Shown here: one piece after another, positions 1 to 64,000 of the stretch
How positions within the stretch are numbered: the first letter of the stretch is position 1
How the letters are laid out: each line of letters begins with the position of its first letter
Source: Emticicia oligotrophica DSM 17448
GTDB taxonomy: Bacteria > Bacteroidota > Bacteroidia > Cytophagales > Spirosomataceae
Direction of reading: 5' to 3'
DNA: 64,000 nt
NCBI RefSeq assembly: GCF_000263195.1
Contig: NC_018748.1
Span: forward strand, 3,162,001-3,226,000
Made by a program: the position numbers and the translations under genes
The notes under the pieces: generated by a model
What the model was told of the DNA's origin: nothing
What the model saw: only the letters and a program-made list of their open reading frames with translations
Database searches by the model: none

Positions 1-381
1 AGCTTGGTAGTCAGATTGTTCGTAGTTGATGTTAGTTGAATTGAATTTTTGGGCGAAATTTATACAATCGGCTTTTAAATCAATGCCGCATAGTTTGACA
101 TTTATTTTTTTCTTACTTAAAAACTTCGCTACGGCCCTTAGGTTATCTCCACCACCGCTACCAATTTCATATAAATTTATATTTTCAGTATAATTTGAAA
201 ATATTGAATTATCGATATTATTTGAAAATATAGAATTATTAAATCCATCTATAATTACTGAATGTCCACCTAAATAACGATTGATGAAATCAAGTTCCTT
301 TAGGTTTTGGTAGAGGTCTTCTTGTGGAATGTGTTCATTATCAAGAAGTTCGGATTCATAAGAGCGAGTTTTGAAATTCAT
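1..381 (-). CDS. SAM-dependent methyltransferase, partial (runs off window start)
   Basis: The minus-strand reading frame starts at an ATG at 379-381 and is open to the window edge (127 codons). It contains a class I methyltransferase motif I (LYEIGSGGGDN) followed by a strand that fits motif II (CGIDLKA), so it probably binds S-adenosylmethionine and methylates a small molecule. Its ATG overlaps the TGA of the upstream polyketide synthase (ATGA at 378-381), which suggests translational coupling. The most likely role is tailoring the product of that type III polyketide synthase; this is inferred from context. The C-terminus is missing, so substrate class cannot be judged. Confidence 0.75.
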   Translation of the reverse strand, partial: MNFKTRSYESELLDNEHIPQEDLYQNLKELDFINRYLGGHSVIIDGFNNSIFSNNIDNSIFSNYTENINLYEIGSGGGDNLRAVAKFLSKKKINVKLCGIDLKADCINFAQKFNSTNINYEQSDYQA

Positions 382-1445
382 TTCTCTAAAATTACACTTT
401 CCATTGTTAAACCAGGGCCAAAAGCAACTGCAAAGATATTTCCCTTTTGTTGAGAATTTTCGAATATTTTTTTCAAAACAAATAAAATGGTGGGTGATGA
501 CATATTTCCATAATTACGAAGAATATCATAAGAATTCTCCAAATCAGATGCCGATAAACCTAAGGCGTTTTCTACTGCTTCAAGTATATTTTTTCCGCCC
601 GGATGTACTGCCCATTCATTGATATCGGCTTGATTGATTTGAAGTTTATCTAAAGAAGCCTTAAGTAAATGCTTCATTTCTTCTTTAATTAATTTAGGAA
701 CGTAACTCGACAAGGTCATTAAAAAACCTGTACTCGAAAGTCTCCACGACATATCTTTTTGTCCATCTAAGGCTATTTGAGAATAAAATTGTCTGATAGA
801 AAGTCCCTCTGAGGCATCATTTCCTGTAATTAGGCACGCTGCCGAACCATCAGCAAACAAGGTAGAAGAAAGTATGGCATCGGTATCATTTGATTTTTGA
901 AAATGGATAGTACAAAGCTCCGTGCACACCACCAAAACCTTTGAATTGGTATCAGCTCTACAAAAAGCATCGGCTATTTTAAGGGCATGTAGAGCTGCAT
1001 AACAACCCATGAAATTTACTGAAGTTCGCACAATATTGGTTGATAAGCCCAATTGCTGAATTAATTGTATGTCTAACCCGGGAGCTGATAAACCAGTGCA
1101 AGTAACTGTAATTAAGTGGGTAATTTCCTGAATATCAGTATCTTTAATGCAATCTTTAATAGCTTCAACAGAAAGTGCAATAGCCGCATCATTGAAAGAA
1201 TTCATTCTTGCTTCAAGTGGGGGCATCGTGCAATTATTCCCAAAGAAATTCCATTGCCCTCTGATTTTAGAGAAATCTTCAAAAACCGAATAACGGGTTT
1301 CTATGCCACTTCTATGATAGAGAATTGGTATTAACTTTTTATTTTTCTCATCAGGATTGTTGGCATCGAGCATAAACTGCATAATATCTTTTTGTTGATG
1401 ACAAAAAGCTGGTGTGGCTGTACCGATTGAAACAATCTTTGACAT
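378..1445 (-). CDS. Type III polyketide synthase (chalcone/stilbene synthase-like)
   Basis: Thiolase-fold condensing enzyme that extends an acyl-CoA starter with malonyl units to give alkylpyrone- or resorcinol-type products. With the start at MSKIVSIG (355 aa) the expected catalytic triad is visible: Cys about 148 in NFMGCYAA, His about 281 in WAVHPGG, Asn about 314 in NYGNMSSP. An in-frame ATG lies 25 codons upstream (1520), but those residues look unlike the family and the downstream start gives the normal N-terminus. It is followed, with a 4-bp ATGA overlap, by a methyltransferase, an arrangement common in bacterial type III PKS clusters. The starter unit and product cannot be read from sequence. 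Confidence 0.9.
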   Translation of the reverse strand: MSKIVSIGTATPAFCHQQKDIMQFMLDANNPDEKNKKLIPILYHRSGIETRYSVFEDFSKIRGQWNFFGNNCTMPPLEARMNSFNDAAIALSVEAIKDCIKDTDIQEITHLITVTCTGLSAPGLDIQLIQQLGLSTNIVRTSVNFMGCYAALHALKIADAFCRADTNSKVLVVCTELCTIHFQKSNDTDAILSSTLFADGSAACLITGNDASEGLSIRQFYSQIALDGQKDMSWRLSSTGFLMTLSSYVPKLIKEEMKHLLKASLDKLQINQADINEWAVHPGGKNILEAVENALGLSASDLENSYDILRNYGNMSSPTILFVLKKIFENSQQKGNIFAVAFGPGLTMESVILEK

Positions 1446-1583
1446 GCTGGTTCGAATTTTTTGGCGGGATTGATAATTAATGTACGAAGTACAACTTAAA
1501 TTGGTTGCCGAAGCTTTCAATTTAAAAAATCATCAAAAAACAATTAAGCTTGTAGATATAAACTTAAAATAAGGAAGATAGTT

Positions 1584-2675
1584 TTAGAAATTAGCAAGCA
1601 AATTTAGGTTCCAGTTTTGTTCGGGTGAGTAGTGGAGGTAACCATTTGCTACAACTAGCGGACTTGGAATATTATTATGATAAAGTGAGCCTGTTCCTAA
1701 GCCTTGTGGCATAAGGTTTTTGTATTCGGCAGTAAATTGGGCGATGGCATTTAAGCCAATATTAGATTCGAGAGCAGAAGTCATCCACCAACCAATATGA
1801 AGGCGTGTAGCAATCTCAATCCATTCTCGGCAGTGTTGAAGTCCACCCAAAAGGCTTGGTTTTAAGATTATATAAGTAGGTTTCAGCTTTTTTAGAAGCT
1901 GCATTTTCTGCACGTAATCTGTTACGCCGATTAATTCTTCATCAAGAGCAACAGCAATCGCACCGTTTTGACATAAATTGGCCATTGTTTCAGTTTGCTG
2001 CGGTTTGATTGGTTGTTCGATGCTATGAATTTGATAATTAGCCAATTGCTTGAGTTTCTGAGGGGCATCATCTACTGAAAAAGCTCCGTTGGCATCGACT
2101 CTAAGTGTGATTTCATCGGCCGAGAACTTTTCACGAATACTTGCCAAAATAGCTAATTCTTCGTCAAAATTAATCGCACCAACTTTCATTTTAATTGTCT
2201 GAAAACCATTTTCGAGTTTTTCTCTAACCTGTCTAGCCATAAATTCAGCACTACCCATCCAAACTAAGCCATTGATATCTATTGCACGTTTACTCCTTAC
2301 AAAATCATTATTAAAAATCACTCTTTTTCCCCCATTTAAAAAGTCAAGCAAGGCCGTTTCAAAACCAAATTTGATGGATGGGAAAATATCGTCGATGAGC
2401 TGAGAGAGAATAATATTGATATTCCATTCGAATACTTCAAGGTCTAGGCTATCAAAAGTATCACAAATATTTTGTAGTACTTCTTCAAAATTCGGTATAT
2501 CATCAACACTTAAGCCTTTTAGGGGTGCGGCTTCTCCCAAACCAAAAACCGTTGGATTTTCAGAATCGAAGATTTTTATGAAATAAGTATCTTTCTCAGT
2601 ATAAACACCTCTCGAAGTTCCTGCTTCAAACCTGAACATCAAAGTGTGCTTCAACCATTTCACTTTCAGACCCAT
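1584..2675 (-). CDS. menC: o-Succinylbenzoate synthase (enolase superfamily, MenC-like)
   Basis: Enolase-superfamily enzyme of 363 aa, most likely converting SHCHC to o-succinylbenzoate in menaquinone synthesis. The N-terminal capping domain (GLGEAAPL) is followed by the barrel with the catalytic KxK motif (TIKMKVG), metal ligands in LRVDANGAF, SIEQP and ALDEEL, and the second Lys in IILKPSLLGG. The C-terminal MTSALESNIGL and GLGTGSLY segments are typical of Bacteroidota MenC. A dipeptide epimerase (same superfamily) is the alternative; no men neighbours are in the window to settle it. It is divergent from lpxK, separated by about 125 bp that must hold both promoters. Confidence 0.8.
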   Translation of the reverse strand: MGLKVKWLKHTLMFRFEAGTSRGVYTEKDTYFIKIFDSENPTVFGLGEAAPLKGLSVDDIPNFEEVLQNICDTFDSLDLEVFEWNINIILSQLIDDIFPSIKFGFETALLDFLNGGKRVIFNNDFVRSKRAIDINGLVWMGSAEFMARQVREKLENGFQTIKMKVGAINFDEELAILASIREKFSADEITLRVDANGAFSVDDAPQKLKQLANYQIHSIEQPIKPQQTETMANLCQNGAIAVALDEELIGVTDYVQKMQLLKKLKPTYIILKPSLLGGLQHCREWIEIATRLHIGWWMTSALESNIGLNAIAQFTAEYKNLMPQGLGTGSLYHNNIPSPLVVANGYLHYSPEQNWNLNLLANF

Positions 2676-2801
2676 TTAAAAATGCTTAATTTTGGCAAAA
2701 GTACAGAAACTTTTGTTTTTAATGATATAATTAGTCGATTTATATACTTTTAGAGATACTCAGCTGTTAAAATTGTTATATTTTACAAAAACCAAACCAA
2801 C

Positions 2802-3845
2802 ATGAAGTTACTTGTTTTGTTATTTAAAATAACACTTTTTCCTTTATATGGCTTGTATTACGGTATCATTTTTTTAAGAAATTACCTATATGATTCTGGA
2901 ATTTCTAAATCAATTCGTCCTAAAGTTTATACCATCAATGTTGGAAATTTGAGTTTAGGAGGTACAGGTAAAACTCCTCATGTTGAATATTTGGTTCGTT
3001 TGCTCAATAAAAAATATCAAATGAGTACTTTAAGTAGAGGCTATGGAAGACAAACCAAAGGGTTTTTAGTAGCTGATAATCAAGCAAATGCACAAATAAT
3101 AGGCGATGAACCAATGCAGTATTATTTAAAGTTTGCTCAGGAAATAAAGGTAGTTGTATGTGAAGATAGGGTAGAAGGGGTAAATAAAATACAGACAGAA
3201 TTTACTGATAATAAGCTGGTTGTATTAGATGACGCTTTTCAGCATAGAAAGATAAATCCACATTTGAATCTTTTACTTACAGAATTCGATAAGCCATTTT
3301 TTGAAGATGCTTTGGTGCCATTTGGCCGATTACGTGATATTCGCCAAAGTGCCCGAAGAGCCGATGCCGTAATAGTCACGAAGTGTCCACCTCAATTATC
3401 TCAAAATAAAAGAAATGATTTAGAGTTCGGTATAAAAAAATATACTGATAGTCAAATTCCCATTTTTTATTCTTCTATTATTTACAGGTCTATAGTGGGT
3501 TATATTCCTACAAGTACTTTTGAACTAAATCAACAATGTGTTATTGTTTCTGCAATAGCAAAACCAGAAAAATTTGTTGAATATTTGAAGACTCAAGTAC
3601 CTAACATTCAAAAAACAATTGATTTTCCTGACCATTATGCTTTTTCGAGAGATGATATTGAGAAATTACTCAAAGAATTTGGTACAAAAATTAAGTTTAT
3701 TAGTACAGAAAAAGACATGGTGAAGCTAAAGCCACTTTTAAGTAAAACTGAACAAGAAAAGTTCTTTTATGTACCAATTGAGGTAAATATTGTCGGAAAA
3801 TCTAATTTCGATGATTTTATTCTACAAGCTATTCAAACTTATTAA
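2802..3845 (+). CDS. lpxK: Tetraacyldisaccharide 4'-kinase LpxK
   Basis: Inner-membrane kinase that phosphorylates the 4' position of the lipid A disaccharide precursor (Raetz pathway). The 347-aa protein has a hydrophobic N-terminal anchor (LFKITLFPLYGLYYG), the family P-loop NLSLGGTGKTPHVEYL, the downstream LSRGYGR segment and a DDAFQHRKI motif containing catalytic Asp/His residues. Length fits the family. The caspase gene follows after only 5 bp, so the two may be co-transcribed. The lpxD-lpxC/fabZ-lpxA operon lies about 5 kb away on the other strand. Confidence 0.95.
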   Translation: MKLLVLLFKITLFPLYGLYYGIIFLRNYLYDSGISKSIRPKVYTINVGNLSLGGTGKTPHVEYLVRLLNKKYQMSTLSRGYGRQTKGFLVADNQANAQIIGDEPMQYYLKFAQEIKVVVCEDRVEGVNKIQTEFTDNKLVVLDDAFQHRKINPHLNLLLTEFDKPFFEDALVPFGRLRDIRQSARRADAVIVTKCPPQLSQNKRNDLEFGIKKYTDSQIPIFYSSIIYRSIVGYIPTSTFELNQQCVIVSAIAKPEKFVEYLKTQVPNIQKTIDFPDHYAFSRDDIEKLLKEFGTKIKFISTEKDMVKLKPLLSKTEQEKFFYVPIEVNIVGKSNFDDFILQAIQTY

Positions 3846-3850
3846 TATTT

Positions 3851-4936
3851 ATGAAGAAATACTTTTTATTACTCTTTTTGCTCGTTATCAATTTGAAGGG
3901 AATAGGGCAGCAAAAACTAGATTATAGCCGAACTTGGGTATTTATGGTTGGTGTTTTAGAGTGGGCTGATGCGAATACGTTTGCATCTTTTGACAAGAAA
4001 GGAAGGTTAGATACCAAAATCTTGAATTTCTTTCAAAAACAAGGCGTTCCTGCCAGTCAGATGCTTTATTTGAAAGACCAAAAAGCTACTACAAAGGCTG
4101 TTAGAGAGGCTTTCGCACCGTTTCTTAAACAAGCCAAAAAAGGCGATGCTTTGTTTTTTTATTATTGCGGGCATGGTTATAAAAATGATGGTGGCAAAGT
4201 ATGCTTTGCAAATTACCAAGGAGCTGACTGGACAGCCGAAGAAATTGTAAAAACTGTGAATGAAAATTTTGCAGGAAATACAGCCATTTTTACTGCTGAT
4301 TGTTGTAATTCTGGAGGTTTGGCCAAAGAAGTACAAAAGTATCCTTCAAGAAATTACGCTGCTTTGAATTCTGTGGTACCCACCGATGTTTCTACTGGTA
4401 ATTGGACTTTTTCCAATGCTTTGTTATATGGTTTAGAAGGTAGAAACTTTGTGGATATAGATAATAATGGACAAATTCAATTGCCCGAACTAGCCCAATA
4501 TATTGATACAGAAATGGCCATTGTGGAAGGACAAAAATCATTATATTTTGTTCCAAACACAATGAAGAACTTCGAGATAAAAGCTGGCGTTCCGATTAAG
4601 AAAAATAGCAGAATTGGAGAAAGAGTTCAGGTTGATTATGACGGTACTGATTGGCTTGGTTTTATTGAAAATGTGGAAGCTGATAAAAGACTAAAAGTTA
4701 GATTTTATAGTTATACAAACAATGAGGTTGAGGTGGTGGAAGCTTCAAGAGTGAAGGCTTTTAAATGTACTAAAGATTTTCCAATTGGTGCAAGAGTGAA
4801 GGTTTACAGCACCAATGATAAAGCTTGGTACGCTGCTAAAGTACTGAAAAAGTTTTCTTGTTTACACTACATTCATTATGAAGGATACGAGGATGAATAT
4901 GATGAATGGGTTTCGGTAGATATTATAAAGGAATAA
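3851..4936 (+). CDS. Secreted caspase-family (C14) protease with C-terminal Tudor-like domains
   Basis: 361 aa. A signal peptide (MKKYFLLLFLLVINLKGIG) predicts export. A caspase-like domain covers about residues 25-210, with catalytic His108 in CGHGY and Cys152 in the DCCNSGG motif, as in bacterial metacaspase-like proteins. The C-terminal part (about 255-361) holds two related segments starting GERVQVDYDGTDWLGFI and GARVKVYSTNDKAWYAAKV, the second ending in HYEGYEDEYDEWV, closely resembling Tudor-knot/agenet/MBT-type SH3-like barrels known from eukaryotic chromatin proteins. Function is unknown; the C-terminal barrels may bind a protein or glycan ligand. It shares a perfect bidirectional terminator with the convergent peroxidase gene. 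Confidence 0.8.
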   Translation: MKKYFLLLFLLVINLKGIGQQKLDYSRTWVFMVGVLEWADANTFASFDKKGRLDTKILNFFQKQGVPASQMLYLKDQKATTKAVREAFAPFLKQAKKGDALFFYYCGHGYKNDGGKVCFANYQGADWTAEEIVKTVNENFAGNTAIFTADCCNSGGLAKEVQKYPSRNYAALNSVVPTDVSTGNWTFSNALLYGLEGRNFVDIDNNGQIQLPELAQYIDTEMAIVEGQKSLYFVPNTMKNFEIKAGVPIKKNSRIGERVQVDYDGTDWLGFIENVEADKRLKVRFYSYTNNEVEVVEASRVKAFKCTKDFPIGARVKVYSTNDKAWYAAKVLKKFSCLHYIHYEGYEDEYDEWVSVDIIKE

Positions 4937-4972
4937 TAAAAGAGGAAGTATATACTTCCTCTTTTATTATTC
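4931..4972. terminator. Bidirectional intrinsic terminator between convergent genes
   Basis: A perfect inverted repeat with 20-bp arms at 4931-4950 and 4953-4972. A-runs and T-runs flank a GAGGAAGTATATACTTCCTC core. The arms contain the stop codons of both the caspase-like gene (plus) and the peroxidase gene (minus), so it can terminate transcription from either side. Confidence 0.9.
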
Positions 4973-6328
4973 CTTGAACCCTAAATCATTTCGAGATTGA
5001 GTATCATTATTCGGGAAGGCAAAGCCTGAGGGTAACTTTTTCGGACTATATCTTTGGAGATTTGGGTCATAAAGCCCGTTTTTAATAAATTCTGTTAGTT
5101 GATTTATTTCTGTTACAGAAAGGTTCAAAGGTTTAAATTCAGTAGCCAATTGCGAAGCAGGAACTTTACGGTTCTGAGCTTTTGCCGTATTCTTATAACT
5201 AATGACATCTTCTATTTTTGTAAAGGAAGCCCCATGACCATAAAACGGAGAATCTTTTAAGTTATACAGTTGGGGTACTTTAAACTTAAACATATCTTCA
5301 GCTTTACCAGTAAAACCGCCACGACCTTTGTGTTCTGCTTGAGTTTCTGTTACGCTAACTACAGTACTTAAGCCATAGGTTCCATTTTGTAAATCGTTCA
5401 TACCTAAAGCATAAAAATTCATTGCTGCTAATGAAGGCCCATTGTGGCACGCAACACAATTAGCCTTTCCAAAAAACAACTTGGCTCCACTTTTTTGCTC
5501 TTCTGTCATGGCATTATAATTTCCTTTAAGCCATTGCTGAAATGGAGCTTCGGTAGCTAATAGAGTGCGTTCATAGGCTGCAATTGCCAAACCAGCATTA
5601 ATTTTAAGTTGAAAGTTATCATTCAAATCCATGTTGGGATAGGCTTTCTTAAACATTTCTTTATAATCAGGAATTTGTTCTAAGAAGGTTTTACTGATGA
5701 AAAGACGGTGGACATCTTGCCCGGCAATCGCCTGTGTTTCTGTACCTTGAAAACCTAAATTATTTTTTTCTTTTGGCGTTCCAACTGTCCAACTCCTTTG
5801 AGTATTTTGATTGAGGTGTGTAGCCCCAAACTGACCATTCCACAAAACATTTGTCTGATAGGCTATATTCAAAGCTGATGGACTTCGGAGTGGCTGGACA
5901 TCTATTTCATTTTCTTTGTAATTGGTGGCACGCACACGTTTTTCTCCATGAACCCCAAAACCAACTCCACCATCGCCAATACCCTGCATCATACAAGCCT
6001 GAAACCCTGCCTTTACATGATGACAACTTGCACAAGAGTAGGTTTGTAAATTAGCAGCTTTTAATGGGTTTCTTCCCAAAGCAGTTTCGTGAAAGAGCAT
6101 TTGTCCAAGCTCCACTTTTTCTGCTGTTATCGGGTTTTTGGGGTCTTGGGGTATCTTTGAATAATCGTTACTTTCAGGAAGTAGCAAGCTACTCTTGCCC
6201 TTATCGTTTGTTGCTTGTGTAATGGTCATTTCAAGTTCAGTATCTGTTGAAGAAGCTGAAGTGACTGATTCGTTTGATGAACAAGCAATTATTGAGGCTA
6301 AAAGAGGAATGTATAATATTTTTTTCAT
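4967..6328 (-). CDS. Di-haem cytochrome c peroxidase family lipoprotein
   Basis: 453 aa periplasmic or membrane-attached di-haem protein. The N-terminus is a lipoprotein signal (MKKILYIPLLASIIACSS) with the lipobox Cys at residue 16. Two haem c sites are visible: C99-x-x-C102-H103 (CASCHH) and C291-x-x-C294-H295 (CVACHN), with the bacterial cytochrome c peroxidase / MauG fold signatures (ELGQMLFHETALG, GAKLFFGKANC, FYGHGASFTKIEDVI). The family reduces hydrogen peroxide with electrons from small cytochromes or carries out MauG-like oxidations; which applies here cannot be told. It stands alone and is convergent with the caspase gene. Confidence 0.9.
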   Translation of the reverse strand: MKKILYIPLLASIIACSSNESVTSASSTDTELEMTITQATNDKGKSSLLLPESNDYSKIPQDPKNPITAEKVELGQMLFHETALGRNPLKAANLQTYSCASCHHVKAGFQACMMQGIGDGGVGFGVHGEKRVRATNYKENEIDVQPLRSPSALNIAYQTNVLWNGQFGATHLNQNTQRSWTVGTPKEKNNLGFQGTETQAIAGQDVHRLFISKTFLEQIPDYKEMFKKAYPNMDLNDNFQLKINAGLAIAAYERTLLATEAPFQQWLKGNYNAMTEEQKSGAKLFFGKANCVACHNGPSLAAMNFYALGMNDLQNGTYGLSTVVSVTETQAEHKGRGGFTGKAEDMFKFKVPQLYNLKDSPFYGHGASFTKIEDVISYKNTAKAQNRKVPASQLATEFKPLNLSVTEINQLTEFIKNGLYDPNLQRYSPKKLPSGFAFPNNDTQSRNDLGFKE

Positions 6329-6511
6329 TTAAGTAGCACAGTTTTCTGATAATACTTGTGCACAATTTCAATGCCATTAAAGTATTTTGATAATACAACT
6401 TTTATCAGATTTGTTATAGATGAAAGTAAAATATTCAAACAGTGCCTTAGAGATAAGTGCGATATATTCTGAATTTGTCTCTATTTTTGTGCAATATTAA
6501 TCTTATTAGAA

Positions 6512-7441
6512 TTGCTCCAAGAACGTTCAAATATCATTAAACAAAAAGCCTTAGAACTGGGCTTTGAGGCTTGTGGTATTTCAAAAGCAGATTTTTTAGA
6601 GGAAGAAGCTCCACTCTTAGAAAAATGGTTGAATCTGAATTATCATGGGAAAATGGCATATATGGCCAATCATTTTGATAAACGCCTTGACCCGAGAAAA
6701 TTGGTAGATGGGGCGAAGTCGGTCATTACAGTTATCTTGAATTATTTTCCAGAAGAACCACTATCTACCGATGAAGATTCATACAAAATCTCAAAATATG
6801 CCTATGGTACTGATTATCATTTTGTTTTGAAAGACAAACTGAAAGATTTAATGAACTTTATTTCAGAAGAAATTGGGGAGGTAAATGGCCGAATTTTTGT
6901 AGATTCTGCCCCAGTAATGGATAAAGTTTGGGCAAAAAAGAGCGGAATTGGCTGGATTGGGAAACACTCAAATCTAATCACAAGAGAGATAGGGAGTTTC
7001 TTTTTTATCGGAGAAATCATTTGCGATTTAGAATTACAAACCGATTCTTCCATGAAAGATTACTGTGGTACTTGCACACGTTGTGTTGATGCTTGTCCGA
7101 CCGATGCGATTGTGCAGCCTTATGTAGTTGATGGCTCGAAATGCATTAGTTATTTTACGATTGAATTGAAAGAAGCCATTCCAGATGAGGTAAAAGGGCA
7201 ATTCGAAAATTGGATTTTTGGCTGTGATATTTGTCAAGATGTATGCCCGTGGAATCGTTTTTCAAAACCTTCAGAGGTTACAGATTTTAGGCAACACCCT
7301 GATTTAAAGAATTTTACTAAATCAGATTGGGAGGAAATTACACAGGAGGTTTTCCAAGAAATATTTCGAAGAAGTGCTTTAAAGAGAACAAAATTAGAAG
7401 GCTTAAAACGTAATATTAGTTTTGTCAAATTGGCTGATTAA
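6512..7441 (+). CDS. queG: Epoxyqueuosine reductase QueG
   Basis: Cobalamin- and Fe-S-dependent enzyme for the last step of queuosine biosynthesis in tRNA. The 309-aa protein has the N-terminal QueG domain ([12 protein letters not shown]) and two ferredoxin-like 4Fe-4S clusters formed by [12 protein letters not shown] and [11 protein letters not shown]. It is shorter than the E. coli enzyme, lacking much of the C-terminal HEAT-like part, as in many Bacteroidota. No in-frame ATG precedes the conserved region, so initiation at TTG (6512) is assumed. A TATTTTTG box at about 6482-6489 could be its -7 element. Confidence 0.92.
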
Positions 7442-7518
7442 TTCTTGAATGTTTGAAGAATGAAAGTTCTCCATAAGTATGAGTAGTATTCCGTTAAACA
7501 CTTTACTTTTATTAAAAA

Positions 7519-8259
7519 ATGGCAGTAAAAGATAATTTTTCAAATCAGGCAAGTATTTACGCTCAGTTTCGCCCAAATTATCCGCAAGAACTTTTTGACT
7601 ATTTAGCTAAAATTGTCACCAACAAAGAAATTGTTTGGGATTGTGCCACAGGAAACGGTCAGATGGCCAAGGAATTAGCTAAAATTTTTGATAGCGTTTG
7701 TGCAACTGATATTAGTCAAAAACAGCTTGATAATGCTTTTCAAGCTTCAAATATTACCTATTCCATTGCCAGAGCAGAAGAAACTCCTTTCGCCAATGAT
7801 ACTTTTGATTTAATAACGGTAGCACAGGCAATACACTGGTTTGATTTTGAAAGATTTTATACCGAAGCAAAAAGAGTTGCTAAGCAAGATGCTGTAATTT
7901 TTATCATTGGTTATTCGATGCCTCGTTTTGAGGGAATAATAGATGAGATTTTGCAGGATTTTTACTGGAATATCACTGGCCCTTATTGGGATGCCGAAAG
8001 AAAACACATTGATAATCACTATGCATCTATTCCATTTCCTTTTGAAATAATTGAGTGTCCAAGTTTTAGTAATGAATATTTATGGACGCTCGAAATGGCA
8101 GAAGGATACTTTAACTCATGGTCTTCAATTCAGCATTATATCAAGAAAAACGGCAAAAATCCAGTAGAAGGTGTCATTGAAAAATTGAAAGAGCATTGGA
8201 AAGACCGCCAGCATGTATATTTTCCTTTGTTTACAAAAGTAGGGAGAATACAAAAATAG
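7519..8259 (+). CDS. Class I SAM-dependent methyltransferase (Methyltransf_11 type)
   Basis: 246 aa. The N-terminal half carries motif I (VWDCATGNGQMAKEL), the acidic loop (CATDISQKQL) and the post-I region (IARAEETPFANDTFDLITVAQAIHWF cut here to its key part AQAIHWFD), typical of small-molecule methyltransferases of the trans-aconitate/biotin-synthesis-like group. The substrate is unknown. The gene follows queG after 77 bp and ends 2 bp before the convergent ABC ATPase gene. Confidence 0.85.
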   Translation: MAVKDNFSNQASIYAQFRPNYPQELFDYLAKIVTNKEIVWDCATGNGQMAKELAKIFDSVCATDISQKQLDNAFQASNITYSIARAEETPFANDTFDLITVAQAIHWFDFERFYTEAKRVAKQDAVIFIIGYSMPRFEGIIDEILQDFYWNITGPYWDAERKHIDNHYASIPFPFEIIECPSFSNEYLWTLEMAEGYFNSWSSIQHYIKKNGKNPVEGVIEKLKEHWKDRQHVYFPLFTKVGRIQK

Positions 8260-8261
8260 GC

Positions 8262-8879
8262 TTATTTATAATCTCTAATATCAACAATATTATTGCAGAA
8301 AGTATATTCGTTGGGTTGATTTGAGCAGATAATTAACAACCGATTTTCAGTATGTTTTTCAATTTGTTCTAAATACCAAGCACTTCCTTGAGCATCAAGG
8401 TTTGAGGTGGGTTCATCAAGTAGAATGATGGGAGCTTCCGAGTAAAAAGCTAAACCCAGTTTGAGGCGTTGCTTCATACCCGATGAAAAATTCTTGATTG
8501 CCTTGTCTTTATGGGGCGTAAGTTGCAGATAATCAAGTAGTTGATGGGAAGTAATATTGTCTTTAAAAGGCTTGAATTTCTGATGAAATTCAATTGATTC
8601 AAGCAAAGTAAATTCTTCAACTAATTCGAGATAAGGTGCTGCAATAACAATTTTTTTGTAGATATCATCAAGAGAAACTTCCACGCCATTGAGTGTATAT
8701 GAAACTTTCCCTTCAGAATGTGGCATTACACCAATAAGTACTTGTAAAAGAGTGGATTTTCCACTACCGTTAGGCCCGACAAAGGTATAACTTTTACCTG
8801 TATCAAACCTTAAATTAACGTTTCGGAAAATCCATTCTTTACGAAATTTCTTACCTAAATTCTCTAACTCAATTGTCAT
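8262..8879 (-). CDS. ABC transporter ATP-binding protein
   Basis: 205 aa nucleotide-binding subunit. Walker A is GPNGSGKST, the Q-loop region follows, the ABC signature is a variant, FSSGMKQR, and Walker B is IILLDEPTSNLD. It is the last gene of the lpxD-lpxC/fabZ-lpxA run, 30 bp after lpxA. No permease gene is adjacent, so the substrate is unknown; in Bacteroidota this short ATPase is regularly found next to lpxA (recalled, not checked). Confidence 0.88.
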   Translation of the reverse strand: MTIELENLGKKFRKEWIFRNVNLRFDTGKSYTFVGPNGSGKSTLLQVLIGVMPHSEGKVSYTLNGVEVSLDDIYKKIVIAAPYLELVEEFTLLESIEFHQKFKPFKDNITSHQLLDYLQLTPHKDKAIKNFSSGMKQRLKLGLAFYSEAPIILLDEPTSNLDAQGSAWYLEQIEKHTENRLLIICSNQPNEYTFCNNIVDIRDYK

Positions 8880-8909
8880 ATATTTACAAATATCTCGTTG
8901 GGAAGAGAA

Positions 8910-9704
8910 TTATTCTTCAGCCCCTTTCTTTACAGGACTTTTAATAATACCACGCTCAGAATTTGAAATAAAGTTTAAGATTTCATCACGTTCTGGTGTT
9001 GCTGGAAACTCTAACTCTACTTGTGTAATCGCATCGGTATTATTTAAGCCACGAAGATAGATATAGCGATAAATTGCCTGAATTTCGGCAATTTTTTCAT
9101 CAGAACAGCCTCTTCTACGAAGTCCAACTGAATTGATACCTGCATAAGATAGAGGTTCACGAGCAGCTTTTATAAACGGCGGTACATCCTTACGGATTTG
9201 TGAGCAACCGCCAATATAAGTGTGTTTTCCAATCTTAACAAATTGTTGTACGGCAGTCATACCTCCGATATTGGCATAGTCGCCAACAGTGATGTGTCCA
9301 GCTAATTGTACGCAGTTAGCTAAGATTACATTATCTCCAATGATACAGTCGTGTGCAATGTGAGCGTAAGCCATGATGAGGCAGTTTGAGCCTACTTCCG
9401 TACGCATTTTATCTACAGTACCTCGGTTCACTGTTACACATTCGCGAATCGTAGTATTATCGCCAATGATTGTGACAGTATTTTCGCCTTTATACTTCAA
9501 ATCCTGAGGAACAGCTGAAACTACAGCTCCAGGAAAAATTTTACAATTTTTGCCAATTCTGGCACCTTCCATGATAATCGCGTGTGAACCTATCCAGGTT
9601 CCTTCGCCAATTTCTACATCCTTATGGATTACGGCAAATGGCTCGATTACTACATTTTGTGCAACCTTTGCATCGGGGTGTATATACGCCAACGGTTGAT
9701 TCAT
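8910..9704 (-). CDS. lpxA: UDP-N-acetylglucosamine O-acyltransferase LpxA
   Basis: First enzyme of lipid A synthesis, transferring a 3-hydroxyacyl chain from ACP to UDP-GlcNAc in the cytosol. The 264-aa protein is a left-handed beta helix with hexapeptide repeats (IGEGTWIGSHAII, IGDNVILAN) and the catalytic His in AYAHIAHDC; the C-terminal helical domain starts near GLRRRGCS. It is preceded by lpxC/fabZ (59-bp gap) and followed by an ABC ATPase. Confidence 0.96.
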   Translation of the reverse strand: MNQPLAYIHPDAKVAQNVVIEPFAVIHKDVEIGEGTWIGSHAIIMEGARIGKNCKIFPGAVVSAVPQDLKYKGENTVTIIGDNTTIRECVTVNRGTVDKMRTEVGSNCLIMAYAHIAHDCIIGDNVILANCVQLAGHITVGDYANIGGMTAVQQFVKIGKHTYIGGCSQIRKDVPPFIKAAREPLSYAGINSVGLRRRGCSDEKIAEIQAIYRYIYLRGLNNTDAITQVELEFPATPERDEILNFISNSERGIIKSPVKKGAEE

Positions 9705-9763
9705 TTTTTAGGTTTGTTTCTTAAACAGGCAAAACTCAAGGTTTACCTAAATCTATTAGATTA

Positions 9764-11155
9764 TTATTTTGCTTTTTTTACCAAGCGAGCAGTCATATTA
9801 ACATCGCACACGAGTTTCTTACCAACCCATGCTTCACCGTGCATTTTAGCTACGCCAAGTCTGATAGGAGCAAGAAGTGAGCATCTAATAATTAACGTAT
9901 CACCAGGTAAAACGTTGTGATAGAATCGACAATTATCGATACCTACCAAATATGGCCAATAACTTTCTGGGTCGCCAGTAGTGGTTAATACTAAAACTCC
10001 ACCAGTTTGAGCTATGGCTTCTACTTGAATGACACCTGGCAGTACTGGGTTTTCAGGAAAGTGACCCGTAAATTGAGGTTCGTTCATAGTGACATTCTTT
10101 ACCCCCACAACTGTTTGACCATCGAGATATACAATTTTATCTACGAGTGCAAATGGATAACGGTGGGGTAAGAGTTTGGCAATGTCATTGATATTAAATA
10201 CAGGAGGTGTATTTGGGTCGTATTGTGGTGTACTTTTAGCTGAATCGCTAATATGTTTTTTGATTTTCTTGGCTAAAGCAACATTTGGTGTATGACCCGG
10301 ACGAGCTGCCAAAATATGAGCTTTCAGCGGGCGACCAACTAGGGCTAAATCTCCCATTACATCGAGTAGCTTATGACGAGCTGGTTCGTTCGAAAATCTA
10401 AGTGGCATATCATTCAGGATACCCGTTGTGCCAACTTTAATTTTTTCTTTACCGAGTAAAGAGGCTAGATTTTCAACTTCTTCTTCAGAAATTTCGCGAT
10501 CAACAATTACTACGGCATTATCAATATTACCACCTTTGATTAGCCCTGCTTTAAACAAAGCTTCTAATTCGTGTAAAAAAACGAATGTACGACACGGAGC
10601 GATTTCCTGCTTAAATAAATTTATATCGTGTAGTTGGGCATGTTGGCTATGTAATACATTTGAATTGTAGTCAACCATTACAGTTAATCTATAATCATTT
10701 AAAGGTAAGGCTGCCAACTCAATGCTTTGGTCATCATTACGGAAATGGATAGCTTCTTCGATTTCATAGTAATTACGAAGAGCACCTTGTTCTTCAACTC
10801 CTGCTTCTTCAATTAAGTCTACAAATTTAATTGCACTACCATCAATAATCGGAATCTCAGGGCCATCGAGTTGAATTAAAACATTATCAACTTGTAAACC
10901 AACTAAAGCTGCTAAGATATGTTCGGTGGTATGTATTCTTACACCCTCTTTTTCTAAAACAGTACCTCTCGACGTATCCACTACATAATCTACATCGGCT
11001 TCGATAATTGGCTTATTGGGCAAATCAATACGTTGAAATTTATATCCATGATTGATAGCTGCTGGATTTAAAAGCATTGTTACTTTTTCGCCAGTATGAA
11101 GACCTACACCTGTGATAGATACTATTTTTTTGAGGGTTTGTTGTTTAACATTCAT
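9764..11155 (-). CDS. lpxC/fabZ: Bifunctional LpxC deacetylase / FabZ dehydratase fusion
   Basis: 463-aa fusion characteristic of Bacteroidota. The N-terminal about 300 residues are LpxC (UDP-3-O-acyl-GlcNAc deacetylase), with Zn ligands in HTTEHILAAL and HKLLDVMGDLALVG. The C-terminal about 150 residues are FabZ (3-hydroxyacyl-ACP dehydratase), with LPHRYPFALVDKI and the active-site GHFPENPVLPGV. The fusion joins the committed step of lipid A synthesis to a fatty-acid elongation step that competes for the same acyl-ACP. It sits between lpxD and lpxA in one operon. Confidence 0.97.
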   Translation of the reverse strand: MNVKQQTLKKIVSITGVGLHTGEKVTMLLNPAAINHGYKFQRIDLPNKPIIEADVDYVVDTSRGTVLEKEGVRIHTTEHILAALVGLQVDNVLIQLDGPEIPIIDGSAIKFVDLIEEAGVEEQGALRNYYEIEEAIHFRNDDQSIELAALPLNDYRLTVMVDYNSNVLHSQHAQLHDINLFKQEIAPCRTFVFLHELEALFKAGLIKGGNIDNAVVIVDREISEEEVENLASLLGKEKIKVGTTGILNDMPLRFSNEPARHKLLDVMGDLALVGRPLKAHILAARPGHTPNVALAKKIKKHISDSAKSTPQYDPNTPPVFNINDIAKLLPHRYPFALVDKIVYLDGQTVVGVKNVTMNEPQFTGHFPENPVLPGVIQVEAIAQTGGVLVLTTTGDPESYWPYLVGIDNCRFYHNVLPGDTLIIRCSLLAPIRLGVAKMHGEAWVGKKLVCDVNMTARLVKKAK

Positions 11156-11216
11156 TGTAAATCGTACTTATTTTTCTTTAGGCAAATGTAATTTTTATAT
11201 TGAATAGAGGAATTGA

Positions 11217-12269
11217 TTAAACCAAAACGCCTTGTTGTTGAAGTTCAAGAAATTGCTCTTCCAAGGCTTTTACTTGCTTTTCAAGAGCTGGAAGTTTTCT
11301 TAGAACTGCCATCGAACGCAAATAATCATTGATTTCAAAAGCCGGATTACCATTTAAAGAAGTACCAGGTTTTTTCACTGTTTTTGTGATGCCTGCTTTT
11401 CCTCCTGCTTTTGTGCCATCGGCAATGGTGATATGTCCGTTTATACCTACTTGTCCACCAATTACGCAATTTTTACCAATCTTGGTTGAACCTGCTACTC
11501 CAGTTTGTGCAGCAATTACTGTATTTTCTCCGACTTCAACATTGTGAGCAATTTGAACCAAATTATCAATTTTTGCTCCTTTTCTAATGATTGTAGAACC
11601 CATAGTGGCACAATCAATCGTTGAATTAGAACCAATACTTACATTATCTTCGAGAATAACATTACCGAGTTGAGGGATAGTTTTATAAGTTCCGTCAGCT
11701 TGTGGTGCAAATCCAAAGCCATCGCTTCCTACAATAACACCCGAATGAATTACACAATCATTGCCAATGATACAATTGGCATAAATTTTTACTCCTGCAT
11801 ATAAAATAGTGTTATCACCAATTATCACATTATCTCCGATATATGCTTGCGGGTAAATTTTAACGTTTTTTCCAATTTTGCAGTTTTTACCAATGTACGA
11901 AAATGCACCTTGATAAATTCTTTCACCAATCATTGTGCCTTCGCCTACAAATGAGGGTTGTTCTACACCTACTTTTGAAGCTTCAAGCAATTTTTGGTAT
12001 TCTTCTAATAATTGAGTAAATGCTATATATGGATTTTCAACGACGATTAATGTTGTAGTATATGATTTTCGTGGTTCGAATGTGCGACCAACAATTACGG
12101 CAGAGGCTTGGGTAGTATAAAGATATGGCTCGTATTTTTCATTAGAAAGAAAAGAAATATCTCCTGCTTTTCCTTCTTCAATTTTTGCTAACTGGCTAAC
12201 CGTGAGCGATTCATCTCCCTTTACTTCACCATTTAGCAAGAGTGCTATTTGCTTAACCGTAAATTTCAT
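11217..12269 (-). CDS. lpxD: UDP-3-O-acylglucosamine N-acyltransferase LpxD
   Basis: Third acyltransferase step of lipid A synthesis. The protein has an N-terminal uridine-binding domain (GDISFLSNEKYE), a hexapeptide-repeat beta helix and the catalytic His region (IDNLVQIAHNVEVG), ending in a helix that fits trimerisation (LRKLPALEKQVKALEEQF). I chose the ATG at 12269 (MKFTVKQIA, 350 aa) over one six codons upstream because it matches the usual N-terminus. Confidence 0.95.
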   Translation of the reverse strand: MKFTVKQIALLLNGEVKGDESLTVSQLAKIEEGKAGDISFLSNEKYEPYLYTTQASAVIVGRTFEPRKSYTTTLIVVENPYIAFTQLLEEYQKLLEASKVGVEQPSFVGEGTMIGERIYQGAFSYIGKNCKIGKNVKIYPQAYIGDNVIIGDNTILYAGVKIYANCIIGNDCVIHSGVIVGSDGFGFAPQADGTYKTIPQLGNVILEDNVSIGSNSTIDCATMGSTIIRKGAKIDNLVQIAHNVEVGENTVIAAQTGVAGSTKIGKNCVIGGQVGINGHITIADGTKAGGKAGITKTVKKPGTSLNGNPAFEINDYLRSMAVLRKLPALEKQVKALEEQFLELQQQGVLV

Positions 12270-12426
12270 AAATTTGGTGTTATGCAAGTTTTAGCTTGCG
12301 AAAGTTTTTGCGTTAGTAATTTAACCTTTTATTCTATCTTCATACTTATGAATGAAGAAGATAAGTGGTTTTATTTAAAATAATCTTCAAATAATACAAA
12401 AAGTATATCTTTTATTCGCAAAGTCA

Positions 12427-13662
12427 CTACAAAGATACGTTTTTGCCCCAACATACATAGTATTTTTTCACGATGTTGCTCAATGCCTTGATTGTTGGTA
12501 AGTCGGATGCATCAGCAATATCGACAACATTTTTATATTTTGTTAAGATATTGATTGTTTCATCTCCCGAAACATAACCTTTATTACTTACATCACCTTG
12601 TGTGATGAAATAACTCAAATCCGCTTCTGGAATTCCCTTTTCGACTAATGTTTGTTTGATATTTTGAATGAAAGAATCTTCTATTGGAAAATTTGAAATC
12701 TTGACTTTGTACAAATTTCGGTTTAATAAATCTTTGCAAATCGTTGATAAAATTGGGTCTTTACTGTGTTGCCAAGTTTTTATGCAAGCCCAAATATCAT
12801 AGTCATCAATTTCGGTAAATGCTTTTAAATATTTTTCTTCCTCTTGGAATGATTCCAGAGAAATTTCTTCTTTTAAAAATATTTCAAAGGAGGGGGTAAC
12901 AAATAAATCGTTTCCTATTTTTATTAATTCTCTAGCACGGCGAATAATTTGTATCAACATGGCTTCTGTACAAATTGAAGTCTTATGAAGATATACCTGC
13001 CAATACATTAACCTTCTTGCGTTTAAAAAGTTTTCTACACTTAATAAGCCTTTTTCTTCAACTACCAATTGATTATCGACCACATTGAGCATTTTAATGA
13101 TTCTGTCAACACCAATTGTCCCTTCGGCAACCCCCGTAAAGAAACAATCTCGATTGAGGTAATCCATCCTATCCATGTCAAGCTGACTTGAGATAAGCTG
13201 ATGAAAAAACTCTCGGTGATAGGTTCCATTAAACATTTCGATGGCTAAATCGAGTTGCCCATGAAATTGCTCATTCAATTTTTCCATCAATAAGGCTGAA
13301 ATATGTTCGTGATGAACATCATTCAAGATAGTGTATTCAAGTACATGAGAAAAAGGCCCATGACCAATATCATGCAAAAGAATAGCAATTTGAGCGGCTT
13401 CAATTTCAACATCTAATAAAAAATGTCCTTTGGCTTGCAAAACTTGCAATGCTTCACCCATCAAGTGCATCGCACCCAACGCATGGTGAAAACGTGTATG
13501 TAAAGCACCCGGATAGACAAACTCAGCCATCCCTAATTGTTTAATACGACGTAAACGCTGAAAAAAAGGATGCTCGATTAAATCAAAAATTAAATCGGAA
13601 GGCACACTTACGAAACCATAGACGGGGTCATTAAATATTTTACGTTTGTTGGTCATGTTCAT
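12427..13662 (-). CDS. HD-domain phosphohydrolase (dGTPase-like)
   Basis: 411 aa. Metal-binding HD motifs are clear: RFHHALGAMHLM and ILLHDIGHGPFSHVLE, with a later DRMDYLNRD. Such proteins hydrolyse nucleotides or dNTPs; the exact substrate is unknown. The alternative start MTNKR (13656) is equally possible. It is the first gene of the lpx operon strand, 157 bp upstream of lpxD, and in many Bacteroidota sits just before lpxD (recalled). Confidence 0.85.
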   Translation of the reverse strand: MNMTNKRKIFNDPVYGFVSVPSDLIFDLIEHPFFQRLRRIKQLGMAEFVYPGALHTRFHHALGAMHLMGEALQVLQAKGHFLLDVEIEAAQIAILLHDIGHGPFSHVLEYTILNDVHHEHISALLMEKLNEQFHGQLDLAIEMFNGTYHREFFHQLISSQLDMDRMDYLNRDCFFTGVAEGTIGVDRIIKMLNVVDNQLVVEEKGLLSVENFLNARRLMYWQVYLHKTSICTEAMLIQIIRRARELIKIGNDLFVTPSFEIFLKEEISLESFQEEEKYLKAFTEIDDYDIWACIKTWQHSKDPILSTICKDLLNRNLYKVKISNFPIEDSFIQNIKQTLVEKGIPEADLSYFITQGDVSNKGYVSGDETINILTKYKNVVDIADASDLPTIKALSNIVKKYYVCWGKNVSL

Positions 13663-13771
13663 ACATGGCTTTAGCAGTTAAACAAAGTTATTACTTTATT
13701 TCTTGCTACTTTCCAAAAACAACGCAAAGAAGACAATTTTAGTTGTGAAGTGGCGAAAAATGAAGATAAAA

Positions 13772-13803
13772 TTTTGGAGTGAAAAAAGAAATGTCTATTT
13801 TTG
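13772..13803 (+). promoter_or_regulatory. Bacteroidota-type promoter of the tRNA gene
   Basis: TTTTG at 13772-13776 is followed after exactly 19 bp by TATTTTTG at 13796-13803, matching the Bacteroidota sigma-A consensus TTG-N19-TAnnTTTG. Transcription would start about 20 bp before the tRNA. Confidence 0.75.
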
Positions 13804-13829
13804 CACCACAAAACCAAAAAACGGTTTTA

Positions 13830-13903
13830 GGGCCTATAGCTCATTCGGTTAGAGCAACTGACTCATAATCAGTAGGTGCCTGGTTCGATCCCAGGTGGGC
13901 CCA
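13830..13903 (+). tRNA. tRNA with anticodon CAT (elongator Met most likely; Ile2 not excluded), host attachment site
   Basis: 74-nt cloverleaf. The 7-bp acceptor stem is GGGCCTA/TGGGCCC with one G-T pair. The D arm begins GCTC, the anticodon loop is CTCATAA (CAT), and the T arm is CCTGG-TTCGATC-CCAGG; the discriminator is A and no CCA is encoded. Its 3' 52 bp are duplicated at 41234-41285, so this is the integration site of the island, and the gene stays intact. CAT could be elongator Met or lysidine-modified Ile2; the sequence alone does not decide. Confidence 0.95.
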
Positions 13904-13904
13904 C
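13853..13904 (+). repeat. attL: 52-bp direct repeat within the tRNA 3' end
   Basis: The segment from AGCAACTGACTC to GGGCCCAC is identical to 41234-41285. Identity stops exactly at both ends (13852 G versus 41233 T; 13905 T versus 41286 A). It marks the left boundary of a 27,381-bp insertion. Confidence 0.93.
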
Positions 13905-13935
13905 TTTCTAAAGTACTGATAATCAGTGTTTTATG

Positions 13936-13972
13936 TAGAGAATTTCAATTATTGGAATTCTCTATTTTTTTT
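13936..13972 (+). terminator. Intrinsic terminator downstream of the tRNA, island side
   Basis: The inverted repeat TAGAGAATT (13936-13944) / AATTCTCTA (13956-13964) is followed by a run of eight T. After integration this element-borne hairpin terminates the tRNA transcript; the original chromosomal terminator now lies at 41294-41326. Confidence 0.8.
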
Positions 13973-13996
13973 GTTGCACAACAAAATGCACAACAT
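13973..13996. promoter_or_regulatory. Candidate recombinase arm site, left end
   Basis: Two copies of TGCACAAC 12 bp apart, 69 bp inside the left attachment repeat. The same arrangement occurs inside the right end (41103-41126). Paired short repeats just inside both ends are typical of integrase or excisionase arm sites; the role is inferred. Confidence 0.45.
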
Positions 13997-14123
13997 CTCA
14001 GTTGTCTTATTGGTTTTGAGTGTAAAAAAACTAAAATTTCCACATACATTTTCAGTAGTTTTTGAATGAGGGAAACAGTCTCAAAAGATGTGGACAACAA
14101 AATACAATATAACCTCATTGTAA

Positions 14124-14366
14124 CTACAACACTAATACAAATCTGTGGTGTGAATAAATCTTTCCTCTGATGATAAAAAAGATTTCTTCTGAAAGCTCAG
14201 TTTTCACCATCTCCACAGAATAAATTTGATTTTCTATTAAATCATCCCTTGGAATCATACACCTTGCCAGAAAAGGGCAATATACTCGTTTTAATTCTCC
14301 TTGTGGATTAACCACCAAAATTGAAAATGGGTCAATAATTATTTTTGGTTCAAAACTTTTTGCCAT
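14124..14366 (-). CDS. Small hypothetical protein of the island (80 aa)
   Basis: I do not recognise the family. The protein has no membrane segment; it looks like a compact beta-rich domain (KIIIDPFSILVVNPQGEL, EIFFIIRGKIY). It lies 48 bp downstream of the DUF3871-like gene on the same strand and is probably the last gene of the operon 16704-14124. Confidence 0.6.
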   Translation of the reverse strand: MAKSFEPKIIIDPFSILVVNPQGELKRVYCPFLARCMIPRDDLIENQIYSVEMVKTELSEEIFFIIRGKIYSHHRFVLVL

Positions 14367-14414
14367 GTTTGTAAATATTTAAGGGTAGCCACTTGACTAC
14401 CCCATTTTGTTCTA

Positions 14415-15431
14415 CTAATTCAAAAACCAACTTTCTGAGCCTGTTTGTAATGTACCTACAAGGTTATTTGTAAAGTCAAAAGCATTAACCCCTCTATCTA
14501 TGAAAGTATCAATGTAACTGCTTTTGTTTGCACCCGTAAATAGGTTGTACACCTTCCAAAGGGAAATACTACCATCTTCATTTCTACAAAATGAATCATC
14601 TTTGTAGTAATCTCTTGCTATGAATCCAGTTTGGGTATCTCCAAATAAAAGTGGTGGCAATTCTTTCTTTTGTTCACTCCCTAAAAATGGATACAATCTA
14701 CACTTACCCAACATTTGAGCAAATTGCTTTTCAGTCAAACTAAACTGTGTGAATGATGCCATAGCTTTGAGATAACTTTCTGCTTTGAATTGACAAATGG
14801 CTTGGAAAATCCTATCACTGAGTTCTTTCATGGACCTCACTTTGATATTTCCAGTGTAGCCATCAGACCACACACACAAATTGGTGCAGACTTTATTCTG
14901 AAAACCAATGAAAATCTTGAAAACTTCCTCAGCACCTTTTTTTGAATAGATGTTATCCAAATTATATGCTTTGACTCCACCAACAGTGAGTGTTAGTAGG
15001 TTGCCATCAATGGTTTCATGGATGGTAGGAATTTCAATAACAAAAGCCATTCTTTCATAGTAAAGTGTTTGCTCATGCTCCAATAACTCTTTGGCAGGTT
15101 TGTGTCTTGCTTCTGGAATTCTGCCCTTGATTGGATGTGAAACTCTTATGCTGGGCATTAATATATTTTCCTTGGAGTAGAGGTGATGAACAACTTGTTC
15201 AACAGATTCAATGAAATCAATGTGAGAAATCAAAGGTTCATTATCTTTCACAAATACAGGAATGATGTGCTTATGTTGCATTTCTTGAAGTGATACAGGA
15301 ATTGTATTTGCCTCAATGAAGGGTTTGGCAGTGGAAATTGTACCTTCAAAGATAGTTTCCTCAAGACTAATGATTGGCTGTTTATTAACTGCGATGAGTT
15401 CCATTGGTAGAGTAGGTTTGAGGTGGGACAT
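14415..15431 (-). CDS. DUF3871-like protein
   Basis: 338 aa. The body matches my memory of DUF3871, a family found in Bacteroidota integrated elements (HPIKGRIPEARHKPAKEL, ERMAFVIEIP, LTVGGVKAYNL, CTNLCVWSDG). Its molecular role is unknown. The first ATG overlaps the preceding ATPase gene by 47 bp; a second ATG (15404, MELIAVNK) cuts the overlap to 20 bp and may be the true start. It is likely translationally coupled to the ATPase and used in element maintenance rather than defence (inference). Confidence 0.7.
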   Translation of the reverse strand: MSHLKPTLPMELIAVNKQPIISLEETIFEGTISTAKPFIEANTIPVSLQEMQHKHIIPVFVKDNEPLISHIDFIESVEQVVHHLYSKENILMPSIRVSHPIKGRIPEARHKPAKELLEHEQTLYYERMAFVIEIPTIHETIDGNLLTLTVGGVKAYNLDNIYSKKGAEEVFKIFIGFQNKVCTNLCVWSDGYTGNIKVRSMKELSDRIFQAICQFKAESYLKAMASFTQFSLTEKQFAQMLGKCRLYPFLGSEQKKELPPLLFGDTQTGFIARDYYKDDSFCRNEDGSISLWKVYNLFTGANKSSYIDTFIDRGVNAFDFTNNLVGTLQTGSESWFLN

Positions 15432-16269
15432 AAACTAATTGGTTTTTTCTGGTGCTGAAATCGGCATTATACTCCTTTTGAGTAATGACATCCAAAGACA
15501 TATACAAATCTTTCAAGGTATCTACATCTTGGCAAGCATAAATCTGCTCCAAAAGAGCATCTGGTTCAATATAGGTGTCTTCCCTTTCTTGCACCTGTGC
15601 TTTTCCCTGATTACACCATGCAGCTAAAATTTTGCCTGTGTCTTGACTAATTTGAAAAGCAGGCAAATCCATGAACAAACTGGTTCTGTCTTTGGAAGCA
15701 GTGGCATAGTGCTTGACATCCAAATCAAACACAAGAGTAAACTCATAATCAGTAGAATCTCTCATAACACCCTTTAAACCAACCTTCTCAGGTACCATCT
15801 TACCATTCTTTTCATTCAAGACATAATCTTGTTTGGTTCTGATGGTAGCAATGATATGAGCCTTTGTTTGAAGCATTTTCTGAATAAAGGCATTATGTCT
15901 TGGAGTGAACTTACTCCAATTAGTGAAACTATTACCTGTAAGTTTAGAATGCTCCTCGATGATGTAATCCCATTCTTGACTTATGCCATCTATGATGATA
16001 ACCTCCATTTCTGCTTCAATACAAGTTTGAATGGCTTGAATGTATCTTTCAGGAGAAAAAGGTGGTTGCAGGTCAAGGACATTATAAGCTCCTAAGTGTG
16101 CATACAAACTGGCCGAATTGTTTTCGGCATCAATGACAGCGATTTTCTGCCAGTCATTGCATAAACCATGTGCCAATAAAAGTGCCGAGTAAGTTTTACC
16201 TCCACCCGCACAAGATTGTAAAGCCATTTTGATAAATGCTTTTTTCCTTTCTGCTTGTTGTAATTGCAT
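15385..16269 (-). CDS. RecA/Sak4-like P-loop ATPase of the element
   Basis: 294 aa. Walker A is CAGGGKTYSALLLA near residue 20 and Walker B is EVIIIDGISQEWD; a downstream SKFTPRHNAFIQKML and RTKQDYV region fits RecA-fold AAA_24/Sak4-type proteins that handle single-stranded DNA in phages and integrated elements. The order unknown 117 aa-ATPase-DUF3871 suggests a replication or recombination module. The assignment rests on motifs only. Confidence 0.7.
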   Translation of the reverse strand: MQLQQAERKKAFIKMALQSCAGGGKTYSALLLAHGLCNDWQKIAVIDAENNSASLYAHLGAYNVLDLQPPFSPERYIQAIQTCIEAEMEVIIIDGISQEWDYIIEEHSKLTGNSFTNWSKFTPRHNAFIQKMLQTKAHIIATIRTKQDYVLNEKNGKMVPEKVGLKGVMRDSTDYEFTLVFDLDVKHYATASKDRTSLFMDLPAFQISQDTGKILAAWCNQGKAQVQEREDTYIEPDALLEQIYACQDVDTLKDLYMSLDVITQKEYNADFSTRKNQLVYVPPQTYSTNGTHRS

Positions 16270-16350
16270 GATTGAAAATTGGTTAGTTAGAAAATGAAAA
16301 AGCAGTGCCTCAATGACACTGCCCTTGGTTGGTTGCAGATAAATGAAAGA

Positions 16351-16704
16351 TTATACAAAGGCTGGCTCATTGGTTTGGTTTACCACTTCTTCCATAGTAC
16401 CATTTTCTAATGGACAATAATCATAGCGATGATGTCTTGTAATGATTTCTCCTGTATCTGGAATAGTAAATTCATAAGGCTCACAGGCAGTTTTTACAAT
16501 ACTTCCTTGCATTTCTTTACCAAGCATTTTCTTGGCTAAAACTTCATTGAAGGTAGAAGAAATCCAGCACTTTCTTACTGTGACATAGTGTCTGCCAGTA
16601 ACTTTTGATACAACAAACTCCATATCATCAGATTGAAGTTCAAGGGCAATGTAGGGTTTTCCCTCAGTTGAGGTACGTTCTTGATAAGCTGTTACAGTTA
16701 CCAT
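16351..16704 (-). CDS. Hypothetical protein, possibly nucleic-acid-binding (117 aa)
   Basis: Unrecognised family. The sequence is rich in beta strands (VTVTAYQER, GKPYIALELQ, RHYVTVRKCWI) and ends in a polar tail. It is first in a minus-strand run leading to the Sak4-like ATPase, so an accessory DNA-handling role is plausible but unproven. Confidence 0.6.
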   Translation of the reverse strand: MVTVTAYQERTSTEGKPYIALELQSDDMEFVVSKVTGRHYVTVRKCWISSTFNEVLAKKMLGKEMQGSIVKTACEPYEFTIPDTGEIITRHHRYDYCPLENGTMEEVVNQTNEPAFV

Positions 16705-17117
16705 AATTGATAAAGGTTTTAATTGAAGAATGATTTTTGAAGTGGCAGTAAGTGGTACACTTTTAAGTTAAGCTATATTATAGTTATAGCTATTGAATTT
16801 ATTAATGAGGTAACTCCAAGAAAAAGTCAAGATTTGGATTGGTTGTTTCTCATATCTATCAATTCATTTTATGGGGAGTAAGACCACTGCCTTGGATAAG
16901 TGGGGCAATAGAAATGTAACCTGCCTTTATCATTTATAGGTATAATTTTTCTTTGGAGAAGGATATGGGGGGCTGTTTGTATGCCTTGAATCAGAGGGGG
17001 GATGAAATGTAGTTGTGTGTGTAGATGTAGGTATTCCTAAATTTGTTGTGAAAAAACAAGGACTATTCACAATTAAATTATGAATAGCCCTAAGAAAATA
17101 ATCATAGCCTAAAGCTG
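16705..17117. other. Intergenic stretch without supported gene
   Basis: About 410 bp between the 117-aa gene and the paralogous pair. A 63-codon minus-strand frame (16930-17121) is open, but its Pro/Ser/Thr-rich product looks non-coding. I see no repeat or RNA gene; promoter sequence for the 117-aa operon is expected near 16720-16800. Confidence 0.5.
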
Positions 17118-17636
17118 TCAACTATATTGCATTCCTATAGTGATAGTATCTTGGTAGCGAATTTTTTTTAAAAATAATAAGATGGTTTGTTGAGGATTGC
17201 TTAGGCTGTGGAACAGAATTTTAAAACCTGTAAATGTAGAGCTTTCTTCATCTGAAACATCTTTCTTTTCAAAGTAATACCCTTCACTTTGTAGAAATTT
17301 AGTTGCTTGTTCAGAAATATCATAATACAATCTTTCAGAAGCATTATTAATCATTACTCCTTTTATTTTGAATGAATGTGCCATATTTAGCATCATTTCT
17401 TCCCCATCATAAAAAAGAAAGCCATCTCTTTCATCTTCTTCAAATGTAAAGTGTGATACTTTTCTAACAAGATTAATATCTTCTTTGCTGTGAGTCAGAT
17501 ATAGAAAATCAACTACTTGTGTTTTGTTAAATTTTAGCCTTTCAATTGTGGCTATTAACATTTTATCATAGTCTTCCTTTGTCTTTTTGTTAGTTAAATC
17601 GTTGTAGAGGAATTTTAAGCCTTTGAAAAATGACAT
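17118..17636 (-). CDS. Hypothetical protein, paralogue 2 of a tandem pair (172 aa)
   Basis: Soluble protein beginning MSFFKGLKFLYND. It aligns along its length with the neighbour at 17655-18179: MSFxxxL start, a (K/Q)EDYDKMLIATIE-like helix, a hydrophobic VDFLYL block, a FL..EGY block and a C-terminal FHS...TILLFL strand. No catalytic motif is evident. The gap to its paralogue is 18 bp, so the pair is co-transcribed. Confidence 0.7.
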   Translation of the reverse strand: MSFFKGLKFLYNDLTNKKTKEDYDKMLIATIERLKFNKTQVVDFLYLTHSKEDINLVRKVSHFTFEEDERDGFLFYDGEEMMLNMAHSFKIKGVMINNASERLYYDISEQATKFLQSEGYYFEKKDVSDEESSTFTGFKILFHSLSNPQQTILLFLKKIRYQDTITIGMQYS

Positions 17637-17654
17637 GGTTTTGAATAGTTAAAA

Positions 17655-18179
17655 TTATACATGAAATACCATTTCTGTATGAAAAATACTAATGAATGGT
17701 TTTTGGGAAACAATAAATGTGACTGTTATACTTTTTTGAACATCTGTTGAATGATGAAATTTCATTTCAGTACCTTGTCCTAAAAAATTGTTAATTTCTT
17801 TTGTTTCTTTGCATTTGTAACCTTCTTGTTTTAAAAAATTAACACCCTTCTTTTGAATTTCTTCAAATGTTTTGGGGGCTAAATCAAACAATGCAATACT
17901 TCTTTTATTGAAATTAGTTGAAAGGCGAATATCATACTCAAAATCAGCTTTTGATGCAATTACCATAGTGTTAACATCTTCTTTTTTGAAATTAACACTG
18001 GCTTTTTTTCTGAAAGTTTGAACACTTTCATCAGAGGATAGTAGATATATTAATTCAACTCCTGCTAATTTAGATGATTCTAATTTTTCAATTTCTAAAA
18101 TCAACATTTCTTGATATTCTTGCGATGTTCTTGGCTTAGAAGTGCTGTTTTTGCCAAATAATGATGATAAAAAAGACAT
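17655..18179 (-). CDS. Hypothetical protein, paralogue 1 of a tandem pair (174 aa)
   Basis: Soluble protein beginning MSFLSSLFGKN, related to the next gene by the shared pattern QEYQEMLILEIEKLE, VELIYLL, FLKQEGYKCKE and MKFHHS. Function is unknown. It is transcribed away from the Xre-type regulator at 18306, so the intervening 126 bp probably holds both promoters and the regulator's operator. Confidence 0.7.
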   Translation of the reverse strand: MSFLSSLFGKNSTSKPRTSQEYQEMLILEIEKLESSKLAGVELIYLLSSDESVQTFRKKASVNFKKEDVNTMVIASKADFEYDIRLSTNFNKRSIALFDLAPKTFEEIQKKGVNFLKQEGYKCKETKEINNFLGQGTEMKFHHSTDVQKSITVTFIVSQKPFISIFHTEMVFHV

Positions 18180-18305
18180 AAATAATTAAGATAAAGTGAA
18201 TGAAATTTATTGAGGTAAAAGTACCTTTACAGGATAAATATTCAAGTCTGATTTTGGTACTGTAAGGATTAATTTTGAACTTTGAGGGAAACTACAATTC
18301 ATAAA

Positions 18306-18671
18306 ATGGAAATAGGAACAAAAGTTAAGAAGTTGAGGGAGTTAAGAAACTTCACACAGGAGTTTATGGCAGCTTCTTTAGAGATGACACCTTCAGGGTA
18401 TGGGAAGATTGAGAGAAATGAATCTGAGGTTAGTTATCAGAAATTAGAGAAAATTGCTGAGGTGCTTGGTATTAAGGTGGAGGATATTGTTAATTTCAAT
18501 GAGAAAATGGTTTTTAATATCATGAATAACAACAATAGTAATAATGGCTATGTAGTTAATAATAATGCTATGTCTGACAATGAAAAAAGGCTATATGAAG
18601 AATTAATTGCTCAACTAAAAGAAGAAAATTCTACTTTGAAGAAATTTATTGAAAAACTCCATGAAAAATAG
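18306..18671 (+). CDS. Xre-family HTH transcriptional regulator
   Basis: 121 aa. The N-terminal helix-turn-helix (KVKKLRELRNFTQEFMAASL, then YGKIERNE) is a standard Xre/Cro domain. An Asn-rich linker follows, and a C-terminal coiled-coil (EKRLYEELIAQLKEENSTL) probably dimerises. I chose the ATG at 18306; a TTG eight codons upstream adds residues not expected for the family. It is divergent from the paralogous pair and may regulate it and the island. Confidence 0.88.
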   Translation: MEIGTKVKKLRELRNFTQEFMAASLEMTPSGYGKIERNESEVSYQKLEKIAEVLGIKVEDIVNFNEKMVFNIMNNNNSNNGYVVNNNAMSDNEKRLYEELIAQLKEENSTLKKFIEKLHEK

Positions 18672-18969
18672 TTTTTTTGAAAAGGCATTATCTTGGTTGG
18701 GTTGGTTATAGCTGAAAATATTACCTTCCTTTGGAGTTGGATTATTAAACAAGTGTATTCAACCTACTCCAAGAGAAGATATAAAATGATAAATAAAATT
18801 CAATTAGCAGTAAAAAATCAGAGTGCCTGAAATAGGTTACTTTAGCTAAAAAAATGAATTATTTCCAGTAAGGAGGAGAAGAAGTAAATGCAACAATTCC
18901 AACATTATATGCCTTAGCCAAAGCCTTCAAATTGAAATGAAGGAACTTGTGGATTTTGAAGCCGTAACA

Positions 18970-19467
18970 TCAGTCATTCACTGTAAGCAAAGTTAATATC
19001 TGCTGGGCATTATCAGTCATTAGATTTAAAAAATATTGAGCCATCGGCATAAACTTCTCATCCTCCACATATTTCCAATTATAAGTATCTTTTTCTGTGG
19101 TAATCAAACTTGATGGAATTTTGGGAGAGAGTTTTATTCCAACTGTTTTTTTCAAGAAAACGATATTATATTTCAAACTTGGGTCAATTATATAGGTTTT
19201 ATTATCTATTGTTGTTTCACACCAAGCATGATAATCTCCAACCTTTTTCCCTTTCAGTTTTAGGTTACCATAGATGATATACTTCCCATTTTTATCAATC
19301 AGAGCTAAGTTGCCTGCCACATTTCGAGAAAAGAATCCCTTTGAATTCAAAAATTCACTTAGACAAAAGGCAGACATATAGCATGAGCCACTTGGAAAAT
19401 TACCCACTAAATTTTCGAGAATTTCTTGATAATCAATACAAAGTTTATTCAGTTGGTCTATATTCAT
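18970..19467 (-). CDS. Transglutaminase-like Cys-His-Asp protein
   Basis: 165 aa from the ATG at 19467 (a GTG nine codons upstream is possible). The order SGSCYMSAF (Cys29), DYHAWCE (His80) and YIIDPSL (Asp95) matches the catalytic triad spacing of the transglutaminase/papain-like fold, including the typical 'HAW' and 'IDPS' signatures. It may be an amidase, protease or acyltransferase. No signal peptide or partner is visible. It lies in a run of three minus-strand cargo genes with enzyme-like signatures. Confidence 0.6.
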   Translation of the reverse strand: MNIDQLNKLCIDYQEILENLVGNFPSGSCYMSAFCLSEFLNSKGFFSRNVAGNLALIDKNGKYIIYGNLKLKGKKVGDYHAWCETTIDNKTYIIDPSLKYNIVFLKKTVGIKLSPKIPSSLITTEKDTYNWKYVEDEKFMPMAQYFLNLMTDNAQQILTLLTVND

Positions 19468-19592
19468 TTGATTTTTTTGTCTAATTAAATACACTTAAAT
19501 AAAATAGTTTTGTTTTACTGAATTTGCTATATACTCAACCTTAATGATACAAACATTTAAATATCTTAGTTAGTATGATTTCACAGTAAAAA

Positions 19593-20297
19593 TTATCCCA
19601 AATAAATAACCTCTTTTTCTTCTCTCTCTACAAAATATGCAACTATTTTATCTTTGGGAATGATTAATTTACATACAACAAATTCTGTTTTATAAAGTAA
19701 GCTATTTCTTTTTGCAAACATTTCAGCAATACTTTTATCTAATGTCCAGCTAAATCTATATTTTTTACTTTTGTATTCATCTTTGCTCATTCCTCTATAA
19801 ATAGTTACTTCATCAGGAAGACTTTTTATAAATTCCCTTTCTGAATCTGACATTAAAAACTCCTTTTCTTTTCTATCAGATTTGAATAAATTTACTGTTA
19901 GTGCATAAGGGGCAGTACTATAATCTTGCATTGTGTAGCATTCATTCAAATATGACCAGTATTCTTTATCTGATAGTTTATCAGCATACTTACTAAAAGT
20001 TTTGATTTTATCTGATGCAGGGCAGAAGGATAAAATATAATCAATATCAAATCCTTTTTTAAGAGTAATGAGACTTAATTCATTTATTAGGTTGTCTGCA
20101 ATTATCCAATCTATATCACTAATTTCTTTTTTCCTGAGAATCCTTGCTATATGCTTAATTTTTTGCTCAATTTCTGCTTTACCTATGATTTCAGCTTGTG
20201 TGCTTTTCATCTCCTCCCATTTTTTTTTGAGGTCTTTAAAAGCTTCTTTAAATTCTTCTTCTGTTGAATACTCAATAAGTTTTCCCATGTTTAGCAT
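19593..20297 (-). CDS. ADP-ribosyltransferase-fold protein (R-S-E type)
   Basis: 234 aa. The N-terminal about 150 residues are helical and unrecognised. The C-terminal part shows the R-S-E pattern of arginine-type ADP-ribosyltransferases: VTIYRG (Arg168), FSWT (Ser183, STS-like motif) and EEKEVI (Glu227-x-Glu229), with KDKIVAYF just before the last motif, as in several ART toxins. It could modify a host or phage target with NAD. No adjacent antitoxin is obvious, though the gene next to it might serve. The family call is from motif spacing only. Confidence 0.6.
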   Translation of the reverse strand: MLNMGKLIEYSTEEEFKEAFKDLKKKWEEMKSTQAEIIGKAEIEQKIKHIARILRKKEISDIDWIIADNLINELSLITLKKGFDIDYILSFCPASDKIKTFSKYADKLSDKEYWSYLNECYTMQDYSTAPYALTVNLFKSDRKEKEFLMSDSEREFIKSLPDEVTIYRGMSKDEYKSKKYRFSWTLDKSIAEMFAKRNSLLYKTEFVVCKLIIPKDKIVAYFVEREEKEVIYLG

Positions 20298-20400
20298 TTT
20301 CTATTATTATAAAATAACTCAGATAAGAGTTGCTCGGATTTTAAATACTTCAGCACTATTTTTAATATAGTATGTTTTTTGCCAGATAATTATGATTAAA

Positions 20401-20919
20401 CTAATTTAAAAGCAAATCGCTAATTTTCTTACTTTTATCAAAATTCTGGTTTTTTATTTGATTATATGTACCTAACACAGCTCGAAGAAGCCTTCCAAAG
20501 TTGGCTATTTTAACAGGATTATAATATAGAAAGTTAATCATTATCAAAGAATAAGTATCGAGTGTTAACATAGCTGAGTTTTCCAAATTATCATAAGTTC
20601 TATTGTTAATATTATGATTTTTATCAGTGTGATATTTCACTAAAGTATTCATCCAAGCTTCTGGTTTAGTATCAAAATGTGCTGGTATTCTTTCAATAAA
20701 GCTTCTTTTTGAAGCCATACCAACATAAAAAAAGCTATTAGCTTCATCTTTAAAGAGATATACGCCTCTTCCACCTCTTAAAGCTTTACCATTAAAGAAA
20801 ATCAAATCTTTAAGTGTTAAGGTCTTTAGTGGCAGACCATCTATTAGATTAAGTTTTTCAATTAACTCAAGGACAGTTAATCCTTCTATCTCTTCAAAGT
20901 TAAGTAAGTAATCATTCAT
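20401..20919 (-). CDS. GIY-YIG-like nuclease domain protein
   Basis: 172 aa. After about 45 N-terminal residues comes a GIY-YIG-like core: RGVYLF (52-54), FFYVGMAS (65-67), then Arg77 and His81 in FIERIPAHFD. The catalytic Glu expected later may lie in NLENSAM. The family cuts DNA in repair, mobile introns and some restriction enzymes. It is the most upstream gene of the minus-strand cargo group, divergent from the sspB-like operon 252 bp away. Confidence 0.6.
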   Translation of the reverse strand: MNDYLLNFEEIEGLTVLELIEKLNLIDGLPLKTLTLKDLIFFNGKALRGGRGVYLFKDEANSFFYVGMASKRSFIERIPAHFDTKPEAWMNTLVKYHTDKNHNINNRTYDNLENSAMLTLDTYSLIMINFLYYNPVKIANFGRLLRAVLGTYNQIKNQNFDKSKKISDLLLN

Positions 20920-21171
20920 GATTCCAAAATTTCATTTAGAGTAAAAATTAAAGCATCCTGTGGTTCTATACGCAATTTACTTTGAATGGTATTTTTTTAA
21001 GAATGTATATGATTAAAGCTGAAATTTTGAGAATTAATTTGAGAATAACAAGTAATTTTTAATTCAAATTTTATCTTTTTCATTTAATACAACTCTAAAG
21101 GTTAAAAAAATAATTATTCAATCTTGCATTCATTTTGTTTAACTTTACACAAATATTTATTCAAAGTGTAG

Positions 21172-22044
21172 ATGGTTCAAATAGAAAACAAACGATTTTC
21201 CTTTTCAGGACATGAGTCCTTTCAATGTCGTAGTTTATGGTTAAAAAAAGGATATGATTTTATAAATAGTGGCAAGTCTTTCAATGATGAGGATGCTGTT
21301 GTAATATTGGGTGTAGGAAAGAATATGGTAGCATCTATAAGATATTGGATGAAAGCTTTTGAATTGTTAGATTCAGATGATATTCTAACTGAATTAGCAC
21401 ATAAACTCTTATCTAATGATGGGTGGGACCCCTATTTGGAAGATGAAACAAGTCTGTGGATTTTACATCATCACTTAGTTACAAAGGGTTATGCCACGAT
21501 TTATGGATTAACGTTTAATGAATTAAGGAGAGAAAAAATTGAGTTCACGAAAGATAATTTTTTAGCATTTATCAAACGTAAGTCAGAAATATTAAGAATA
21601 AACACAAATGAAAAAACTGTTGGTGATGATTTTGATGTGATGATAAAATTATATTGTAGGCAAGATTCAAAAGATAAAGAAGATACGCTTTCAGGTCTTC
21701 TTTCTGAGCTTGAAATTATTAAAGCCCATAATAGAGAGAAAGATGTATATTTTATAATTGAAAACACAGAAAGACCCAATTTATCTGAATATGCAATACT
21801 TTACAGTATTTTGTGCGACCAATCATTTAATATGTCAGTTAGCTTAGCATATTTAGAACAAGAGCCCAACAGTGTATCAAGTATATTTGCTTTAAATCGT
21901 TCTGGATTAGTAAATAAAATTGAGGCATTGGTATCAAATGATGCTAATATTACTTACAGTGACCAAGCTGGTATCCGAGAATTACAATTTAAAGCTAAAC
22001 CAACACCTTTTGAAGTATTAGATAAGTATTATGCAGCAAAATAG
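21172..22044 (+). CDS. DUF4007 protein, SspB-like (DNA phosphorothioation)
   Basis: 290 aa. The N-terminal FSFSGHESFQCRSLWLKKG and the following GVGKNMVASIRYW are the hallmark of DUF4007, the domain of SspB, the nickase of single-strand phosphorothioation systems (SspABCD; recalled from the literature). It is the first gene of the plus-strand operon and overlaps the next gene by 14 bp. The very AT-rich codon use resembles its neighbours. In this context a role in choosing or nicking the strand for sulfur insertion is likely; this is inferred from homology and the adjacent DndC-like gene. Confidence 0.8.
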   Translation: MVQIENKRFSFSGHESFQCRSLWLKKGYDFINSGKSFNDEDAVVILGVGKNMVASIRYWMKAFELLDSDDILTELAHKLLSNDGWDPYLEDETSLWILHHHLVTKGYATIYGLTFNELRREKIEFTKDNFLAFIKRKSEILRINTNEKTVGDDFDVMIKLYCRQDSKDKEDTLSGLLSELEIIKAHNREKDVYFIIENTERPNLSEYAILYSILCDQSFNMSVSLAYLEQEPNSVSSIFALNRSGLVNKIEALVSNDANITYSDQAGIRELQFKAKPTPFEVLDKYYAAK

Positions 22045-25000
22045 TCAATATACAACATCAGTTAATATTATCCGTGATGAAAATAGGGATTTGATTTATC
22101 ATCCAACTCCTAACTCAACAAGAGTAGTAAATCAAATTGCCAATGATTTTAAGAAAGGACTACGTTCTTTCAATATTATTGGCACTTATGGCACAGGTAA
22201 ATCTTCATTTCTTTGGGCTTTTGGGCAAAGTCTAAGTGCTAAGAAAGTGTTTTTTAATATTAACTTGGTAACAAATCCTTCTCTTAAAATAATAAACTTT
22301 GTAGGTGAATATAAATCTATTACAGAATCATTTGCAGAATATTTCCATGTAGAAGAACATCAGAATAAACCACAGCATATACTATCTGAAATTTATAATC
22401 AATACCATGAATTAGGGGGAAAAAGCCCTTTATTAATAATTGTTATCGATGAGTTAGGTAAGTTTTTAGAATATGCTGCTCAGCATGAACCAGAGAAAGA
22501 ACTTTATTTCATTCAACAACTTACAGAGTTTGTAAATAATTCTGACTACAATATTTGTCTAATTACTACTGTTCATCAAAGTTTCGATGGTTATTCTTTT
22601 TCACTATCAAATACACAAAGGCAGGAATGGACAAAAGTAAAGGGTAGATTTAGAGAAATTACTTTCAATGAGCCAGTAGAGCAATTACTATTTTTGGCTG
22701 CTGAACATATAGACAATCAAACAAAAGAAGAAGGAGATAGTGATTCAATAAAGAGGGCATTAAAAATTACAAAAGACACCAAAGCATTTAGTTTAGATAA
22801 GGATTTTGCTATTCAAATAGCTAATAAGCTACATCCTTTAGATTTGTTAGCTGCTAATATACTTACTTTGTGTCTTCAAAAATATGGTCAAAATGAAAGG
22901 TCTCTTTTCTCATTTTTGGAGTCAACTGACCATACAAGTTTAGCCAAAGTAAAAATTACGTCAAAAAATCCATTCTACAATATTGCCAACGTTTATGATT
23001 ATCTGATATTTAATTTTTATTCTTTTATAAATACAAAGAATAATCCTGATTTTTTAGCTTGGACAAGTATTAGAAGTGCTTTAGAAAATGTTGAAAGGTC
23101 ATTCGATGATAACCTTGAAGAATATGACAAACTGATAAAAACTATTGGTTTATTATCTTTAATAAGTCCTAAAGGTTCTATTTTGGATGAAGACTTTTTA
23201 ATTAATTATTCAAAAACTTGTTTAGGGATTAAAAAACCTACAATCTTAATAGAAGCCTTAGACCAAAAAAAAATAATACTTTATCGTAATTATAGTAAAC
23301 GGTTTGTGCTATTTGAGGGTACAGACCTTGATATTCAATTAGCTCTTAATGAGGCAGGTAATAAAGTTAGTGAAATTAGTGATGTTGTGACTCTTTTAAA
23401 GAAATACTATCAACTACCACCCATTTTTGCTAAGATGTATTCTTATGAAACTGGCACACCCAGAATATTCGATTATGTTATTTCAGATAAACCTATTAGT
23501 AATGCTCCAATTGGAGAAATAGATGGATTTATTAATCTAATTTTTAATGAACAATTAACTGTATCACAGGTCAAACAAAAGTCTTTAGAACAAGAAGAAG
23601 CCATTATCTATGGTTTTTACCATAATGCAAAAAAAATAAAAGACCAGTTATTTGAAATTGAAAAAACCCAAAAGGTAATTGAAGAAAATAAAGATGATAA
23701 AGTAGCATGGAGAGAGTTACAAAATGTACTGATTCATCATAAAAATTTATTGAATCACTATATCATTGATGGGCATTATAATGGAGAAGTGACTTGGATT
23801 TTTAAAGGACAAGAAAAAAGGATACAAAATCAAAAAGAATTTAATAAGTTCATATCACAAGTTTGTTTAGCAGTTTATACGGACACACCATGTTTTAAGA
23901 ATGAGTTAGTCAATCGACATAAAATTTCAGCATCAATACATTCTGCAAAAAAGAACTATTTTAAAGCACTCGCAAATAATTGGGGAGAATTGGACTTAGG
24001 GTTTTCCAAGGACAAATTTCCACCTGAAAAAACTATCTATCTAACACTGTTAAAAAACAATGGCATTGATGTTTCTTCCAAGAAAGTAGATGACATAAAT
24101 ATAAAAACAGGAAATAATTTTATTCCACTTTGGAAAGCATCAATAGAATTTTTAGAAAGCTCGAAGACAGCAAAAAGAAAAATATCAGAATTAAGTACTA
24201 TTCTTAGCAAAAGACCTTTTAAACTTAAACAAGGATTAATTGATTTTTGGATACCAAGCTTTCTGTTTATTACAAGAAATGACTATGCTTTATTTGGAGA
24301 AGGAGGATATATACCTGTACTAAATGAAGAAGTATTGGAATTATTAACCAAATATCCTGAGAAATATGAGTTAAAGACATTTTCAGTAGAAGGAATAAAA
24401 CTTGACATATTTAATAGTTATAGACTCCTTTTGAACCAAACAACGGGGGAAACTATCTCAAATGATACTTTTATTGAAACAATAAAACCATTTTTAACCT
24501 TCTTTAAAAATTTACCTGAGTACTCAAAGAATACAAAAAGACTAAGTAAGGAAACTTTGGCGATTAGAAATGCAATTGCTAATTCAAAAGACCCAGAACA
24601 AACATTTTTTACTGATTTTCCAACAGCATTAGGCTTTAATTTGGGTAAACTACAGAGTTCAAAAGATGATTTGCAAGAATATACAATTAAACTTCAAGAT
24701 GCAATACGTGAACTAAGAACCTCTTTTGAGGAATTGGTTAATAGGATTGATTTATTTATTCAAGATGAAATTATTGGAGAAAGAGTTGAATTTGAAGTTT
24801 ATAAACCATTACTTCAAAAAAGGTATCAGAAATTAAAAAAGCATCTCTTATTAGCTGCACAAAAGACTTTTGTTCAAAGACTTGATTCACAATTAGATGA
24901 CCATAAAGCATGGTTAAGTTCTTTGACCCAAGCCCTTATAGGTACTACCTTAGAAAAATTAAAAGATAATGATGAACCATTAATTTATGAGAAATTCAAA

Positions 25001-25255
25001 TCTATGATTTTGGAGCTTGATAGCTTAACAAAAATATCAAAATCAGATTTCTCAGAAGAAAAAGAAGATGTAATAAGTTTGGAGATAAATTCATTTAACT
25101 CAGGTAGTAGTAAAAAATTGATTAGATTGCCTAAAAGTAAGCAAGCAGAAGTTAAACTAATTGAAGAATCTATACGTTTAACTTTATCGAAGGATAAAAC
25201 CATGAATATTGCAGCATTAACAAATCTACTTAATGAATTATTTAAAAATGAGTAA
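22031..25255 (+). CDS. Large P-loop ATPase, SspC-like
   Basis: 1074 aa. Walker A is IIGTYGTGKSSFLWAF (about residue 50) and Walker B is LLIIVIDELGKFLEY, followed by a sensor-like LITTVHQSF. The long remainder is helical with a coiled-coil near the C-terminus (DLQEYTIKLQDAIREL). It lies between the DUF4007 and the DndC-like genes, the position of SspC in sspBCD operons. It would power or regulate modification; the sequence shows ATP binding only. Confidence 0.75.
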   Translation: MQQNSQYTTSVNIIRDENRDLIYHPTPNSTRVVNQIANDFKKGLRSFNIIGTYGTGKSSFLWAFGQSLSAKKVFFNINLVTNPSLKIINFVGEYKSITESFAEYFHVEEHQNKPQHILSEIYNQYHELGGKSPLLIIVIDELGKFLEYAAQHEPEKELYFIQQLTEFVNNSDYNICLITTVHQSFDGYSFSLSNTQRQEWTKVKGRFREITFNEPVEQLLFLAAEHIDNQTKEEGDSDSIKRALKITKDTKAFSLDKDFAIQIANKLHPLDLLAANILTLCLQKYGQNERSLFSFLESTDHTSLAKVKITSKNPFYNIANVYDYLIFNFYSFINTKNNPDFLAWTSIRSALENVERSFDDNLEEYDKLIKTIGLLSLISPKGSILDEDFLINYSKTCLGIKKPTILIEALDQKKIILYRNYSKRFVLFEGTDLDIQLALNEAGNKVSEISDVVTLLKKYYQLPPIFAKMYSYETGTPRIFDYVISDKPISNAPIGEIDGFINLIFNEQLTVSQVKQKSLEQEEAIIYGFYHNAKKIKDQLFEIEKTQKVIEENKDDKVAWRELQNVLIHHKNLLNHYIIDGHYNGEVTWIFKGQEKRIQNQKEFNKFISQVCLAVYTDTPCFKNELVNRHKISASIHSAKKNYFKALANNWGELDLGFSKDKFPPEKTIYLTLLKNNGIDVSSKKVDDINIKTGNNFIPLWKASIEFLESSKTAKRKISELSTILSKRPFKLKQGLIDFWIPSFLFITRNDYALFGEGGYIPVLNEEVLELLTKYPEKYELKTFSVEGIKLDIFNSYRLLLNQTTGETISNDTFIETIKPFLTFFKNLPEYSKNTKRLSKETLAIRNAIANSKDPEQTFFTDFPTALGFNLGKLQSSKDDLQEYTIKLQDAIRELRTSFEELVNRIDLFIQDEIIGERVEFEVYKPLLQKRYQKLKKHLLLAAQKTFVQRLDSQLDDHKAWLSSLTQALIGTTLEKLKDNDEPLIYEKFKSMILELDSLTKISKSDFSEEKEDVISLEINSFNSGSSKKLIRLPKSKQAEVKLIEESIRLTLSKDKTMNIAALTNLLNELFKNE

Positions 25256-26351
25256 AGTAAGACATGTATTAGGTATATCAGGTGGTAAAGACAGTGCTGC
25301 ATTGGCGATATATATGAAAAATACATATCCTGACTTAGACATTGAATACTATACGTCTGATACTGGTAAAGAGCTTGATGAAACATACAAGCTCATTGAT
25401 AACTTAGAAGTTTACTTAGGTAAAAAAATAATTCGTTTAGCAGGAGCAGAAAACAGCCCAGAGCTACCATTTGACCATTTTCTTAAAATGTATGGGGGTT
25501 TTTTACCTTCTTCCAATTCAAGATGGTGTACAAAAAAACTAAAACTTGACCCATTTGAAAAATTTGTGGGCAATGACCCTGTAATTTCTTATGTTGGTAT
25601 TAGAGGAGATGAGGATAGAGAGGGTTATATCTCCAAGAAAAACAATATTCAGTCTATTTTCCCTTTCCGTCGTAATATTTGGAGTGAAGATGTAATTTCA
25701 AAAGTACTATCCAATAACAATATTAACAAAGTAATTGAGATATTCAATACTCTGGAAGAAAATGAGAAATCTATTCGCTTCAATGAAGTCTTACTAACTC
25801 CACTATCATTATCCTATGGTTTGCATCAAAAGCTAAATCAATTATTGGATTTGAGTGTTAAGGATTTTAATAAAATAGTTTTTACATTTATTCAATCAAC
25901 TGAATACCCATTAGCTAAAGAATCATCTTTCCCTTTAGTAGATAATGACGATGTACTAATTAGAAGTGATATTTTTAGAATATTAGAAACGAGTGGTGTT
26001 GGTGTACCTGAATATTATAAAGAAGTAGAGTTTGAAGTAAATGGAAAAAAAGGAACTTATGCGAGAAGTCGTTCAGGTTGCTTTTTTTGTTTTTACCAGC
26101 AAAAAATAGAGTGGGTTTGGTTATATGAACAACACCGTGAGCTTTTCTTAAAAGCAATGGAATATGAAAGAGATGGATACACTTGGATACAAGATGAACC
26201 TTTATCTGAACTAATAAAACCTGAGCGAATTCAAAGGATTAAAGAGGATTATATTAAAAGAACTCTTAAAAAAAATAAATCACAATCACATTACTTGCTT
26301 GATATTCTTGCTGATGCAGAAGGAGAAGGTTGTGCAAGTTGCTTTATTTAA
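25248..26351 (+). CDS. DndC/SspD-like ATP pyrophosphatase (PAPS reductase family)
   Basis: 367 aa. The PP-loop SGGKDSAALA adenylates the DNA backbone or the sulfur carrier in phosphorothioation. Cysteines in SRWCTKKL, GCFFCF and the C-terminal GCASCF could hold an Fe-S cluster as in DndC. The start at 25248 (MSKVRHVLG) overlaps the ATPase stop by 8 bp; an ATG 15 bp upstream is possible. The stop abuts the next start (TAAATG), so the operon is tightly coupled. Confidence 0.88.
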   Translation: MSKVRHVLGISGGKDSAALAIYMKNTYPDLDIEYYTSDTGKELDETYKLIDNLEVYLGKKIIRLAGAENSPELPFDHFLKMYGGFLPSSNSRWCTKKLKLDPFEKFVGNDPVISYVGIRGDEDREGYISKKNNIQSIFPFRRNIWSEDVISKVLSNNNINKVIEIFNTLEENEKSIRFNEVLLTPLSLSYGLHQKLNQLLDLSVKDFNKIVFTFIQSTEYPLAKESSFPLVDNDDVLIRSDIFRILETSGVGVPEYYKEVEFEVNGKKGTYARSRSGCFFCFYQQKIEWVWLYEQHRELFLKAMEYERDGYTWIQDEPLSELIKPERIQRIKEDYIKRTLKKNKSQSHYLLDILADAEGEGCASCFI

Positions 26352-27989
26352 ATGGAAGATATAATACTTTATTTATGCAATTTATCAGATAATCAAGAAT
26401 CTTTTAATAAATATCATGCTTTGCATATAAATATTGGAAGTTTCCAAATTTCTATATCATTAAATTTAGAAAAGTCATTTATTAATGCTCTTCCAACAAT
26501 CAATAATATAAACAATTTAATTGATTTTACAGCAGATACATCAGTCACTAAATTTAGAATTTCAATTAGTAACAATTTAGAAAAAAGCAATATAAATGAG
26601 ACATTGGACGAAGTCAATAGTGAACGTAATTTTGTAGAAAGACCAATATCTATTGCAAATACAATATTACAACTGGTAAAAGACTTATCCACTATTCATG
26701 ATAATTTAGTCAGTAGCTATAATTTTATAAGTGATAACTCAAATACTGATAAGCTAAAATATATTGGAGAAATTTCAATAAATGTACAAGTATTAGAATT
26801 AAAAACTGTCGAAAAAATTATTCATTCAATTAGAACAGCCAAGGTAGTAAATTTAGAATCTATTTATTGCAAATCATACTATAGATATGAGAAACCAAAA
26901 AATATTACTTCAGTTCAATTTCTAAATACTAATACTAAGGTTAGAAGATTGGGGTATCTTAAATTATTTTTTAGATTTATTAGAGATAGGAAAAAAATAC
27001 CTGAAGGATTTATAGACAAGAGATTTGAAGAGTACAGTTTGTTGTTTACTTCACAATTGAATGACTTAGTTAATAATAAGGGAATTATTCAAGACTTTAG
27101 AGGGAAATCGGCACAACCCTATATAACACTACTAAAAGAAATGGATTTGATTACAACCATAAATAGAGCTGTTGTACCAACAAAATGGTTAAAAACTTAC
27201 TTAACAATTCGTGATTTTTTTACTGATAATAGTCTTGAAGTATTTGTTTTAGATAAAATTGATAAACTATTCTTTTTGGAAGTTATACTAAAAAAAGACT
27301 TTTTATACACTTCAATAATCCTTGAATTTTTGTATGTTAGACCAGTTTCTTCATCAAAACAAATTATTGAACAATTTCAAAGTTTACTCATATCGAAAAT
27401 AAAAAAAATATCTAATCAAATAAATAATAAGAATAATAAATCAATTTCTCTACTTAAGGAAATTGAAAAAAGGGTAATTAGCTGGAAAAAGCCTGAAAAA
27501 TATCTTGAACACATTATAATACCAAGATTAAATTGGTTAGCAGACCTCGACTTAATAACATTAGATAATAATCTAATTAAAATAAATGATAATTGCATAG
27601 AACTTGTTAGTGAATTAAATTCATGGATTGATATTGAAAATGGATATGTATTAGATTCATCTGAATTTATTAGAAGTTTTTATCCACATATTTATTCAAA
27701 GTCCTGTAATGGTAATTATGGGGCTATCCCTAAAAAAGAACTAATAAATAGTTTAGTCGATGAATATATTGACCAAAGTTTTTCACTCTTTAAAACGCTT
27801 GCCCCAAATCGTGTAACATCATCTCAAGCATTTACTTTTACAAAATATTGTTTATATTTAAAAAATAATATTTCTATCAGTGAAAGTGCTTTATCCACAA
27901 TAATTGAAGAAAATTTTCCAAATAAATATATATATAAATATCAATCCAGTTATGGTGATGGATATATTCAAAAAATTCAACCCCAATAA
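26352..27989 (+). CDS. Unrecognised 545-aa protein in the phosphorothioation operon
   Basis: No known family recognised. The N-terminal about 200 residues alternate short strands (FQISISLNLEKS appears twice in variant form); the central and C-terminal parts are helical with winged-helix-like stretches (DKRFEEYSLLF, LLKEMDLIT, RNKW-like basic patches). There is no signal peptide. Its start directly follows the DndC-like stop and it is 5 bp before the AAA ATPase, so it almost surely works with the operon, perhaps as a scaffold or specificity subunit (inference). Confidence 0.7.
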   Translation: MEDIILYLCNLSDNQESFNKYHALHINIGSFQISISLNLEKSFINALPTINNINNLIDFTADTSVTKFRISISNNLEKSNINETLDEVNSERNFVERPISIANTILQLVKDLSTIHDNLVSSYNFISDNSNTDKLKYIGEISINVQVLELKTVEKIIHSIRTAKVVNLESIYCKSYYRYEKPKNITSVQFLNTNTKVRRLGYLKLFFRFIRDRKKIPEGFIDKRFEEYSLLFTSQLNDLVNNKGIIQDFRGKSAQPYITLLKEMDLITTINRAVVPTKWLKTYLTIRDFFTDNSLEVFVLDKIDKLFFLEVILKKDFLYTSIILEFLYVRPVSSSKQIIEQFQSLLISKIKKISNQINNKNNKSISLLKEIEKRVISWKKPEKYLEHIIIPRLNWLADLDLITLDNNLIKINDNCIELVSELNSWIDIENGYVLDSSEFIRSFYPHIYSKSCNGNYGAIPKKELINSLVDEYIDQSFSLFKTLAPNRVTSSQAFTFTKYCLYLKNNISISESALSTIIEENFPNKYIYKYQSSYGDGYIQKIQPQ

Positions 27990-27994
27990 ATTTT

Positions 27995-29134
27995 ATGCCT
28001 TATTCTGATTTATTTAATCTCAAATCAAATCCTTTTAGATTAATTCCAGCAATTAATCCTGATGAAATAATTTGGGCAGGATTTCCAATAGTTAAAGCAA
28101 AGTTTGAAGGTAGAATTAAAAAGGCAATTAAAATACCTAATTCATCTTTAGTTTTGAATTGGGGTGAGTATGGTAGTGGTAAAACACATGCTGCAAGGTA
28201 CTTCGGAAAACAGACTGTTTTAGAAGATTTAGCTCGAGATAATGGGAATATACCTTACTTTTTATTCATTACTTTGCCTAAAGGTAAATCACCAATTGAT
28301 GATTTTTTTATTTCCATAATTGATAAAATAGATATTTCTAACATTCGTGAAATATTTACTCCAAAATCAGATGAATTATTTTTAAAATCCAATAAGGAAC
28401 TGACGGATTTTATAGATACAATTGGAGATAACATTTTCATTAAAAATGTAGCAAAAGGCTTCTTCAATAAAGCTATTGACGTAAACTTATTTAGAAGATA
28501 TTTATATGGTTCTACAAATACTTCTGATAATAGAACTCTCACAGATTTTGGCATACAACGGGTTTTAAACCCTGATACCGACTATGCAAAACTACTTGCA
28601 ATAATTTTTTCTTGTTTAACTTTTAAGAAGTTGTTTTTTTCCTCAATTATACTCTGGATTGATGAATTTGAAGATATTGCAATTCTAACTAAAGTTAATG
28701 GTGATAAAACTAACTCATTTTTAAGAGAACTTTTAGACAATACCCCCAATAATTTATTGGTGTTTCTTAATCTTACACAAACATCCCTTTTTAACATTGA
28801 AGATTTAGGAGAATATATTAGTGAAGCTGTTAAATCAAGAATTAAAGATAGAATTAACTTTGAAATCCCTCAACAAGCAGAATTATTGGAGTATGTTGCT
28901 GAACTTTTAGAGGCATACCGTATTGAAAAGGATGTTGCAGGTGAAAATAAATATCATCCATTTAATGAGGGCTTAATTCAAACCATTGCTACTGACCTTG
29001 GAAATGTTTCTCTTAGAAAATTTAATGAAGCTCTTGGAATGCTAATTGAGTTAGCTGAAATGGAAAACAAAACACCTATTGATAATACCTTTTATCAAGA
29101 AAATAAAAGCGATGTAATTGGTTGGAAAGAATAA
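27995..29134 (+). CDS. AAA ATPase (ORC/ExeA-like) in the phosphorothioation operon
   Basis: 379 aa. It opens with LKSNPFRLIPA, a start typical of ExeA/ORC-type ATPases, then Walker A WGEYGSGKTHAARYF and Walker B IILWIDEFEDI, with an Asn/Thr sensor 1 (FLNLTQTS) and an Arg-rich SRIKDRINF. It binds ATP; the partner is probably the 545-aa protein and/or the PIN-like nuclease 3 bp downstream. Confidence 0.8.
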   Translation: MPYSDLFNLKSNPFRLIPAINPDEIIWAGFPIVKAKFEGRIKKAIKIPNSSLVLNWGEYGSGKTHAARYFGKQTVLEDLARDNGNIPYFLFITLPKGKSPIDDFFISIIDKIDISNIREIFTPKSDELFLKSNKELTDFIDTIGDNIFIKNVAKGFFNKAIDVNLFRRYLYGSTNTSDNRTLTDFGIQRVLNPDTDYAKLLAIIFSCLTFKKLFFSSIILWIDEFEDIAILTKVNGDKTNSFLRELLDNTPNNLLVFLNLTQTSLFNIEDLGEYISEAVKSRIKDRINFEIPQQAELLEYVAELLEAYRIEKDVAGENKYHPFNEGLIQTIATDLGNVSLRKFNEALGMLIELAEMENKTPIDNTFYQENKSDVIGWKE

Positions 29135-29137
29135 ATA

Positions 29138-29974
29138 ATGGAATATATTTTTGATGCTTGTACAGTTATAAATTTACTTCATATAGATGAGGATGAATTT
29201 TTATTAAAGAAAATTTCAAATCTTAATTTCAAAATATGTACAAAAGTTTTTGAAGAAATAAATAAAAACATTTTTGTAAAATTTAAAAATATACAACCTT
29301 ACCCTAAAGACAGAGTTGATTCAATTAGTTCTAAATTAATTTGTATTAGAGAAAAAATATATACTAAAGAAGATTATTTAGATTTGAATGACTCAGTTTT
29401 GGAGGTTTTAAAATACACAAAAAAAAATGGAGAGTACTATAGTATCCTCTTAGGATATTACTTAAATACTTTTGAGAAAGCACATATTCTTTTTTATACG
29501 GATGATTCACCTGCAAAGTTTTTTTTTACTCCCCATTTAAGTCAAAATCAAATAGGATATATTCAAGATAGTGTCGACTTACTTATTTTTCTATATCGGC
29601 AGAATCAAGATTTTACTTCTAATCATTTAAAGAAATATCTATCATCACTTTATTCTGAATATGCAACCGAATATACATTGTTAGAAAAAGAAATGAATAA
29701 TTTTGAAGTACCAAAAGGTCAAATTAAAAATAAAGATTTTAAATTAAAATTAGGACAAATTAAGTATGCGATTAATGAATTTAAACTTGAAGGTATTTAT
29801 GAATTATATAAAGATGTAATTAGTGATTCTAAAAAATATGGTATTTTACGCGATATTCTTTTAAAACACTCTTCTTTTTTTGAGAGTAGAATACACTCTG
29901 ATTATTTTAATAAAATCAAAACCAGTATTGCTCTTGTTGATTCAAAATCTTATTTTAAATACTTTCATAATTAA
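29138..29974 (+). CDS. PIN-like domain protein, candidate nuclease effector
   Basis: 278 aa. The N-terminal half shows the PIN acidic pattern: FDACTVINLL (Asp), KVFEEI (Glu), GEYYSILLGY (Glu) and FYTDDSPAKFF (Asp pair). PIN domains cut RNA or DNA with metal ions. The C-terminal about 130 residues are helical and unrecognised. It is the last gene of the plus-strand operon, ending 22 bp from the stop of the convergent operon. The nuclease role is inferred from motifs. Confidence 0.6.
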   Translation: MEYIFDACTVINLLHIDEDEFLLKKISNLNFKICTKVFEEINKNIFVKFKNIQPYPKDRVDSISSKLICIREKIYTKEDYLDLNDSVLEVLKYTKKNGEYYSILLGYYLNTFEKAHILFYTDDSPAKFFFTPHLSQNQIGYIQDSVDLLIFLYRQNQDFTSNHLKKYLSSLYSEYATEYTLLEKEMNNFEVPKGQIKNKDFKLKLGQIKYAINEFKLEGIYELYKDVISDSKKYGILRDILLKHSSFFESRIHSDYFNKIKTSIALVDSKSYFKYFHN

Positions 29975-29996
29975 ATTTGCATTTTAGAAATTATTT

Positions 29997-30491
29997 TTAA
30001 CCATCAAGCAAATCAATAAAACAGTTTTCATTCTGCAAAAAGAAAGCTGGATTTTCCTCTTTTTTAGACCTAATAATATCAAAACCACCATTTGCATAGT
30101 CTTCTAATAATCCACGTAATTCAGTAATCTTTTTCTCAACTTTTTCTTCTTCAAGATTTTCTAATTCATTGAAGTTAAAACCTGACTTTGCTAAAACCCC
30201 CATGATGATATAGTCTGTAATATCTTGAGGTTGCCATGCTCTCATTTCTATAAATTTGCTTGTTTCAGTTCCATAAGCAATAGGCACTTTATAGTCTTTC
30301 TTTAAACCTAATAATGCAGCATACATATACATCTCATAGCGAGTAGAGAAATATTTCCCCTGTTTCCATCTTGTTTCCTCGTTACTTGTACCAGCTTTCC
30401 CCCCCTGTTCAATAGTAAAATCTAATATCATTTGATAATACTGGTTATCATATTCTGGAGCTCTATCTTTTATTCTTTTTAGCAATTCCAT
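29997..30491 (-). CDS. Dnd-associated-like small protein (164 aa)
   Basis: The middle FSTRYEMYMYAALLGLKKDY and the later GLLEDYANGGFDII resemble what I remember of the 'dnd system-associated protein 4' family. It is last in the minus-strand operon, 1 bp after the SMC-like gene. No catalytic motif is evident; it may be an adaptor of the helicase/SMC restriction module. The family match is from memory and needs a profile search. Confidence 0.6.
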   Translation of the reverse strand: MELLKRIKDRAPEYDNQYYQMILDFTIEQGGKAGTSNEETRWKQGKYFSTRYEMYMYAALLGLKKDYKVPIAYGTETSKFIEMRAWQPQDITDYIIMGVLAKSGFNFNELENLEEEKVEKKITELRGLLEDYANGGFDIIRSKKEENPAFFLQNENCFIDLLDG

Positions 30492-30492
30492 A

Positions 30493-32682
30493 TTAATTCA
30501 ACTTTTCAATGTTAGTAGATAAACTATTTCTATTACTTCTCGTATTCTCTGTAATAGAAGGTGTAATCAAATAAACTTTACCAAGTTTAATCTCAGAATC
30601 AGTCAATAATTGTTCTCTAAGCTTAATGTTTTTATAAAACTCTTTACTCATGATTATACTTTGTCTATAAACCTTACTAACTGTCTTACAAAATCCTATT
30701 GTATAATCTTCTCCAAATACAGACATAGGAGCATCTGTAATCAATGTGTATAAATCCGTATCTCTTGAACCTTGTCGTGCAGATATAATAGCCATAATAG
30801 TTGCCAACTTTATAAGTATAATATTACCAGTATTCAGCTGTAACAACACATTACCATTTTCATCTACTAATTCAGGCATATAATTCTTTCCATTACTTAA
30901 TTCTCTTAGTCTAATAACTCCCCTTGAAGACATATTATCTTGAGTCATTTCTAAGTAATGTTTATTGGCTTCTTCTTCTAACACTTTAACTAATTTATTA
31001 AAAACTCGTTTTCTCGTAGAATGAGCCACCTGATAAAATTCATCTAAAACTCTTACTTTATCCAATAAATAAGCTGGAATCTCACCAACAACTAATTTAC
31101 TTAATTGAGCCTCAATAGTTAATAATTCTTCTTTTTTCCTTGATATAATATTAGAATTTGAAATAATTTCATTGCTTGAACGTCTCACTAATTCATTTTG
31201 AGCAGAATATTCGTTCAAAAGGTTATTTGCTTGGCTTACATTTAATGCTGCATCCACTATTAAACTGTTTTTTTCAGACTCAATTTTTAATAAATCTTCT
31301 GATAAAGCTTTCCTTTTTTTATCAAGCTTCCTCAATCTTCTAAAGGTAGAGGAAATATCATCATCAATATTTTTAATATTATGACTCAACCCAAGCCCAT
31401 TTTGGTATAGTTTTTTTAAATCTCCACTAAAATTATGTACACTTTTTTCTTCATCCTCTAAAGTTTTGATTTTCATTTTAGAACGGTCCATAAGCTCTTT
31501 CATTTTAAGCCAAGGGACTGAATCTTTTGGAGCTTCCCTGTCACAAACTAAGCATCTTTCTATGCCTAACATGTGTTCAAGATGGATTGGTTCTGGAACA
31601 TCAATAGGTAATCTTGCTTGTAACTCTATCAGTAAAGCATTTTCTGAGTCCAGTTTTGCTTTAATATTTGCTTCATTTTGTAACTTTACTTGCTCAAACG
31701 AACTATAAATTTTACTGTATTCTTCAAATAAATTTTCAGTTCCTTTCAAAACCCACTTATTAGTAAACATGCGTTTATGAAGGTTTTTCTGCTCTTCATG
31801 AAATTCATCTTGTACATCATTCAAGTTTTTCTCTATTGAGAGTCTTTTTGCTTCTATATCTTGTATGCTTTTGGCATCAGCAAATTTATTCAAAAGAAAT
31901 TCTGACTTCTCCTCTGCAATTGCTAAGTTATCCCTTATCTGTATATCTTGGAGTTCAAGAGCTTTTATCTGTCTAATTAACTCCTGCCTCTTCAACTCTA
32001 ACTGCTCACTTTCTCCCTTATTACTGCTTAAGTCACGTTGTTTTTTATTATATTCCTTAGATGATGATTCTTTTAAATTTTCTGCGATTGCAATTATATT
32101 ATCAAATCGAGTAATATTTGATAAAACATTAATTGCTTGGGTCAATGTATCGCTCTTATTAAAATCAATTATTGATTCAACTTGTTCTCCTTGAAACCAC
32201 ATATATGGTTTAATATTATCTGGTAATATATTATTCTTTATTCTTTTTATCTCATCTCTGTCTTTTATTTCTCTTGCATTTAAAAAGGATAACTCTTTAA
32301 ACCAAATTATTTCCTCACTGTCTTGGTCTTCCTTAATAGTTTCTCCAGACTTATTAATTGTATATCTCCTTTCTAAAATATACACACTATCTTTTTCTGT
32401 ATTATGAAAGGTAAGTATTACTGACGCTGTAATATTACCATCTTCTTGTTCTTTTATTGCTTTGTCTGAAACTATTAATCTTTTCAAAGAACTTGTTTCT
32501 GCAAACTTCTTTAAGGAGGTGTCAAAGCATCTATTGTACATTACCCAATAGAAAGCATCATATAGTTTAGATTTACCATAACCATTATCACCTATGATAA
32601 CATTTATACCTTCAGTAAAATCAAATCTGTTTGTGCCAGCATAACACATGAAGTTGTTTAGTTCTATGCTTTTTAGTATCAT
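30493..32682 (-). CDS. SMC/DndD-like ATPase with zinc-hook-like CxxC
   Basis: 729 aa. The N-terminal NFMCYAGTNRFDF and Walker A IGDNGYGKSKLYDAFYW, long coiled-coils around a hook-like RCLVCDRE, and a C-terminal ATPase lobe with LITDAPMSVFG mark a Rad50/SMC-type protein related to DndD. It overlaps the 72-aa gene by an ATGA. It likely tethers or remodels DNA for the helicase/nuclease of the same operon. Confidence 0.82.
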   Translation of the reverse strand: MILKSIELNNFMCYAGTNRFDFTEGINVIIGDNGYGKSKLYDAFYWVMYNRCFDTSLKKFAETSSLKRLIVSDKAIKEQEDGNITASVILTFHNTEKDSVYILERRYTINKSGETIKEDQDSEEIIWFKELSFLNAREIKDRDEIKRIKNNILPDNIKPYMWFQGEQVESIIDFNKSDTLTQAINVLSNITRFDNIIAIAENLKESSSKEYNKKQRDLSSNKGESEQLELKRQELIRQIKALELQDIQIRDNLAIAEEKSEFLLNKFADAKSIQDIEAKRLSIEKNLNDVQDEFHEEQKNLHKRMFTNKWVLKGTENLFEEYSKIYSSFEQVKLQNEANIKAKLDSENALLIELQARLPIDVPEPIHLEHMLGIERCLVCDREAPKDSVPWLKMKELMDRSKMKIKTLEDEEKSVHNFSGDLKKLYQNGLGLSHNIKNIDDDISSTFRRLRKLDKKRKALSEDLLKIESEKNSLIVDAALNVSQANNLLNEYSAQNELVRRSSNEIISNSNIISRKKEELLTIEAQLSKLVVGEIPAYLLDKVRVLDEFYQVAHSTRKRVFNKLVKVLEEEANKHYLEMTQDNMSSRGVIRLRELSNGKNYMPELVDENGNVLLQLNTGNIILIKLATIMAIISARQGSRDTDLYTLITDAPMSVFGEDYTIGFCKTVSKVYRQSIIMSKEFYKNIKLREQLLTDSEIKLGKVYLITPSITENTRSNRNSLSTNIEKLN

Positions 32683-32897
32683 GATTGCCTATTCATTAAT
32701 GTGTTTATCTTCTTCTCTGTTACATTTGAACTTTCCTTAGTCACTTCACCTTCAATAGCTATCTTAATTACATCAATCAAGTAATTCCCTGTGAGTGATG
32801 ACCATTTATATTTGTTAGCTTCTCCTTCTTTCAAATATTTTTTTTCTAAAAATAAATTATCCTCTAAGTAGGCTCTTAGTATATCTTCTTTAGTCAT
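32679..32897 (-). CDS. Small operon protein (72 aa)
   Basis: Soluble, charged, helix-rich (MTKEDILRAYLEDNLFLEKKYL). Real-gene status is supported by overlaps on both sides: its start overlaps the helicase stop by 8 bp and its stop overlaps the SMC start (ATGA). Function unknown; a small bridging subunit between helicase and SMC is plausible. Confidence 0.7.
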   Translation of the reverse strand: MTKEDILRAYLEDNLFLEKKYLKEGEANKYKWSSLTGNYLIDVIKIAIEGEVTKESSNVTEKKINTLMNRQS

Positions 32898-35133
32898 TGT
32901 TTTTCAATTTATTGTGAATTGTATAAATATTCAAATCATAATGTTTACAAATCTCTGAAAATACATTTTCTGTTTCAAAAGGATTAATAGCCAAGGATGC
33001 AAAATACATTACCCTTTCTAACTCTTTTTCAACTAAACTTCTTTCCACTCTAAATGTATCAGAATCAGCATTTGAAGATGTTAAATCAGGTATTACTATA
33101 AGGTCGTGTATAACAGCAATATCTTTTTGTGGATGAGTACGTAAAATCCTTCCTCTCCTTTGAATAAATTGCCTTGGATTTCCAGTGCTTGAGCAAAAAA
33201 TTGCATGTTCAGCTCTTGGAATATCAACACCTTCATCTAAACATTTCATTGATGCAATAACATGAATTTTGCCATCTCTAAATTGGTCTAAAACTTCATT
33301 TCTGTTTACCATTCCACTTACAAATTGGTTCACTTTAATTGAATCATCAATTTTACCAATCTCCCTTGTATATTGATTTATAATTTTTATTGTCTCTTCA
33401 TCACTATTTTCATCCTCAGTTAATTCTTGAGTATTACCTTCTGGAACATACACAAAAGTATAGTTGAGATTACCTTCTTTCTCAAAACGAGTTTCTAAAA
33501 TCTCTCTTGTTTTTGGTAATTTATTTACTGCTTTATGAATTATTCTCTTTCTTTTCAAAAGCAATTTTTCAACAATATCATTTTCACCAAAGCTATCTGA
33601 TTTATTGTTGTAAAATTTTGCAAGTTTTTTTGTTATTTCAATATATTCGATTAATTCTGCTTCGACAAGAGTTACAATATGTGGATAATAGTAGTATTTA
33701 CAAAGTATTCCTTCTTCTATTGCCCGTTCCATTGAGAATGAATAGGTATATGGTTCTTTATCATCAAAGAAACCTTCCATAGCCGCACTGCCCTCAATAT
33801 CATAAATTCTCTTAGGAGTAGCCGACAATCCAATACGTTTTTGAAGAGTTAATTTTGATAAACTATTAAGTACACTTTTGGAACCAATATTATGGGCTTC
33901 ATCTGCTATAAATAATGTATCATCAGGTAAAGCCTTAACATATCTCTGAAACCTTTCTTTTATAAAGGAAGCATAAGTGGTAATAATTACAAATGGGGTT
34001 GGTATTCTTTTAACAGTTGAAAGGGTTGTAGCTAAATTACTTTCCCAATCAACTTTGGAAGAGACTTTTATAATTTCTAAAAAGTTAAATTTTTTAGCTT
34101 CTTCTTCCCACTGATTTACTAAGGTAATGGTAGGAACTAAAATCAAACAATGGTAGATATTACTGTTCTTTTTATTTATTTCCTGCAAAAGGCAGTTTAA
34201 AGATGTAATAGTTTTTCCTGTACCTGTTGCCATAGCAAAGATACCTTTATAGCTATTATTCTGCCAATTATTGTAGGCTTGGGCTTGATAATCCCTTGGG
34301 CTTCCTCCATTTGGGAACTTTGGTTGTTGTTCTATTTCTTCAAATTTTTCAATCTTTTTATATGCAATTTTTAAAGTTTTATTTAGTTTTTCATTTACTG
34401 GTAGTTTTGTTTTCTTTTCTAAAAGATATTTTTCTTCTGCCAATAATTCGTTAATAGATTTTTCACCAAACTCACTTTTAATAGCAACTAAAATATTATC
34501 CACTTTTAAATATTCTACAAAATCTGCATGTCCTTCAAAAATTTCATTAAAATACCTACTTTGAGCATTAATCCATTTATTTGACCTACCATTTTCCCAA
34601 GACATGAAACTATCTAACTCTTCAAGATTTTCTAACAAACCATAAGCTGTAAAGTTACAAGAAGCTTTAAATCCAACTTTATTTTCACTATCACCAAAAA
34701 TACCAGATTTGTAATGAGATATGCCTTTGCCAATCTTAGGTTGAATAATTTGTATCCTAATTCTTTCTTTGGCAATCAACCATGCTAAACATTCAAAGAA
34801 ATGTTTTCCATATTCATCTAAAGTATTTTTAAGACTTTTTATATCATCCAACTTTATACTTGAATAATTTACCTTCCCCTCATAACCATTCTTGATAGCC
34901 TCTTTGTCTTGTGGAGATAGTATGTTATTGATTACCATTCTCATGATACCTCCTGAATAAAGGAAATTAGCAAATCCGAGAGACAAAACATTAATTGCAG
35001 TAGAACTAAAATAGCCTAATAACAAATCAAACGATTTACTATTGCACAACGCATCTATATAAAACTGGAGAGGTTCATTATCACTTCCAGTTTTATAATC
35101 CCTATCCTCTGACCAATCAACAGATTTTAACAT
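32890..35133 (-). CDS. PLD-nuclease/DEAD-box helicase fusion, restriction-type
   Basis: 747 aa. The N-terminal about 200 residues form a phospholipase-D-like domain (LLGYFSSTAIN, HYKSGIFGD with the HxK signature, SCNFTAYGLLEN). A spacer leads to an SF2 helicase: MATGTGKTITSL (motif I), IADEAHNIGS (motif II), GLSATP (III) and QRRGRILRTHP (VI). Such PLD-helicases accompany DNA phosphorothioation and other restriction systems. It begins 12 bp after the cysteine desulfurase stop. Cleavage of unmodified DNA is the likely role (inferred). Confidence 0.85.
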   Translation of the reverse strand: MLKSVDWSEDRDYKTGSDNEPLQFYIDALCNSKSFDLLLGYFSSTAINVLSLGFANFLYSGGIMRMVINNILSPQDKEAIKNGYEGKVNYSSIKLDDIKSLKNTLDEYGKHFFECLAWLIAKERIRIQIIQPKIGKGISHYKSGIFGDSENKVGFKASCNFTAYGLLENLEELDSFMSWENGRSNKWINAQSRYFNEIFEGHADFVEYLKVDNILVAIKSEFGEKSINELLAEEKYLLEKKTKLPVNEKLNKTLKIAYKKIEKFEEIEQQPKFPNGGSPRDYQAQAYNNWQNNSYKGIFAMATGTGKTITSLNCLLQEINKKNSNIYHCLILVPTITLVNQWEEEAKKFNFLEIIKVSSKVDWESNLATTLSTVKRIPTPFVIITTYASFIKERFQRYVKALPDDTLFIADEAHNIGSKSVLNSLSKLTLQKRIGLSATPKRIYDIEGSAAMEGFFDDKEPYTYSFSMERAIEEGILCKYYYYPHIVTLVEAELIEYIEITKKLAKFYNNKSDSFGENDIVEKLLLKRKRIIHKAVNKLPKTREILETRFEKEGNLNYTFVYVPEGNTQELTEDENSDEETIKIINQYTREIGKIDDSIKVNQFVSGMVNRNEVLDQFRDGKIHVIASMKCLDEGVDIPRAEHAIFCSSTGNPRQFIQRRGRILRTHPQKDIAVIHDLIVIPDLTSSNADSDTFRVERSLVEKELERVMYFASLAINPFETENVFSEICKHYDLNIYTIHNKLKNND

Positions 35134-35144
35134 CTTATCTAAAA

Positions 35145-36275
35145 TTACCTTTTTAAGTATGTAGTAATAATATTAATCAGCTCATTTACTTCTTCGATAG
35201 TATTCTTTTTACTAAGAGATAATCTCAAGCTTCCTAGAGCTTGCTCCTCAGATAATCCCATTTCAATTAATACATGTGATGGTTGTACTAAAGCGGCAGT
35301 ACAAGCTGAACCATTACTAACTGCAATATTTTTATATTTGTCTATAAAAAAGTTTGCATCAAATGAAGGGAAACAAATATTTAGAGTATTGTAAATTCTA
35401 TTACTCTTATTTCCATTAGAATATGTTCCTTTGATTTGTAAAAGCCTATCTTCTAATTCATTTTGTAAGTATTTAACATACTCAGAATTAACTTTCATTT
35501 CCTCTAATGCAATTTCACAGGCTTTACCTATTCCAATAATTGCAGGAACATTACTTGTGCCACTTCTTAGCCCATATTCATGTCCTCCTCCATGAAGCTG
35601 AGTATCAACTTTAATACCTCTTTTTATAAAAAGTCCCCCAATACCCTTTGGTCCATAAAACTTATGAGCTGAAAAACTTAGCAAATCAATATCCAATTCA
35701 TATACATCAATAGGAATTTTGCCCACTGCCTGTGTTGCATCTGTAAAAAAGATTGAATCATTTTCGTGTGTGAGCTCAATAATATCTTCAATTGGTTGAA
35801 TAACCCCAGTTTCATTATTTACCCACATTATAGACACAATAATTGTATCTTTCCTAAGAGCATTTTTAAACTCTTCTATATCAATTATTCCATCATTTTT
35901 TACAGAGATATATGTTACCTCAAAACCAATTTGCTCAAGATATTTACAAGTATCTAAAACTGCTTTATGTTCAGTTTTACAAGTTATGATATGTTTACCT
36001 TTACTTTGGTAAGCGATTGCACAGCCTTTTAATCCAAGGTTTATGCTCTCAGTAGCACCAGATGTGAAAATAATTTCTTTAGGTTCAGCATTTAATAAAG
36101 AAGAAATTTGTTCACGAGCCTTTTGAACTGCATTATTTATACGTTTCCCAAAATGATGACTACTTGAGGAATTACCAAAATCATTTTTGAAATAAGGCAA
36201 CATTGATTCAAGCACTCTCTCATCTAATGGTGTAGTAGCATTGTTATCAAAATATATTAATTCAGAGGTATTCAA
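35145..36275 (-). CDS. Cysteine desulfurase (DndA/SspA/IscS-like)
   Basis: 376 aa PLP enzyme. The cofactor Lys205 is in SAHKFYGPKG and the sulfur-carrying Cys325 in NGSACTAAL; other PLP contacts are GATESIN and TDATQAVGK. It supplies the persulfide sulfur for DNA phosphorothioation, being located with SspB/SspC/SspD-like genes, although it heads the opposite operon (helicase, 72 aa, SMC, 164 aa follow). A housekeeping role in Fe-S assembly is possible but its location inside the island argues for system-specific use. Confidence 0.9.
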   Translation of the reverse strand: MNTSELIYFDNNATTPLDERVLESMLPYFKNDFGNSSSSHHFGKRINNAVQKAREQISSLLNAEPKEIIFTSGATESINLGLKGCAIAYQSKGKHIITCKTEHKAVLDTCKYLEQIGFEVTYISVKNDGIIDIEEFKNALRKDTIIVSIMWVNNETGVIQPIEDIIELTHENDSIFFTDATQAVGKIPIDVYELDIDLLSFSAHKFYGPKGIGGLFIKRGIKVDTQLHGGGHEYGLRSGTSNVPAIIGIGKACEIALEEMKVNSEYVKYLQNELEDRLLQIKGTYSNGNKSNRIYNTLNICFPSFDANFFIDKYKNIAVSNGSACTAALVQPSHVLIEMGLSEEQALGSLRLSLSKKNTIEEVNELINIITTYLKR

Positions 36276-36398
36276 TTGAAAATTAATAGTTCATTTGTGT
36301 TAATGGATAATTTATGTGTACAATTTTACTGAATATTACCTTATTAAACAACAGGGATTTATTAAATGGTATTTCATTTTCAAAGCTAAAAGAAAAAG

Positions 36399-36422
36399 CC
36401 CCAACCATTTGACTGATTGGGG
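36399..36422 (-). terminator. Intrinsic terminator, minus-strand reading
   Basis: CCCCAACCA pairs with TGATTGGGG across a short loop with one mismatch. On the minus strand it is followed by CTTTTTCTTTT, so it could back up termination of the DUF3127 operon before the cysteine desulfurase gene. Confidence 0.6.
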
Positions 36423-36498
36423 TAATTTTCATTTGCTTTGGCGTAGCTAAAGTAAATCCAGCGAAGCATAATTTAGTTTAGAATCTTTATAAAATAAT

Positions 36499-36534
36499 AA
36501 AACCCTCACTATGTCTTGGCACCGTGAGGGTTTT
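36499..36534 (-). terminator. Intrinsic terminator after the DUF3127 gene
   Basis: AAAACCCTCAC / GTGAGGGTTTT with an intervening loop, just past the stop codon at 36542; T-rich on either strand, so usable in both directions. Confidence 0.8.
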
Positions 36535-36541
36535 GTTTGGT

Positions 36542-36892
36542 TTAGAAAGGTGGCTCGTCGCCTTCTGTAGGAGTTGTGTTGGTTGGTTGCTCTTTGACAG
36601 GTTCAGCAGTTGCCTTTTTCAATAGTCTGAGGTCATGCAGTTTGAGGTTGTTGAACCATCTACCAGTTCCCTCAAATTTTCTCGCTCCTAAATAGCAGCC
36701 AATTTCAACCTCATTACCTACTGCAAGGTTTGGATTTTTGATTTTGTCATTCCATACCTCTACAACTACATTGGTGGGAAACTTGCCCTCCATACTAAGC
36801 AAAAACTCCATTTTGCTACTTTTCTCCCCTGATTTGTAATCAATTGACCTTTCAGGGAATAGGTCAGTGATTTTTCCTGTTAATGTTACCAT
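36542..36892 (-). CDS. DUF3127 OB-fold protein with SSB-like tail
   Basis: 116 aa. The N-terminal domain (MVTLTGKITDLFP, MEFLLSMEGKFPTNVVVEVW) matches DUF3127, an OB-fold family of Bacteroidota. The C-terminus is a disordered linker ending GDEPPF, very like the acidic Pro-Phe tip with which SSB recruits replication proteins. It follows the DUF3987 gene on the same strand (77-bp gap). Probably the single-strand DNA-binding protein of the element. Confidence 0.75.
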   Translation of the reverse strand: MVTLTGKITDLFPERSIDYKSGEKSSKMEFLLSMEGKFPTNVVVEVWNDKIKNPNLAVGNEVEIGCYLGARKFEGTGRWFNNLKLHDLRLLKKATAEPVKEQPTNTTPTEGDEPPF

Positions 36893-36969
36893 TTTTTATG
36901 GTATTTAAAATGAATAAAAATATAAATAAATTGCAGTTTGCAAAATTGCAAGTCTGCAAATCTGCAATT

Positions 36970-39177
36970 TCACAGATTGAGTTTTTGGTATTTACCAAAC
37001 CCTATTTTTTTGAGGGTCTTACCCTCTTCACTTTTAAGCAAGTCATCAACGGTTCTTTCAGAAAGTTGAAATTTATCTTTTATAGCAATAGCTTGGCTTC
37101 TGATAAACTCATTAGGTAAATTCTGAATGAAAGCATTTTTGCTTGCTTTTTGACCTATGCCATTTTTGGGTAATTGATTGAAAATCAACAAACTATGCTC
37201 AAACAAAACTCTAATGAGTGAAGTGGCAATATCAAAGTCTTTATCTGAACACGTTTGTAAATTTCTAATATCTTTATTTTCAAATTTTCTTAATGCTGTC
37301 AGAATCATACACATTCTAAAGGTCATTAAGCCCATGCGATAGACAATACTTGCTGCATTATCTCCATGATAAGTTGCTTTTGTCAATAACTCTTTGAAAA
37401 GTTCATCAAATTCTGCCCATTGCTCATTAGATAATAAAATTTCTGTTGGACTGGATTCCAAATATTTAACTAAATCATACACTTGATTAGATAATTTACT
37501 GAAATAAGCATCATAATTTTGATTATTTACCTTTGGTGCAGGACTTTGCCATATCAAATCAGTTTGAAAAGCATAAAACAGAAACCTGCTAAATAATCCA
37601 TCTTCGACACTATGGATTAGGCTATTTAGTTGTGAAGGTGTTCCTGTTAGAATAGTGGAAATCTTAGGTTCTTTCACTTCAATAAACTCATCACCTGCTT
37701 TCCGTGCCATTGAATAACTTTCATGGTGAAAAGCACCTCTAAGCAAAGGAGAGAAGCCTCCCCACTCTTGCTTATTGGCTTGACTCATGATGTCTGTTTC
37801 AGTTTCACAGATGATACCATTGCCCTTGTTGTAATTCAAAAGTTGCAATAACCTTGTATTTGAAGTATTTGCTGGTATTAAAATAGCTTTGAGAAAACAG
37901 GGCTTAGGCTTACTTGGCAGTATTCCTGAGCCACTTCGAAGTTGATTTTCATATTTGGCTAAATCAATCTCATATTGTGTTTTTTTCTGTTTACTATCTT
38001 GGAAAACAGCATCATGATATGTTTCTGCAAGTTTTTTTGCATACTTCATTGTACCTTTACCACTTGCAGGCGGTGCAATTACCATAGTGAAAAGGTTAGT
38101 AAAAACTTTTTCATTTTTGTAGAGTCCTGTCACATTTGGAAGGCATCCACTTAATACACCGATAGCACTAAGAAGGAATACATCTTTTGCTCGTGGTTCT
38201 TCAAATACACTACATCCATCTTTCAAGATTTGTGGCAGTTGCTCAAAAATATCATTTGAGAATGCTGGGGTTTCCTTCAATGAATTAGGGGTGTTGCTTT
38301 CAGTGGTATCACTTTCAAGCTCTTCATTTTGTAAATTACAAAGTTGCAAACTTGCAAATTCTGCAAACTTGCCAAATTCATGAGATTTTGAATAAGCACT
38401 GTGAAAACAGGTTTTTACTTCCTCCTTACCTAAATCAAAGTTCAGCAAAGCGTAGTTTAAGGCTTCTGATTGCTCGATGCCTTTTCTGTTGCAGTTGGAT
38501 GCAAATAGGTGTAAAAAGTTGTTTCGATTACCTTTATAATACCCCTCTTTTTGTTCTGTAAAGCCCTTGATTTCATCTAATAAACTACCTTCAACATGGT
38601 TTTGAATAGTCCTAAGAGGTTTTTCAGATTGCTTTTGCTCATTAGTATCAACCTTAAAAATCGTGCTGGCATCATTATAAAAAGCATTAGTATCATGACT
38701 AAAAAAGCATAGTCTTGCAAGGTCTTTACATTTAGCATCAGCTTGAATACCTAACTCTTTTTCAAAGTATTTTTGAACCTGTTGATACGCTTTTGAGTGA
38801 TTATCTTGGTCTGTATCCACCTCCACAAAAACCTTTAAACCATTGCCACTTGGACTTACAAAACAAGCCTTAGTAAATTGATTGGTAATTGCTAACTCAT
38901 AAGCAATATCTAACAAATCAGCTTCGATTTTATCAAAATCAAGGTGGATAATCTTACTGTAAACTTGGAGGTTTTCAGTGTGCCGTTGATTAGTAAAAGT
39001 GCCACATGGAGTAAATGCAGGTAGTTTTTTCTTCAATTCCTCTTGTACTTCTTCATTAGCAGCTCTGAGGGCATCAATCGAGGTTTTATACTCATTCGAT
39101 TTAATAATCTCAATAACCTGTTTGAGACTTAATTCATCAATTAGGTTAGTGAAGTTTCTAAAAATACTATGCAGCAT
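36970..39177 (-). CDS. BT4734-like/DUF3987 replication protein
   Basis: 735 aa. The N-terminal BT4734-like domain (HLDFDKIEADLLD, FVSPSGNGLKVFVEVD) resembles primase-polymerase folds; a linker leads to a DUF3987 P-loop ATPase (Walker A IAPPASGKGTMKYA). Such proteins serve replication or maintenance of integrated elements in Bacteroidota. The start overlaps the excisionase-like stop by 11 bp. Exact activity untested. Confidence 0.8.
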   Translation of the reverse strand: MLHSIFRNFTNLIDELSLKQVIEIIKSNEYKTSIDALRAANEEVQEELKKKLPAFTPCGTFTNQRHTENLQVYSKIIHLDFDKIEADLLDIAYELAITNQFTKACFVSPSGNGLKVFVEVDTDQDNHSKAYQQVQKYFEKELGIQADAKCKDLARLCFFSHDTNAFYNDASTIFKVDTNEQKQSEKPLRTIQNHVEGSLLDEIKGFTEQKEGYYKGNRNNFLHLFASNCNRKGIEQSEALNYALLNFDLGKEEVKTCFHSAYSKSHEFGKFAEFASLQLCNLQNEELESDTTESNTPNSLKETPAFSNDIFEQLPQILKDGCSVFEEPRAKDVFLLSAIGVLSGCLPNVTGLYKNEKVFTNLFTMVIAPPASGKGTMKYAKKLAETYHDAVFQDSKQKKTQYEIDLAKYENQLRSGSGILPSKPKPCFLKAILIPANTSNTRLLQLLNYNKGNGIICETETDIMSQANKQEWGGFSPLLRGAFHHESYSMARKAGDEFIEVKEPKISTILTGTPSQLNSLIHSVEDGLFSRFLFYAFQTDLIWQSPAPKVNNQNYDAYFSKLSNQVYDLVKYLESSPTEILLSNEQWAEFDELFKELLTKATYHGDNAASIVYRMGLMTFRMCMILTALRKFENKDIRNLQTCSDKDFDIATSLIRVLFEHSLLIFNQLPKNGIGQKASKNAFIQNLPNEFIRSQAIAIKDKFQLSERTVDDLLKSEEGKTLKKIGFGKYQKLNL

Positions 39178-39517
39178 TTATCCTCCTTTTTCTATAATTT
39201 GCTACTAAGTTTGATGCTGTCTCTTTTTTACCTTTTGCCAAATAGTCTTCTAAATCTTGTTCTGTGAACAAAACTTTTTTAGATACTTTAATGAATCTGA
39301 TTGCACGCTTTGATGTTAGCCCATAAAGTGTTTGTGGGGCTATTTTTAGATACTCGGCAGCTTCTTTTATACCAAAATATTTTGATTTTGGAGTTTGAGT
39401 GCTGGCTATTGAGTGGCTTTTGAGCATTTCTGAAAACTGGTCAGAAATAGCCTCTGTAATTGATTTTGATAGATTTTGGACGAATTGTTCTATCGAATTT
39501 TGGATTTGTTTATCCAT
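39167..39517 (-). CDS. HTH (excisionase-like) DNA-binding protein
   Basis: 116 aa from the ATG at 39517 (an upstream start adds 8 residues). A MerR/excisionase-type winged helix is visible: YFGIKEAAEYLKIAPQTLYG and VLFTEQDLEDYL. It lies downstream of the integrase on the same strand (324-bp gap) and immediately before the DUF3987 gene. It could control excision direction or element gene expression. Confidence 0.8.
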   Translation of the reverse strand: MDKQIQNSIEQFVQNLSKSITEAISDQFSEMLKSHSIASTQTPKSKYFGIKEAAEYLKIAPQTLYGLTSKRAIRFIKVSKKVLFTEQDLEDYLAKGKKETASNLVANYRKRRINAA

Positions 39518-39841
39518 TGTTTTTATAATTAATTTAAACAATGAACCAAAGTTAATCTATGTAAAAATCCATAACTAATGACAAGGTAATGATTTGAAGG
39601 CATTTGGTAACCTTATGCTATCTTTTAAGATATAATGTTTTGATTATCAGTGTTTTGTATTTTGATTTTATTTAACTTGATAATTTTTAAAGAGTGGGTT
39701 TCGTCAGCAGTCCAGATTAACTTAAATAATATTTTCTTTACTGAAATAGTAAAATGTAATGAGAATGAATGAAAAAAGTCTAAAAATGAATCATTTTTAT
39801 TAATGAATCAGTTTTTAGACTTGTATTATCTTAATTTCAAT
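39518..39841. other. Intergenic stretch between integrase and excisionase-like gene
   Basis: About 320 AT-rich bases with no credible reading frame. Promoter and operator for the excisionase-DUF3987 genes should lie here, but no clear element is recognised. Confidence 0.5.
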
Positions 39842-41080
39842 CTAATTGAATTGGGTCAGAAGGTTCGCATATTGCTTTTTAGTTTCATCTTCAAAGCTAT
39901 CAAGATAAGATTGAGTAGTGATAAGGTTACTATGTCCTAATGCTTCTGAAATAAATACCGTTGAAATACCTTTTCTTTTTAGTACAGTTGCAAATGAGTG
40001 TCTTGCAGAGTAGAAAAGGGGCATTTTTTCAAAACCAAGTTTCAATCCTATCTTCTTCATGTAGGTATTAATCAACTTGTTTGTATATTGAATTAACTCT
40101 CTTTCTCTTTTTGGAGTAACCTTTGGTTCAAGGATTGGCAATAAATAATCATCAGGATTATTACTTCTATTCTTCCACTTATCAATAATTTCTTTGGCTT
40201 TATCTGATAATATAATTGTTATGGCACTTTGATTTGATTTTGTTGAAAGTTGAGTTTTGGCTCTAATGAATGTAATTTTATCAGATTCAAGATTTTTAAT
40301 TTTGAGTCTTGCTAAGTCTTTTAGATTAATTCCTTGGCATAAATATGATAAGCACCACAAATCTTTTGCTTTATCTTCTGATGTTCCAGTGATAGTTTCA
40401 TAATTAACAATCTTCTCAATCTCAGATAGTGTTAAGGCTTTCTTGATGTTTCTGCTGGCTGGTATTTGAAATTTGTTTTTCTTGAATGGATATAGCTCTT
40501 TTGCAATTATCCCATTTTCAATAGCTTGATTATATATTGTTCTGAGACTTCTTAAATAGATACCAATAGTGGTAGATGAGTTTCCTTCATTTAACATTGA
40601 TTTTTCATAATCATTTAAGAATTTTGGTGTAATATCTTCAAATGTCAATTTTTTCTTAAACTTCTTTAATGAATTTGATGCACAGGTGTAAGAATCAGCA
40701 GTAGAAACCCTGCTTTGGCTTTTTAATGCAGAAATATAGTTTTCAAAATTTTTGTAAACATCTTTTGATTTTACCTGCTCTTCTGGGTTGACAAAAAAAG
40801 TGTCTTTAAATTTATCAAAAGTGAATTCATTAATTTTACTTCCAACTTCTTCTGCTTTTTGTTTAATGGCTTCACAGTTAAGTCTTACATCTTTCAACCA
40901 TTCATCTCTTAGCTTTGAAGAAAATAGTTTTTCAAATTGTTCTTTTGACAAGTCTATCCCAATACTATAAGTTCTATTTTGCCTATTGAAAATGACCCTC
41001 AACTTCAAAGGGTATTTGCCTTCAATATTAGCTTTTCTTGTGTCTTGAATTATTGCAAAGGTAGGTTTAAGGATTCCCAT
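39842..41080 (-). CDS. Tyrosine recombinase (integrase) of the island
   Basis: 412 aa. An arm-binding N-terminal domain (RVIFNRQNRTYSIGIDLS) and SAM-like core-binding domain precede the catalytic domain with ARHSFATVLKRKG (box II Arg), LGHSNLITTQSYL and nucleophile Tyr392. At the position of the first catalytic Arg the motif reads GINLKDLARL, with Asn after GI, and the usual His of HxxR is Tyr, as in other Bacteroidota element integrases. It lies 150 bp inside the right attachment repeat and must catalyse integration at the tRNA. Confidence 0.93.
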   Translation of the reverse strand: MGILKPTFAIIQDTRKANIEGKYPLKLRVIFNRQNRTYSIGIDLSKEQFEKLFSSKLRDEWLKDVRLNCEAIKQKAEEVGSKINEFTFDKFKDTFFVNPEEQVKSKDVYKNFENYISALKSQSRVSTADSYTCASNSLKKFKKKLTFEDITPKFLNDYEKSMLNEGNSSTTIGIYLRSLRTIYNQAIENGIIAKELYPFKKNKFQIPASRNIKKALTLSEIEKIVNYETITGTSEDKAKDLWCLSYLCQGINLKDLARLKIKNLESDKITFIRAKTQLSTKSNQSAITIILSDKAKEIIDKWKNRSNNPDDYLLPILEPKVTPKRERELIQYTNKLINTYMKKIGLKLGFEKMPLFYSARHSFATVLKRKGISTVFISEALGHSNLITTQSYLDSFEDETKKQYANLLTQFN

Positions 41081-41102
41081 GTAGAAGATTATTATTTAAA
41101 TA

Positions 41103-41126
41103 GTTGCACAACATTTTGCACAACAA
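41103..41126. promoter_or_regulatory. Candidate recombinase arm site, right end
   Basis: GTTGCACAACA-TTT-TGCACAACA: two TGCACAAC copies 12 bp apart, 108 bp inside the right repeat and 22 bp upstream of the integrase start. It is nearly the same as 13973-13996. It may also autoregulate the integrase. Confidence 0.45.
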
Positions 41127-41233
41127 ATTTAATAATAATTGATATATTTGCAAAACAATCCATAAAATTAAGTGTGGTATTATGTTGATTATAAGTGAGT
41201 TGCATAAAAATTGATAAATATGTATAAGTGTAT

Positions 41234-41285
41234 AGCAACTGACTCATAATCAGTAGGTGCCTGGTTCGATCCCAGGTGGGCCCAC
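41234..41285 (+). repeat. attR: 52-bp copy of the tRNA 3' end
   Basis: Identical to 13853-13904. It lacks the acceptor 5' strand and D arm, so it is not a functional tRNA. It marks the right boundary of the island. Confidence 0.93.
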
Positions 41286-41293
41286 AGAAAAAA

Positions 41294-41326
41294 AGCCTGA
41301 TAATCAAGTGATTGTCAGGCTTTTTT
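41294..41326 (+). terminator. Original tRNA terminator on the chromosome side
   Basis: AGCCTGA (41294-41300) pairs with TCAGGCT (41315-41321), followed by TTTTTT. It lies where the tRNA's own terminator would be before integration. Confidence 0.8.
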
Positions 41327-41407
41327 GTATTTACTATACCGACTGTTAAATTTAAAAGATTTTTGAGCTTTTGATTTTTTCTTAATTGAAAGACACCTAA
41401 TAAAAAT

Positions 41408-41436
41408 ATAACTCAAGCCTAAAAGGCTTGAGTTAT
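41408..41436 (-). terminator. Terminator downstream of the histidine kinase
   Basis: ATAACTCAAGCCT pairs with AGGCTTGAGTTAT around a 3-nt loop. On the minus strand it is followed by a T-rich stretch, about 130 bp past the kinase stop. Confidence 0.75.
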
Positions 41437-41565
41437 ATGGTCGTTGGAATATGTACCAACTATAAACAAACTCTATAAAATCATACTGAACTATTCAAAT
41501 GTTCAGATTGCTTAATGATAAACCAAATTTAATGCGTTTGAAAGTAAAACAGATGAATAATGGTT

Positions 41566-42906
41566 TTATACTGCTTTAGATGGTGATGAAGTGCTTTTAG
41601 TATGATTGGGAAGCTTAATTGAAACGGTTGTTCCTACCCCAATTTGGCTATTTATTTCAAAAGAACCCTTATGATTCTCTATCATTTCTTTGCAAAGAGA
41701 AATGCCTAGACCAGTACCTTTCTCACCATTAGTCCCATTATTAAGTTTGGGTTTTAAGAATATGTGTGTTAAATCTTCTTGTTGAATGCCTATGCCGTTA
41801 TCTTCAATAGTAACTAAAGTATCATCTACTTGTTGAAGTGCACTTATTACAATTTGACCATTATTTTGTGTAAATTTAATAGCATTGTTTAATAGGTTAC
41901 GGATCGTAATTTTTATTTGTTGTTCATCTCCCCAAATACTTAAATCGTTCGTGAAATTAGTTGACAATTTTATATTTTTTTGGATGAGAGCTTCTTTGTA
42001 TAGTAATAATGTTTCATTGATTAGATTACTAAATAGAATATTTTGATAATTAGGTTTGGTATTTTTGATTTGTGAAAAAGAGTAGATTAATAAATTATCT
42101 AACAATAAGTGCATACTATTAACATTTTCACTGAGTCTTTGTGAAAGGGTTTTAAATTTCTCTTTACTGATATTATTACTTTCAAATAGTTGAAGTAAAC
42201 CTTTTAGTGAAATGATAGGTCCTCGTAGATCATGTGCGATAATACTAAATAATTGGTTCTTAACATTATTTGAAATTTTTAGCTCGGCTGCTTGTTGCTC
42301 AATAATATCTTTCTTACTTTGTAGCTGGTTGTTAAAATCAGCTAATGTTTCGTAATCTCTTTTATAATAGAATACTGCGATAAGTGCAACTACAACCATA
42401 GAGATAACAACCGTTAGATCATCAAAGACTTCTGAAAGTTCCATTGGAATAAAGTTATAACGTATAACTTTGAAAATAAAGAGTAATGATAAGTTTGATA
42501 TAATACCAATGTTCCTAGAAATTGTATTATCAAATAGTCCACATAAAGCAATAATCGGTATAAAAGCATTCTCTAAATTCCCTCTGATAACCTGACTTTG
42601 CAAATTATTATAAACCATTCCAGATAAAATACAAATTGCAGGAAAGTAGATAAAGTGAGTTGCTAATTTTACATAACTTTTTTTTAAAAAGTAAAAAGTG
42701 GGTAAACAGCAAAAGATTAAATATATTATATTCAATTTAGGGTGCCCAATTTTATCTCTGAAGCTAATGTATGTGTAGATGATATTAATAATCGTAAATA
42801 CGAATAAAGTTACCCTTAAAAACATAATTTGCCTTTTTAAAAAAGAGCTATTACTAAGGTTAGAATAGTTAATCATATGTATAAAAGTTAGTAAAGTATA
42901 AGGCAA
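41566..42906 (-). CDS. Membrane histidine kinase
   Basis: 446 aa. Six or so hydrophobic segments in the first 190 residues (MFLRVTLFVFTIINIIYTY, LNIIYLIFCCLPTFYFL, ISMVVVALIAVFYY) are followed by a coiled-coil, HisKA with SIIAHDLRGP and a HATPase domain (RNLLNNAIKFTQ, DNGIGI, GTGLGISLCKEM). ATG 42876 is an alternative start. A LytTR response regulator lies 1.1 kb away, the likely partner along with the second kinase (inference). Confidence 0.92.
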   Translation of the reverse strand: MPYTLLTFIHMINYSNLSNSSFLKRQIMFLRVTLFVFTIINIIYTYISFRDKIGHPKLNIIYLIFCCLPTFYFLKKSYVKLATHFIYFPAICILSGMVYNNLQSQVIRGNLENAFIPIIALCGLFDNTISRNIGIISNLSLLFIFKVIRYNFIPMELSEVFDDLTVVISMVVVALIAVFYYKRDYETLADFNNQLQSKKDIIEQQAAELKISNNVKNQLFSIIAHDLRGPIISLKGLLQLFESNNISKEKFKTLSQRLSENVNSMHLLLDNLLIYSFSQIKNTKPNYQNILFSNLINETLLLYKEALIQKNIKLSTNFTNDLSIWGDEQQIKITIRNLLNNAIKFTQNNGQIVISALQQVDDTLVTIEDNGIGIQQEDLTHIFLKPKLNNGTNGEKGTGLGISLCKEMIENHKGSFEINSQIGVGTTVSIKLPNHTKSTSSPSKAV

Positions 42907-43267
42907 TATTAAGACAAGTTTTCTAAGAATTCACTAATAAACTACGTAATTTATCACCCAGCCACGTTGTTTGAATACTTTTGCGTTTATGTATGAATAA
43001 AGTTTGTATATAATTGCATATCAAAATCAATAACAATTTACGAATCTTTAATGAGTTATTCAGCGAATGTTTTTTCTAACTAATTCATTTCGAATTAACT
43101 ACTAGAAAATCAAGATTTTTTGAAATTGTTATTTATTAATACTGATACTTGGCGTATTGACAATGCACTTTGTAATTATTAAGTGCATTGTCAACCGTAA
43201 AGGGTTTATTGCTAGCTATGTTGGCAATAGTATTACTCATTCATAAGTATTTTAAATAGTTTACAGA
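42907..43267. promoter_or_regulatory. Divergent regulatory region with palindrome and LytTR-like half site
   Basis: No gene. It contains TTTATCACC at 42950-42958 with a weaker TTTGAATAC 20 bp later, and a perfect inverted repeat with 14-bp arms TTGACAATGCACTT (43157-43170) and AAGTGCATTGTCAA (43181-43194). It serves the kinase (minus) and the double-LytTR gene (plus). Confidence 0.5.
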
Positions 43268-43990
43268 ATGATGGAAAGTGTAAGACCTATTCTTAATAAT
43301 AAAATTCATATTCAGGTAATTTTTAAGAAAAATCAAAAATGGTACCTTCATTCAGATGTATCATCTTGGGTAATTATTGATGAAGATACTGTTAATGAAT
43401 TGTTAAATAGATATGAACAATTAGTGTTCATTAATCTGAATACTATTATCAATATTGATTATGTGAATGGCATAAATTACATAGATATAGCTAAGGAATG
43501 TATCTTAATTAATGGGCAGATGCATATTATTTCAAAGCGATATATGCCTTTGTTGAAGCACGTATTAAAAGAAAAATACCCAAATCTATTCTCATCAATC
43601 CAACTCCATACAAAAGAATCATATTTGAGGAGAGTCAATAGCAAAAGAAAAGTACATACTCAACATATAAAATATTTGCTGAGAAAGGGCAGTAGAACCA
43701 TCATCTTTTACGATGATGGAACAAGTGATTATTTTTACGAAACACTAAAATATTTTTATGAATATGTACTAGAGCATAATGACTTTATAAAGGTCAAAAG
43801 AGATTGTATTGTTAATATCAGATTTATAAATAATTGTAAAATTGATACTAAAACAAAAACAGGGGAGATACTTGTAGACTCAGAAGTAATTTCTATTTCT
43901 AGAAGGAATCTACAAGTATTTAAGAGATTTATGCAAAACCAAATGCATAAAAAAGACAATACGTTTACCTTTGCTCCAAGAATTGATTAA
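43268..43990 (+). CDS. Tandem LytTR-domain protein without receiver
   Basis: 240 aa. The C-terminal half is a LytTR DNA-binding domain (HIKYLLRKGSRTIIFYDDG, FIKVKRDCIVNIRFI, VISISRRNLQVF). The N-terminal half has the same pattern in diverged form (LVFINLNTIINIDYVNG, CILINGQMHIISKRYMPLL), so it appears to be two LytTR domains in one chain. No receiver or membrane segment is present. Because LytTR proteins bind direct repeats as dimers, one chain could occupy both half sites. It overlaps the convergent response regulator by 26 bp. Confidence 0.75.
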   Translation: MMESVRPILNNKIHIQVIFKKNQKWYLHSDVSSWVIIDEDTVNELLNRYEQLVFINLNTIINIDYVNGINYIDIAKECILINGQMHIISKRYMPLLKHVLKEKYPNLFSSIQLHTKESYLRRVNSKRKVHTQHIKYLLRKGSRTIIFYDDGTSDYFYETLKYFYEYVLEHNDFIKVKRDCIVNIRFINNCKIDTKTKTGEILVDSEVISISRRNLQVFKRFMQNQMHKKDNTFTFAPRID

Positions 43991-44666
43991 GTTCTTTGCG
44001 ATAATGCCTTCCCAAAGGAATATGGTTATCACCCACCATCACTATATTATTGCTTAATTCAATTCTATTAATATATTGTTTATTAATTAAAAAAGCTTTG
44101 TGGACTCTTAAAAATCTTGAATCTAAATTTTCTATTAAGGACCTAAGAGATTTTTTACGAGCATACTTTTTGTTTGACTTTGTGTGAATAAAGCAGTAAT
44201 TCCCATTTGCTTCTATCCATTCAATTTCATTAAAATTGATTTTCTTTACTTGTTGCTGGCTGCCTCTAACTGTTATAAAACTTTCATCTTGAGGTTGAGC
44301 AATTGGATATTTGCTAATGAGTAAGTCTAGTGCTGCTAATAATGAAAACTTATGGAATGGTTTTACAATGTAAGTGCTTTTGGAGACTTTAGTGGATAAA
44401 TTGAAAATTTCCTCATCTAAATGACTGCTCATAAAAATAGTGAGAAAATCGTTATTAGCATTTTCAAAAAGATACGGAAAGACGGTTGAGTCTTGGATAC
44501 GAATATCACTAATAACTATGTCAGGTTTGAAGCCTTCGATAATTGCTTGGGCTTTGTTTATGGTATTGGCAGTGCCAATAAGTTCGTATTGAGAATCTTC
44601 AATAATAGATTCTACAAAAAGTGACCAAACTGGGTCATCTTCAATAATCATAACTTTTACACTCAT
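43965..44666 (-). CDS. LytTR response regulator
   Basis: 233 aa. A receiver domain (MIIEDDPVWS, phospho-acceptor Asp54 in VISDIRI, Lys in YIVKPFH) is joined to a LytTR domain (WIEANGNYCFIHT, FLRVHKAFLINKQYI, HIPLGRHYRKEL). It likely answers to one of the nearby kinases. A direct-repeat operator candidate lies 84-112 bp upstream of its start (44750-44778), suggesting autoregulation. Confidence 0.93.
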   Translation of the reverse strand: MSVKVMIIEDDPVWSLFVESIIEDSQYELIGTANTINKAQAIIEGFKPDIVISDIRIQDSTVFPYLFENANNDFLTIFMSSHLDEEIFNLSTKVSKSTYIVKPFHKFSLLAALDLLISKYPIAQPQDESFITVRGSQQQVKKINFNEIEWIEANGNYCFIHTKSNKKYARKKSLRSLIENLDSRFLRVHKAFLINKQYINRIELSNNIVMVGDNHIPLGRHYRKELNQFLEQR

Positions 44667-44749
44667 AGAACATTAATTTAAGTATTTTCGCATTAAAAAT
44701 AGTTTTTTATACAATATACATCACTTGCGAGAAAAAAAATACAACAATT

Positions 44750-44778
44750 GGTGATAATCAGCATGAAATGGTTATAAA
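44750..44778 (-). promoter_or_regulatory. LytTR-like direct repeat, pair 1
   Basis: GGTGATAAT (44750-44758) and GGTTATAAA (44770-44778), 20 bp apart; in minus-strand reading these are TTTATAACC and ATTATCACC. On the same strand an ATTG lies about 44 bp downstream, as at other pairs. It precedes the response-regulator gene. Confidence 0.55.
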
Positions 44779-44924
44779 ATGAAATATATTCCTTGTTTAA
44801 TTACTAAGTGGTATTTGTACTACCACTAAAAGTAACTTTTAGGTGATAATTGAAATTAATTTTGAATTATTTAAAAGGCTACTTGTTATTAAGTGGCATT
44901 GTAATAATAAATGTCACAATAAGT

Positions 44925-44953
44925 GGTGACATAATACATAAAATGGTGATATA
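44925..44953 (-). promoter_or_regulatory. LytTR-like direct repeat, pair 2
   Basis: GGTGACATA (44925-44933) and GGTGATATA (44945-44953), 20 bp apart; minus-strand reading TATATCACC and TATGTCACC. It lies between the divergent LytTR genes. Confidence 0.5.
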
Positions 44954-45126
44954 ATGCATTTTCTTGCCTTTTGCTTATAATCCCTTTAATCTGAATAAAT
45001 CCTTTCCAATAACCTAAGAAGTCATGTATGATTAATGGCTTTTGTCACTTTCACTTTGTTACTCATCTACTTTTAAGTGACTTTTTCTTTCAAATTTGTC
45101 TTAATAGATTTAAAACGATTGATAAT

Positions 45127-45462
45127 ATGGATTCATTACTAAGCTCCTTTTTTCAAAAAGAAAAACTAAATTTAGATAATATTGTGTGTCTGCAAGGCCA
45201 TGTAAATTATACAAAAATTTATTTGCTAGATAGAAGACCCATAATGGTTGCCAAAACGTTGAAATATTTTGAAAGAACATTCGTTGGTACCCAATTGAAT
45301 CGTTTTTATAGACCCAATAAAACTTTTATTATTAACCTAGACCAAGTTCAAAGTGTAGAGGAAATTAATAATGTCGTTCTTGTTGAATTGACTAATAATA
45401 TCAGACTTCCAATATCACGAAGAAAAAAGAAAGATTTTATTAAGTTAAGAGATATTAACTAA
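45127..45462 (+). CDS. Stand-alone LytTR DNA-binding protein
   Basis: 111 aa from the ATG at 45127. The LytTR core is IVCLQGHVNYTKIYL, RFYRPNKTFIINLDQV and IRLPISRRKKKDF. An upstream ATG (45028) would add 33 residues of hydrophobic, non-conserved sequence and is less likely. No receiver; the activity may be set by expression or by partnering the other LytTR proteins. Confidence 0.82.
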   Translation: MDSLLSSFFQKEKLNLDNIVCLQGHVNYTKIYLLDRRPIMVAKTLKYFERTFVGTQLNRFYRPNKTFIINLDQVQSVEEINNVVLVELTNNIRLPISRRKKKDFIKLRDIN

Positions 45463-46092
45463 TCTAAATTATAATTATTTATGTAAATAATTGTAATAAA
45501 CAACCTCTATCTTACGAATAGGCATGGATTTATTTGTATTTTTAATCTTTAATACGAGCCGATTTATTTTTTAATTGGATTTACTTTGGGGTAAAAAACT
45601 TCAGAATTGAATAAATTTTTTAGACTTTGAAAATACTTATGACAAGAATTTAGTAAAAGTATAATTGTACAATACAATATTTTAGGTTAATAAAAAATAA
45701 CAGTTAAAGTAGAGAAACATAATCAAAATTACATCAAAAAAAGGCTATAATTTTATTTGACTAATAATTTTCGATTTTATGCTGTCTGTAAATTAAATAG
45801 CAATAATGAAAGTATTTCATGCCATTTTCTAAAAATATGTAAGATGACAAAAATACAATGACCCTACAAATATGGTTGGTGACGCTGAATAATGAATTTA
45901 AATAGCAATTTATATTTAAAACCTCAATATTTGTTAGATATTGGTAAAAGGAAATGGTACTTTTATTTCAGTGTTTCTTCTTAAGTTTAGTAATCTACCT
46001 TTGCTTATTAATAGTCATTTACAAAAAATTATATTTCATTGACATTATTTATTGAAATTTTGAATCTTAATGTCTATATTTTACTTAATGCT
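45463..46092. other. Intergenic stretch upstream of the TPR kinase
   Basis: About 630 AT-rich bases. I see no credible reading frame and no pair of 20-bp-spaced repeats; the kinase promoter should lie near its 3' end. Confidence 0.5.
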
Positions 46093-48021
46093 ATGAAAAA
46101 ACAATTACTTCTTCTATTAATCTTTTTCGCAAATTTAGCATCTGCACAACATAAGCCTTACATGCAATTTCGAGATTATCATGTTTTGTCAAATTTAGAT
46201 AGCCTCCAGCAGGTACTTAATTCGCAATTCGATAAAGCATCTAATGAATATCTAAATACTTTGATAGAATTGGAAATGAGTAGAAGATACTATTCTAATG
46301 ATTTTGGTAAAGATTTAGATAGAATAAAGAAATGTGCTTTATTAAATAAAAATAGGAACGCACTTGCAATGTGCCATTTCTTGTTTGCTGCAAAATTGGT
46401 TTTTGATGATACTGAACAGTCCTCTAAAAATGCTTTAGAAGCTTTGAAGTTCTTTACACAACAAAAAGATACCTCAGGAATAATAAATTGTAATTTTTTA
46501 TTGATTTCCTTATCAAATGAGTATCCTTCCTATTACTATGAAAGAAACAATAAGAAGAGCTATCTATTTAAAGAAGTATTTAATTATTTTGAACAAACCA
46601 GTAATGTTTGTGATAAGTTGATAATAATAACCATTTGTTTGAATTATGGACACAATTTCGGATTAACCGTCAAGGAACAATTAGAATTATATCAAAAAAG
46701 TTTAAAGCTTTTCAAAAATAATCCTCAATATAATTATCTACGTTCAAGAATTTATTATTCACTTGCCAATGTCTATTACAGAACGAAGGATAAGCATGGT
46801 AATTATAAGAAAAAGATACAATGGTGTTATTTAAAATCGTACGAGACTTTAGCTTCAAAGTATACTAGAGGTGCTGTTTCTGCTTTATCAAATTTGAGTG
46901 AAAGTTTTACATATACCAGAGAGTTTAAAAAAAGTGAAAATTATTTAAAACAAGCTATCGCTTTATACAAAGAATTAAAAATTAGTACACCTTATTTCCC
47001 ATTTATGTTATATAACCAACTTTCAAATATCCAATATGAATTAAAAGACTATAAAAATGCTTATGAAACAAGGTTGATTGTTGAAGAAGTACAGAACAGA
47101 ATCAATCAAAATTTGAAGACTAGAGAGTTAGAAGATTTATTGACAAAATATGAAACAGAGAAGAGAGATGCTGCTATTAAAAATTTAGAACTACAAAATC
47201 AGATAAGTGATGTACGATCACGGCAAAGTTATATAGTTATTATTTTAGCGTTTGTAATTATATTTATCATAAGTTTATTGCTATTCAGATTGAGTATAGT
47301 TAATAAAAACCTAAAAAAACTAACTAAAAGTCGAGATAAGCTCTTTACCATTATTTCTCATGATCTAAGAAGTCCACTTAGTTCGTACCAGCGTTATGCT
47401 GAGATTGTAAGTTATTTGGTGAGAAAAAAGCAATTCGAACGCTTGAGTACAGTACTCACACAAATAGATGAAATAGGACTACATTTAGCGGCTATGTTGA
47501 ATAATTTATTAGAGTGGGGTATTGTACAACAGAAACAAATTAGACTAAATGTTTCTACAGTCAATTCAAGTGAATTTGTGAGCAATCTACTACCAATTTA
47601 CCGACACATGGCATCGTTAAAAGAAATAAAAATTATTGAAGAAATAGAAGAATGTGAAATAAGTATAGACCAGCACATCTTAGGTTTAATAGTTAGGAAT
47701 TTGCTTGATAATGCAATCAAATATAGTGGAATAGGTGGTAAAATCTTACTTAATGGTTTTAGGCAAGGGGATTCATTTGTATTAGTGTTTAGTAATTATT
47801 GTGAAGGCATGACCGAACTTCAACAAACGAAAATAGCCTCATTGTTTAATGACGATTATGATTTTGAATTTGGAGAAGATGGTTTGGGTGTTGGTCTTTT
47901 ATTGATTAAGGAATTTGTTAAGAAAAAGGTTGCCAATATAAGGTTTACTTACGATATAGATAATTATGTAATCTTTAAAGTTGTAATACCTAATGCATTT
48001 CCGGCTAGTAGATTTAATTAA
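46093..48021 (+). CDS. TPR-containing sensor histidine kinase
   Basis: 642 aa from the ATG at 46093 (a TTG 18 codons earlier is in frame). A signal peptide (MKKQLLLLLIFFANLASAQ), a periplasmic TPR-like helical region to about residue 370, a coiled-coil, one membrane segment (VIILAFVIIFIISLLLF), then HisKA with IISHDLRSP and a HATPase domain (RNLLDNAIKYSG, GLGVGLLLIKEF). This architecture is common in Bacteroidota and pairs with LytTR regulators. A direct-repeat pair begins 10 bp past its stop. Confidence 0.9.
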   Translation: MKKQLLLLLIFFANLASAQHKPYMQFRDYHVLSNLDSLQQVLNSQFDKASNEYLNTLIELEMSRRYYSNDFGKDLDRIKKCALLNKNRNALAMCHFLFAAKLVFDDTEQSSKNALEALKFFTQQKDTSGIINCNFLLISLSNEYPSYYYERNNKKSYLFKEVFNYFEQTSNVCDKLIIITICLNYGHNFGLTVKEQLELYQKSLKLFKNNPQYNYLRSRIYYSLANVYYRTKDKHGNYKKKIQWCYLKSYETLASKYTRGAVSALSNLSESFTYTREFKKSENYLKQAIALYKELKISTPYFPFMLYNQLSNIQYELKDYKNAYETRLIVEEVQNRINQNLKTRELEDLLTKYETEKRDAAIKNLELQNQISDVRSRQSYIVIILAFVIIFIISLLLFRLSIVNKNLKKLTKSRDKLFTIISHDLRSPLSSYQRYAEIVSYLVRKKQFERLSTVLTQIDEIGLHLAAMLNNLLEWGIVQQKQIRLNVSTVNSSEFVSNLLPIYRHMASLKEIKIIEEIEECEISIDQHILGLIVRNLLDNAIKYSGIGGKILLNGFRQGDSFVLVFSNYCEGMTELQQTKIASLFNDDYDFEFGEDGLGVGLLLIKEFVKKKVANIRFTYDIDNYVIFKVVIPNAFPASRFN

Positions 48022-48030
48022 ATCGATTGC

Positions 48031-48059
48031 TTTGTCACCTTTGCCTGCATTTTGTCACC
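48031..48059 (+). promoter_or_regulatory. LytTR-like direct repeat, pair 3
   Basis: Two perfect copies of TTTGTCACC at 48031-48039 and 48051-48059, 20 bp apart. CGAAAGTG lies about 40 bp further on, then the candidate small RNA at 48131. Confidence 0.65.
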
Positions 48060-48130
48060 TTATGTATTGATGATATGAGGTAATATTGTTCGAAAGTGTT
48101 TTACTTTGCTTCTGTAATTTAGTATTACAA

Positions 48131-48230
48131 AAACTTTCATAATTTTTATGAAAGTTTCACTCAATAGTAATTGAACATGGAGATAAGCACTGCTCCTGCT
48201 CTCTGTGCTTGCTTATCTCCAATGTTTTTT
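48131..48230 (+). ncRNA. Candidate small RNA / leader, family copy 1
   Basis: Hairpin 1 has perfect 12-bp arms (48131-48142 and 48146-48157, AAACTTTCATAA/TTATGAAAGTTT). The linker is CACTCAATAGTAATTGAACA. Hairpin 2 has 11-bp arms GGAGATAAGCA (48179-48189) and TGCTTATCTCC (48210-48220), followed by TTTTTT. It starts about 80 bp after the second repeat of pair 3. No reading frame is present. Two relatives lie at about 48776 and 55583. Structure and layout are seen; expression is inferred. Confidence 0.55.
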
Positions 48231-48688
48231 AGTACTCCAAATATAATTTTTTCAATAATTCTCCAAAATGTTAGTTTACGTTACATATATTAGGCATTCA
48301 TTTTGAATATTCTTCTTTCGTTTCTAATGTTATAAGTTTACACACAAATAAGCAAGATATGAATTATAGATGAATTCTATGAATTTATTAAAAAAAAACA
48401 ACATATTATTACTTAAGATTATTTGCAAGAATTTTGTGAGTTAATAGACTTAAAGCTTCTTTGCTTTTGGTGTTTTATCAATAATAATATTGGTAATCTT
48501 GTTTTTGTGGTTGAATCATTCATCTTCAAAATGTCTTATCAAGCTAGAGGCTGAACATGGGACTATTCCAAAATTCGTAGTGTTTGTACAGATTTAATAC
48601 TTTATCTTTATTTATATTTTTTTATTTTACCAAATTAAAAAATCCCTTCAATCATAATATTTAGTAATATTTGTTTTAGAATATACAC

Positions 48689-48738
48689 TTTATAACCATT
48701 GAGTGTATTTTATAACCCCCGCGTGGCAGTTTATAAAA
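48689..48738 (+). promoter_or_regulatory. LytTR-like direct repeat, pair 4 plus third copy
   Basis: TTTATAACC at 48689-48697 and 48709-48717 (20 bp apart), with a weaker TTTATAAAA at 48730-48738. A TTGG lies 43 bp past the second repeat start. Confidence 0.6.
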
Positions 48739-48775
48739 GTTTGGATAAAAATTGGCTTAATAAAAACAATAAAGA

Positions 48776-48887
48776 TCTTTACATAACTCCTTGTGTAGAG
48801 ATTCACTCAATAGTAATTAAACACAGGGATAAACACAGTATAAGAGGCTTGTTTATCCTAAGTGTTTCAAACATCTTCATTTTTTTT
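48776..48887 (+). ncRNA. Candidate small RNA / leader, family copy 2
   Basis: Hairpin 1 TCTTTACA (48776-48783) / TGTAGAGA (48794-48801, one G-U), then the linker CACTCAATAGTAATTAAACA, nearly identical to copy 1, and hairpin 2 GGATAAACA (48827-48835) / TGTTTATCC (48850-48858), with a T-run at 48881-48887. The stems differ in sequence from copy 1 but pair, so structure is conserved by compensatory change. Confidence 0.55.
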
Positions 48888-48939
48888 GGCACACTTATTG
48901 CCAAGCCGTTTTTTTTTAGCCGACTTTTTTAAGTCGGCC
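48886..48939 (+). other. Conserved TGGCAC-N5-TTG element followed by strong hairpin
   Basis: TTGGCA (48886-48891) / TGCCAA (48899-48904) with TGGCACacttaTTGCC, and then GCCGACTT...AAGTCGGC near 48920-48938. TGGCAC-N5-TTG recurs at 55693, in both cases exactly 64 bp before a direct-repeat pair. It may be a sigma-54-type promoter or a terminator tail of the preceding small RNA; undecided. Confidence 0.4.
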
Positions 48940-48950
48940 TGTATTTATTT

Positions 48951-48979
48951 TTTATAACCTTCACCTGTAGTTTGTCACC
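48951..48979 (+). promoter_or_regulatory. LytTR-like direct repeat, pair 5, upstream of the 1849-aa gene
   Basis: TTTATAACC (48951-48959) and TTTGTCACC (48971-48979), 20 bp apart; TCAAAGTGG follows 40 bp downstream. The adhesin gene starts about 650 bp further, with no supported gene between (two 77-codon frames at 48699 and 49174 look non-coding). Confidence 0.6.
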
Positions 48980-49629
48980 AATGTATTAAGTCTATTCGTA
49001 GTCATGGTCTCAAAGTGGATATTGATTTAAGAAATTGCCTAAAACATTTAATTCTTAATTCTGAAATTTTCTTTTGAATTGAATAAAATGTAGGTTTTAT
49101 GTTACTACCAATGTTTTTATTAATTGGTTGTTGGCATAGTAGTTATAAATAGCAATGATTAAATTAAAGAAAAATGAGAGATTTATTTATAATGACTCAG
49201 GTCTGTGAGATACTATATTATTCTAATTATCAAAGATATTTATTAATAAACCGCCTTTGGGGCAAGTACAATTTAAAATATCAATATCTTCATTTATACA
49301 ATTCAATCAGGGTATTATTTAGCATCAAAGAGAATAATTTTTTCGAAAGAATTAATAAAAGACAGCCTATTAAATGGTTTTTTGTAGACTTCGAAGATTC
49401 TTCCTAATGAAATGATTGTAATAAGTCAATTACAAAACTAATACTAAACTAGCCATAGAGAATTTAATTGTCATTTCCTTTTACTCATCTACAAAGAAGG
49501 GTATTCCCATAATTCTCAAAAGTATCATATCGCATTTTTAATAGTATCTGGGATAGATATCAATGATACTTATTTTTCTCGTGGTCAATTTCGCAAATTA
49601 AAATAATCATAAACCAAAATAGTAAAAAA

Positions 49630-52600
49630 ATGAAACAACAATTTACAAGCAACAAGGTTCGAAAGTTCCATGTTGGGATGCTCCTTGTTCTAATTGGATG
49701 TCTGACAACCATGAAGCTACAAGCTCAGAGCCCCGGCGGGATTTCCTCCGGTCTTGCTGGTTGGTGGAAGGCCAATCAAGGTGCTACAACAACGACATGG
49801 GCTGACGCAAGTGGAAAGGGTAGAAATGCAAAGCAGGGTAGTGGATTTACTGGAGTGACAATTAATCCAAACATTGCTAATTATAACCCTGCTTATGTTA
49901 TGGGTTCAAATACAGTATGGTATTATGACCCTAAACCTATTTACCCTCAAGGAGTAGGTTATAATAAAATGACTGTTTTCGGGGTTGGACTTACCCCAGC
50001 AGGTAAACGTACTACTTTTTGGGGAGAGGTTGGGGGATCATGTAGTCGCTCACTTTTAATGAAAAATGATAATGACTACATTTATTTTGATGCACCATAT
50101 TCACACCAAATTTCTAAACAAAATACTATTTCAAATAGGACCCAAATATTGCTTGGGAAGAGAGATGATAAATTAGGATGGCTTTATCAAGATGGACTTC
50201 AAGTAGCTAGTGCAACTAACTTTAATAATCTTGCATGTTACTCGGGTACAAATGAAACATCGTACTATAATCGCTTATTTGCCTCTTGGGATAATTATCA
50301 CTCTACTGATGGTAATATATCAGAGATAATTGTTTATACAACCGCGTTAACAGATGCACAAATGGCACAAGTACAAAGTTACTTAGCTATTAAATATGGT
50401 ATTACTTTGGATGCTTCTGTTGGAGACTATTTAGCATCTGATGGATCAGTAATTTATGCACGTGGAGGCAGTTTATTCCCATATACAACTTATATTAATA
50501 ATATTGCAGGTGTTGGGCGTGATGATGGTTCAGGATTAGAACAACGCCAGTCAACATCAAATATTGTAGGAATTCCTCAATTGATAATTTCAAATGACGA
50601 ATTAGGTGTTTCTACTTCCAATAGTAATAACAACGGAAACTTTTCAGCTGATTTAAGTTTTTTAGTATGGGGCGATGATGGCGGGGCAATGGCTCAACAA
50701 TCAAATGATGTACCTGCCTTATACAGCGGTTCAAAAAGATTGTCACGAGAATGGATGGCACAAAGTGTAAACCATGGGTCTGATGCTGTTACACTACAAA
50801 TTGATTTGAACAGTGCATTAGATGCAGGTGTGAATGCAAGTCGATTAAAACTAATGATTGATACTGACGGTAATGGAAACTTTACAGATGGTGATATTGT
50901 GTATGTAGATTGTTCATCTTTGTCTGGCGGGATTGCTACTTTTAATAACGTACAGTTCCCAGATGGAGTAACCACCTTTACTATTTTGACGAGTGCATTA
51001 AAAGGTGGCTTAACTTTAGGAGATTGTTCAACTTCAACGGTTGTTTCTTCGGCGAGTAGTGCGGCAGGTATTAAAAAATTATATGCAAATAATACTAATC
51101 AAACTGCCTTTTTGAAAGTACCCATCAAAACAAATTTAACTGGACCCATTACAGTTAAAATCTCAGGAGACCCTACAATAACATTGAACGGTACAAGTCC
51201 TTACCAAACAACACTTATTACTAATCAAAACTTTATTTATATACCTATTAAATATAATGGTACTGGTACCGCTTCAACGAGAAGTATAATTATTGAAACT
51301 CCTAATAGTGGTAGCGATATCACGAGCCTTACAACTGCTACCTGTAACGCCCCAGTTCCTATAAACTTGCCACCATCAACATTTACACTAAACTGTACTG
51401 GTGCAATTTTTTCACCAGCAAACTATACTCAAAATACAAGTAAAAAAGGTTTTATTCGTGTTAATTTAGGCAGTGCAACTGCGGGGACAGATACACTCAA
51501 AATAAGTTCTTCACCAGTAGGCTTTTCAATAGACCCAGCGGCCTCAGGCTATGTTTCAGGTGTGCCAGGGCAGTCGGTTGTGATAACAGCAGGCCAAACC
51601 TCGATTGACATTCCAATTGAATTTACTGGTACAACATCAGGCTTACATACAATTACGATAAGTGATACACACGGGGCTTCTTGTACTACAACTAATACGG
51701 TTCTAGCACCCAAAGCAGTATATAATTTTGGAGATTGTAGTACAGCAACTATTACTCCTGGAACAACAGATTCACCTTTAAAAGCTGATGGTACAAACCA
51801 AATTACATCTATGGTAATACCTATAACTGTTACGACTCCAGGGTTAGATACTTTACAGTTAACAGGGACCGGTTTTACCCCTACTTCTTATCCAGTTAAT
51901 TTGACAGCAGGCCAAACATCAATTACAATTCCATTAACTTTCAATGGATCAAATGCTGATGTACCTGCGGATCCATCTGACCCCACACCACAAGGTACTA
52001 CACCAATAAATGTGGCCTCTCTGATTGCAGGAAATGCTTGTGATGTAACTGCATTTATTGAAGCCAAATCAGCAGTTGTTCAGTCAATGGATTGTGTTGG
52101 TGCTACCCAAAGTGGCTCATTTACAGCTAATGGCGTTACAGGTCAAATTGGATACATTATGATGCCCGTAACTGTAACAGAGGCAGGTTATATACACTTT
52201 ACATTGAGTGGTGATAGCCGATTCAAAATGAGTCCAAGCCCTCAAACGGTTATAGCACCTGCTGGAACAAATATTTTGAAAATTAAAGTGATTTATAATG
52301 GTGCATCTCAAGCCGGAACAGCAAATGTCACATTGTCGGCAAAAGAGATTTTGGGGACTACTTGCCCAGTTACATTAACTATTGATAATACAGTAGGAGA
52401 GTTTACAATGAATTGTAATGGTAATGTATTAACAGTAACACCGGCAACTGGTAGTGATTTTTATAATGATGGTAGCAACCAAAATGGAACAATTGCTATA
52501 CCAATTACTGTAACCAAAGCAGGTAATGTAACCTTTACATTGTCAGGTTCAACAAACATGAAAACGAATCCATCTCCATATTCTACTTCAGTTACAGTTG

Positions 52601-55179
52601 GACAAACTACTTTAAATATACCTGTAATCTATAATGGGGCAGGTGCTGCAGATGTTGTTCAGACAGTCCAGATTAATTCTGCAATGGCTTCTCAAGGTGC
52701 ATGCTCGGCAAATTACACACCAATTGTTAGAGCTGGAACATTTAAGTGGGGTAATTGTTCAAATTCTACAGTTACTTATCCAACAACTTTGGGTGGGTTC
52801 CAAGCTAATAATACCACACAGACAGGATCAATGCAAATTCCAATTACCAATGCAACTGCAGGACCTGTATCATTAAGTTTAACTTCACCAGGTTTTACTA
52901 CAAATCCAAATCCTTTTGTAGTTACACTAACCGCAGGACAGACGGTTATCAATGTGCCATTTACTTATGATGGAACTGGTCAATCTGGTGGACGAGTGCT
53001 TACGGCAACATCTACAAATGCAACAAACAATTCAACCGCACCTTGTTCTCCTCAAGTAAATATTGTATCAGACCAAGGTATAATAACATTTGGTAATTGT
53101 TCTGCTGCTACCTCTACTGGTTACTTAGTTGCAAATACTACACCTTTGCAAGAGGGAACCATCACATTGCCAATCACAGCCAGTAAATCAGGCCCTGTTA
53201 CTTTTAATTTGACTGGCACTAACTTTGTAATGAAAGAAAATCCTTTTGTTAGAGATGTTGTAGCTGGGGTTACTACAAGTGTTACTATTCCATTTTATTA
53301 TGATGGATTAGGGGCTGCCAGTTTTCGTACTTTAACAGTAACTTCTCCTACTAATAATGGTTCAAGTTCATGTTTGCCAACAATAAAAGTTTGGTCTGCT
53401 TATGCAAGTTATTCTTTAAGTTGTGGAAGTAGTGTTATAAGTGCAGTAGCAACATTGGGTAAATTCCAAGCAGGGGGGGGCGTCGGACAAACAGGAACCA
53501 TAACAATCCCAATAAATGTTACTCAAAATGGATCTGCTTCATTTTATGTGGTTGGTTCAGGCTTTAATTCAAATCCTGTGCCTTTTATTACAGATTTAAC
53601 AGTGGGTCAAACTTCAGTTTCAATTCCAGTTGTATATGATGGTTCTGGTGTAGGGCGTACTCAGCAGTTGGCTGTAACGCAAAGCCCAGGTTCTCAGTCT
53701 TGTACAAATATTACGGCTAATGTTGTGGGGGTAACAACTCCTATTGTTGTATCAAATCCCAACCCAATAGTAGCAGGGCAGCAAACTACCTTTACGATGA
53801 CAGGTTGTGATTCTCCAGGAATAATTTCTTGGTATAACAATGGTGTGTTGATATCTGGTGCTACAAATAGTACATTAGTAGTAATTCCTGCGGTAGGTGA
53901 TAGCTATACAGCTATATGTACAGTAAATGGAGTGCCAAGTTCGCCATCTACGCCAGTAACTGTACCACCTCTTGCACCAACGGTCACAACAAGCCCTAAT
54001 CCAGTAGTTGCTAATCAACAAACTACGTTTACATCAACAGGTTGTAATGCCCCAGGAGTAGTTTCGTGGTATAGAAATGGCGTTCTTATATCGGGAGCAA
54101 CAAACAGCCAATATGTAGTAATTCCTTCTGCAGGTGAAAGTTATACCTCGGTATGTACTGTTAATGGTGTCTCAAGTGCTCAATCAACTCCAGTTATTGT
54201 ACCGCAAGAAGGGCCAGTAATTACAACAAATCCTAATCCAATAGTGGCTGGACAACCTACAACATTTACAGCAACAGGATGTGCAGGAACTGTCTCGTGG
54301 TATAAAAATGGCGTACTTATTTCTGGAGCTAATCTTTCAACTTATGGGCCTGTTACCGTACAATCAGGTGAAAGTTATACATCAGTATGTACAGTAAATG
54401 GAGTACCAAGCTCACCATCTACTCCAGTGATTATACCAAGTGCAACAAGTAGTTCGCTAAGTATGAAAGTATTCCTACAAGGACCTTTGTCAGGAACAAG
54501 CATGACAACTATTTTAAGCACACCACCACAACAACAACCTGGGGCTCAAATTCTGCTTCCAACTAGTGATCCTTACGGTAAAGGGGCAATTGCAACTAAC
54601 ACTACCTTAGTAACGGATTGGGTTTTAGTAGAGTTGAGAAACGGAACAAATGGTTCTAATATAGTTGAAAGTGTAGCGGCACTTTTATCAAGTGATGGCA
54701 CTATACGAAACCCAGATGGCACAACACCATTGAAGTTTGTCACAACATCAGGTAATTATTATGTTGCAGTACGTCATCGTAATCACTTGGGTGTTATGAC
54801 TCAAAGTCCAGTAGCTATAAGTTCAACAGCTCAAAGTATTGATTTTACATCTCCAAGTACACCTACGTTTGGTACAAATGCACAAAAAGTTGTAGGCTCA
54901 GTGATGGCAATGTGGGCTGGTAATGCAACAGGTATTAATAGTGCTAGCCCAGATAAGGTTTCTTATACAGGTTTAGGGTCTGATTTGTCTGCATTAAAAA
55001 ATGTAATCGGATCAAATCTGACACAATCTATAAGTGGATATTTAAATGCTGATTTGAACTTAGACGGCAGAGTAAATTATACAGGATTGGGAACAGATTT
55101 ATCAGTGCTCAAAGGAGTACTAAATCAAGTTCCGGGTAATGTGTTGGGTTTAACTTATACTTTAACCCAAACTTTTTGA
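49630..55179 (+). CDS. Giant secreted repeat protein (adhesin-like) with dockerin-like C-terminus
   Basis: 1849 aa. Signal peptide (to about residue 33, ending LQAQS), a concanavalin/LamG-like domain about 35-255 (GLAGWWKANQGATTTTWADASG, YLAIKYGITLD), a region of the DUF8202 type (IAGVGRDDGSGLEQRQS), about nine tandem roughly 100-residue modules ending in GQTs-iPv-YdG patterns (about 460-1370), three Ig-like repeats (from about 1374; NPNPIVAGQQTTF, SWYNNGVLISGA), then a C-terminal block from residue 1612 (MKVFLQGPLSG) with a Ca-binding-like NADLNLDGRVNYTG. Probably surface-exposed, binding glycans or cells. The C-terminal block is shared with the next gene. Confidence 0.88.
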   Translation: MKQQFTSNKVRKFHVGMLLVLIGCLTTMKLQAQSPGGISSGLAGWWKANQGATTTTWADASGKGRNAKQGSGFTGVTINPNIANYNPAYVMGSNTVWYYDPKPIYPQGVGYNKMTVFGVGLTPAGKRTTFWGEVGGSCSRSLLMKNDNDYIYFDAPYSHQISKQNTISNRTQILLGKRDDKLGWLYQDGLQVASATNFNNLACYSGTNETSYYNRLFASWDNYHSTDGNISEIIVYTTALTDAQMAQVQSYLAIKYGITLDASVGDYLASDGSVIYARGGSLFPYTTYINNIAGVGRDDGSGLEQRQSTSNIVGIPQLIISNDELGVSTSNSNNNGNFSADLSFLVWGDDGGAMAQQSNDVPALYSGSKRLSREWMAQSVNHGSDAVTLQIDLNSALDAGVNASRLKLMIDTDGNGNFTDGDIVYVDCSSLSGGIATFNNVQFPDGVTTFTILTSALKGGLTLGDCSTSTVVSSASSAAGIKKLYANNTNQTAFLKVPIKTNLTGPITVKISGDPTITLNGTSPYQTTLITNQNFIYIPIKYNGTGTASTRSIIIETPNSGSDITSLTTATCNAPVPINLPPSTFTLNCTGAIFSPANYTQNTSKKGFIRVNLGSATAGTDTLKISSSPVGFSIDPAASGYVSGVPGQSVVITAGQTSIDIPIEFTGTTSGLHTITISDTHGASCTTTNTVLAPKAVYNFGDCSTATITPGTTDSPLKADGTNQITSMVIPITVTTPGLDTLQLTGTGFTPTSYPVNLTAGQTSITIPLTFNGSNADVPADPSDPTPQGTTPINVASLIAGNACDVTAFIEAKSAVVQSMDCVGATQSGSFTANGVTGQIGYIMMPVTVTEAGYIHFTLSGDSRFKMSPSPQTVIAPAGTNILKIKVIYNGASQAGTANVTLSAKEILGTTCPVTLTIDNTVGEFTMNCNGNVLTVTPATGSDFYNDGSNQNGTIAIPITVTKAGNVTFTLSGSTNMKTNPSPYSTSVTVGQTTLNIPVIYNGAGAADVVQTVQINSAMASQGACSANYTPIVRAGTFKWGNCSNSTVTYPTTLGGFQANNTTQTGSMQIPITNATAGPVSLSLTSPGFTTNPNPFVVTLTAGQTVINVPFTYDGTGQSGGRVLTATSTNATNNSTAPCSPQVNIVSDQGIITFGNCSAATSTGYLVANTTPLQEGTITLPITASKSGPVTFNLTGTNFVMKENPFVRDVVAGVTTSVTIPFYYDGLGAASFRTLTVTSPTNNGSSSCLPTIKVWSAYASYSLSCGSSVISAVATLGKFQAGGGVGQTGTITIPINVTQNGSASFYVVGSGFNSNPVPFITDLTVGQTSVSIPVVYDGSGVGRTQQLAVTQSPGSQSCTNITANVVGVTTPIVVSNPNPIVAGQQTTFTMTGCDSPGIISWYNNGVLISGATNSTLVVIPAVGDSYTAICTVNGVPSSPSTPVTVPPLAPTVTTSPNPVVANQQTTFTSTGCNAPGVVSWYRNGVLISGATNSQYVVIPSAGESYTSVCTVNGVSSAQSTPVIVPQEGPVITTNPNPIVAGQPTTFTATGCAGTVSWYKNGVLISGANLSTYGPVTVQSGESYTSVCTVNGVPSSPSTPVIIPSATSSSLSMKVFLQGPLSGTSMTTILSTPPQQQPGAQILLPTSDPYGKGAIATNTTLVTDWVLVELRNGTNGSNIVESVAALLSSDGTIRNPDGTTPLKFVTTSGNYYVAVRHRNHLGVMTQSPVAISSTAQSIDFTSPSTPTFGTNAQKVVGSVMAMWAGNATGINSASPDKVSYTGLGSDLSALKNVIGSNLTQSISGYLNADLNLDGRVNYTGLGTDLSVLKGVLNQVPGNVLGLTYTLTQTF

Positions 55180-55259
55180 TCTTAATGAAAGTATGAGTCA
55201 TCTCTACTTTTCAAAAGACACCAATTAAGTTTTATATATTTTACTCAAACATTATGTTT

Positions 55260-55311
55260 AGTTCCGTAAGAACGCACCACATATTTCTAAATATGGCGTT
55301 TTTACGGAACT
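55260..55311 (+). terminator. Strong hairpin terminator after the 1849-aa gene
   Basis: GTTCCGTAAgAACGC pairs with GCGTTtTTACGGAAC across a short A/T loop, about 80 bp past the stop; a short T-containing tail follows. Confidence 0.75.
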
Positions 55312-55492
55312 TTAATAGCACATTTAGATTTTTCACTAAGCCACGAATTTTTCATTTCCAACACAATTAACATTATTCTGTATTTTATCGATTATTATAA
55401 GCATTTCATTACCATAATCTGTGGTTTTAAATCTGTTTTATCAAAATGGACTAAAAATAGCTAGCTCTAGTTTTTTATCAATATCTGTTTAT

Positions 55493-55521
55493 TTTATAAC
55501 CATAGTATGTAGTTTGTAACC
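55493..55521 (+). promoter_or_regulatory. LytTR-like direct repeat, pair 6
   Basis: TTTATAACC (55493-55501) and TTTGTAACC (55513-55521), 20 bp apart; AAAAATGG lies about 40 bp downstream. Confidence 0.6.
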
Positions 55522-55582
55522 ATAATTTGATGTAGTTATTCTGAGTGGCTTAAAAATGGCTTTTTAAATAATATAAAACTTT

Positions 55583-55682
55583 TCACATTACAAAGTATGT
55601 AATGGTGAGATCTAGAGTAATCATACATGTGGGCAAATACAGAAATTTGAGTTTATTTCGCCCCATGTTTCTAAAATTTTTC
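55583..55682 (+). ncRNA. Candidate small RNA / leader, family copy 3
   Basis: Hairpin 1 TCACATTAC (55583-55591) / GTAATGGTGA (55599-55608), linker containing AGTAATCATACATG (compare AGTAATTGAACATG in copy 1), hairpin 2 CATGTGGGCAAAT (55626-55638) / ATTTCGCCCCATG (55655-55667, one mismatch), then a T-rich tail. It lies 70 bp after the second repeat of pair 6, as in copies 1 and 2. Confidence 0.5.
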
Positions 55683-55692
55683 TCATGTTTTT

Positions 55693-55707
55693 TGGCACAT
55701 TTATTGA
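55693..55707 (+). other. Conserved TGGCAC-N5-TTG element, second copy
   Basis: TGGCACATTTATTGA, 64 bp before pair 7, the same distance as the copy at 48887 from pair 5. Unlike that copy it does not form a hairpin, which favours a recognition motif over a terminator. Confidence 0.4.
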
Positions 55708-55756
55708 TAGGAGGGGATGGCTTTTTTACAAACAGGCGTGCATAAATAAATTGCTT

Positions 55757-55785
55757 TTTGTAACCATGACTTGTTGTTCGCCACC
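55757..55785 (+). promoter_or_regulatory. LytTR-like direct repeat, pair 7, upstream of the 1976-aa gene
   Basis: TTTGTAACC (55757-55765) and TTCGCCACC (55777-55785), 20 bp apart; TTCAAAATGGC follows 40 bp downstream. The gene begins about 800 bp later; the stretch holds only tiny open frames (56026-56175, 49 aa; 56325-56504, 59 aa) that I do not call genes. Confidence 0.55.
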
Positions 55786-56581
55786 AGCATAGGTGTCCAT
55801 TTAGTAATTATGGCTTCAAAATGGCACTAATAATTGAATAAACTAGAATTATTATAAAACGTTAAATTTTAAGGATTGTACAATATAAACATTTAGAAAA
55901 TAGAATTTTATTAATTCTTATAATCCAATCTGATTGATACCATTTTTAATGTCTATGATTGAGTTATTAAGTAAAATAAGATTGAACAAAATATACCAAA
56001 AGTAAAAAATAAACCTTAAAGTAAAATGAAAAATTTATTCGCTAAGACCACTCTCTATAGCTTTTCTTTGCTATCGGATTGGAGGAAGAATGACAGGAAA
56101 TTAACACAATTCATTGATTCAAAATACAGAATCATTCCACCCAAAAATCTTCTTCAAAAACTATGTTTAGGTTGATACGTTAATCCTATCATACCTGTTT
56201 TGGAGTAGTCCTCCAATTTTAATCCTATATACAAATTAAACCGTATTGAAAATACGGTGCTGAAATGTCTTTGCCTTATGGGTAATCAAATATTGGTTTT
56301 AGACATTTATACAAACATAAAAAAATGAAACATTATTTATTGACGATGATATTTTTCCTCGCAGAGAAATTTGGTTTAAATGTAAAATTATTTCTTTCAG
56401 AAGACCGAGTAATAATGAATCAGGCTATGGTTCTAATTCCAAGGAAGATAATTTATACACTGAAAATTAAATTATTAAATGTGATTGAATGGGATTCGGG
56501 CTAATTAGCAAATAAATATCACGGTAGTTCCTCAATTATTGAAGGGGCATTTTTTATTTCTTTATTTAATAATTAACATTT

Positions 56582-59500
56582 ATGTATAACAAAGATACAT
56601 TTTTAAAGCTTATACGAAAAAAGTTGCTTTTAACATTGGCTGTTTTTTTGGTATTTGTACTAAATGGCTGGGCACAAGGTGGCCCAGCTGGCGTAAGCTC
56701 AACTAATTTGGCATTTTGGTCAAAAGTAGATGACGGTACTGCCTTATCAGGTACTGTAACTCAATGGAAGGATAATTCCCCAAAACCTAACCCAATTGAA
56801 GTAGGAGGCACAGCAGGCACTGTAACTAAATTTGCCCCAAATGCAGCTCATAATTTTCAGCCATATTTTTCTAATTTTAGTGATATTAGTTACTTCTATG
56901 ATGTAGCCTCATCAATAAATCCAAATACAAATACTGGAACCAGAGATGGATTAAATACATCCTATACTACATTTGCTGCTGTCACTCCATTTGTAAGTGC
57001 AACAAATGGGGGGCTTTTTGGTTTAGATGATGAAACTACACTTGGGGCTGAGCCTGGTTTTTTTCTTGGGGGCTCTGTTAGTGAATTTGGTGGAAATTAT
57101 AATGTGCGTTTTTTTTGTTTTTCATGTGGTGCAACAAATAGAGGTACTTCGGCAAAAATTAAGAAAGAAGGAACCGTGCTTTCTTGGACATTGGATCATA
57201 CTTTAAATGATTTGAAAATAGGACTCAATGGTTTAAGCCAACAATTTACCGTTCCTGATATTGGATTAGTTGGAAATAAATTTGTAATCGGGAGAAATAG
57301 TTATGGAGCTTGGAGTGGAGCAGCAAAAGCTGATATCCAAGAAATTATTTGGTTTAACAGAACCTTAAGTACAACCGAGGTACAAAGAGTTGAATCATAT
57401 TTAGCAACAAAATATGGAGCAACACTTACAGCACATAATTATATAAACTCTGCTGGTCAAAGCTATTGGACTTTAGGAGGAGATTATGATAATGCCATAT
57501 TTGGTATTACACGAGATTCTGAGGCAGGGTTAAACGTAAAACAGTCAACCAGTACAGCTGTTACTGGTGCCAACTTACTGACGGTTGGAATTGATAATAC
57601 AATAAGCACGAGTAACGCGGCACATACTGGGTTAATAGATGCTGACAAAGGTGCTTTAATGTTTGGCTGGAATGCCCAAACTGGTTTATCTCCTTTGCCA
57701 GCAACTGGCTCTGGTTGTACACTTTCTGATCCTAATTTGGCAATTACCAATGCTATTTGGAAGGTAGTAGAGACTGGTACAGTTGAATCAACCAAATTAA
57801 TGGCCGATATTGGTACAATTACTGGTGCATTTTTTAACCCTACCAAAGCGGTTTATATGCAAATTTGTGCTGATTCAACCTTTGATAATGCTGCAGATCC
57901 TACAACTAATCCTGTAATTAAAATTTTAATGGTGAAAGACCCTGTTACAGGAAAATACGTTACAAATTATAATTTTAATGGTACAGTCTATATTCGCTTT
58001 TTGGTAAGCACTGCTCCTTTGGGTACAGTGTGTACAGGAGATAAAAACTATTTATGGTATAATCAAGGTTGGAACACGAATGGAACAAGAACAAGAACTT
58101 CTACTATTGGTGATCAACAATTTGCCATTACAGTAACAGATCCAGGTAGTGTACTCTATTCACACTCTCCGGATGCTTTAAATTTTGGATATAATGGATT
58201 AGGAAAACATTTGTATTTAGAAAGAAATAATGAAGGTGCAAGTGTGGTAACTACCAATATTTTAATGCAAAAACCAGGTACAACTACGAGTTTACCGGCG
58301 AATGGAGCAACTTTTACCATTTATGATATAGACGAATGGTATGGGAGTGATGTGGTAAAAGTATATGGTAGCTTTAGTGGTACACCTGTTACACCAAAGA
58401 TTGCCACCAATAATCCTACGGCTTTAAGTGTTTCAGGTAATACAATTACTGGTTTGAGATGGGTTGATGTTAGTTTGCAAAGTGCTGCATACATAACTTT
58501 TGACCAGCCAATTGATAGAATTTGGATTGAGTGGACTAAGACAAAAAGTGGTTATCAAGACATTCGTATTTCGGACTTTAAGATCAAATGTCAGGAACCA
58601 ATCCCTCCTGTAGTTCATCCTGATAATGTTTATGTTTCAAAAGCAGTAGATGTAGATACATCAGAAGTAGATGCTCCTTTCAAATATACATTTAGAATTC
58701 AGAATGATAATTGTACAGCACAAACCATTAGTTTTTCTGATGTGCTTCCTCAAACAGCGGGCACGGTTTCATGGGTTGATGGCTCACTTTCAATGGTAGG
58801 CGTTACAGGAAGTAGTAATGCTTACGGTAATACATCAACTTTGTCATTTTCTACGTTGAATGTCCCTGTAGGTGTTTCTTACATTTATGCTAGTGCCAAG
58901 GGAACATCTCCTGGTAAAATAAATAATCAGGCGAGTTTTACCGTCACAACTGCAGGTAGTTTAGGAGGAACATACCAATCTTCTAATGCTTCGGCTTCGG
59001 GTGATACGACAGATGCTCCTACACAAACTTGGATTGTTAAGACCAAAGTAGATGCCAAGCTTACAGTGAAAAAGACCGTGGATATTTGGGATTTAGCACA
59101 AACTGGACCATCAGGATCTCCTGTAATGACGATTGATAGTACCCAACAAAATAAGAAAATTAGATATGAATATACTATAACTAACCCTAATACGGTAGCT
59201 ATCTTAACTGATTTTACGGATAATCTTCCTACAACATCAGCAGGTAAGGCAACTTTTGTGGCTAGTTCAGTAAATAATCCATCTGGTACAGCCAATGCTT
59301 ATGGGGGTACTACATCTTTACGTATTACGAATTTGAACATTCCTGCTTCAGGAACTGTAATTTTCAGAGCAGATGTAAATGTAGGAACCATTGCAGTTGG
59401 GGATACCGTAAAAAATATTGCACACGTACAAGTACAACCAAGCAATAGCTCATATTTAGCTTTAGATTACCCATCAAATGCTACAACAGCAAATCCGGGT

Positions 59501-62500
59501 GGGGTGCCTGTAAATACAAAAATTATTTTATGTACCCCAGTAGCTGCACCAACATTAGCTTCTACAAGTAGAAAAAATGTCTGTCCTGCACAAACAGTTG
59601 ACTTAACAGCAGCACCTGCAATTGTATCAAGTACTTGTCCATCAGGATATACTTTAGAGTGGCATAGTGGTTCACCTGCTACACCAAGCAACCTCGTGAC
59701 AGCAACAGCAGTTCCAGCGGGTACTTATTATGCGTTTTGTAAAGCAAGTGCCCAAACGTGTTATAGTTCGCCTTCTGCACCATTTATTGTGACAATAGAT
59801 CCGCTGCCAGCAGGTCCAACAGCATCAATTACCGGTACAAAGGGAACATCAGGTGCACCATTGTGTGCAGGAGATTCGACTTCTTTATCAGCCACCTGTG
59901 CTTCTGGTCAAACACTCGCTTGGAAAAATGGTTCGCTTACAATTGGCTCAACTAATCCAATTTATGTAAAACCTAACGTTACGACTACATATACAGCAAC
60001 ATGTACAAATATTACAACGGGTTGTGTATCAGATACTGCGACAGCGGCATCAAAAATAAAAGTATTTGTAAATCTTGTGTCTGGTGCACCAGGTGCAGTA
60101 ACAAACTCTACTAATGGAGCTACAATTTGTGCGGGCACGTCTGTTACACTTAATGCATCATGTACTAATTCTGGCGAGGTTCCAGCATGGTTTAATAAAG
60201 AAACAAATGCCTTAATTGTAACAGGTAATGGTGCAACTGTAAAACCAACAGTAACGACAACCTATACTGCAAAATGTTTCAATTCTGCAACGGGTTGTTA
60301 TACCCCGACGACTTCAAGCGTTGATCAAACAGTTACAGTTTATCCAGTAGTTTCAGCTCCAACTGGAACCACAAGTTCAGTAAGTGGTACTACTGTTTGT
60401 GATGGGACGGTTGTCTCGCTAACAGCTTCTTGTGCAAATGGAAGTAATGTTGTATGGTACAATAGTAGTTCGGTACAAGTTGGAACGGGCTCTCCTTTAA
60501 ATGTGACTGCGAGTAATTCAAGTAGTGTTACAGCGGTAAATACATATACAGCAACTTGTAAGAGTATTACAACAGGTCTTTGTGAGTCAAGCTTAGCTTC
60601 GGCTGGAACAACTTCTTTCAATGTTTATCCTAACATTGCTCCTGCAAGTAATGTCTCAACAACATCAGGCAATACGACCATTTGTTCAGGGACAGCAATT
60701 AATTTACAAGCAATTTGTTCTTCAGGTACAACAGTTGCTTGGTTTAATAAGAATAATGGTGCATTAATTACTACTGGCAGCCCACTACAGGTAATCCCTA
60801 TGGAAACAACTACCTATACAGCAAGATGTCAGAGTACTTCAAATAGTTGTTACAGTTCAGCTCCAACAAGTTCAGATGTTACGATAACCGTTGTTAGCCA
60901 ACCAAGTTCTCCAACGGGTGTATCTTCTTCTGGAGGGACAACAATTTGTCCAGGGGCAACTACAACAATCGCTGCTAATTGTGCATCAGGTACGGCAGTA
61001 AGTTGGTATATCAACAATGCTTTTGCAATAAGTGGCTCTCCAATATTAGTTCAACCTACAACAACAACAACATATGAAGCACGTTGTAAAAGTTCAACAG
61101 GCACATGTGAAAGTGTTTCAATAGTTAACTCAAATACAACAATCTCAATCATTGTTTCAGGACCACCTGAACCAGGTTTGGGGAATGTAACAGCCACAGC
61201 CACAACAATTTGTATGAATGGAAGTTCAACTATTAACGCAACTTGTCCAAGTGGTTATACTGTAAATTTGTATAAAGACAATGTATTTACAGGGATAAGC
61301 TCAACAACCAATATCTTATCACAATTAGTTTCACCAACTAGTACATCAGTTTACCAAGCAACTTGTGTTGCCCCAGTATCAGCGGGTGGTTGTCAGAGTG
61401 CACTTAGTACTGCTTCTTCGGTTACTGTTACAGTTCAAAACTGTGTAATAAATGGTAATTTTAATCCAACGAACTCAACACCTGGAGGCTCATCAACATC
61501 AGGTAATGCTTCAACGGAGATTACGCCAACAGGTGGTATAGGACCATATTCATACAGTAATGGAACAAATGATCCACAATGTATAGCACCAAATGGAGCT
61601 TTACCATTACCGGCAAGTAGTAACCTTGTTGTTCAAAGTAATGGAGCGTACTCATTCACAGCACCAACCACACCAGGAACATACTATTACTGTATAAAGG
61701 TTTGTGATTCATCGACACCAACTCCTGTTTGTAAGGTTGCGGTTTATACAACCACTGTTATAGCAACTAATGGTCTTTTGAATATGAAAGTATTCTTACA
61801 AGGTCCATTGTCAGGAACAAACATGACAACTATTTTAAGCACACCAAAACCACAACAACCTGGGGTTCCAATTCTTCTTCCAACAAGTGATCCTTATGGA
61901 AAAGGTGCAATTGCAACGAACACTACCTCAGTAACTGATTGGGTGTTAGTAGAATTGAGAAATGGAACAAATGGTTCTAATATAGTTGAGAGTGTTGCGG
62001 CTTTATTATCAAGTGATGGCACTATACGAAACCCAGATGGTACAACACCATTGAAGTTTTCCACAACATCAGGTAATTATTATGTTGCCGTACGTCACCG
62101 TAATCACTTGGGTGTTATGACTCAAAGTCCAGTAGCTTTAAGTTCAACAGCTCAAAGTATTGATTTTACATCTCCAAGCACGCTTGTATATACCCCAAGT
62201 GGTTCAAACCCACGAAAACAAATGCCTTCTGGAGTAATGGCCATGTGGGCGGGTAATGCAACAGGTATTTATAGTACAAACCCTGATAAAGTATCCTATA
62301 CAGGTTTAGGATCGGATTTGTCGGCATTGAAAACTGAAATTGGTTCAGATTTATCTAAAATCGTTGATGGATATCTGAAAGGTGATTTGAACCTAGATGG
62401 AAAAGTTAATTATACAAGTTTGGGTACTGATTTATCACTACTAAAAAGTGTATTAAATGGTGTGCCAGGAAATACTTTGGGCTTAGCATATATTTTATCC

Positions 62501-62512
62501 CAAGTTTTTTAG
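56582..62512 (+). CDS. Giant secreted repeat protein with DUF11-like and Ig-like repeats
   Basis: 1976 aa. Signal peptide (LLLTLAVFLVFVLNGWAQ), N-terminal concanavalin-like and DUF8202-like regions as in the previous protein (FWSKVDDGTALSG, IFGITRDSEAGLNVKQS), two DUF11-type repeats (about 680-970; DVDTSEVDAPFKYTF, KKIRYEYTITNP), about seven Cys-containing Ig-like repeats (ICPGATTTIAANC, VSWYINN) to about 1620, then the C-terminal block from residue 1735 shared with the 1849-aa protein and the dockerin-like KGDLNLDGKVNYTS. Likely a surface adhesin under the same control. Confidence 0.88.
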   Translation: MYNKDTFLKLIRKKLLLTLAVFLVFVLNGWAQGGPAGVSSTNLAFWSKVDDGTALSGTVTQWKDNSPKPNPIEVGGTAGTVTKFAPNAAHNFQPYFSNFSDISYFYDVASSINPNTNTGTRDGLNTSYTTFAAVTPFVSATNGGLFGLDDETTLGAEPGFFLGGSVSEFGGNYNVRFFCFSCGATNRGTSAKIKKEGTVLSWTLDHTLNDLKIGLNGLSQQFTVPDIGLVGNKFVIGRNSYGAWSGAAKADIQEIIWFNRTLSTTEVQRVESYLATKYGATLTAHNYINSAGQSYWTLGGDYDNAIFGITRDSEAGLNVKQSTSTAVTGANLLTVGIDNTISTSNAAHTGLIDADKGALMFGWNAQTGLSPLPATGSGCTLSDPNLAITNAIWKVVETGTVESTKLMADIGTITGAFFNPTKAVYMQICADSTFDNAADPTTNPVIKILMVKDPVTGKYVTNYNFNGTVYIRFLVSTAPLGTVCTGDKNYLWYNQGWNTNGTRTRTSTIGDQQFAITVTDPGSVLYSHSPDALNFGYNGLGKHLYLERNNEGASVVTTNILMQKPGTTTSLPANGATFTIYDIDEWYGSDVVKVYGSFSGTPVTPKIATNNPTALSVSGNTITGLRWVDVSLQSAAYITFDQPIDRIWIEWTKTKSGYQDIRISDFKIKCQEPIPPVVHPDNVYVSKAVDVDTSEVDAPFKYTFRIQNDNCTAQTISFSDVLPQTAGTVSWVDGSLSMVGVTGSSNAYGNTSTLSFSTLNVPVGVSYIYASAKGTSPGKINNQASFTVTTAGSLGGTYQSSNASASGDTTDAPTQTWIVKTKVDAKLTVKKTVDIWDLAQTGPSGSPVMTIDSTQQNKKIRYEYTITNPNTVAILTDFTDNLPTTSAGKATFVASSVNNPSGTANAYGGTTSLRITNLNIPASGTVIFRADVNVGTIAVGDTVKNIAHVQVQPSNSSYLALDYPSNATTANPGGVPVNTKIILCTPVAAPTLASTSRKNVCPAQTVDLTAAPAIVSSTCPSGYTLEWHSGSPATPSNLVTATAVPAGTYYAFCKASAQTCYSSPSAPFIVTIDPLPAGPTASITGTKGTSGAPLCAGDSTSLSATCASGQTLAWKNGSLTIGSTNPIYVKPNVTTTYTATCTNITTGCVSDTATAASKIKVFVNLVSGAPGAVTNSTNGATICAGTSVTLNASCTNSGEVPAWFNKETNALIVTGNGATVKPTVTTTYTAKCFNSATGCYTPTTSSVDQTVTVYPVVSAPTGTTSSVSGTTVCDGTVVSLTASCANGSNVVWYNSSSVQVGTGSPLNVTASNSSSVTAVNTYTATCKSITTGLCESSLASAGTTSFNVYPNIAPASNVSTTSGNTTICSGTAINLQAICSSGTTVAWFNKNNGALITTGSPLQVIPMETTTYTARCQSTSNSCYSSAPTSSDVTITVVSQPSSPTGVSSSGGTTICPGATTTIAANCASGTAVSWYINNAFAISGSPILVQPTTTTTYEARCKSSTGTCESVSIVNSNTTISIIVSGPPEPGLGNVTATATTICMNGSSTINATCPSGYTVNLYKDNVFTGISSTTNILSQLVSPTSTSVYQATCVAPVSAGGCQSALSTASSVTVTVQNCVINGNFNPTNSTPGGSSTSGNASTEITPTGGIGPYSYSNGTNDPQCIAPNGALPLPASSNLVVQSNGAYSFTAPTTPGTYYYCIKVCDSSTPTPVCKVAVYTTTVIATNGLLNMKVFLQGPLSGTNMTTILSTPKPQQPGVPILLPTSDPYGKGAIATNTTSVTDWVLVELRNGTNGSNIVESVAALLSSDGTIRNPDGTTPLKFSTTSGNYYVAVRHRNHLGVMTQSPVALSSTAQSIDFTSPSTLVYTPSGSNPRKQMPSGVMAMWAGNATGIYSTNPDKVSYTGLGSDLSALKTEIGSDLSKIVDGYLKGDLNLDGKVNYTSLGTDLSLLKSVLNGVPGNTLGLAYILSQVF

Positions 62513-62525
62513 ATGAGTAATTTAT

Positions 62526-62560
62526 TAGAGCATACCCAATAAAAGTATGCTCTAATTTAA
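62526..62560 (+). terminator. Intrinsic terminator after the 1976-aa gene
   Basis: TAGAGCATAC (62526-62535) pairs with GTATGCTCTA (62545-62554), followed by a short T-containing run. The next gene starts about 50 bp later, so termination may be partial. Confidence 0.7.
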
Positions 62561-62607
62561 TTCTATACTGGTTTTAAGTCTAAAACATTTATTTAAACAA
62601 AATAACA

Positions 62608-63870
62608 ATGAAATCAATCAATTTTACATTGAAAGAAGTAATGTTATTTCTATTATTTATAGGAATAACAGTAATTGCTAAAGCACAATCAACTGTAGTG
62701 GCTGGAACTATGTCGGTAAAATATTCGGTTACTGATTTAAAGTATCATGTATATTTTACACCAACATCCAGTGGTTCAGGGTCAATCGGAAATGGCTCCT
62801 CAATCAGTATTACAGCACCAGCTGGCAATACATTAACTTTTACCAATTTCACTTCTGTAACGAGTAATTGGGTTCAAGGTGGTATTAATAAAGTAGGTGG
62901 TGGTACACCAGGAACAGGTTCTTCAAGTCTTAGCTATTGGAATTTTTATACTAATACTGATTATGGCGTTAATTTTGTAGCAGGTACTCCAGTAGAGTTA
63001 TTTAATTTTAGCTCAGCTGGTTCATGTAATGGAAGTTCTCTCAATATAAACACCTCTACAGATACTCAAATTGAATCGGCACAGTATGGCAGTGTGATTT
63101 TAGACCTTTCTGGTTCTGTAAATCAAGCAGGTGACTTAACCCTTACAAATGTTGATAGTCCGAATAGTGCTTTTTGCGTTCCTCCAAGTCCTTCGATGTC
63201 TTGTACGACAAATACATTAAGTCCAAATGTCTTCACTTTAGGTACGCCAAGTACGTCAACTTACACTATTGCTTTAAGTAATATTACTCCAGGAGTATAT
63301 CGTTTTGCTCAAACTTCAGCAGGTAATTTTACTACCGTACCTGAATTATATAACATTACTTTAGTAGCTAATCAAACAAGTGTTCAAATTCCAATTAAAT
63401 ATGATGGAGGTGGGGCAGTTGGTTCTCAAAACCTAACATTGATAATGATTGACCCTAATGTAAATGAAACAACAGCTTCTTGTACTCAAACCGCAACTAT
63501 CAATGCTGCGGCGGTAGTTTCAGTTTCAAATCCAACTATTCCTAAAACAGTTAGTACAAATAGTGGTCAACAAACAGGAACGGCATCAACAGAAATGAAT
63601 CCTTCAGGAGCAACTTCTTATATCTATAGTATAATTGCTTGTTCACCGACTCCAGCAGGCACAACTGCTTTGCCAGCAAGTAGTAATCTAATAATGACAA
63701 ATCCAAATAATGGAGTGTATTCATATACAACTCCTACAACTGCAGGAACCTATTCTTATTGTATTAAAGTATGTGATGCTAATAATTCAAATAATTGTGC
63801 TACTACTACTTATACGCTCAATGTATCTGCAGTATGTAATGCAGGAAGTGTTGCTCCATCGGTTCGTTAA
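62608..63870 (+). CDS. Shorter secreted mosaic paralogue of the giant proteins
   Basis: 420 aa. Signal peptide (VMLFLLFIGITVIAKAQS), an N-terminal domain unlike the two large proteins, one module of the 1849-aa type (NITLVANQTSVQIPIKYDG) and one of the 1976-aa type (ALPASSNLIMTN, TAGTYSYCIKVCD). It stops at CNAGSVAPSVR, without the MKVFLQG block or dockerin-like end, so it may be truncated or be a short natural variant. Window sequence after it (63871-64000) shows nothing I can call. Confidence 0.75.
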   Translation: MKSINFTLKEVMLFLLFIGITVIAKAQSTVVAGTMSVKYSVTDLKYHVYFTPTSSGSGSIGNGSSISITAPAGNTLTFTNFTSVTSNWVQGGINKVGGGTPGTGSSSLSYWNFYTNTDYGVNFVAGTPVELFNFSSAGSCNGSSLNINTSTDTQIESAQYGSVILDLSGSVNQAGDLTLTNVDSPNSAFCVPPSPSMSCTTNTLSPNVFTLGTPSTSTYTIALSNITPGVYRFAQTSAGNFTTVPELYNITLVANQTSVQIPIKYDGGGAVGSQNLTLIMIDPNVNETTASCTQTATINAAAVVSVSNPTIPKTVSTNSGQQTGTASTEMNPSGATSYIYSIIACSPTPAGTTALPASSNLIMTNPNNGVYSYTTPTTAGTYSYCIKVCDANNSNNCATTTYTLNVSAVCNAGSVAPSVR

Positions 63871-64000
63871 TGAATTGATTATCATGCAAAATGATTTTGG
63901 AAAATGAAATCATCGGCAAATATGATTTGGTAGAACAATTCATAATATATTGATTATTAGTTCATTAAATTTTTATTATGGAAAGAATATGAATACTTTG

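What the first reader, a model, noticed from the sequence alone, without database searches (positions are those of the whole stretch)
21172..36275. Phosphorothioation-type defence locus with hybrid Ssp/Dnd gene content
The sequence shows DUF4007, a large ATPase, a DndC-like PP-loop enzyme and a cysteine desulfurase, the parts known as SspB, SspC, SspD and SspA. But the usual SspE (DUF262/HNH) is absent. Instead there are two extra blocks: 545 aa-AAA-PIN behind sspBCD, and PLD-helicase-72 aa-SMC-164 aa behind the desulfurase. SspFGH is a known alternative partner; which block, if either, corresponds to it I cannot tell. Having both blocks in one island would be unusual.
Basis: partly seen in the sequence, partly recalled or inferred. 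Interest (0 to 1): 0.85.

Follow-up and report, generated by a model that had tools for sequence, protein, structure and literature searches.

The report
DNA-sulfur defence island with swappable nuclease
A bacterial DNA-sulfur marking system here sits with two different attack modules, a known one (Pbe) and an unrecognised DNA-reader/motor/PIN-nuclease set, and the same combination recurs in other bacteria, so it looks like one composite anti-virus system with an exchangeable weapon slot.

Summary
The island is real. Genes 21172-26351 and 35145-36275 are SspB, SspC, SspD and SspA by profile. Neither extra block is SspFGH. The block behind the desulfurase is PbeABCD: PLD-helicase PbeA, small PbeB, CxxC ABC-ATPase PbeC, DndE-like PbeD. 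The block behind sspBCD is an unnamed trio: P545 (model with three winged helices, weak FokI/BspD6I-type match), a BrxD-like AAA+ ATPase, and a PIN-fold protein with conserved acidic residues. PADLOC's SspF/G/H models find true SspFGH but not the trio.

A scan of 84,980 species genomes gave 27 further trio loci, by title mostly Bacteroidota. sspD is upstream in 23 of the 24 with enough contig; pbeA lies nearby in 17 of 27. Of 20 other strong SspD loci sampled in the phylum, 6 have pbeA and 0 the trio. A same-genus relative keeps the SspBCD/Pbe/SspA frame with a different gene set in the trio's place. So the combination is conserved, with an exchangeable slot. Activity and mechanism are untested. 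New variant of phosphorothioation-based defence.

The parts
21172..22044 (+). sspB (DUF4007)
   Evidence: Pfam PF13182 1e-77, PADLOC SspB 3e-106
22031..25255 (+). sspC (large ATPase, BrxC relative)
   Evidence: PADLOC SspC E=0, 1496 bits, against BrxC 4.6e-63; Walker A GTYGTGKS
25233..26351 (+). sspD (PP-loop sulfurtransferase; likely true start about 25248)
   Evidence: PADLOC SspD 5.3e-93; PAPS_reduct 3.6e-5; SGGKDS in 43 of 44 sequences, window included
26352..27989 (+). P545: predicted DNA reader, variable beta-rich N-terminus and three winged-helix units
   Evidence: AlphaFold2 pLDDT 85.9, pTM 0.89; Foldseek best two hits Nt.BspD6I, E 0.012 and 0.016, prob 0.98 and 0.99, but TM about 0.25; aligned with 23 relatives
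27995..29134 (+). AAA+ ATPase, BrxD-like
   Evidence: Walker A GEYGSGKT, Walker B WIDEFED; PADLOC BrxD matched by 25 of 26 members at E<=0.1, best 4.6e-6, window itself 0.019
29138..29974 (+). PIN-fold predicted nuclease with C-terminal helical extension
   Evidence: D6, E40, G98, E99, D123, D147 invariant in 28; AlphaFold2 pLDDT 90.5; Foldseek best hit PAE2754, prob 1.00, TMt 0.70, E 0.025
29997..30491 (-). pbeD (DndE-like, DNA phosphorothioation-associated protein 4)
   Evidence: NCBIfam TIGR04062 1.9e-7, below cut-off; place in the pbe run; no PADLOC match even at E<=10
30493..32682 (-). pbeC (CxxC ABC-ATPase)
   Evidence: PADLOC PbeC 3.6e-26, best non-PbeC model LmuB 1.7e-20; CLVC at residue 377, mid-protein CxxC in all 19 full-length PbeC examined
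32679..32897 (-). pbeB (72-aa small protein)
   Evidence: no profile match; a 70-81-aa ORF lies in this gap in 19 of 19 Bacteroidota-type pbeA-pbeC gaps, the L033 order not counted
32890..35133 (-). pbeA (PLD/HKD domain fused to SF2 helicase)
   Evidence: PADLOC PbeA E=0, 1094 bits; TIGR04095 1.1e-127, below cut-off; HYK at 140, GTGKT, DEAH
35145..36275 (-). sspA (cysteine desulfurase)
   Evidence: PADLOC SspA 1.6e-160, DndA 3.7e-159; GSAC motif
36542..36892 (-). DUF3127 protein, flanking the island
   Evidence: Pfam 1.4e-15
36970..39177 (-). BT4734-like/DUF3987 primase-type protein, mobile-element context
   Evidence: Pfam 4.3e-32 and 1.2e-57
39842..41080 (-). tyrosine recombinase (integrase)
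   Evidence: Pfam Phage_integrase 8.9e-17

Best explanation
This is a composite phosphorothioation (PT) based anti-phage system. SspABCD puts sulfur into the DNA backbone at specific sites (inferred from family). Two separate readers then act on phage DNA. First, PbeABCD: the CxxC ABC-ATPase PbeC with DndE-like PbeD scans DNA and directs the helicase-nuclease PbeA (inferred from PMC6459918 and PMC10853773). Second, a previously unnamed trio: P545 binds DNA through FokI/BspD6I-type winged helices and judges its PT state, the BrxD-like AAA+ ATPase assembles or remodels on that complex, and the PIN nuclease is switched on. I think the PIN protein most likely cuts RNA as a back-up or growth-arrest step, and somewhat less likely cuts DNA. 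The trio occupies an exchangeable slot behind sspD, in the window between the SspBCD run and the Pbe run. Shown here: gene identities, conservation of the combination, predicted folds, conserved acidic and Walker residues, a different gene set in the slot of a same-genus relative. Inferred: sulfur in the DNA, PT sensing, order of events, target of PIN.
For: Profile identities. 27 trio loci in other genomes; PIN follows the ATPase in 27 of 27; sspD upstream in 23 of the 24 loci with at least 4.7 kb of upstream contig; pbeA in 17 of 27, in three layouts: five co-directional with sspA, seven co-directional without sspA found, five convergent as in the window. 6 of 20 other strong SspD loci from the phylum sample also carry pbeA, four of them with pbeC by HMM, as does the Rhizobium indigoferae plasmid L033. 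Slot exchange: same-genus L101 has SspBCD, then a GHKL-ATPase protein plus two genes, then convergent PbeD-C-A and SspA. Within-module pairwise identities correlate: SspA-D 0.83-0.95, trio 0.88-0.91, PbeC-PbeD 0.97; between SspB/C/D and the trio 0.60-0.69. Folds.
Against: No activity data. Neither Foldseek search gave a hit at E<=0.001; the P545 match has TM about 0.25 and rmsd about 16 over the long alignment, so the three-winged-helix reading rests largely on the model's own secondary structure. Pfam recognises a PIN domain in only 1 of 28 members, weakly (0.015-0.016). P545 and SspB, which should share the fold, show no clear profile relation (hhalign P 0.027 over 27 columns). PbeA correlates with SspB/C/D (0.84-0.87) as well as with PbeC (0.82), so module borders are not sharp; the correlations are not corrected for shared ancestry. 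10 of 27 trio loci show no pbeA, so Pbe is not required (L009 has only about 1 kb of downstream contig; the other nine have 6 kb or more downstream). L026 has PIN and Pbe but a truncated ATPase and no SspBCD found.
Confidence: 0.55

Rival explanations
1. Block 1 is a far-diverged SspFGH: reader, ATPase and nuclease doing the same job with unrecognisable sequence.
For: Same position behind sspBCD and three genes with an ATPase; SspF has a Walker A motif (PMC8092258, parts 1-3 of 5 read).
Against: No PADLOC SspF/G/H match at E<=1 while these models find true SspFGH; hhalign P-values 0.3-0.61 for four comparisons with L031 proteins and 0.039-0.96 for the nine trio/SspF/G/H pairs; sizes 545/379/278 aa against 591/489/over 1500 aa; the ATPase is the second gene here, the first in sspFGH.
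Confidence: 0.1
2. The trio is a separate defence system that merely shares an island with Ssp and Pbe.
For: Defence islands collect unrelated systems; trio identities correlate only moderately with SspB/C/D (0.60-0.69); 10 of 27 trio loci show no pbeA.
Against: sspD lies upstream in 23 of 24 testable loci; in the window sspD-P545-AAA-PIN are 0, 5 and 3 bp apart.
Confidence: 0.2
3. The PIN protein is a DNA nuclease and the trio is a direct restriction complex like DndFGH, not an RNA-cutting back-up.
For: P545 looks like a DNA reader and the ATPase resembles BrxD, an ORC-Cdc6 ATPase (PMC12839542, passages), so the complex may sit on DNA; the flap-endonuclease branch of the PIN fold cuts DNA (recalled).
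Against: Closest solved folds are small PIN proteins (PAE2754; a VapC4 entry at rank 12); PIN proteins near Dnd and BREX loci are classed as endoRNases in PMC10853773 and PMC12839542 (passages seen).
Confidence: 0.3
4. PbeABCD here works without PT, as a passenger.
For: PMC6459918 (passages seen) reports that 320 of 553 pbeAC lack dndCD nearby.
Against: Pbe beside Ssp in 17 of 27 trio loci, 6 of 20 other SspD loci, L101 and L033.
Confidence: 0.15

Closest known systems
SspABCD-SspFGH (Vibrio anguillarum FF-93; PMC8092258, parts 1-3 of 5 read)
   Same: SspBCD followed by a three-gene partner that includes an ATPase
   Different: No sequence or profile relation to SspF/G/H found; no FtsK-like protein; nuclease is PIN-type; PbeABCD also present
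SspABCD-SspE (as described in PMC8092258; L032 used as example)
   Same: SspABCD modification genes
   Different: No DUF262 SspE at the locus (the only DUF262 match in the genome is on another contig)
DndCDEA-PbeABCD (Haloterrigena jeotgali A29; PMC6459918, passages seen)
   Same: PbeABCD with all four parts
   Different: Modification by SspABCD, not DndCDEA; extra trio
CxC ABC-ATPase/DndE systems (PMC10853773, section 16 and passages read)
   Same: PbeC mid-protein CxxC, DndE-like PbeD, HKD-helicase PbeA, small PbeB
   Different: Section 16 describes partners DndDE or cytosine methylases; Ssp is not named there as a partner
BREX type 2 BrxD and type 4 BREX (PMC12839542, abstract and passages seen)
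   Same: SspB/C/D homologous to type 4 parts; trio ATPase resembles BrxD
   Different: No PglZ, BrxL, BrxHI or PglW match among the proteins scanned, apart from helicase-level similarity of PbeA; a sulfur-type, not methyl-type, modification gene

Membership tests
SspABCD modification | DUF4007 SspB, large ATPase SspC, PP-loop SspD and desulfurase SspA together | tested here: met
SspABCD modification | PT in DNA (5'-C(PS)CA-3' in known cases) | not testable with these tools
   needs mass spectrometry or iodine cleavage
PbeABCD | PbeA: HKD/PLD domain fused to SF2 helicase | tested here: met
   PADLOC PbeA E=0; HxK pattern in 23 of 24, Walker A in 24 of 24, DEAH/DECH in 18 of 24; my pattern for the second half of the HKD motif matched 0 of 24 because it was too narrow (window reads KASCNFT there)
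PbeABCD | PbeC: coiled-coil ABC-ATPase with mid-protein CxC/CxxC | tested here: met
   PADLOC PbeC 3.6e-26; CxxC at 0.49-0.52 of length in all 19 full-length copies, also in the partial L028
PbeABCD | PbeD: DndE-like protein | tested here: inconclusive
   TIGR04062 1.9e-7, 31 bits against a cut-off of 74; no PADLOC match, but also none for the PbeD of L033, which its record names phosphorothioation-associated protein 4; place in the operon fits
PbeABCD | PbeB: small protein between A and C | tested here: met
   by size and place only
SspFGH | SspF, SspG, SspH sequence families | tested here: not met
SspE | DUF262/HNH effector at the locus | tested here: not met
DndABCDE | DndD/DndE modification pair and DndC over its cut-off | tested here: not met
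   DndC profile 18 bits against cut-off 290; SspC, not DndD, beside sspD; the DndD-like protein present scores best as PbeC
BREX type 4 | PglZ and BrxL beside SspB/C/D-like genes | tested here: not met
   none among the proteins scanned in and beside the island; not every ORF of the window was scanned
PIN nuclease | PIN fold with conserved acidic residues | tested here: met
   (Foldseek prob 1.00 but E 0.025)
PIN nuclease | nuclease activity | not testable with these tools
   biochemistry needed

The most novel reading that the evidence does not exclude
The trio P545-BrxD-like-PIN is a new type of PT-reading effector, and Ssp loci are built as a fixed SspABCD (often plus PbeABCD) frame with a slot behind sspD that takes many weapons (trio, GHKL-ATPase set, helicase/ATPase/PLD set, deoxyribosyltransferase-like, DndB-like, DUF262). 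This would explain many of the 2,211 of 2,678 sspBCD clusters reported without sspE or sspFGH (PMC8092258).
Probability: 0.55. Interest if true: 0.75.

Novelty: new variant of a known kind. Interest (0 to 1): 0.6.

Why it matters
PMC8092258 reports that most sspBCD clusters (2,211 of 2,678) have neither sspE nor sspFGH nearby and suggests that further restriction partners may exist. The trio, and Pbe beside Ssp, are two concrete and testable candidates. Pbe linked to Ssp rather than Dnd would also test whether Pbe reads the sulfur mark in general or one specific Dnd motif.

Tried and rejected
SspFGH for either block: rejected. Dnd modification locus: rejected (DndC far below cut-off). BREX type 4: rejected for lack of PglZ and BrxL among the proteins scanned. 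Naming P545 and PIN by Pfam, NCBIfam, PADLOC or PDB sequence: nothing usable (HTH_45 in 3 of 24 P545 members, best 0.0071, and Sso10a E 0.084 are weak support for winged helices). The AAA profile against PDB sequences gave only TAF1 chains over profile positions 76-131 (best E 0.0031), which I take as chance; the single AAA sequence gave nothing convincing. P545 in viral contigs: none. AAA in plasmids: none at 1e-5. P545 and AAA in phylum samples: only the window's own genome, 1 of 395 each; AAA in the genus 1 of 11. Promoter and terminator scans: no more than in shuffles. Literature: searches and the passages and sections named found no description of Ssp paired with Pbe or of this trio; Burroughs and Aravind 2020 (JB.00365-20) is not held, and supplements were not looked at, so absence in print is not shown.
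Full report
What is there. The island 21172-36275 holds eleven intact genes in two convergent runs. On the plus strand sspB, sspC and sspD are followed with gaps of 0, 5 and 3 bp by three further genes, here called P545, AAA and PIN. On the minus strand sspA is followed by four genes with gaps or overlaps of 1-11 bp. Between the ends of the two runs lie 22 bp. In 2-kb steps G+C is 26-31% over 20-36 kb; it is 32.5-37% before 18 kb and 34-39.5% beyond 50 kb; low G+C continues to 50 kb except for 32-34% at 36-40 kb. A tyrosine recombinase (39842-41080) and a BT4734-like/DUF3987 protein (36970-39177) lie beside it, so a mobile element is likely (inference).

Modification genes. DUF4007 matches at 1e-77. 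PADLOC names SspB (3e-106), SspC (E=0, against BrxC 4.6e-63), SspD (5.3e-93) and SspA (1.6e-160, with DndA close at 3.7e-159). NCBIfam puts DndC at 18 bits against a cut-off of 290. So this is Ssp, not Dnd.

Block 2 is PbeABCD. The 747-aa protein matches PbeA at E=0 and the 729-aa protein PbeC at 3.6e-26. The 164-aa protein matches TIGR04062 (DNA phosphorothioation-associated protein 4) at 1.9e-7, well below the curated cut-off, and no PADLOC model. The 72-aa protein matches nothing, but a 70-81-aa ORF sits in the same gap in 19 of 19 pbeA-pbeC gaps of this layout; L033 has another gene order and is not counted. All 19 full-length PbeC proteins examined carry a CxxC at the middle of the chain, as expected for the CxC ABC-ATPase class of PMC10853773 (section 16 read). 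PMC6459918 (passages seen) describes PbeABCD with DndCDEA in haloarchaea: pbeB, C and D are needed and pbeA partly, activity needs PT, and viral DNA stays intact; PMC10853773 disputes the non-cleavage reading.

Block 1 is unnamed. No SspF, SspG or SspH match at E<=1, while a true SspFGH from Sinorhizobium terangae scores 1.7e-198, 1.2e-192 and 0. Profile comparisons of the trio with SspF/G/H give P-values of 0.039 or worse. AAA has Walker A and B motifs; 25 of 26 family members match BrxD, best 4.6e-6, the window's own only 0.019. PIN has D6, E40, G98, E99, D123 and D147 invariant in 28 sequences; its model (pLDDT 90.5) has PAE2754 (a PIN protein, recalled) as best structural match (prob 1.00, E 0.025). 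The P545 model (pLDDT 85.9, pTM 0.89) shows a beta-rich N-terminus, less conserved than the rest, and from about residue 200 three helix groups each closed by a two-stranded wing; Foldseek's best hits are six chains of the nicking enzyme Nt.BspD6I (E 0.012-0.13, prob 0.75-0.99, TM only 0.20-0.25). PMC10853773 and PMC12839542 (passages seen) describe a FokI-type HTH array in DndG, SspB and BrxA, so a DNA-reading role is a reasonable inference; a profile comparison of P545 with SspB itself shows no clear relation (P 0.027 over 27 columns).

Recurrence. One scan of 84,980 species genomes with the AAA protein gave 27 loci, a lower bound because single-protein patterns find close relatives only. 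By their titles all but a Thiomargarita (L024) and 'Bacterium UASB270' (L027) are Bacteroidota. tblastn of the eleven window proteins: PIN follows AAA in 27 of 27; sspD is upstream in 23 of the 24 loci with at least 4.7 kb of upstream contig, the exception being L026, where AAA is truncated; L016, L024 and L028 begin too near AAA to tell. pbeA is present in 17 of 27: convergent in five (L002, L003, L006, L016, L026), co-directional with sspA in five (L010, L012-L015), co-directional without sspA found in seven (L011, L017-L021, L028). There is none in ten (L004, L005, L007-L009, L022-L025, L027); L009 has only about 1 kb downstream of PIN. In L004 a complete GmrSD protein (DUF262 plus HNH-type C-terminal domain, the SspE kind) follows PIN directly, and L023 has a DUF262 protein upstream, so the second partner also varies.

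Census. The SspD profile in 395 genomes of the phylum gave 85 with any match; 20 loci besides the window have E below 1e-45 and were fetched. All have SspB and SspC matches. By HMM: pbeA in 6 (L074, L075, L078, L079, L081, L082; pbeC too in the last four), a helicase/ATPase/PLD set in 6 (PLD weak, 1e-7 to 2e-8, in three), SspFGH in 1, none of these sets in 7 (L073 has the ATPase alone); SspE-like in L086, which also has the PLD set; the trio in 0. The SspE model was one sequence and missed at least the DUF262 protein of L080, so the 7 are not proven orphans. The trio is rare (1 of 395); Pbe beside Ssp is not.

Slot. In the same genus, L101 keeps SspBCD, PbeD-C-A and SspA in the window's convergent layout but has a 777-aa GHKL-ATPase protein with 397- and 288-aa partners where the window has the trio. 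L081 has a similar GHKL protein in that place; in L074 and L075 one lies on the far side of pbeA instead. Other Ssp-Pbe loci carry a deoxyribosyltransferase-like protein (L078), a DndB-like protein (L082) or an RNase T-type exonuclease (L079) behind sspD. L102, 85% identical in SspC, has a transposase-like ORF (HTH_29, rve) running off the contig behind sspD, so its slot cannot be read.

Module structure. Correlations of pairwise identities: SspA-D 0.83-0.95; P545/AAA/PIN 0.88-0.91; PbeC-PbeD 0.97; SspB/C/D against the trio 0.60-0.69; PbeA 0.75-0.87 with all. They are not corrected for ancestry and use different numbers of loci, so I use them as description only. In 15 loci PbeC falls to 18-25% identity with the window while PbeA stays at 46-56%.

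Mechanism. Shown: identities, conserved order, predicted folds, conserved active-site residues, a different content of the slot in relatives. Inferred: SspABCD marks DNA with sulfur; Pbe and the trio read DNA separately; P545 reads, AAA powers, PIN cuts. I favour RNA cutting as a back-up step because the nearest solved folds are small PIN proteins and the slot also takes other effector types, but DNA cutting is nearly as likely.

Novelty. Pbe and Ssp are known. The trio as a partner, and Pbe with Ssp, were not described in the papers, sections and passages I saw; most subscription papers are not held. I rate it a new variant of a known kind.

Noticed in passing
L029, L035, L036 (plasmids), L067, L069, L076, L084-L086: A helicase / ATPase / PLD-family three-gene set next to SspBCD, in 6 of 20 sampled Ssp loci of the phylum and in Pannonibacter, Trichormus and Hymenobacter plasmids; only partial or weak PADLOC matches for the L035 set. 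Possibly a commoner unnamed Ssp partner than the trio.
   Followed up: partly
L101:6866-11296, L081:7394-9643, L074:1623-3992, L075:2612-4990: GHKL-ATPase proteins of 750-793 aa in Ssp-Pbe loci (Pfam); in the slot in L101 and L081, beyond pbeA in L074 and L075.
   Followed up: partly
L004:11959-14271: A complete GmrSD (DUF262 plus C-terminal nuclease domain) protein directly behind the trio, where other loci have Pbe.
   Followed up: partly
L008:11040-17838: A 1763-aa protein with a HerA/DUF87 domain and a 502-aa neighbour behind the trio, perhaps a DndFGH- or SspFGH-like set.
   Followed up: no
L033 (Rhizobium indigoferae plasmid): SspABCD directly beside Pbe genes in an alphaproteobacterium, in the order A-D-C and a small ORF.
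   Followed up: partly
L026:10001-16578: Decayed-looking locus: PIN and PbeABCD kept, AAA truncated, SspBCD not found in the 10 kb upstream.
   Followed up: partly
L006, L010-L018, L020, L078-L082: PbeC and PbeD differ from the window far more than PbeA does, as if the recognition pair is swapped or diversifying.
   Followed up: partly
L082:10831-12081, L078:9180-9584: DndB-like protein and a nucleoside deoxyribosyltransferase-like protein behind SspD in Ssp-Pbe loci.
   Followed up: no
window 41566-42906 and 46039-48021: Two histidine-kinase-type proteins beyond the integrase.
   Followed up: no
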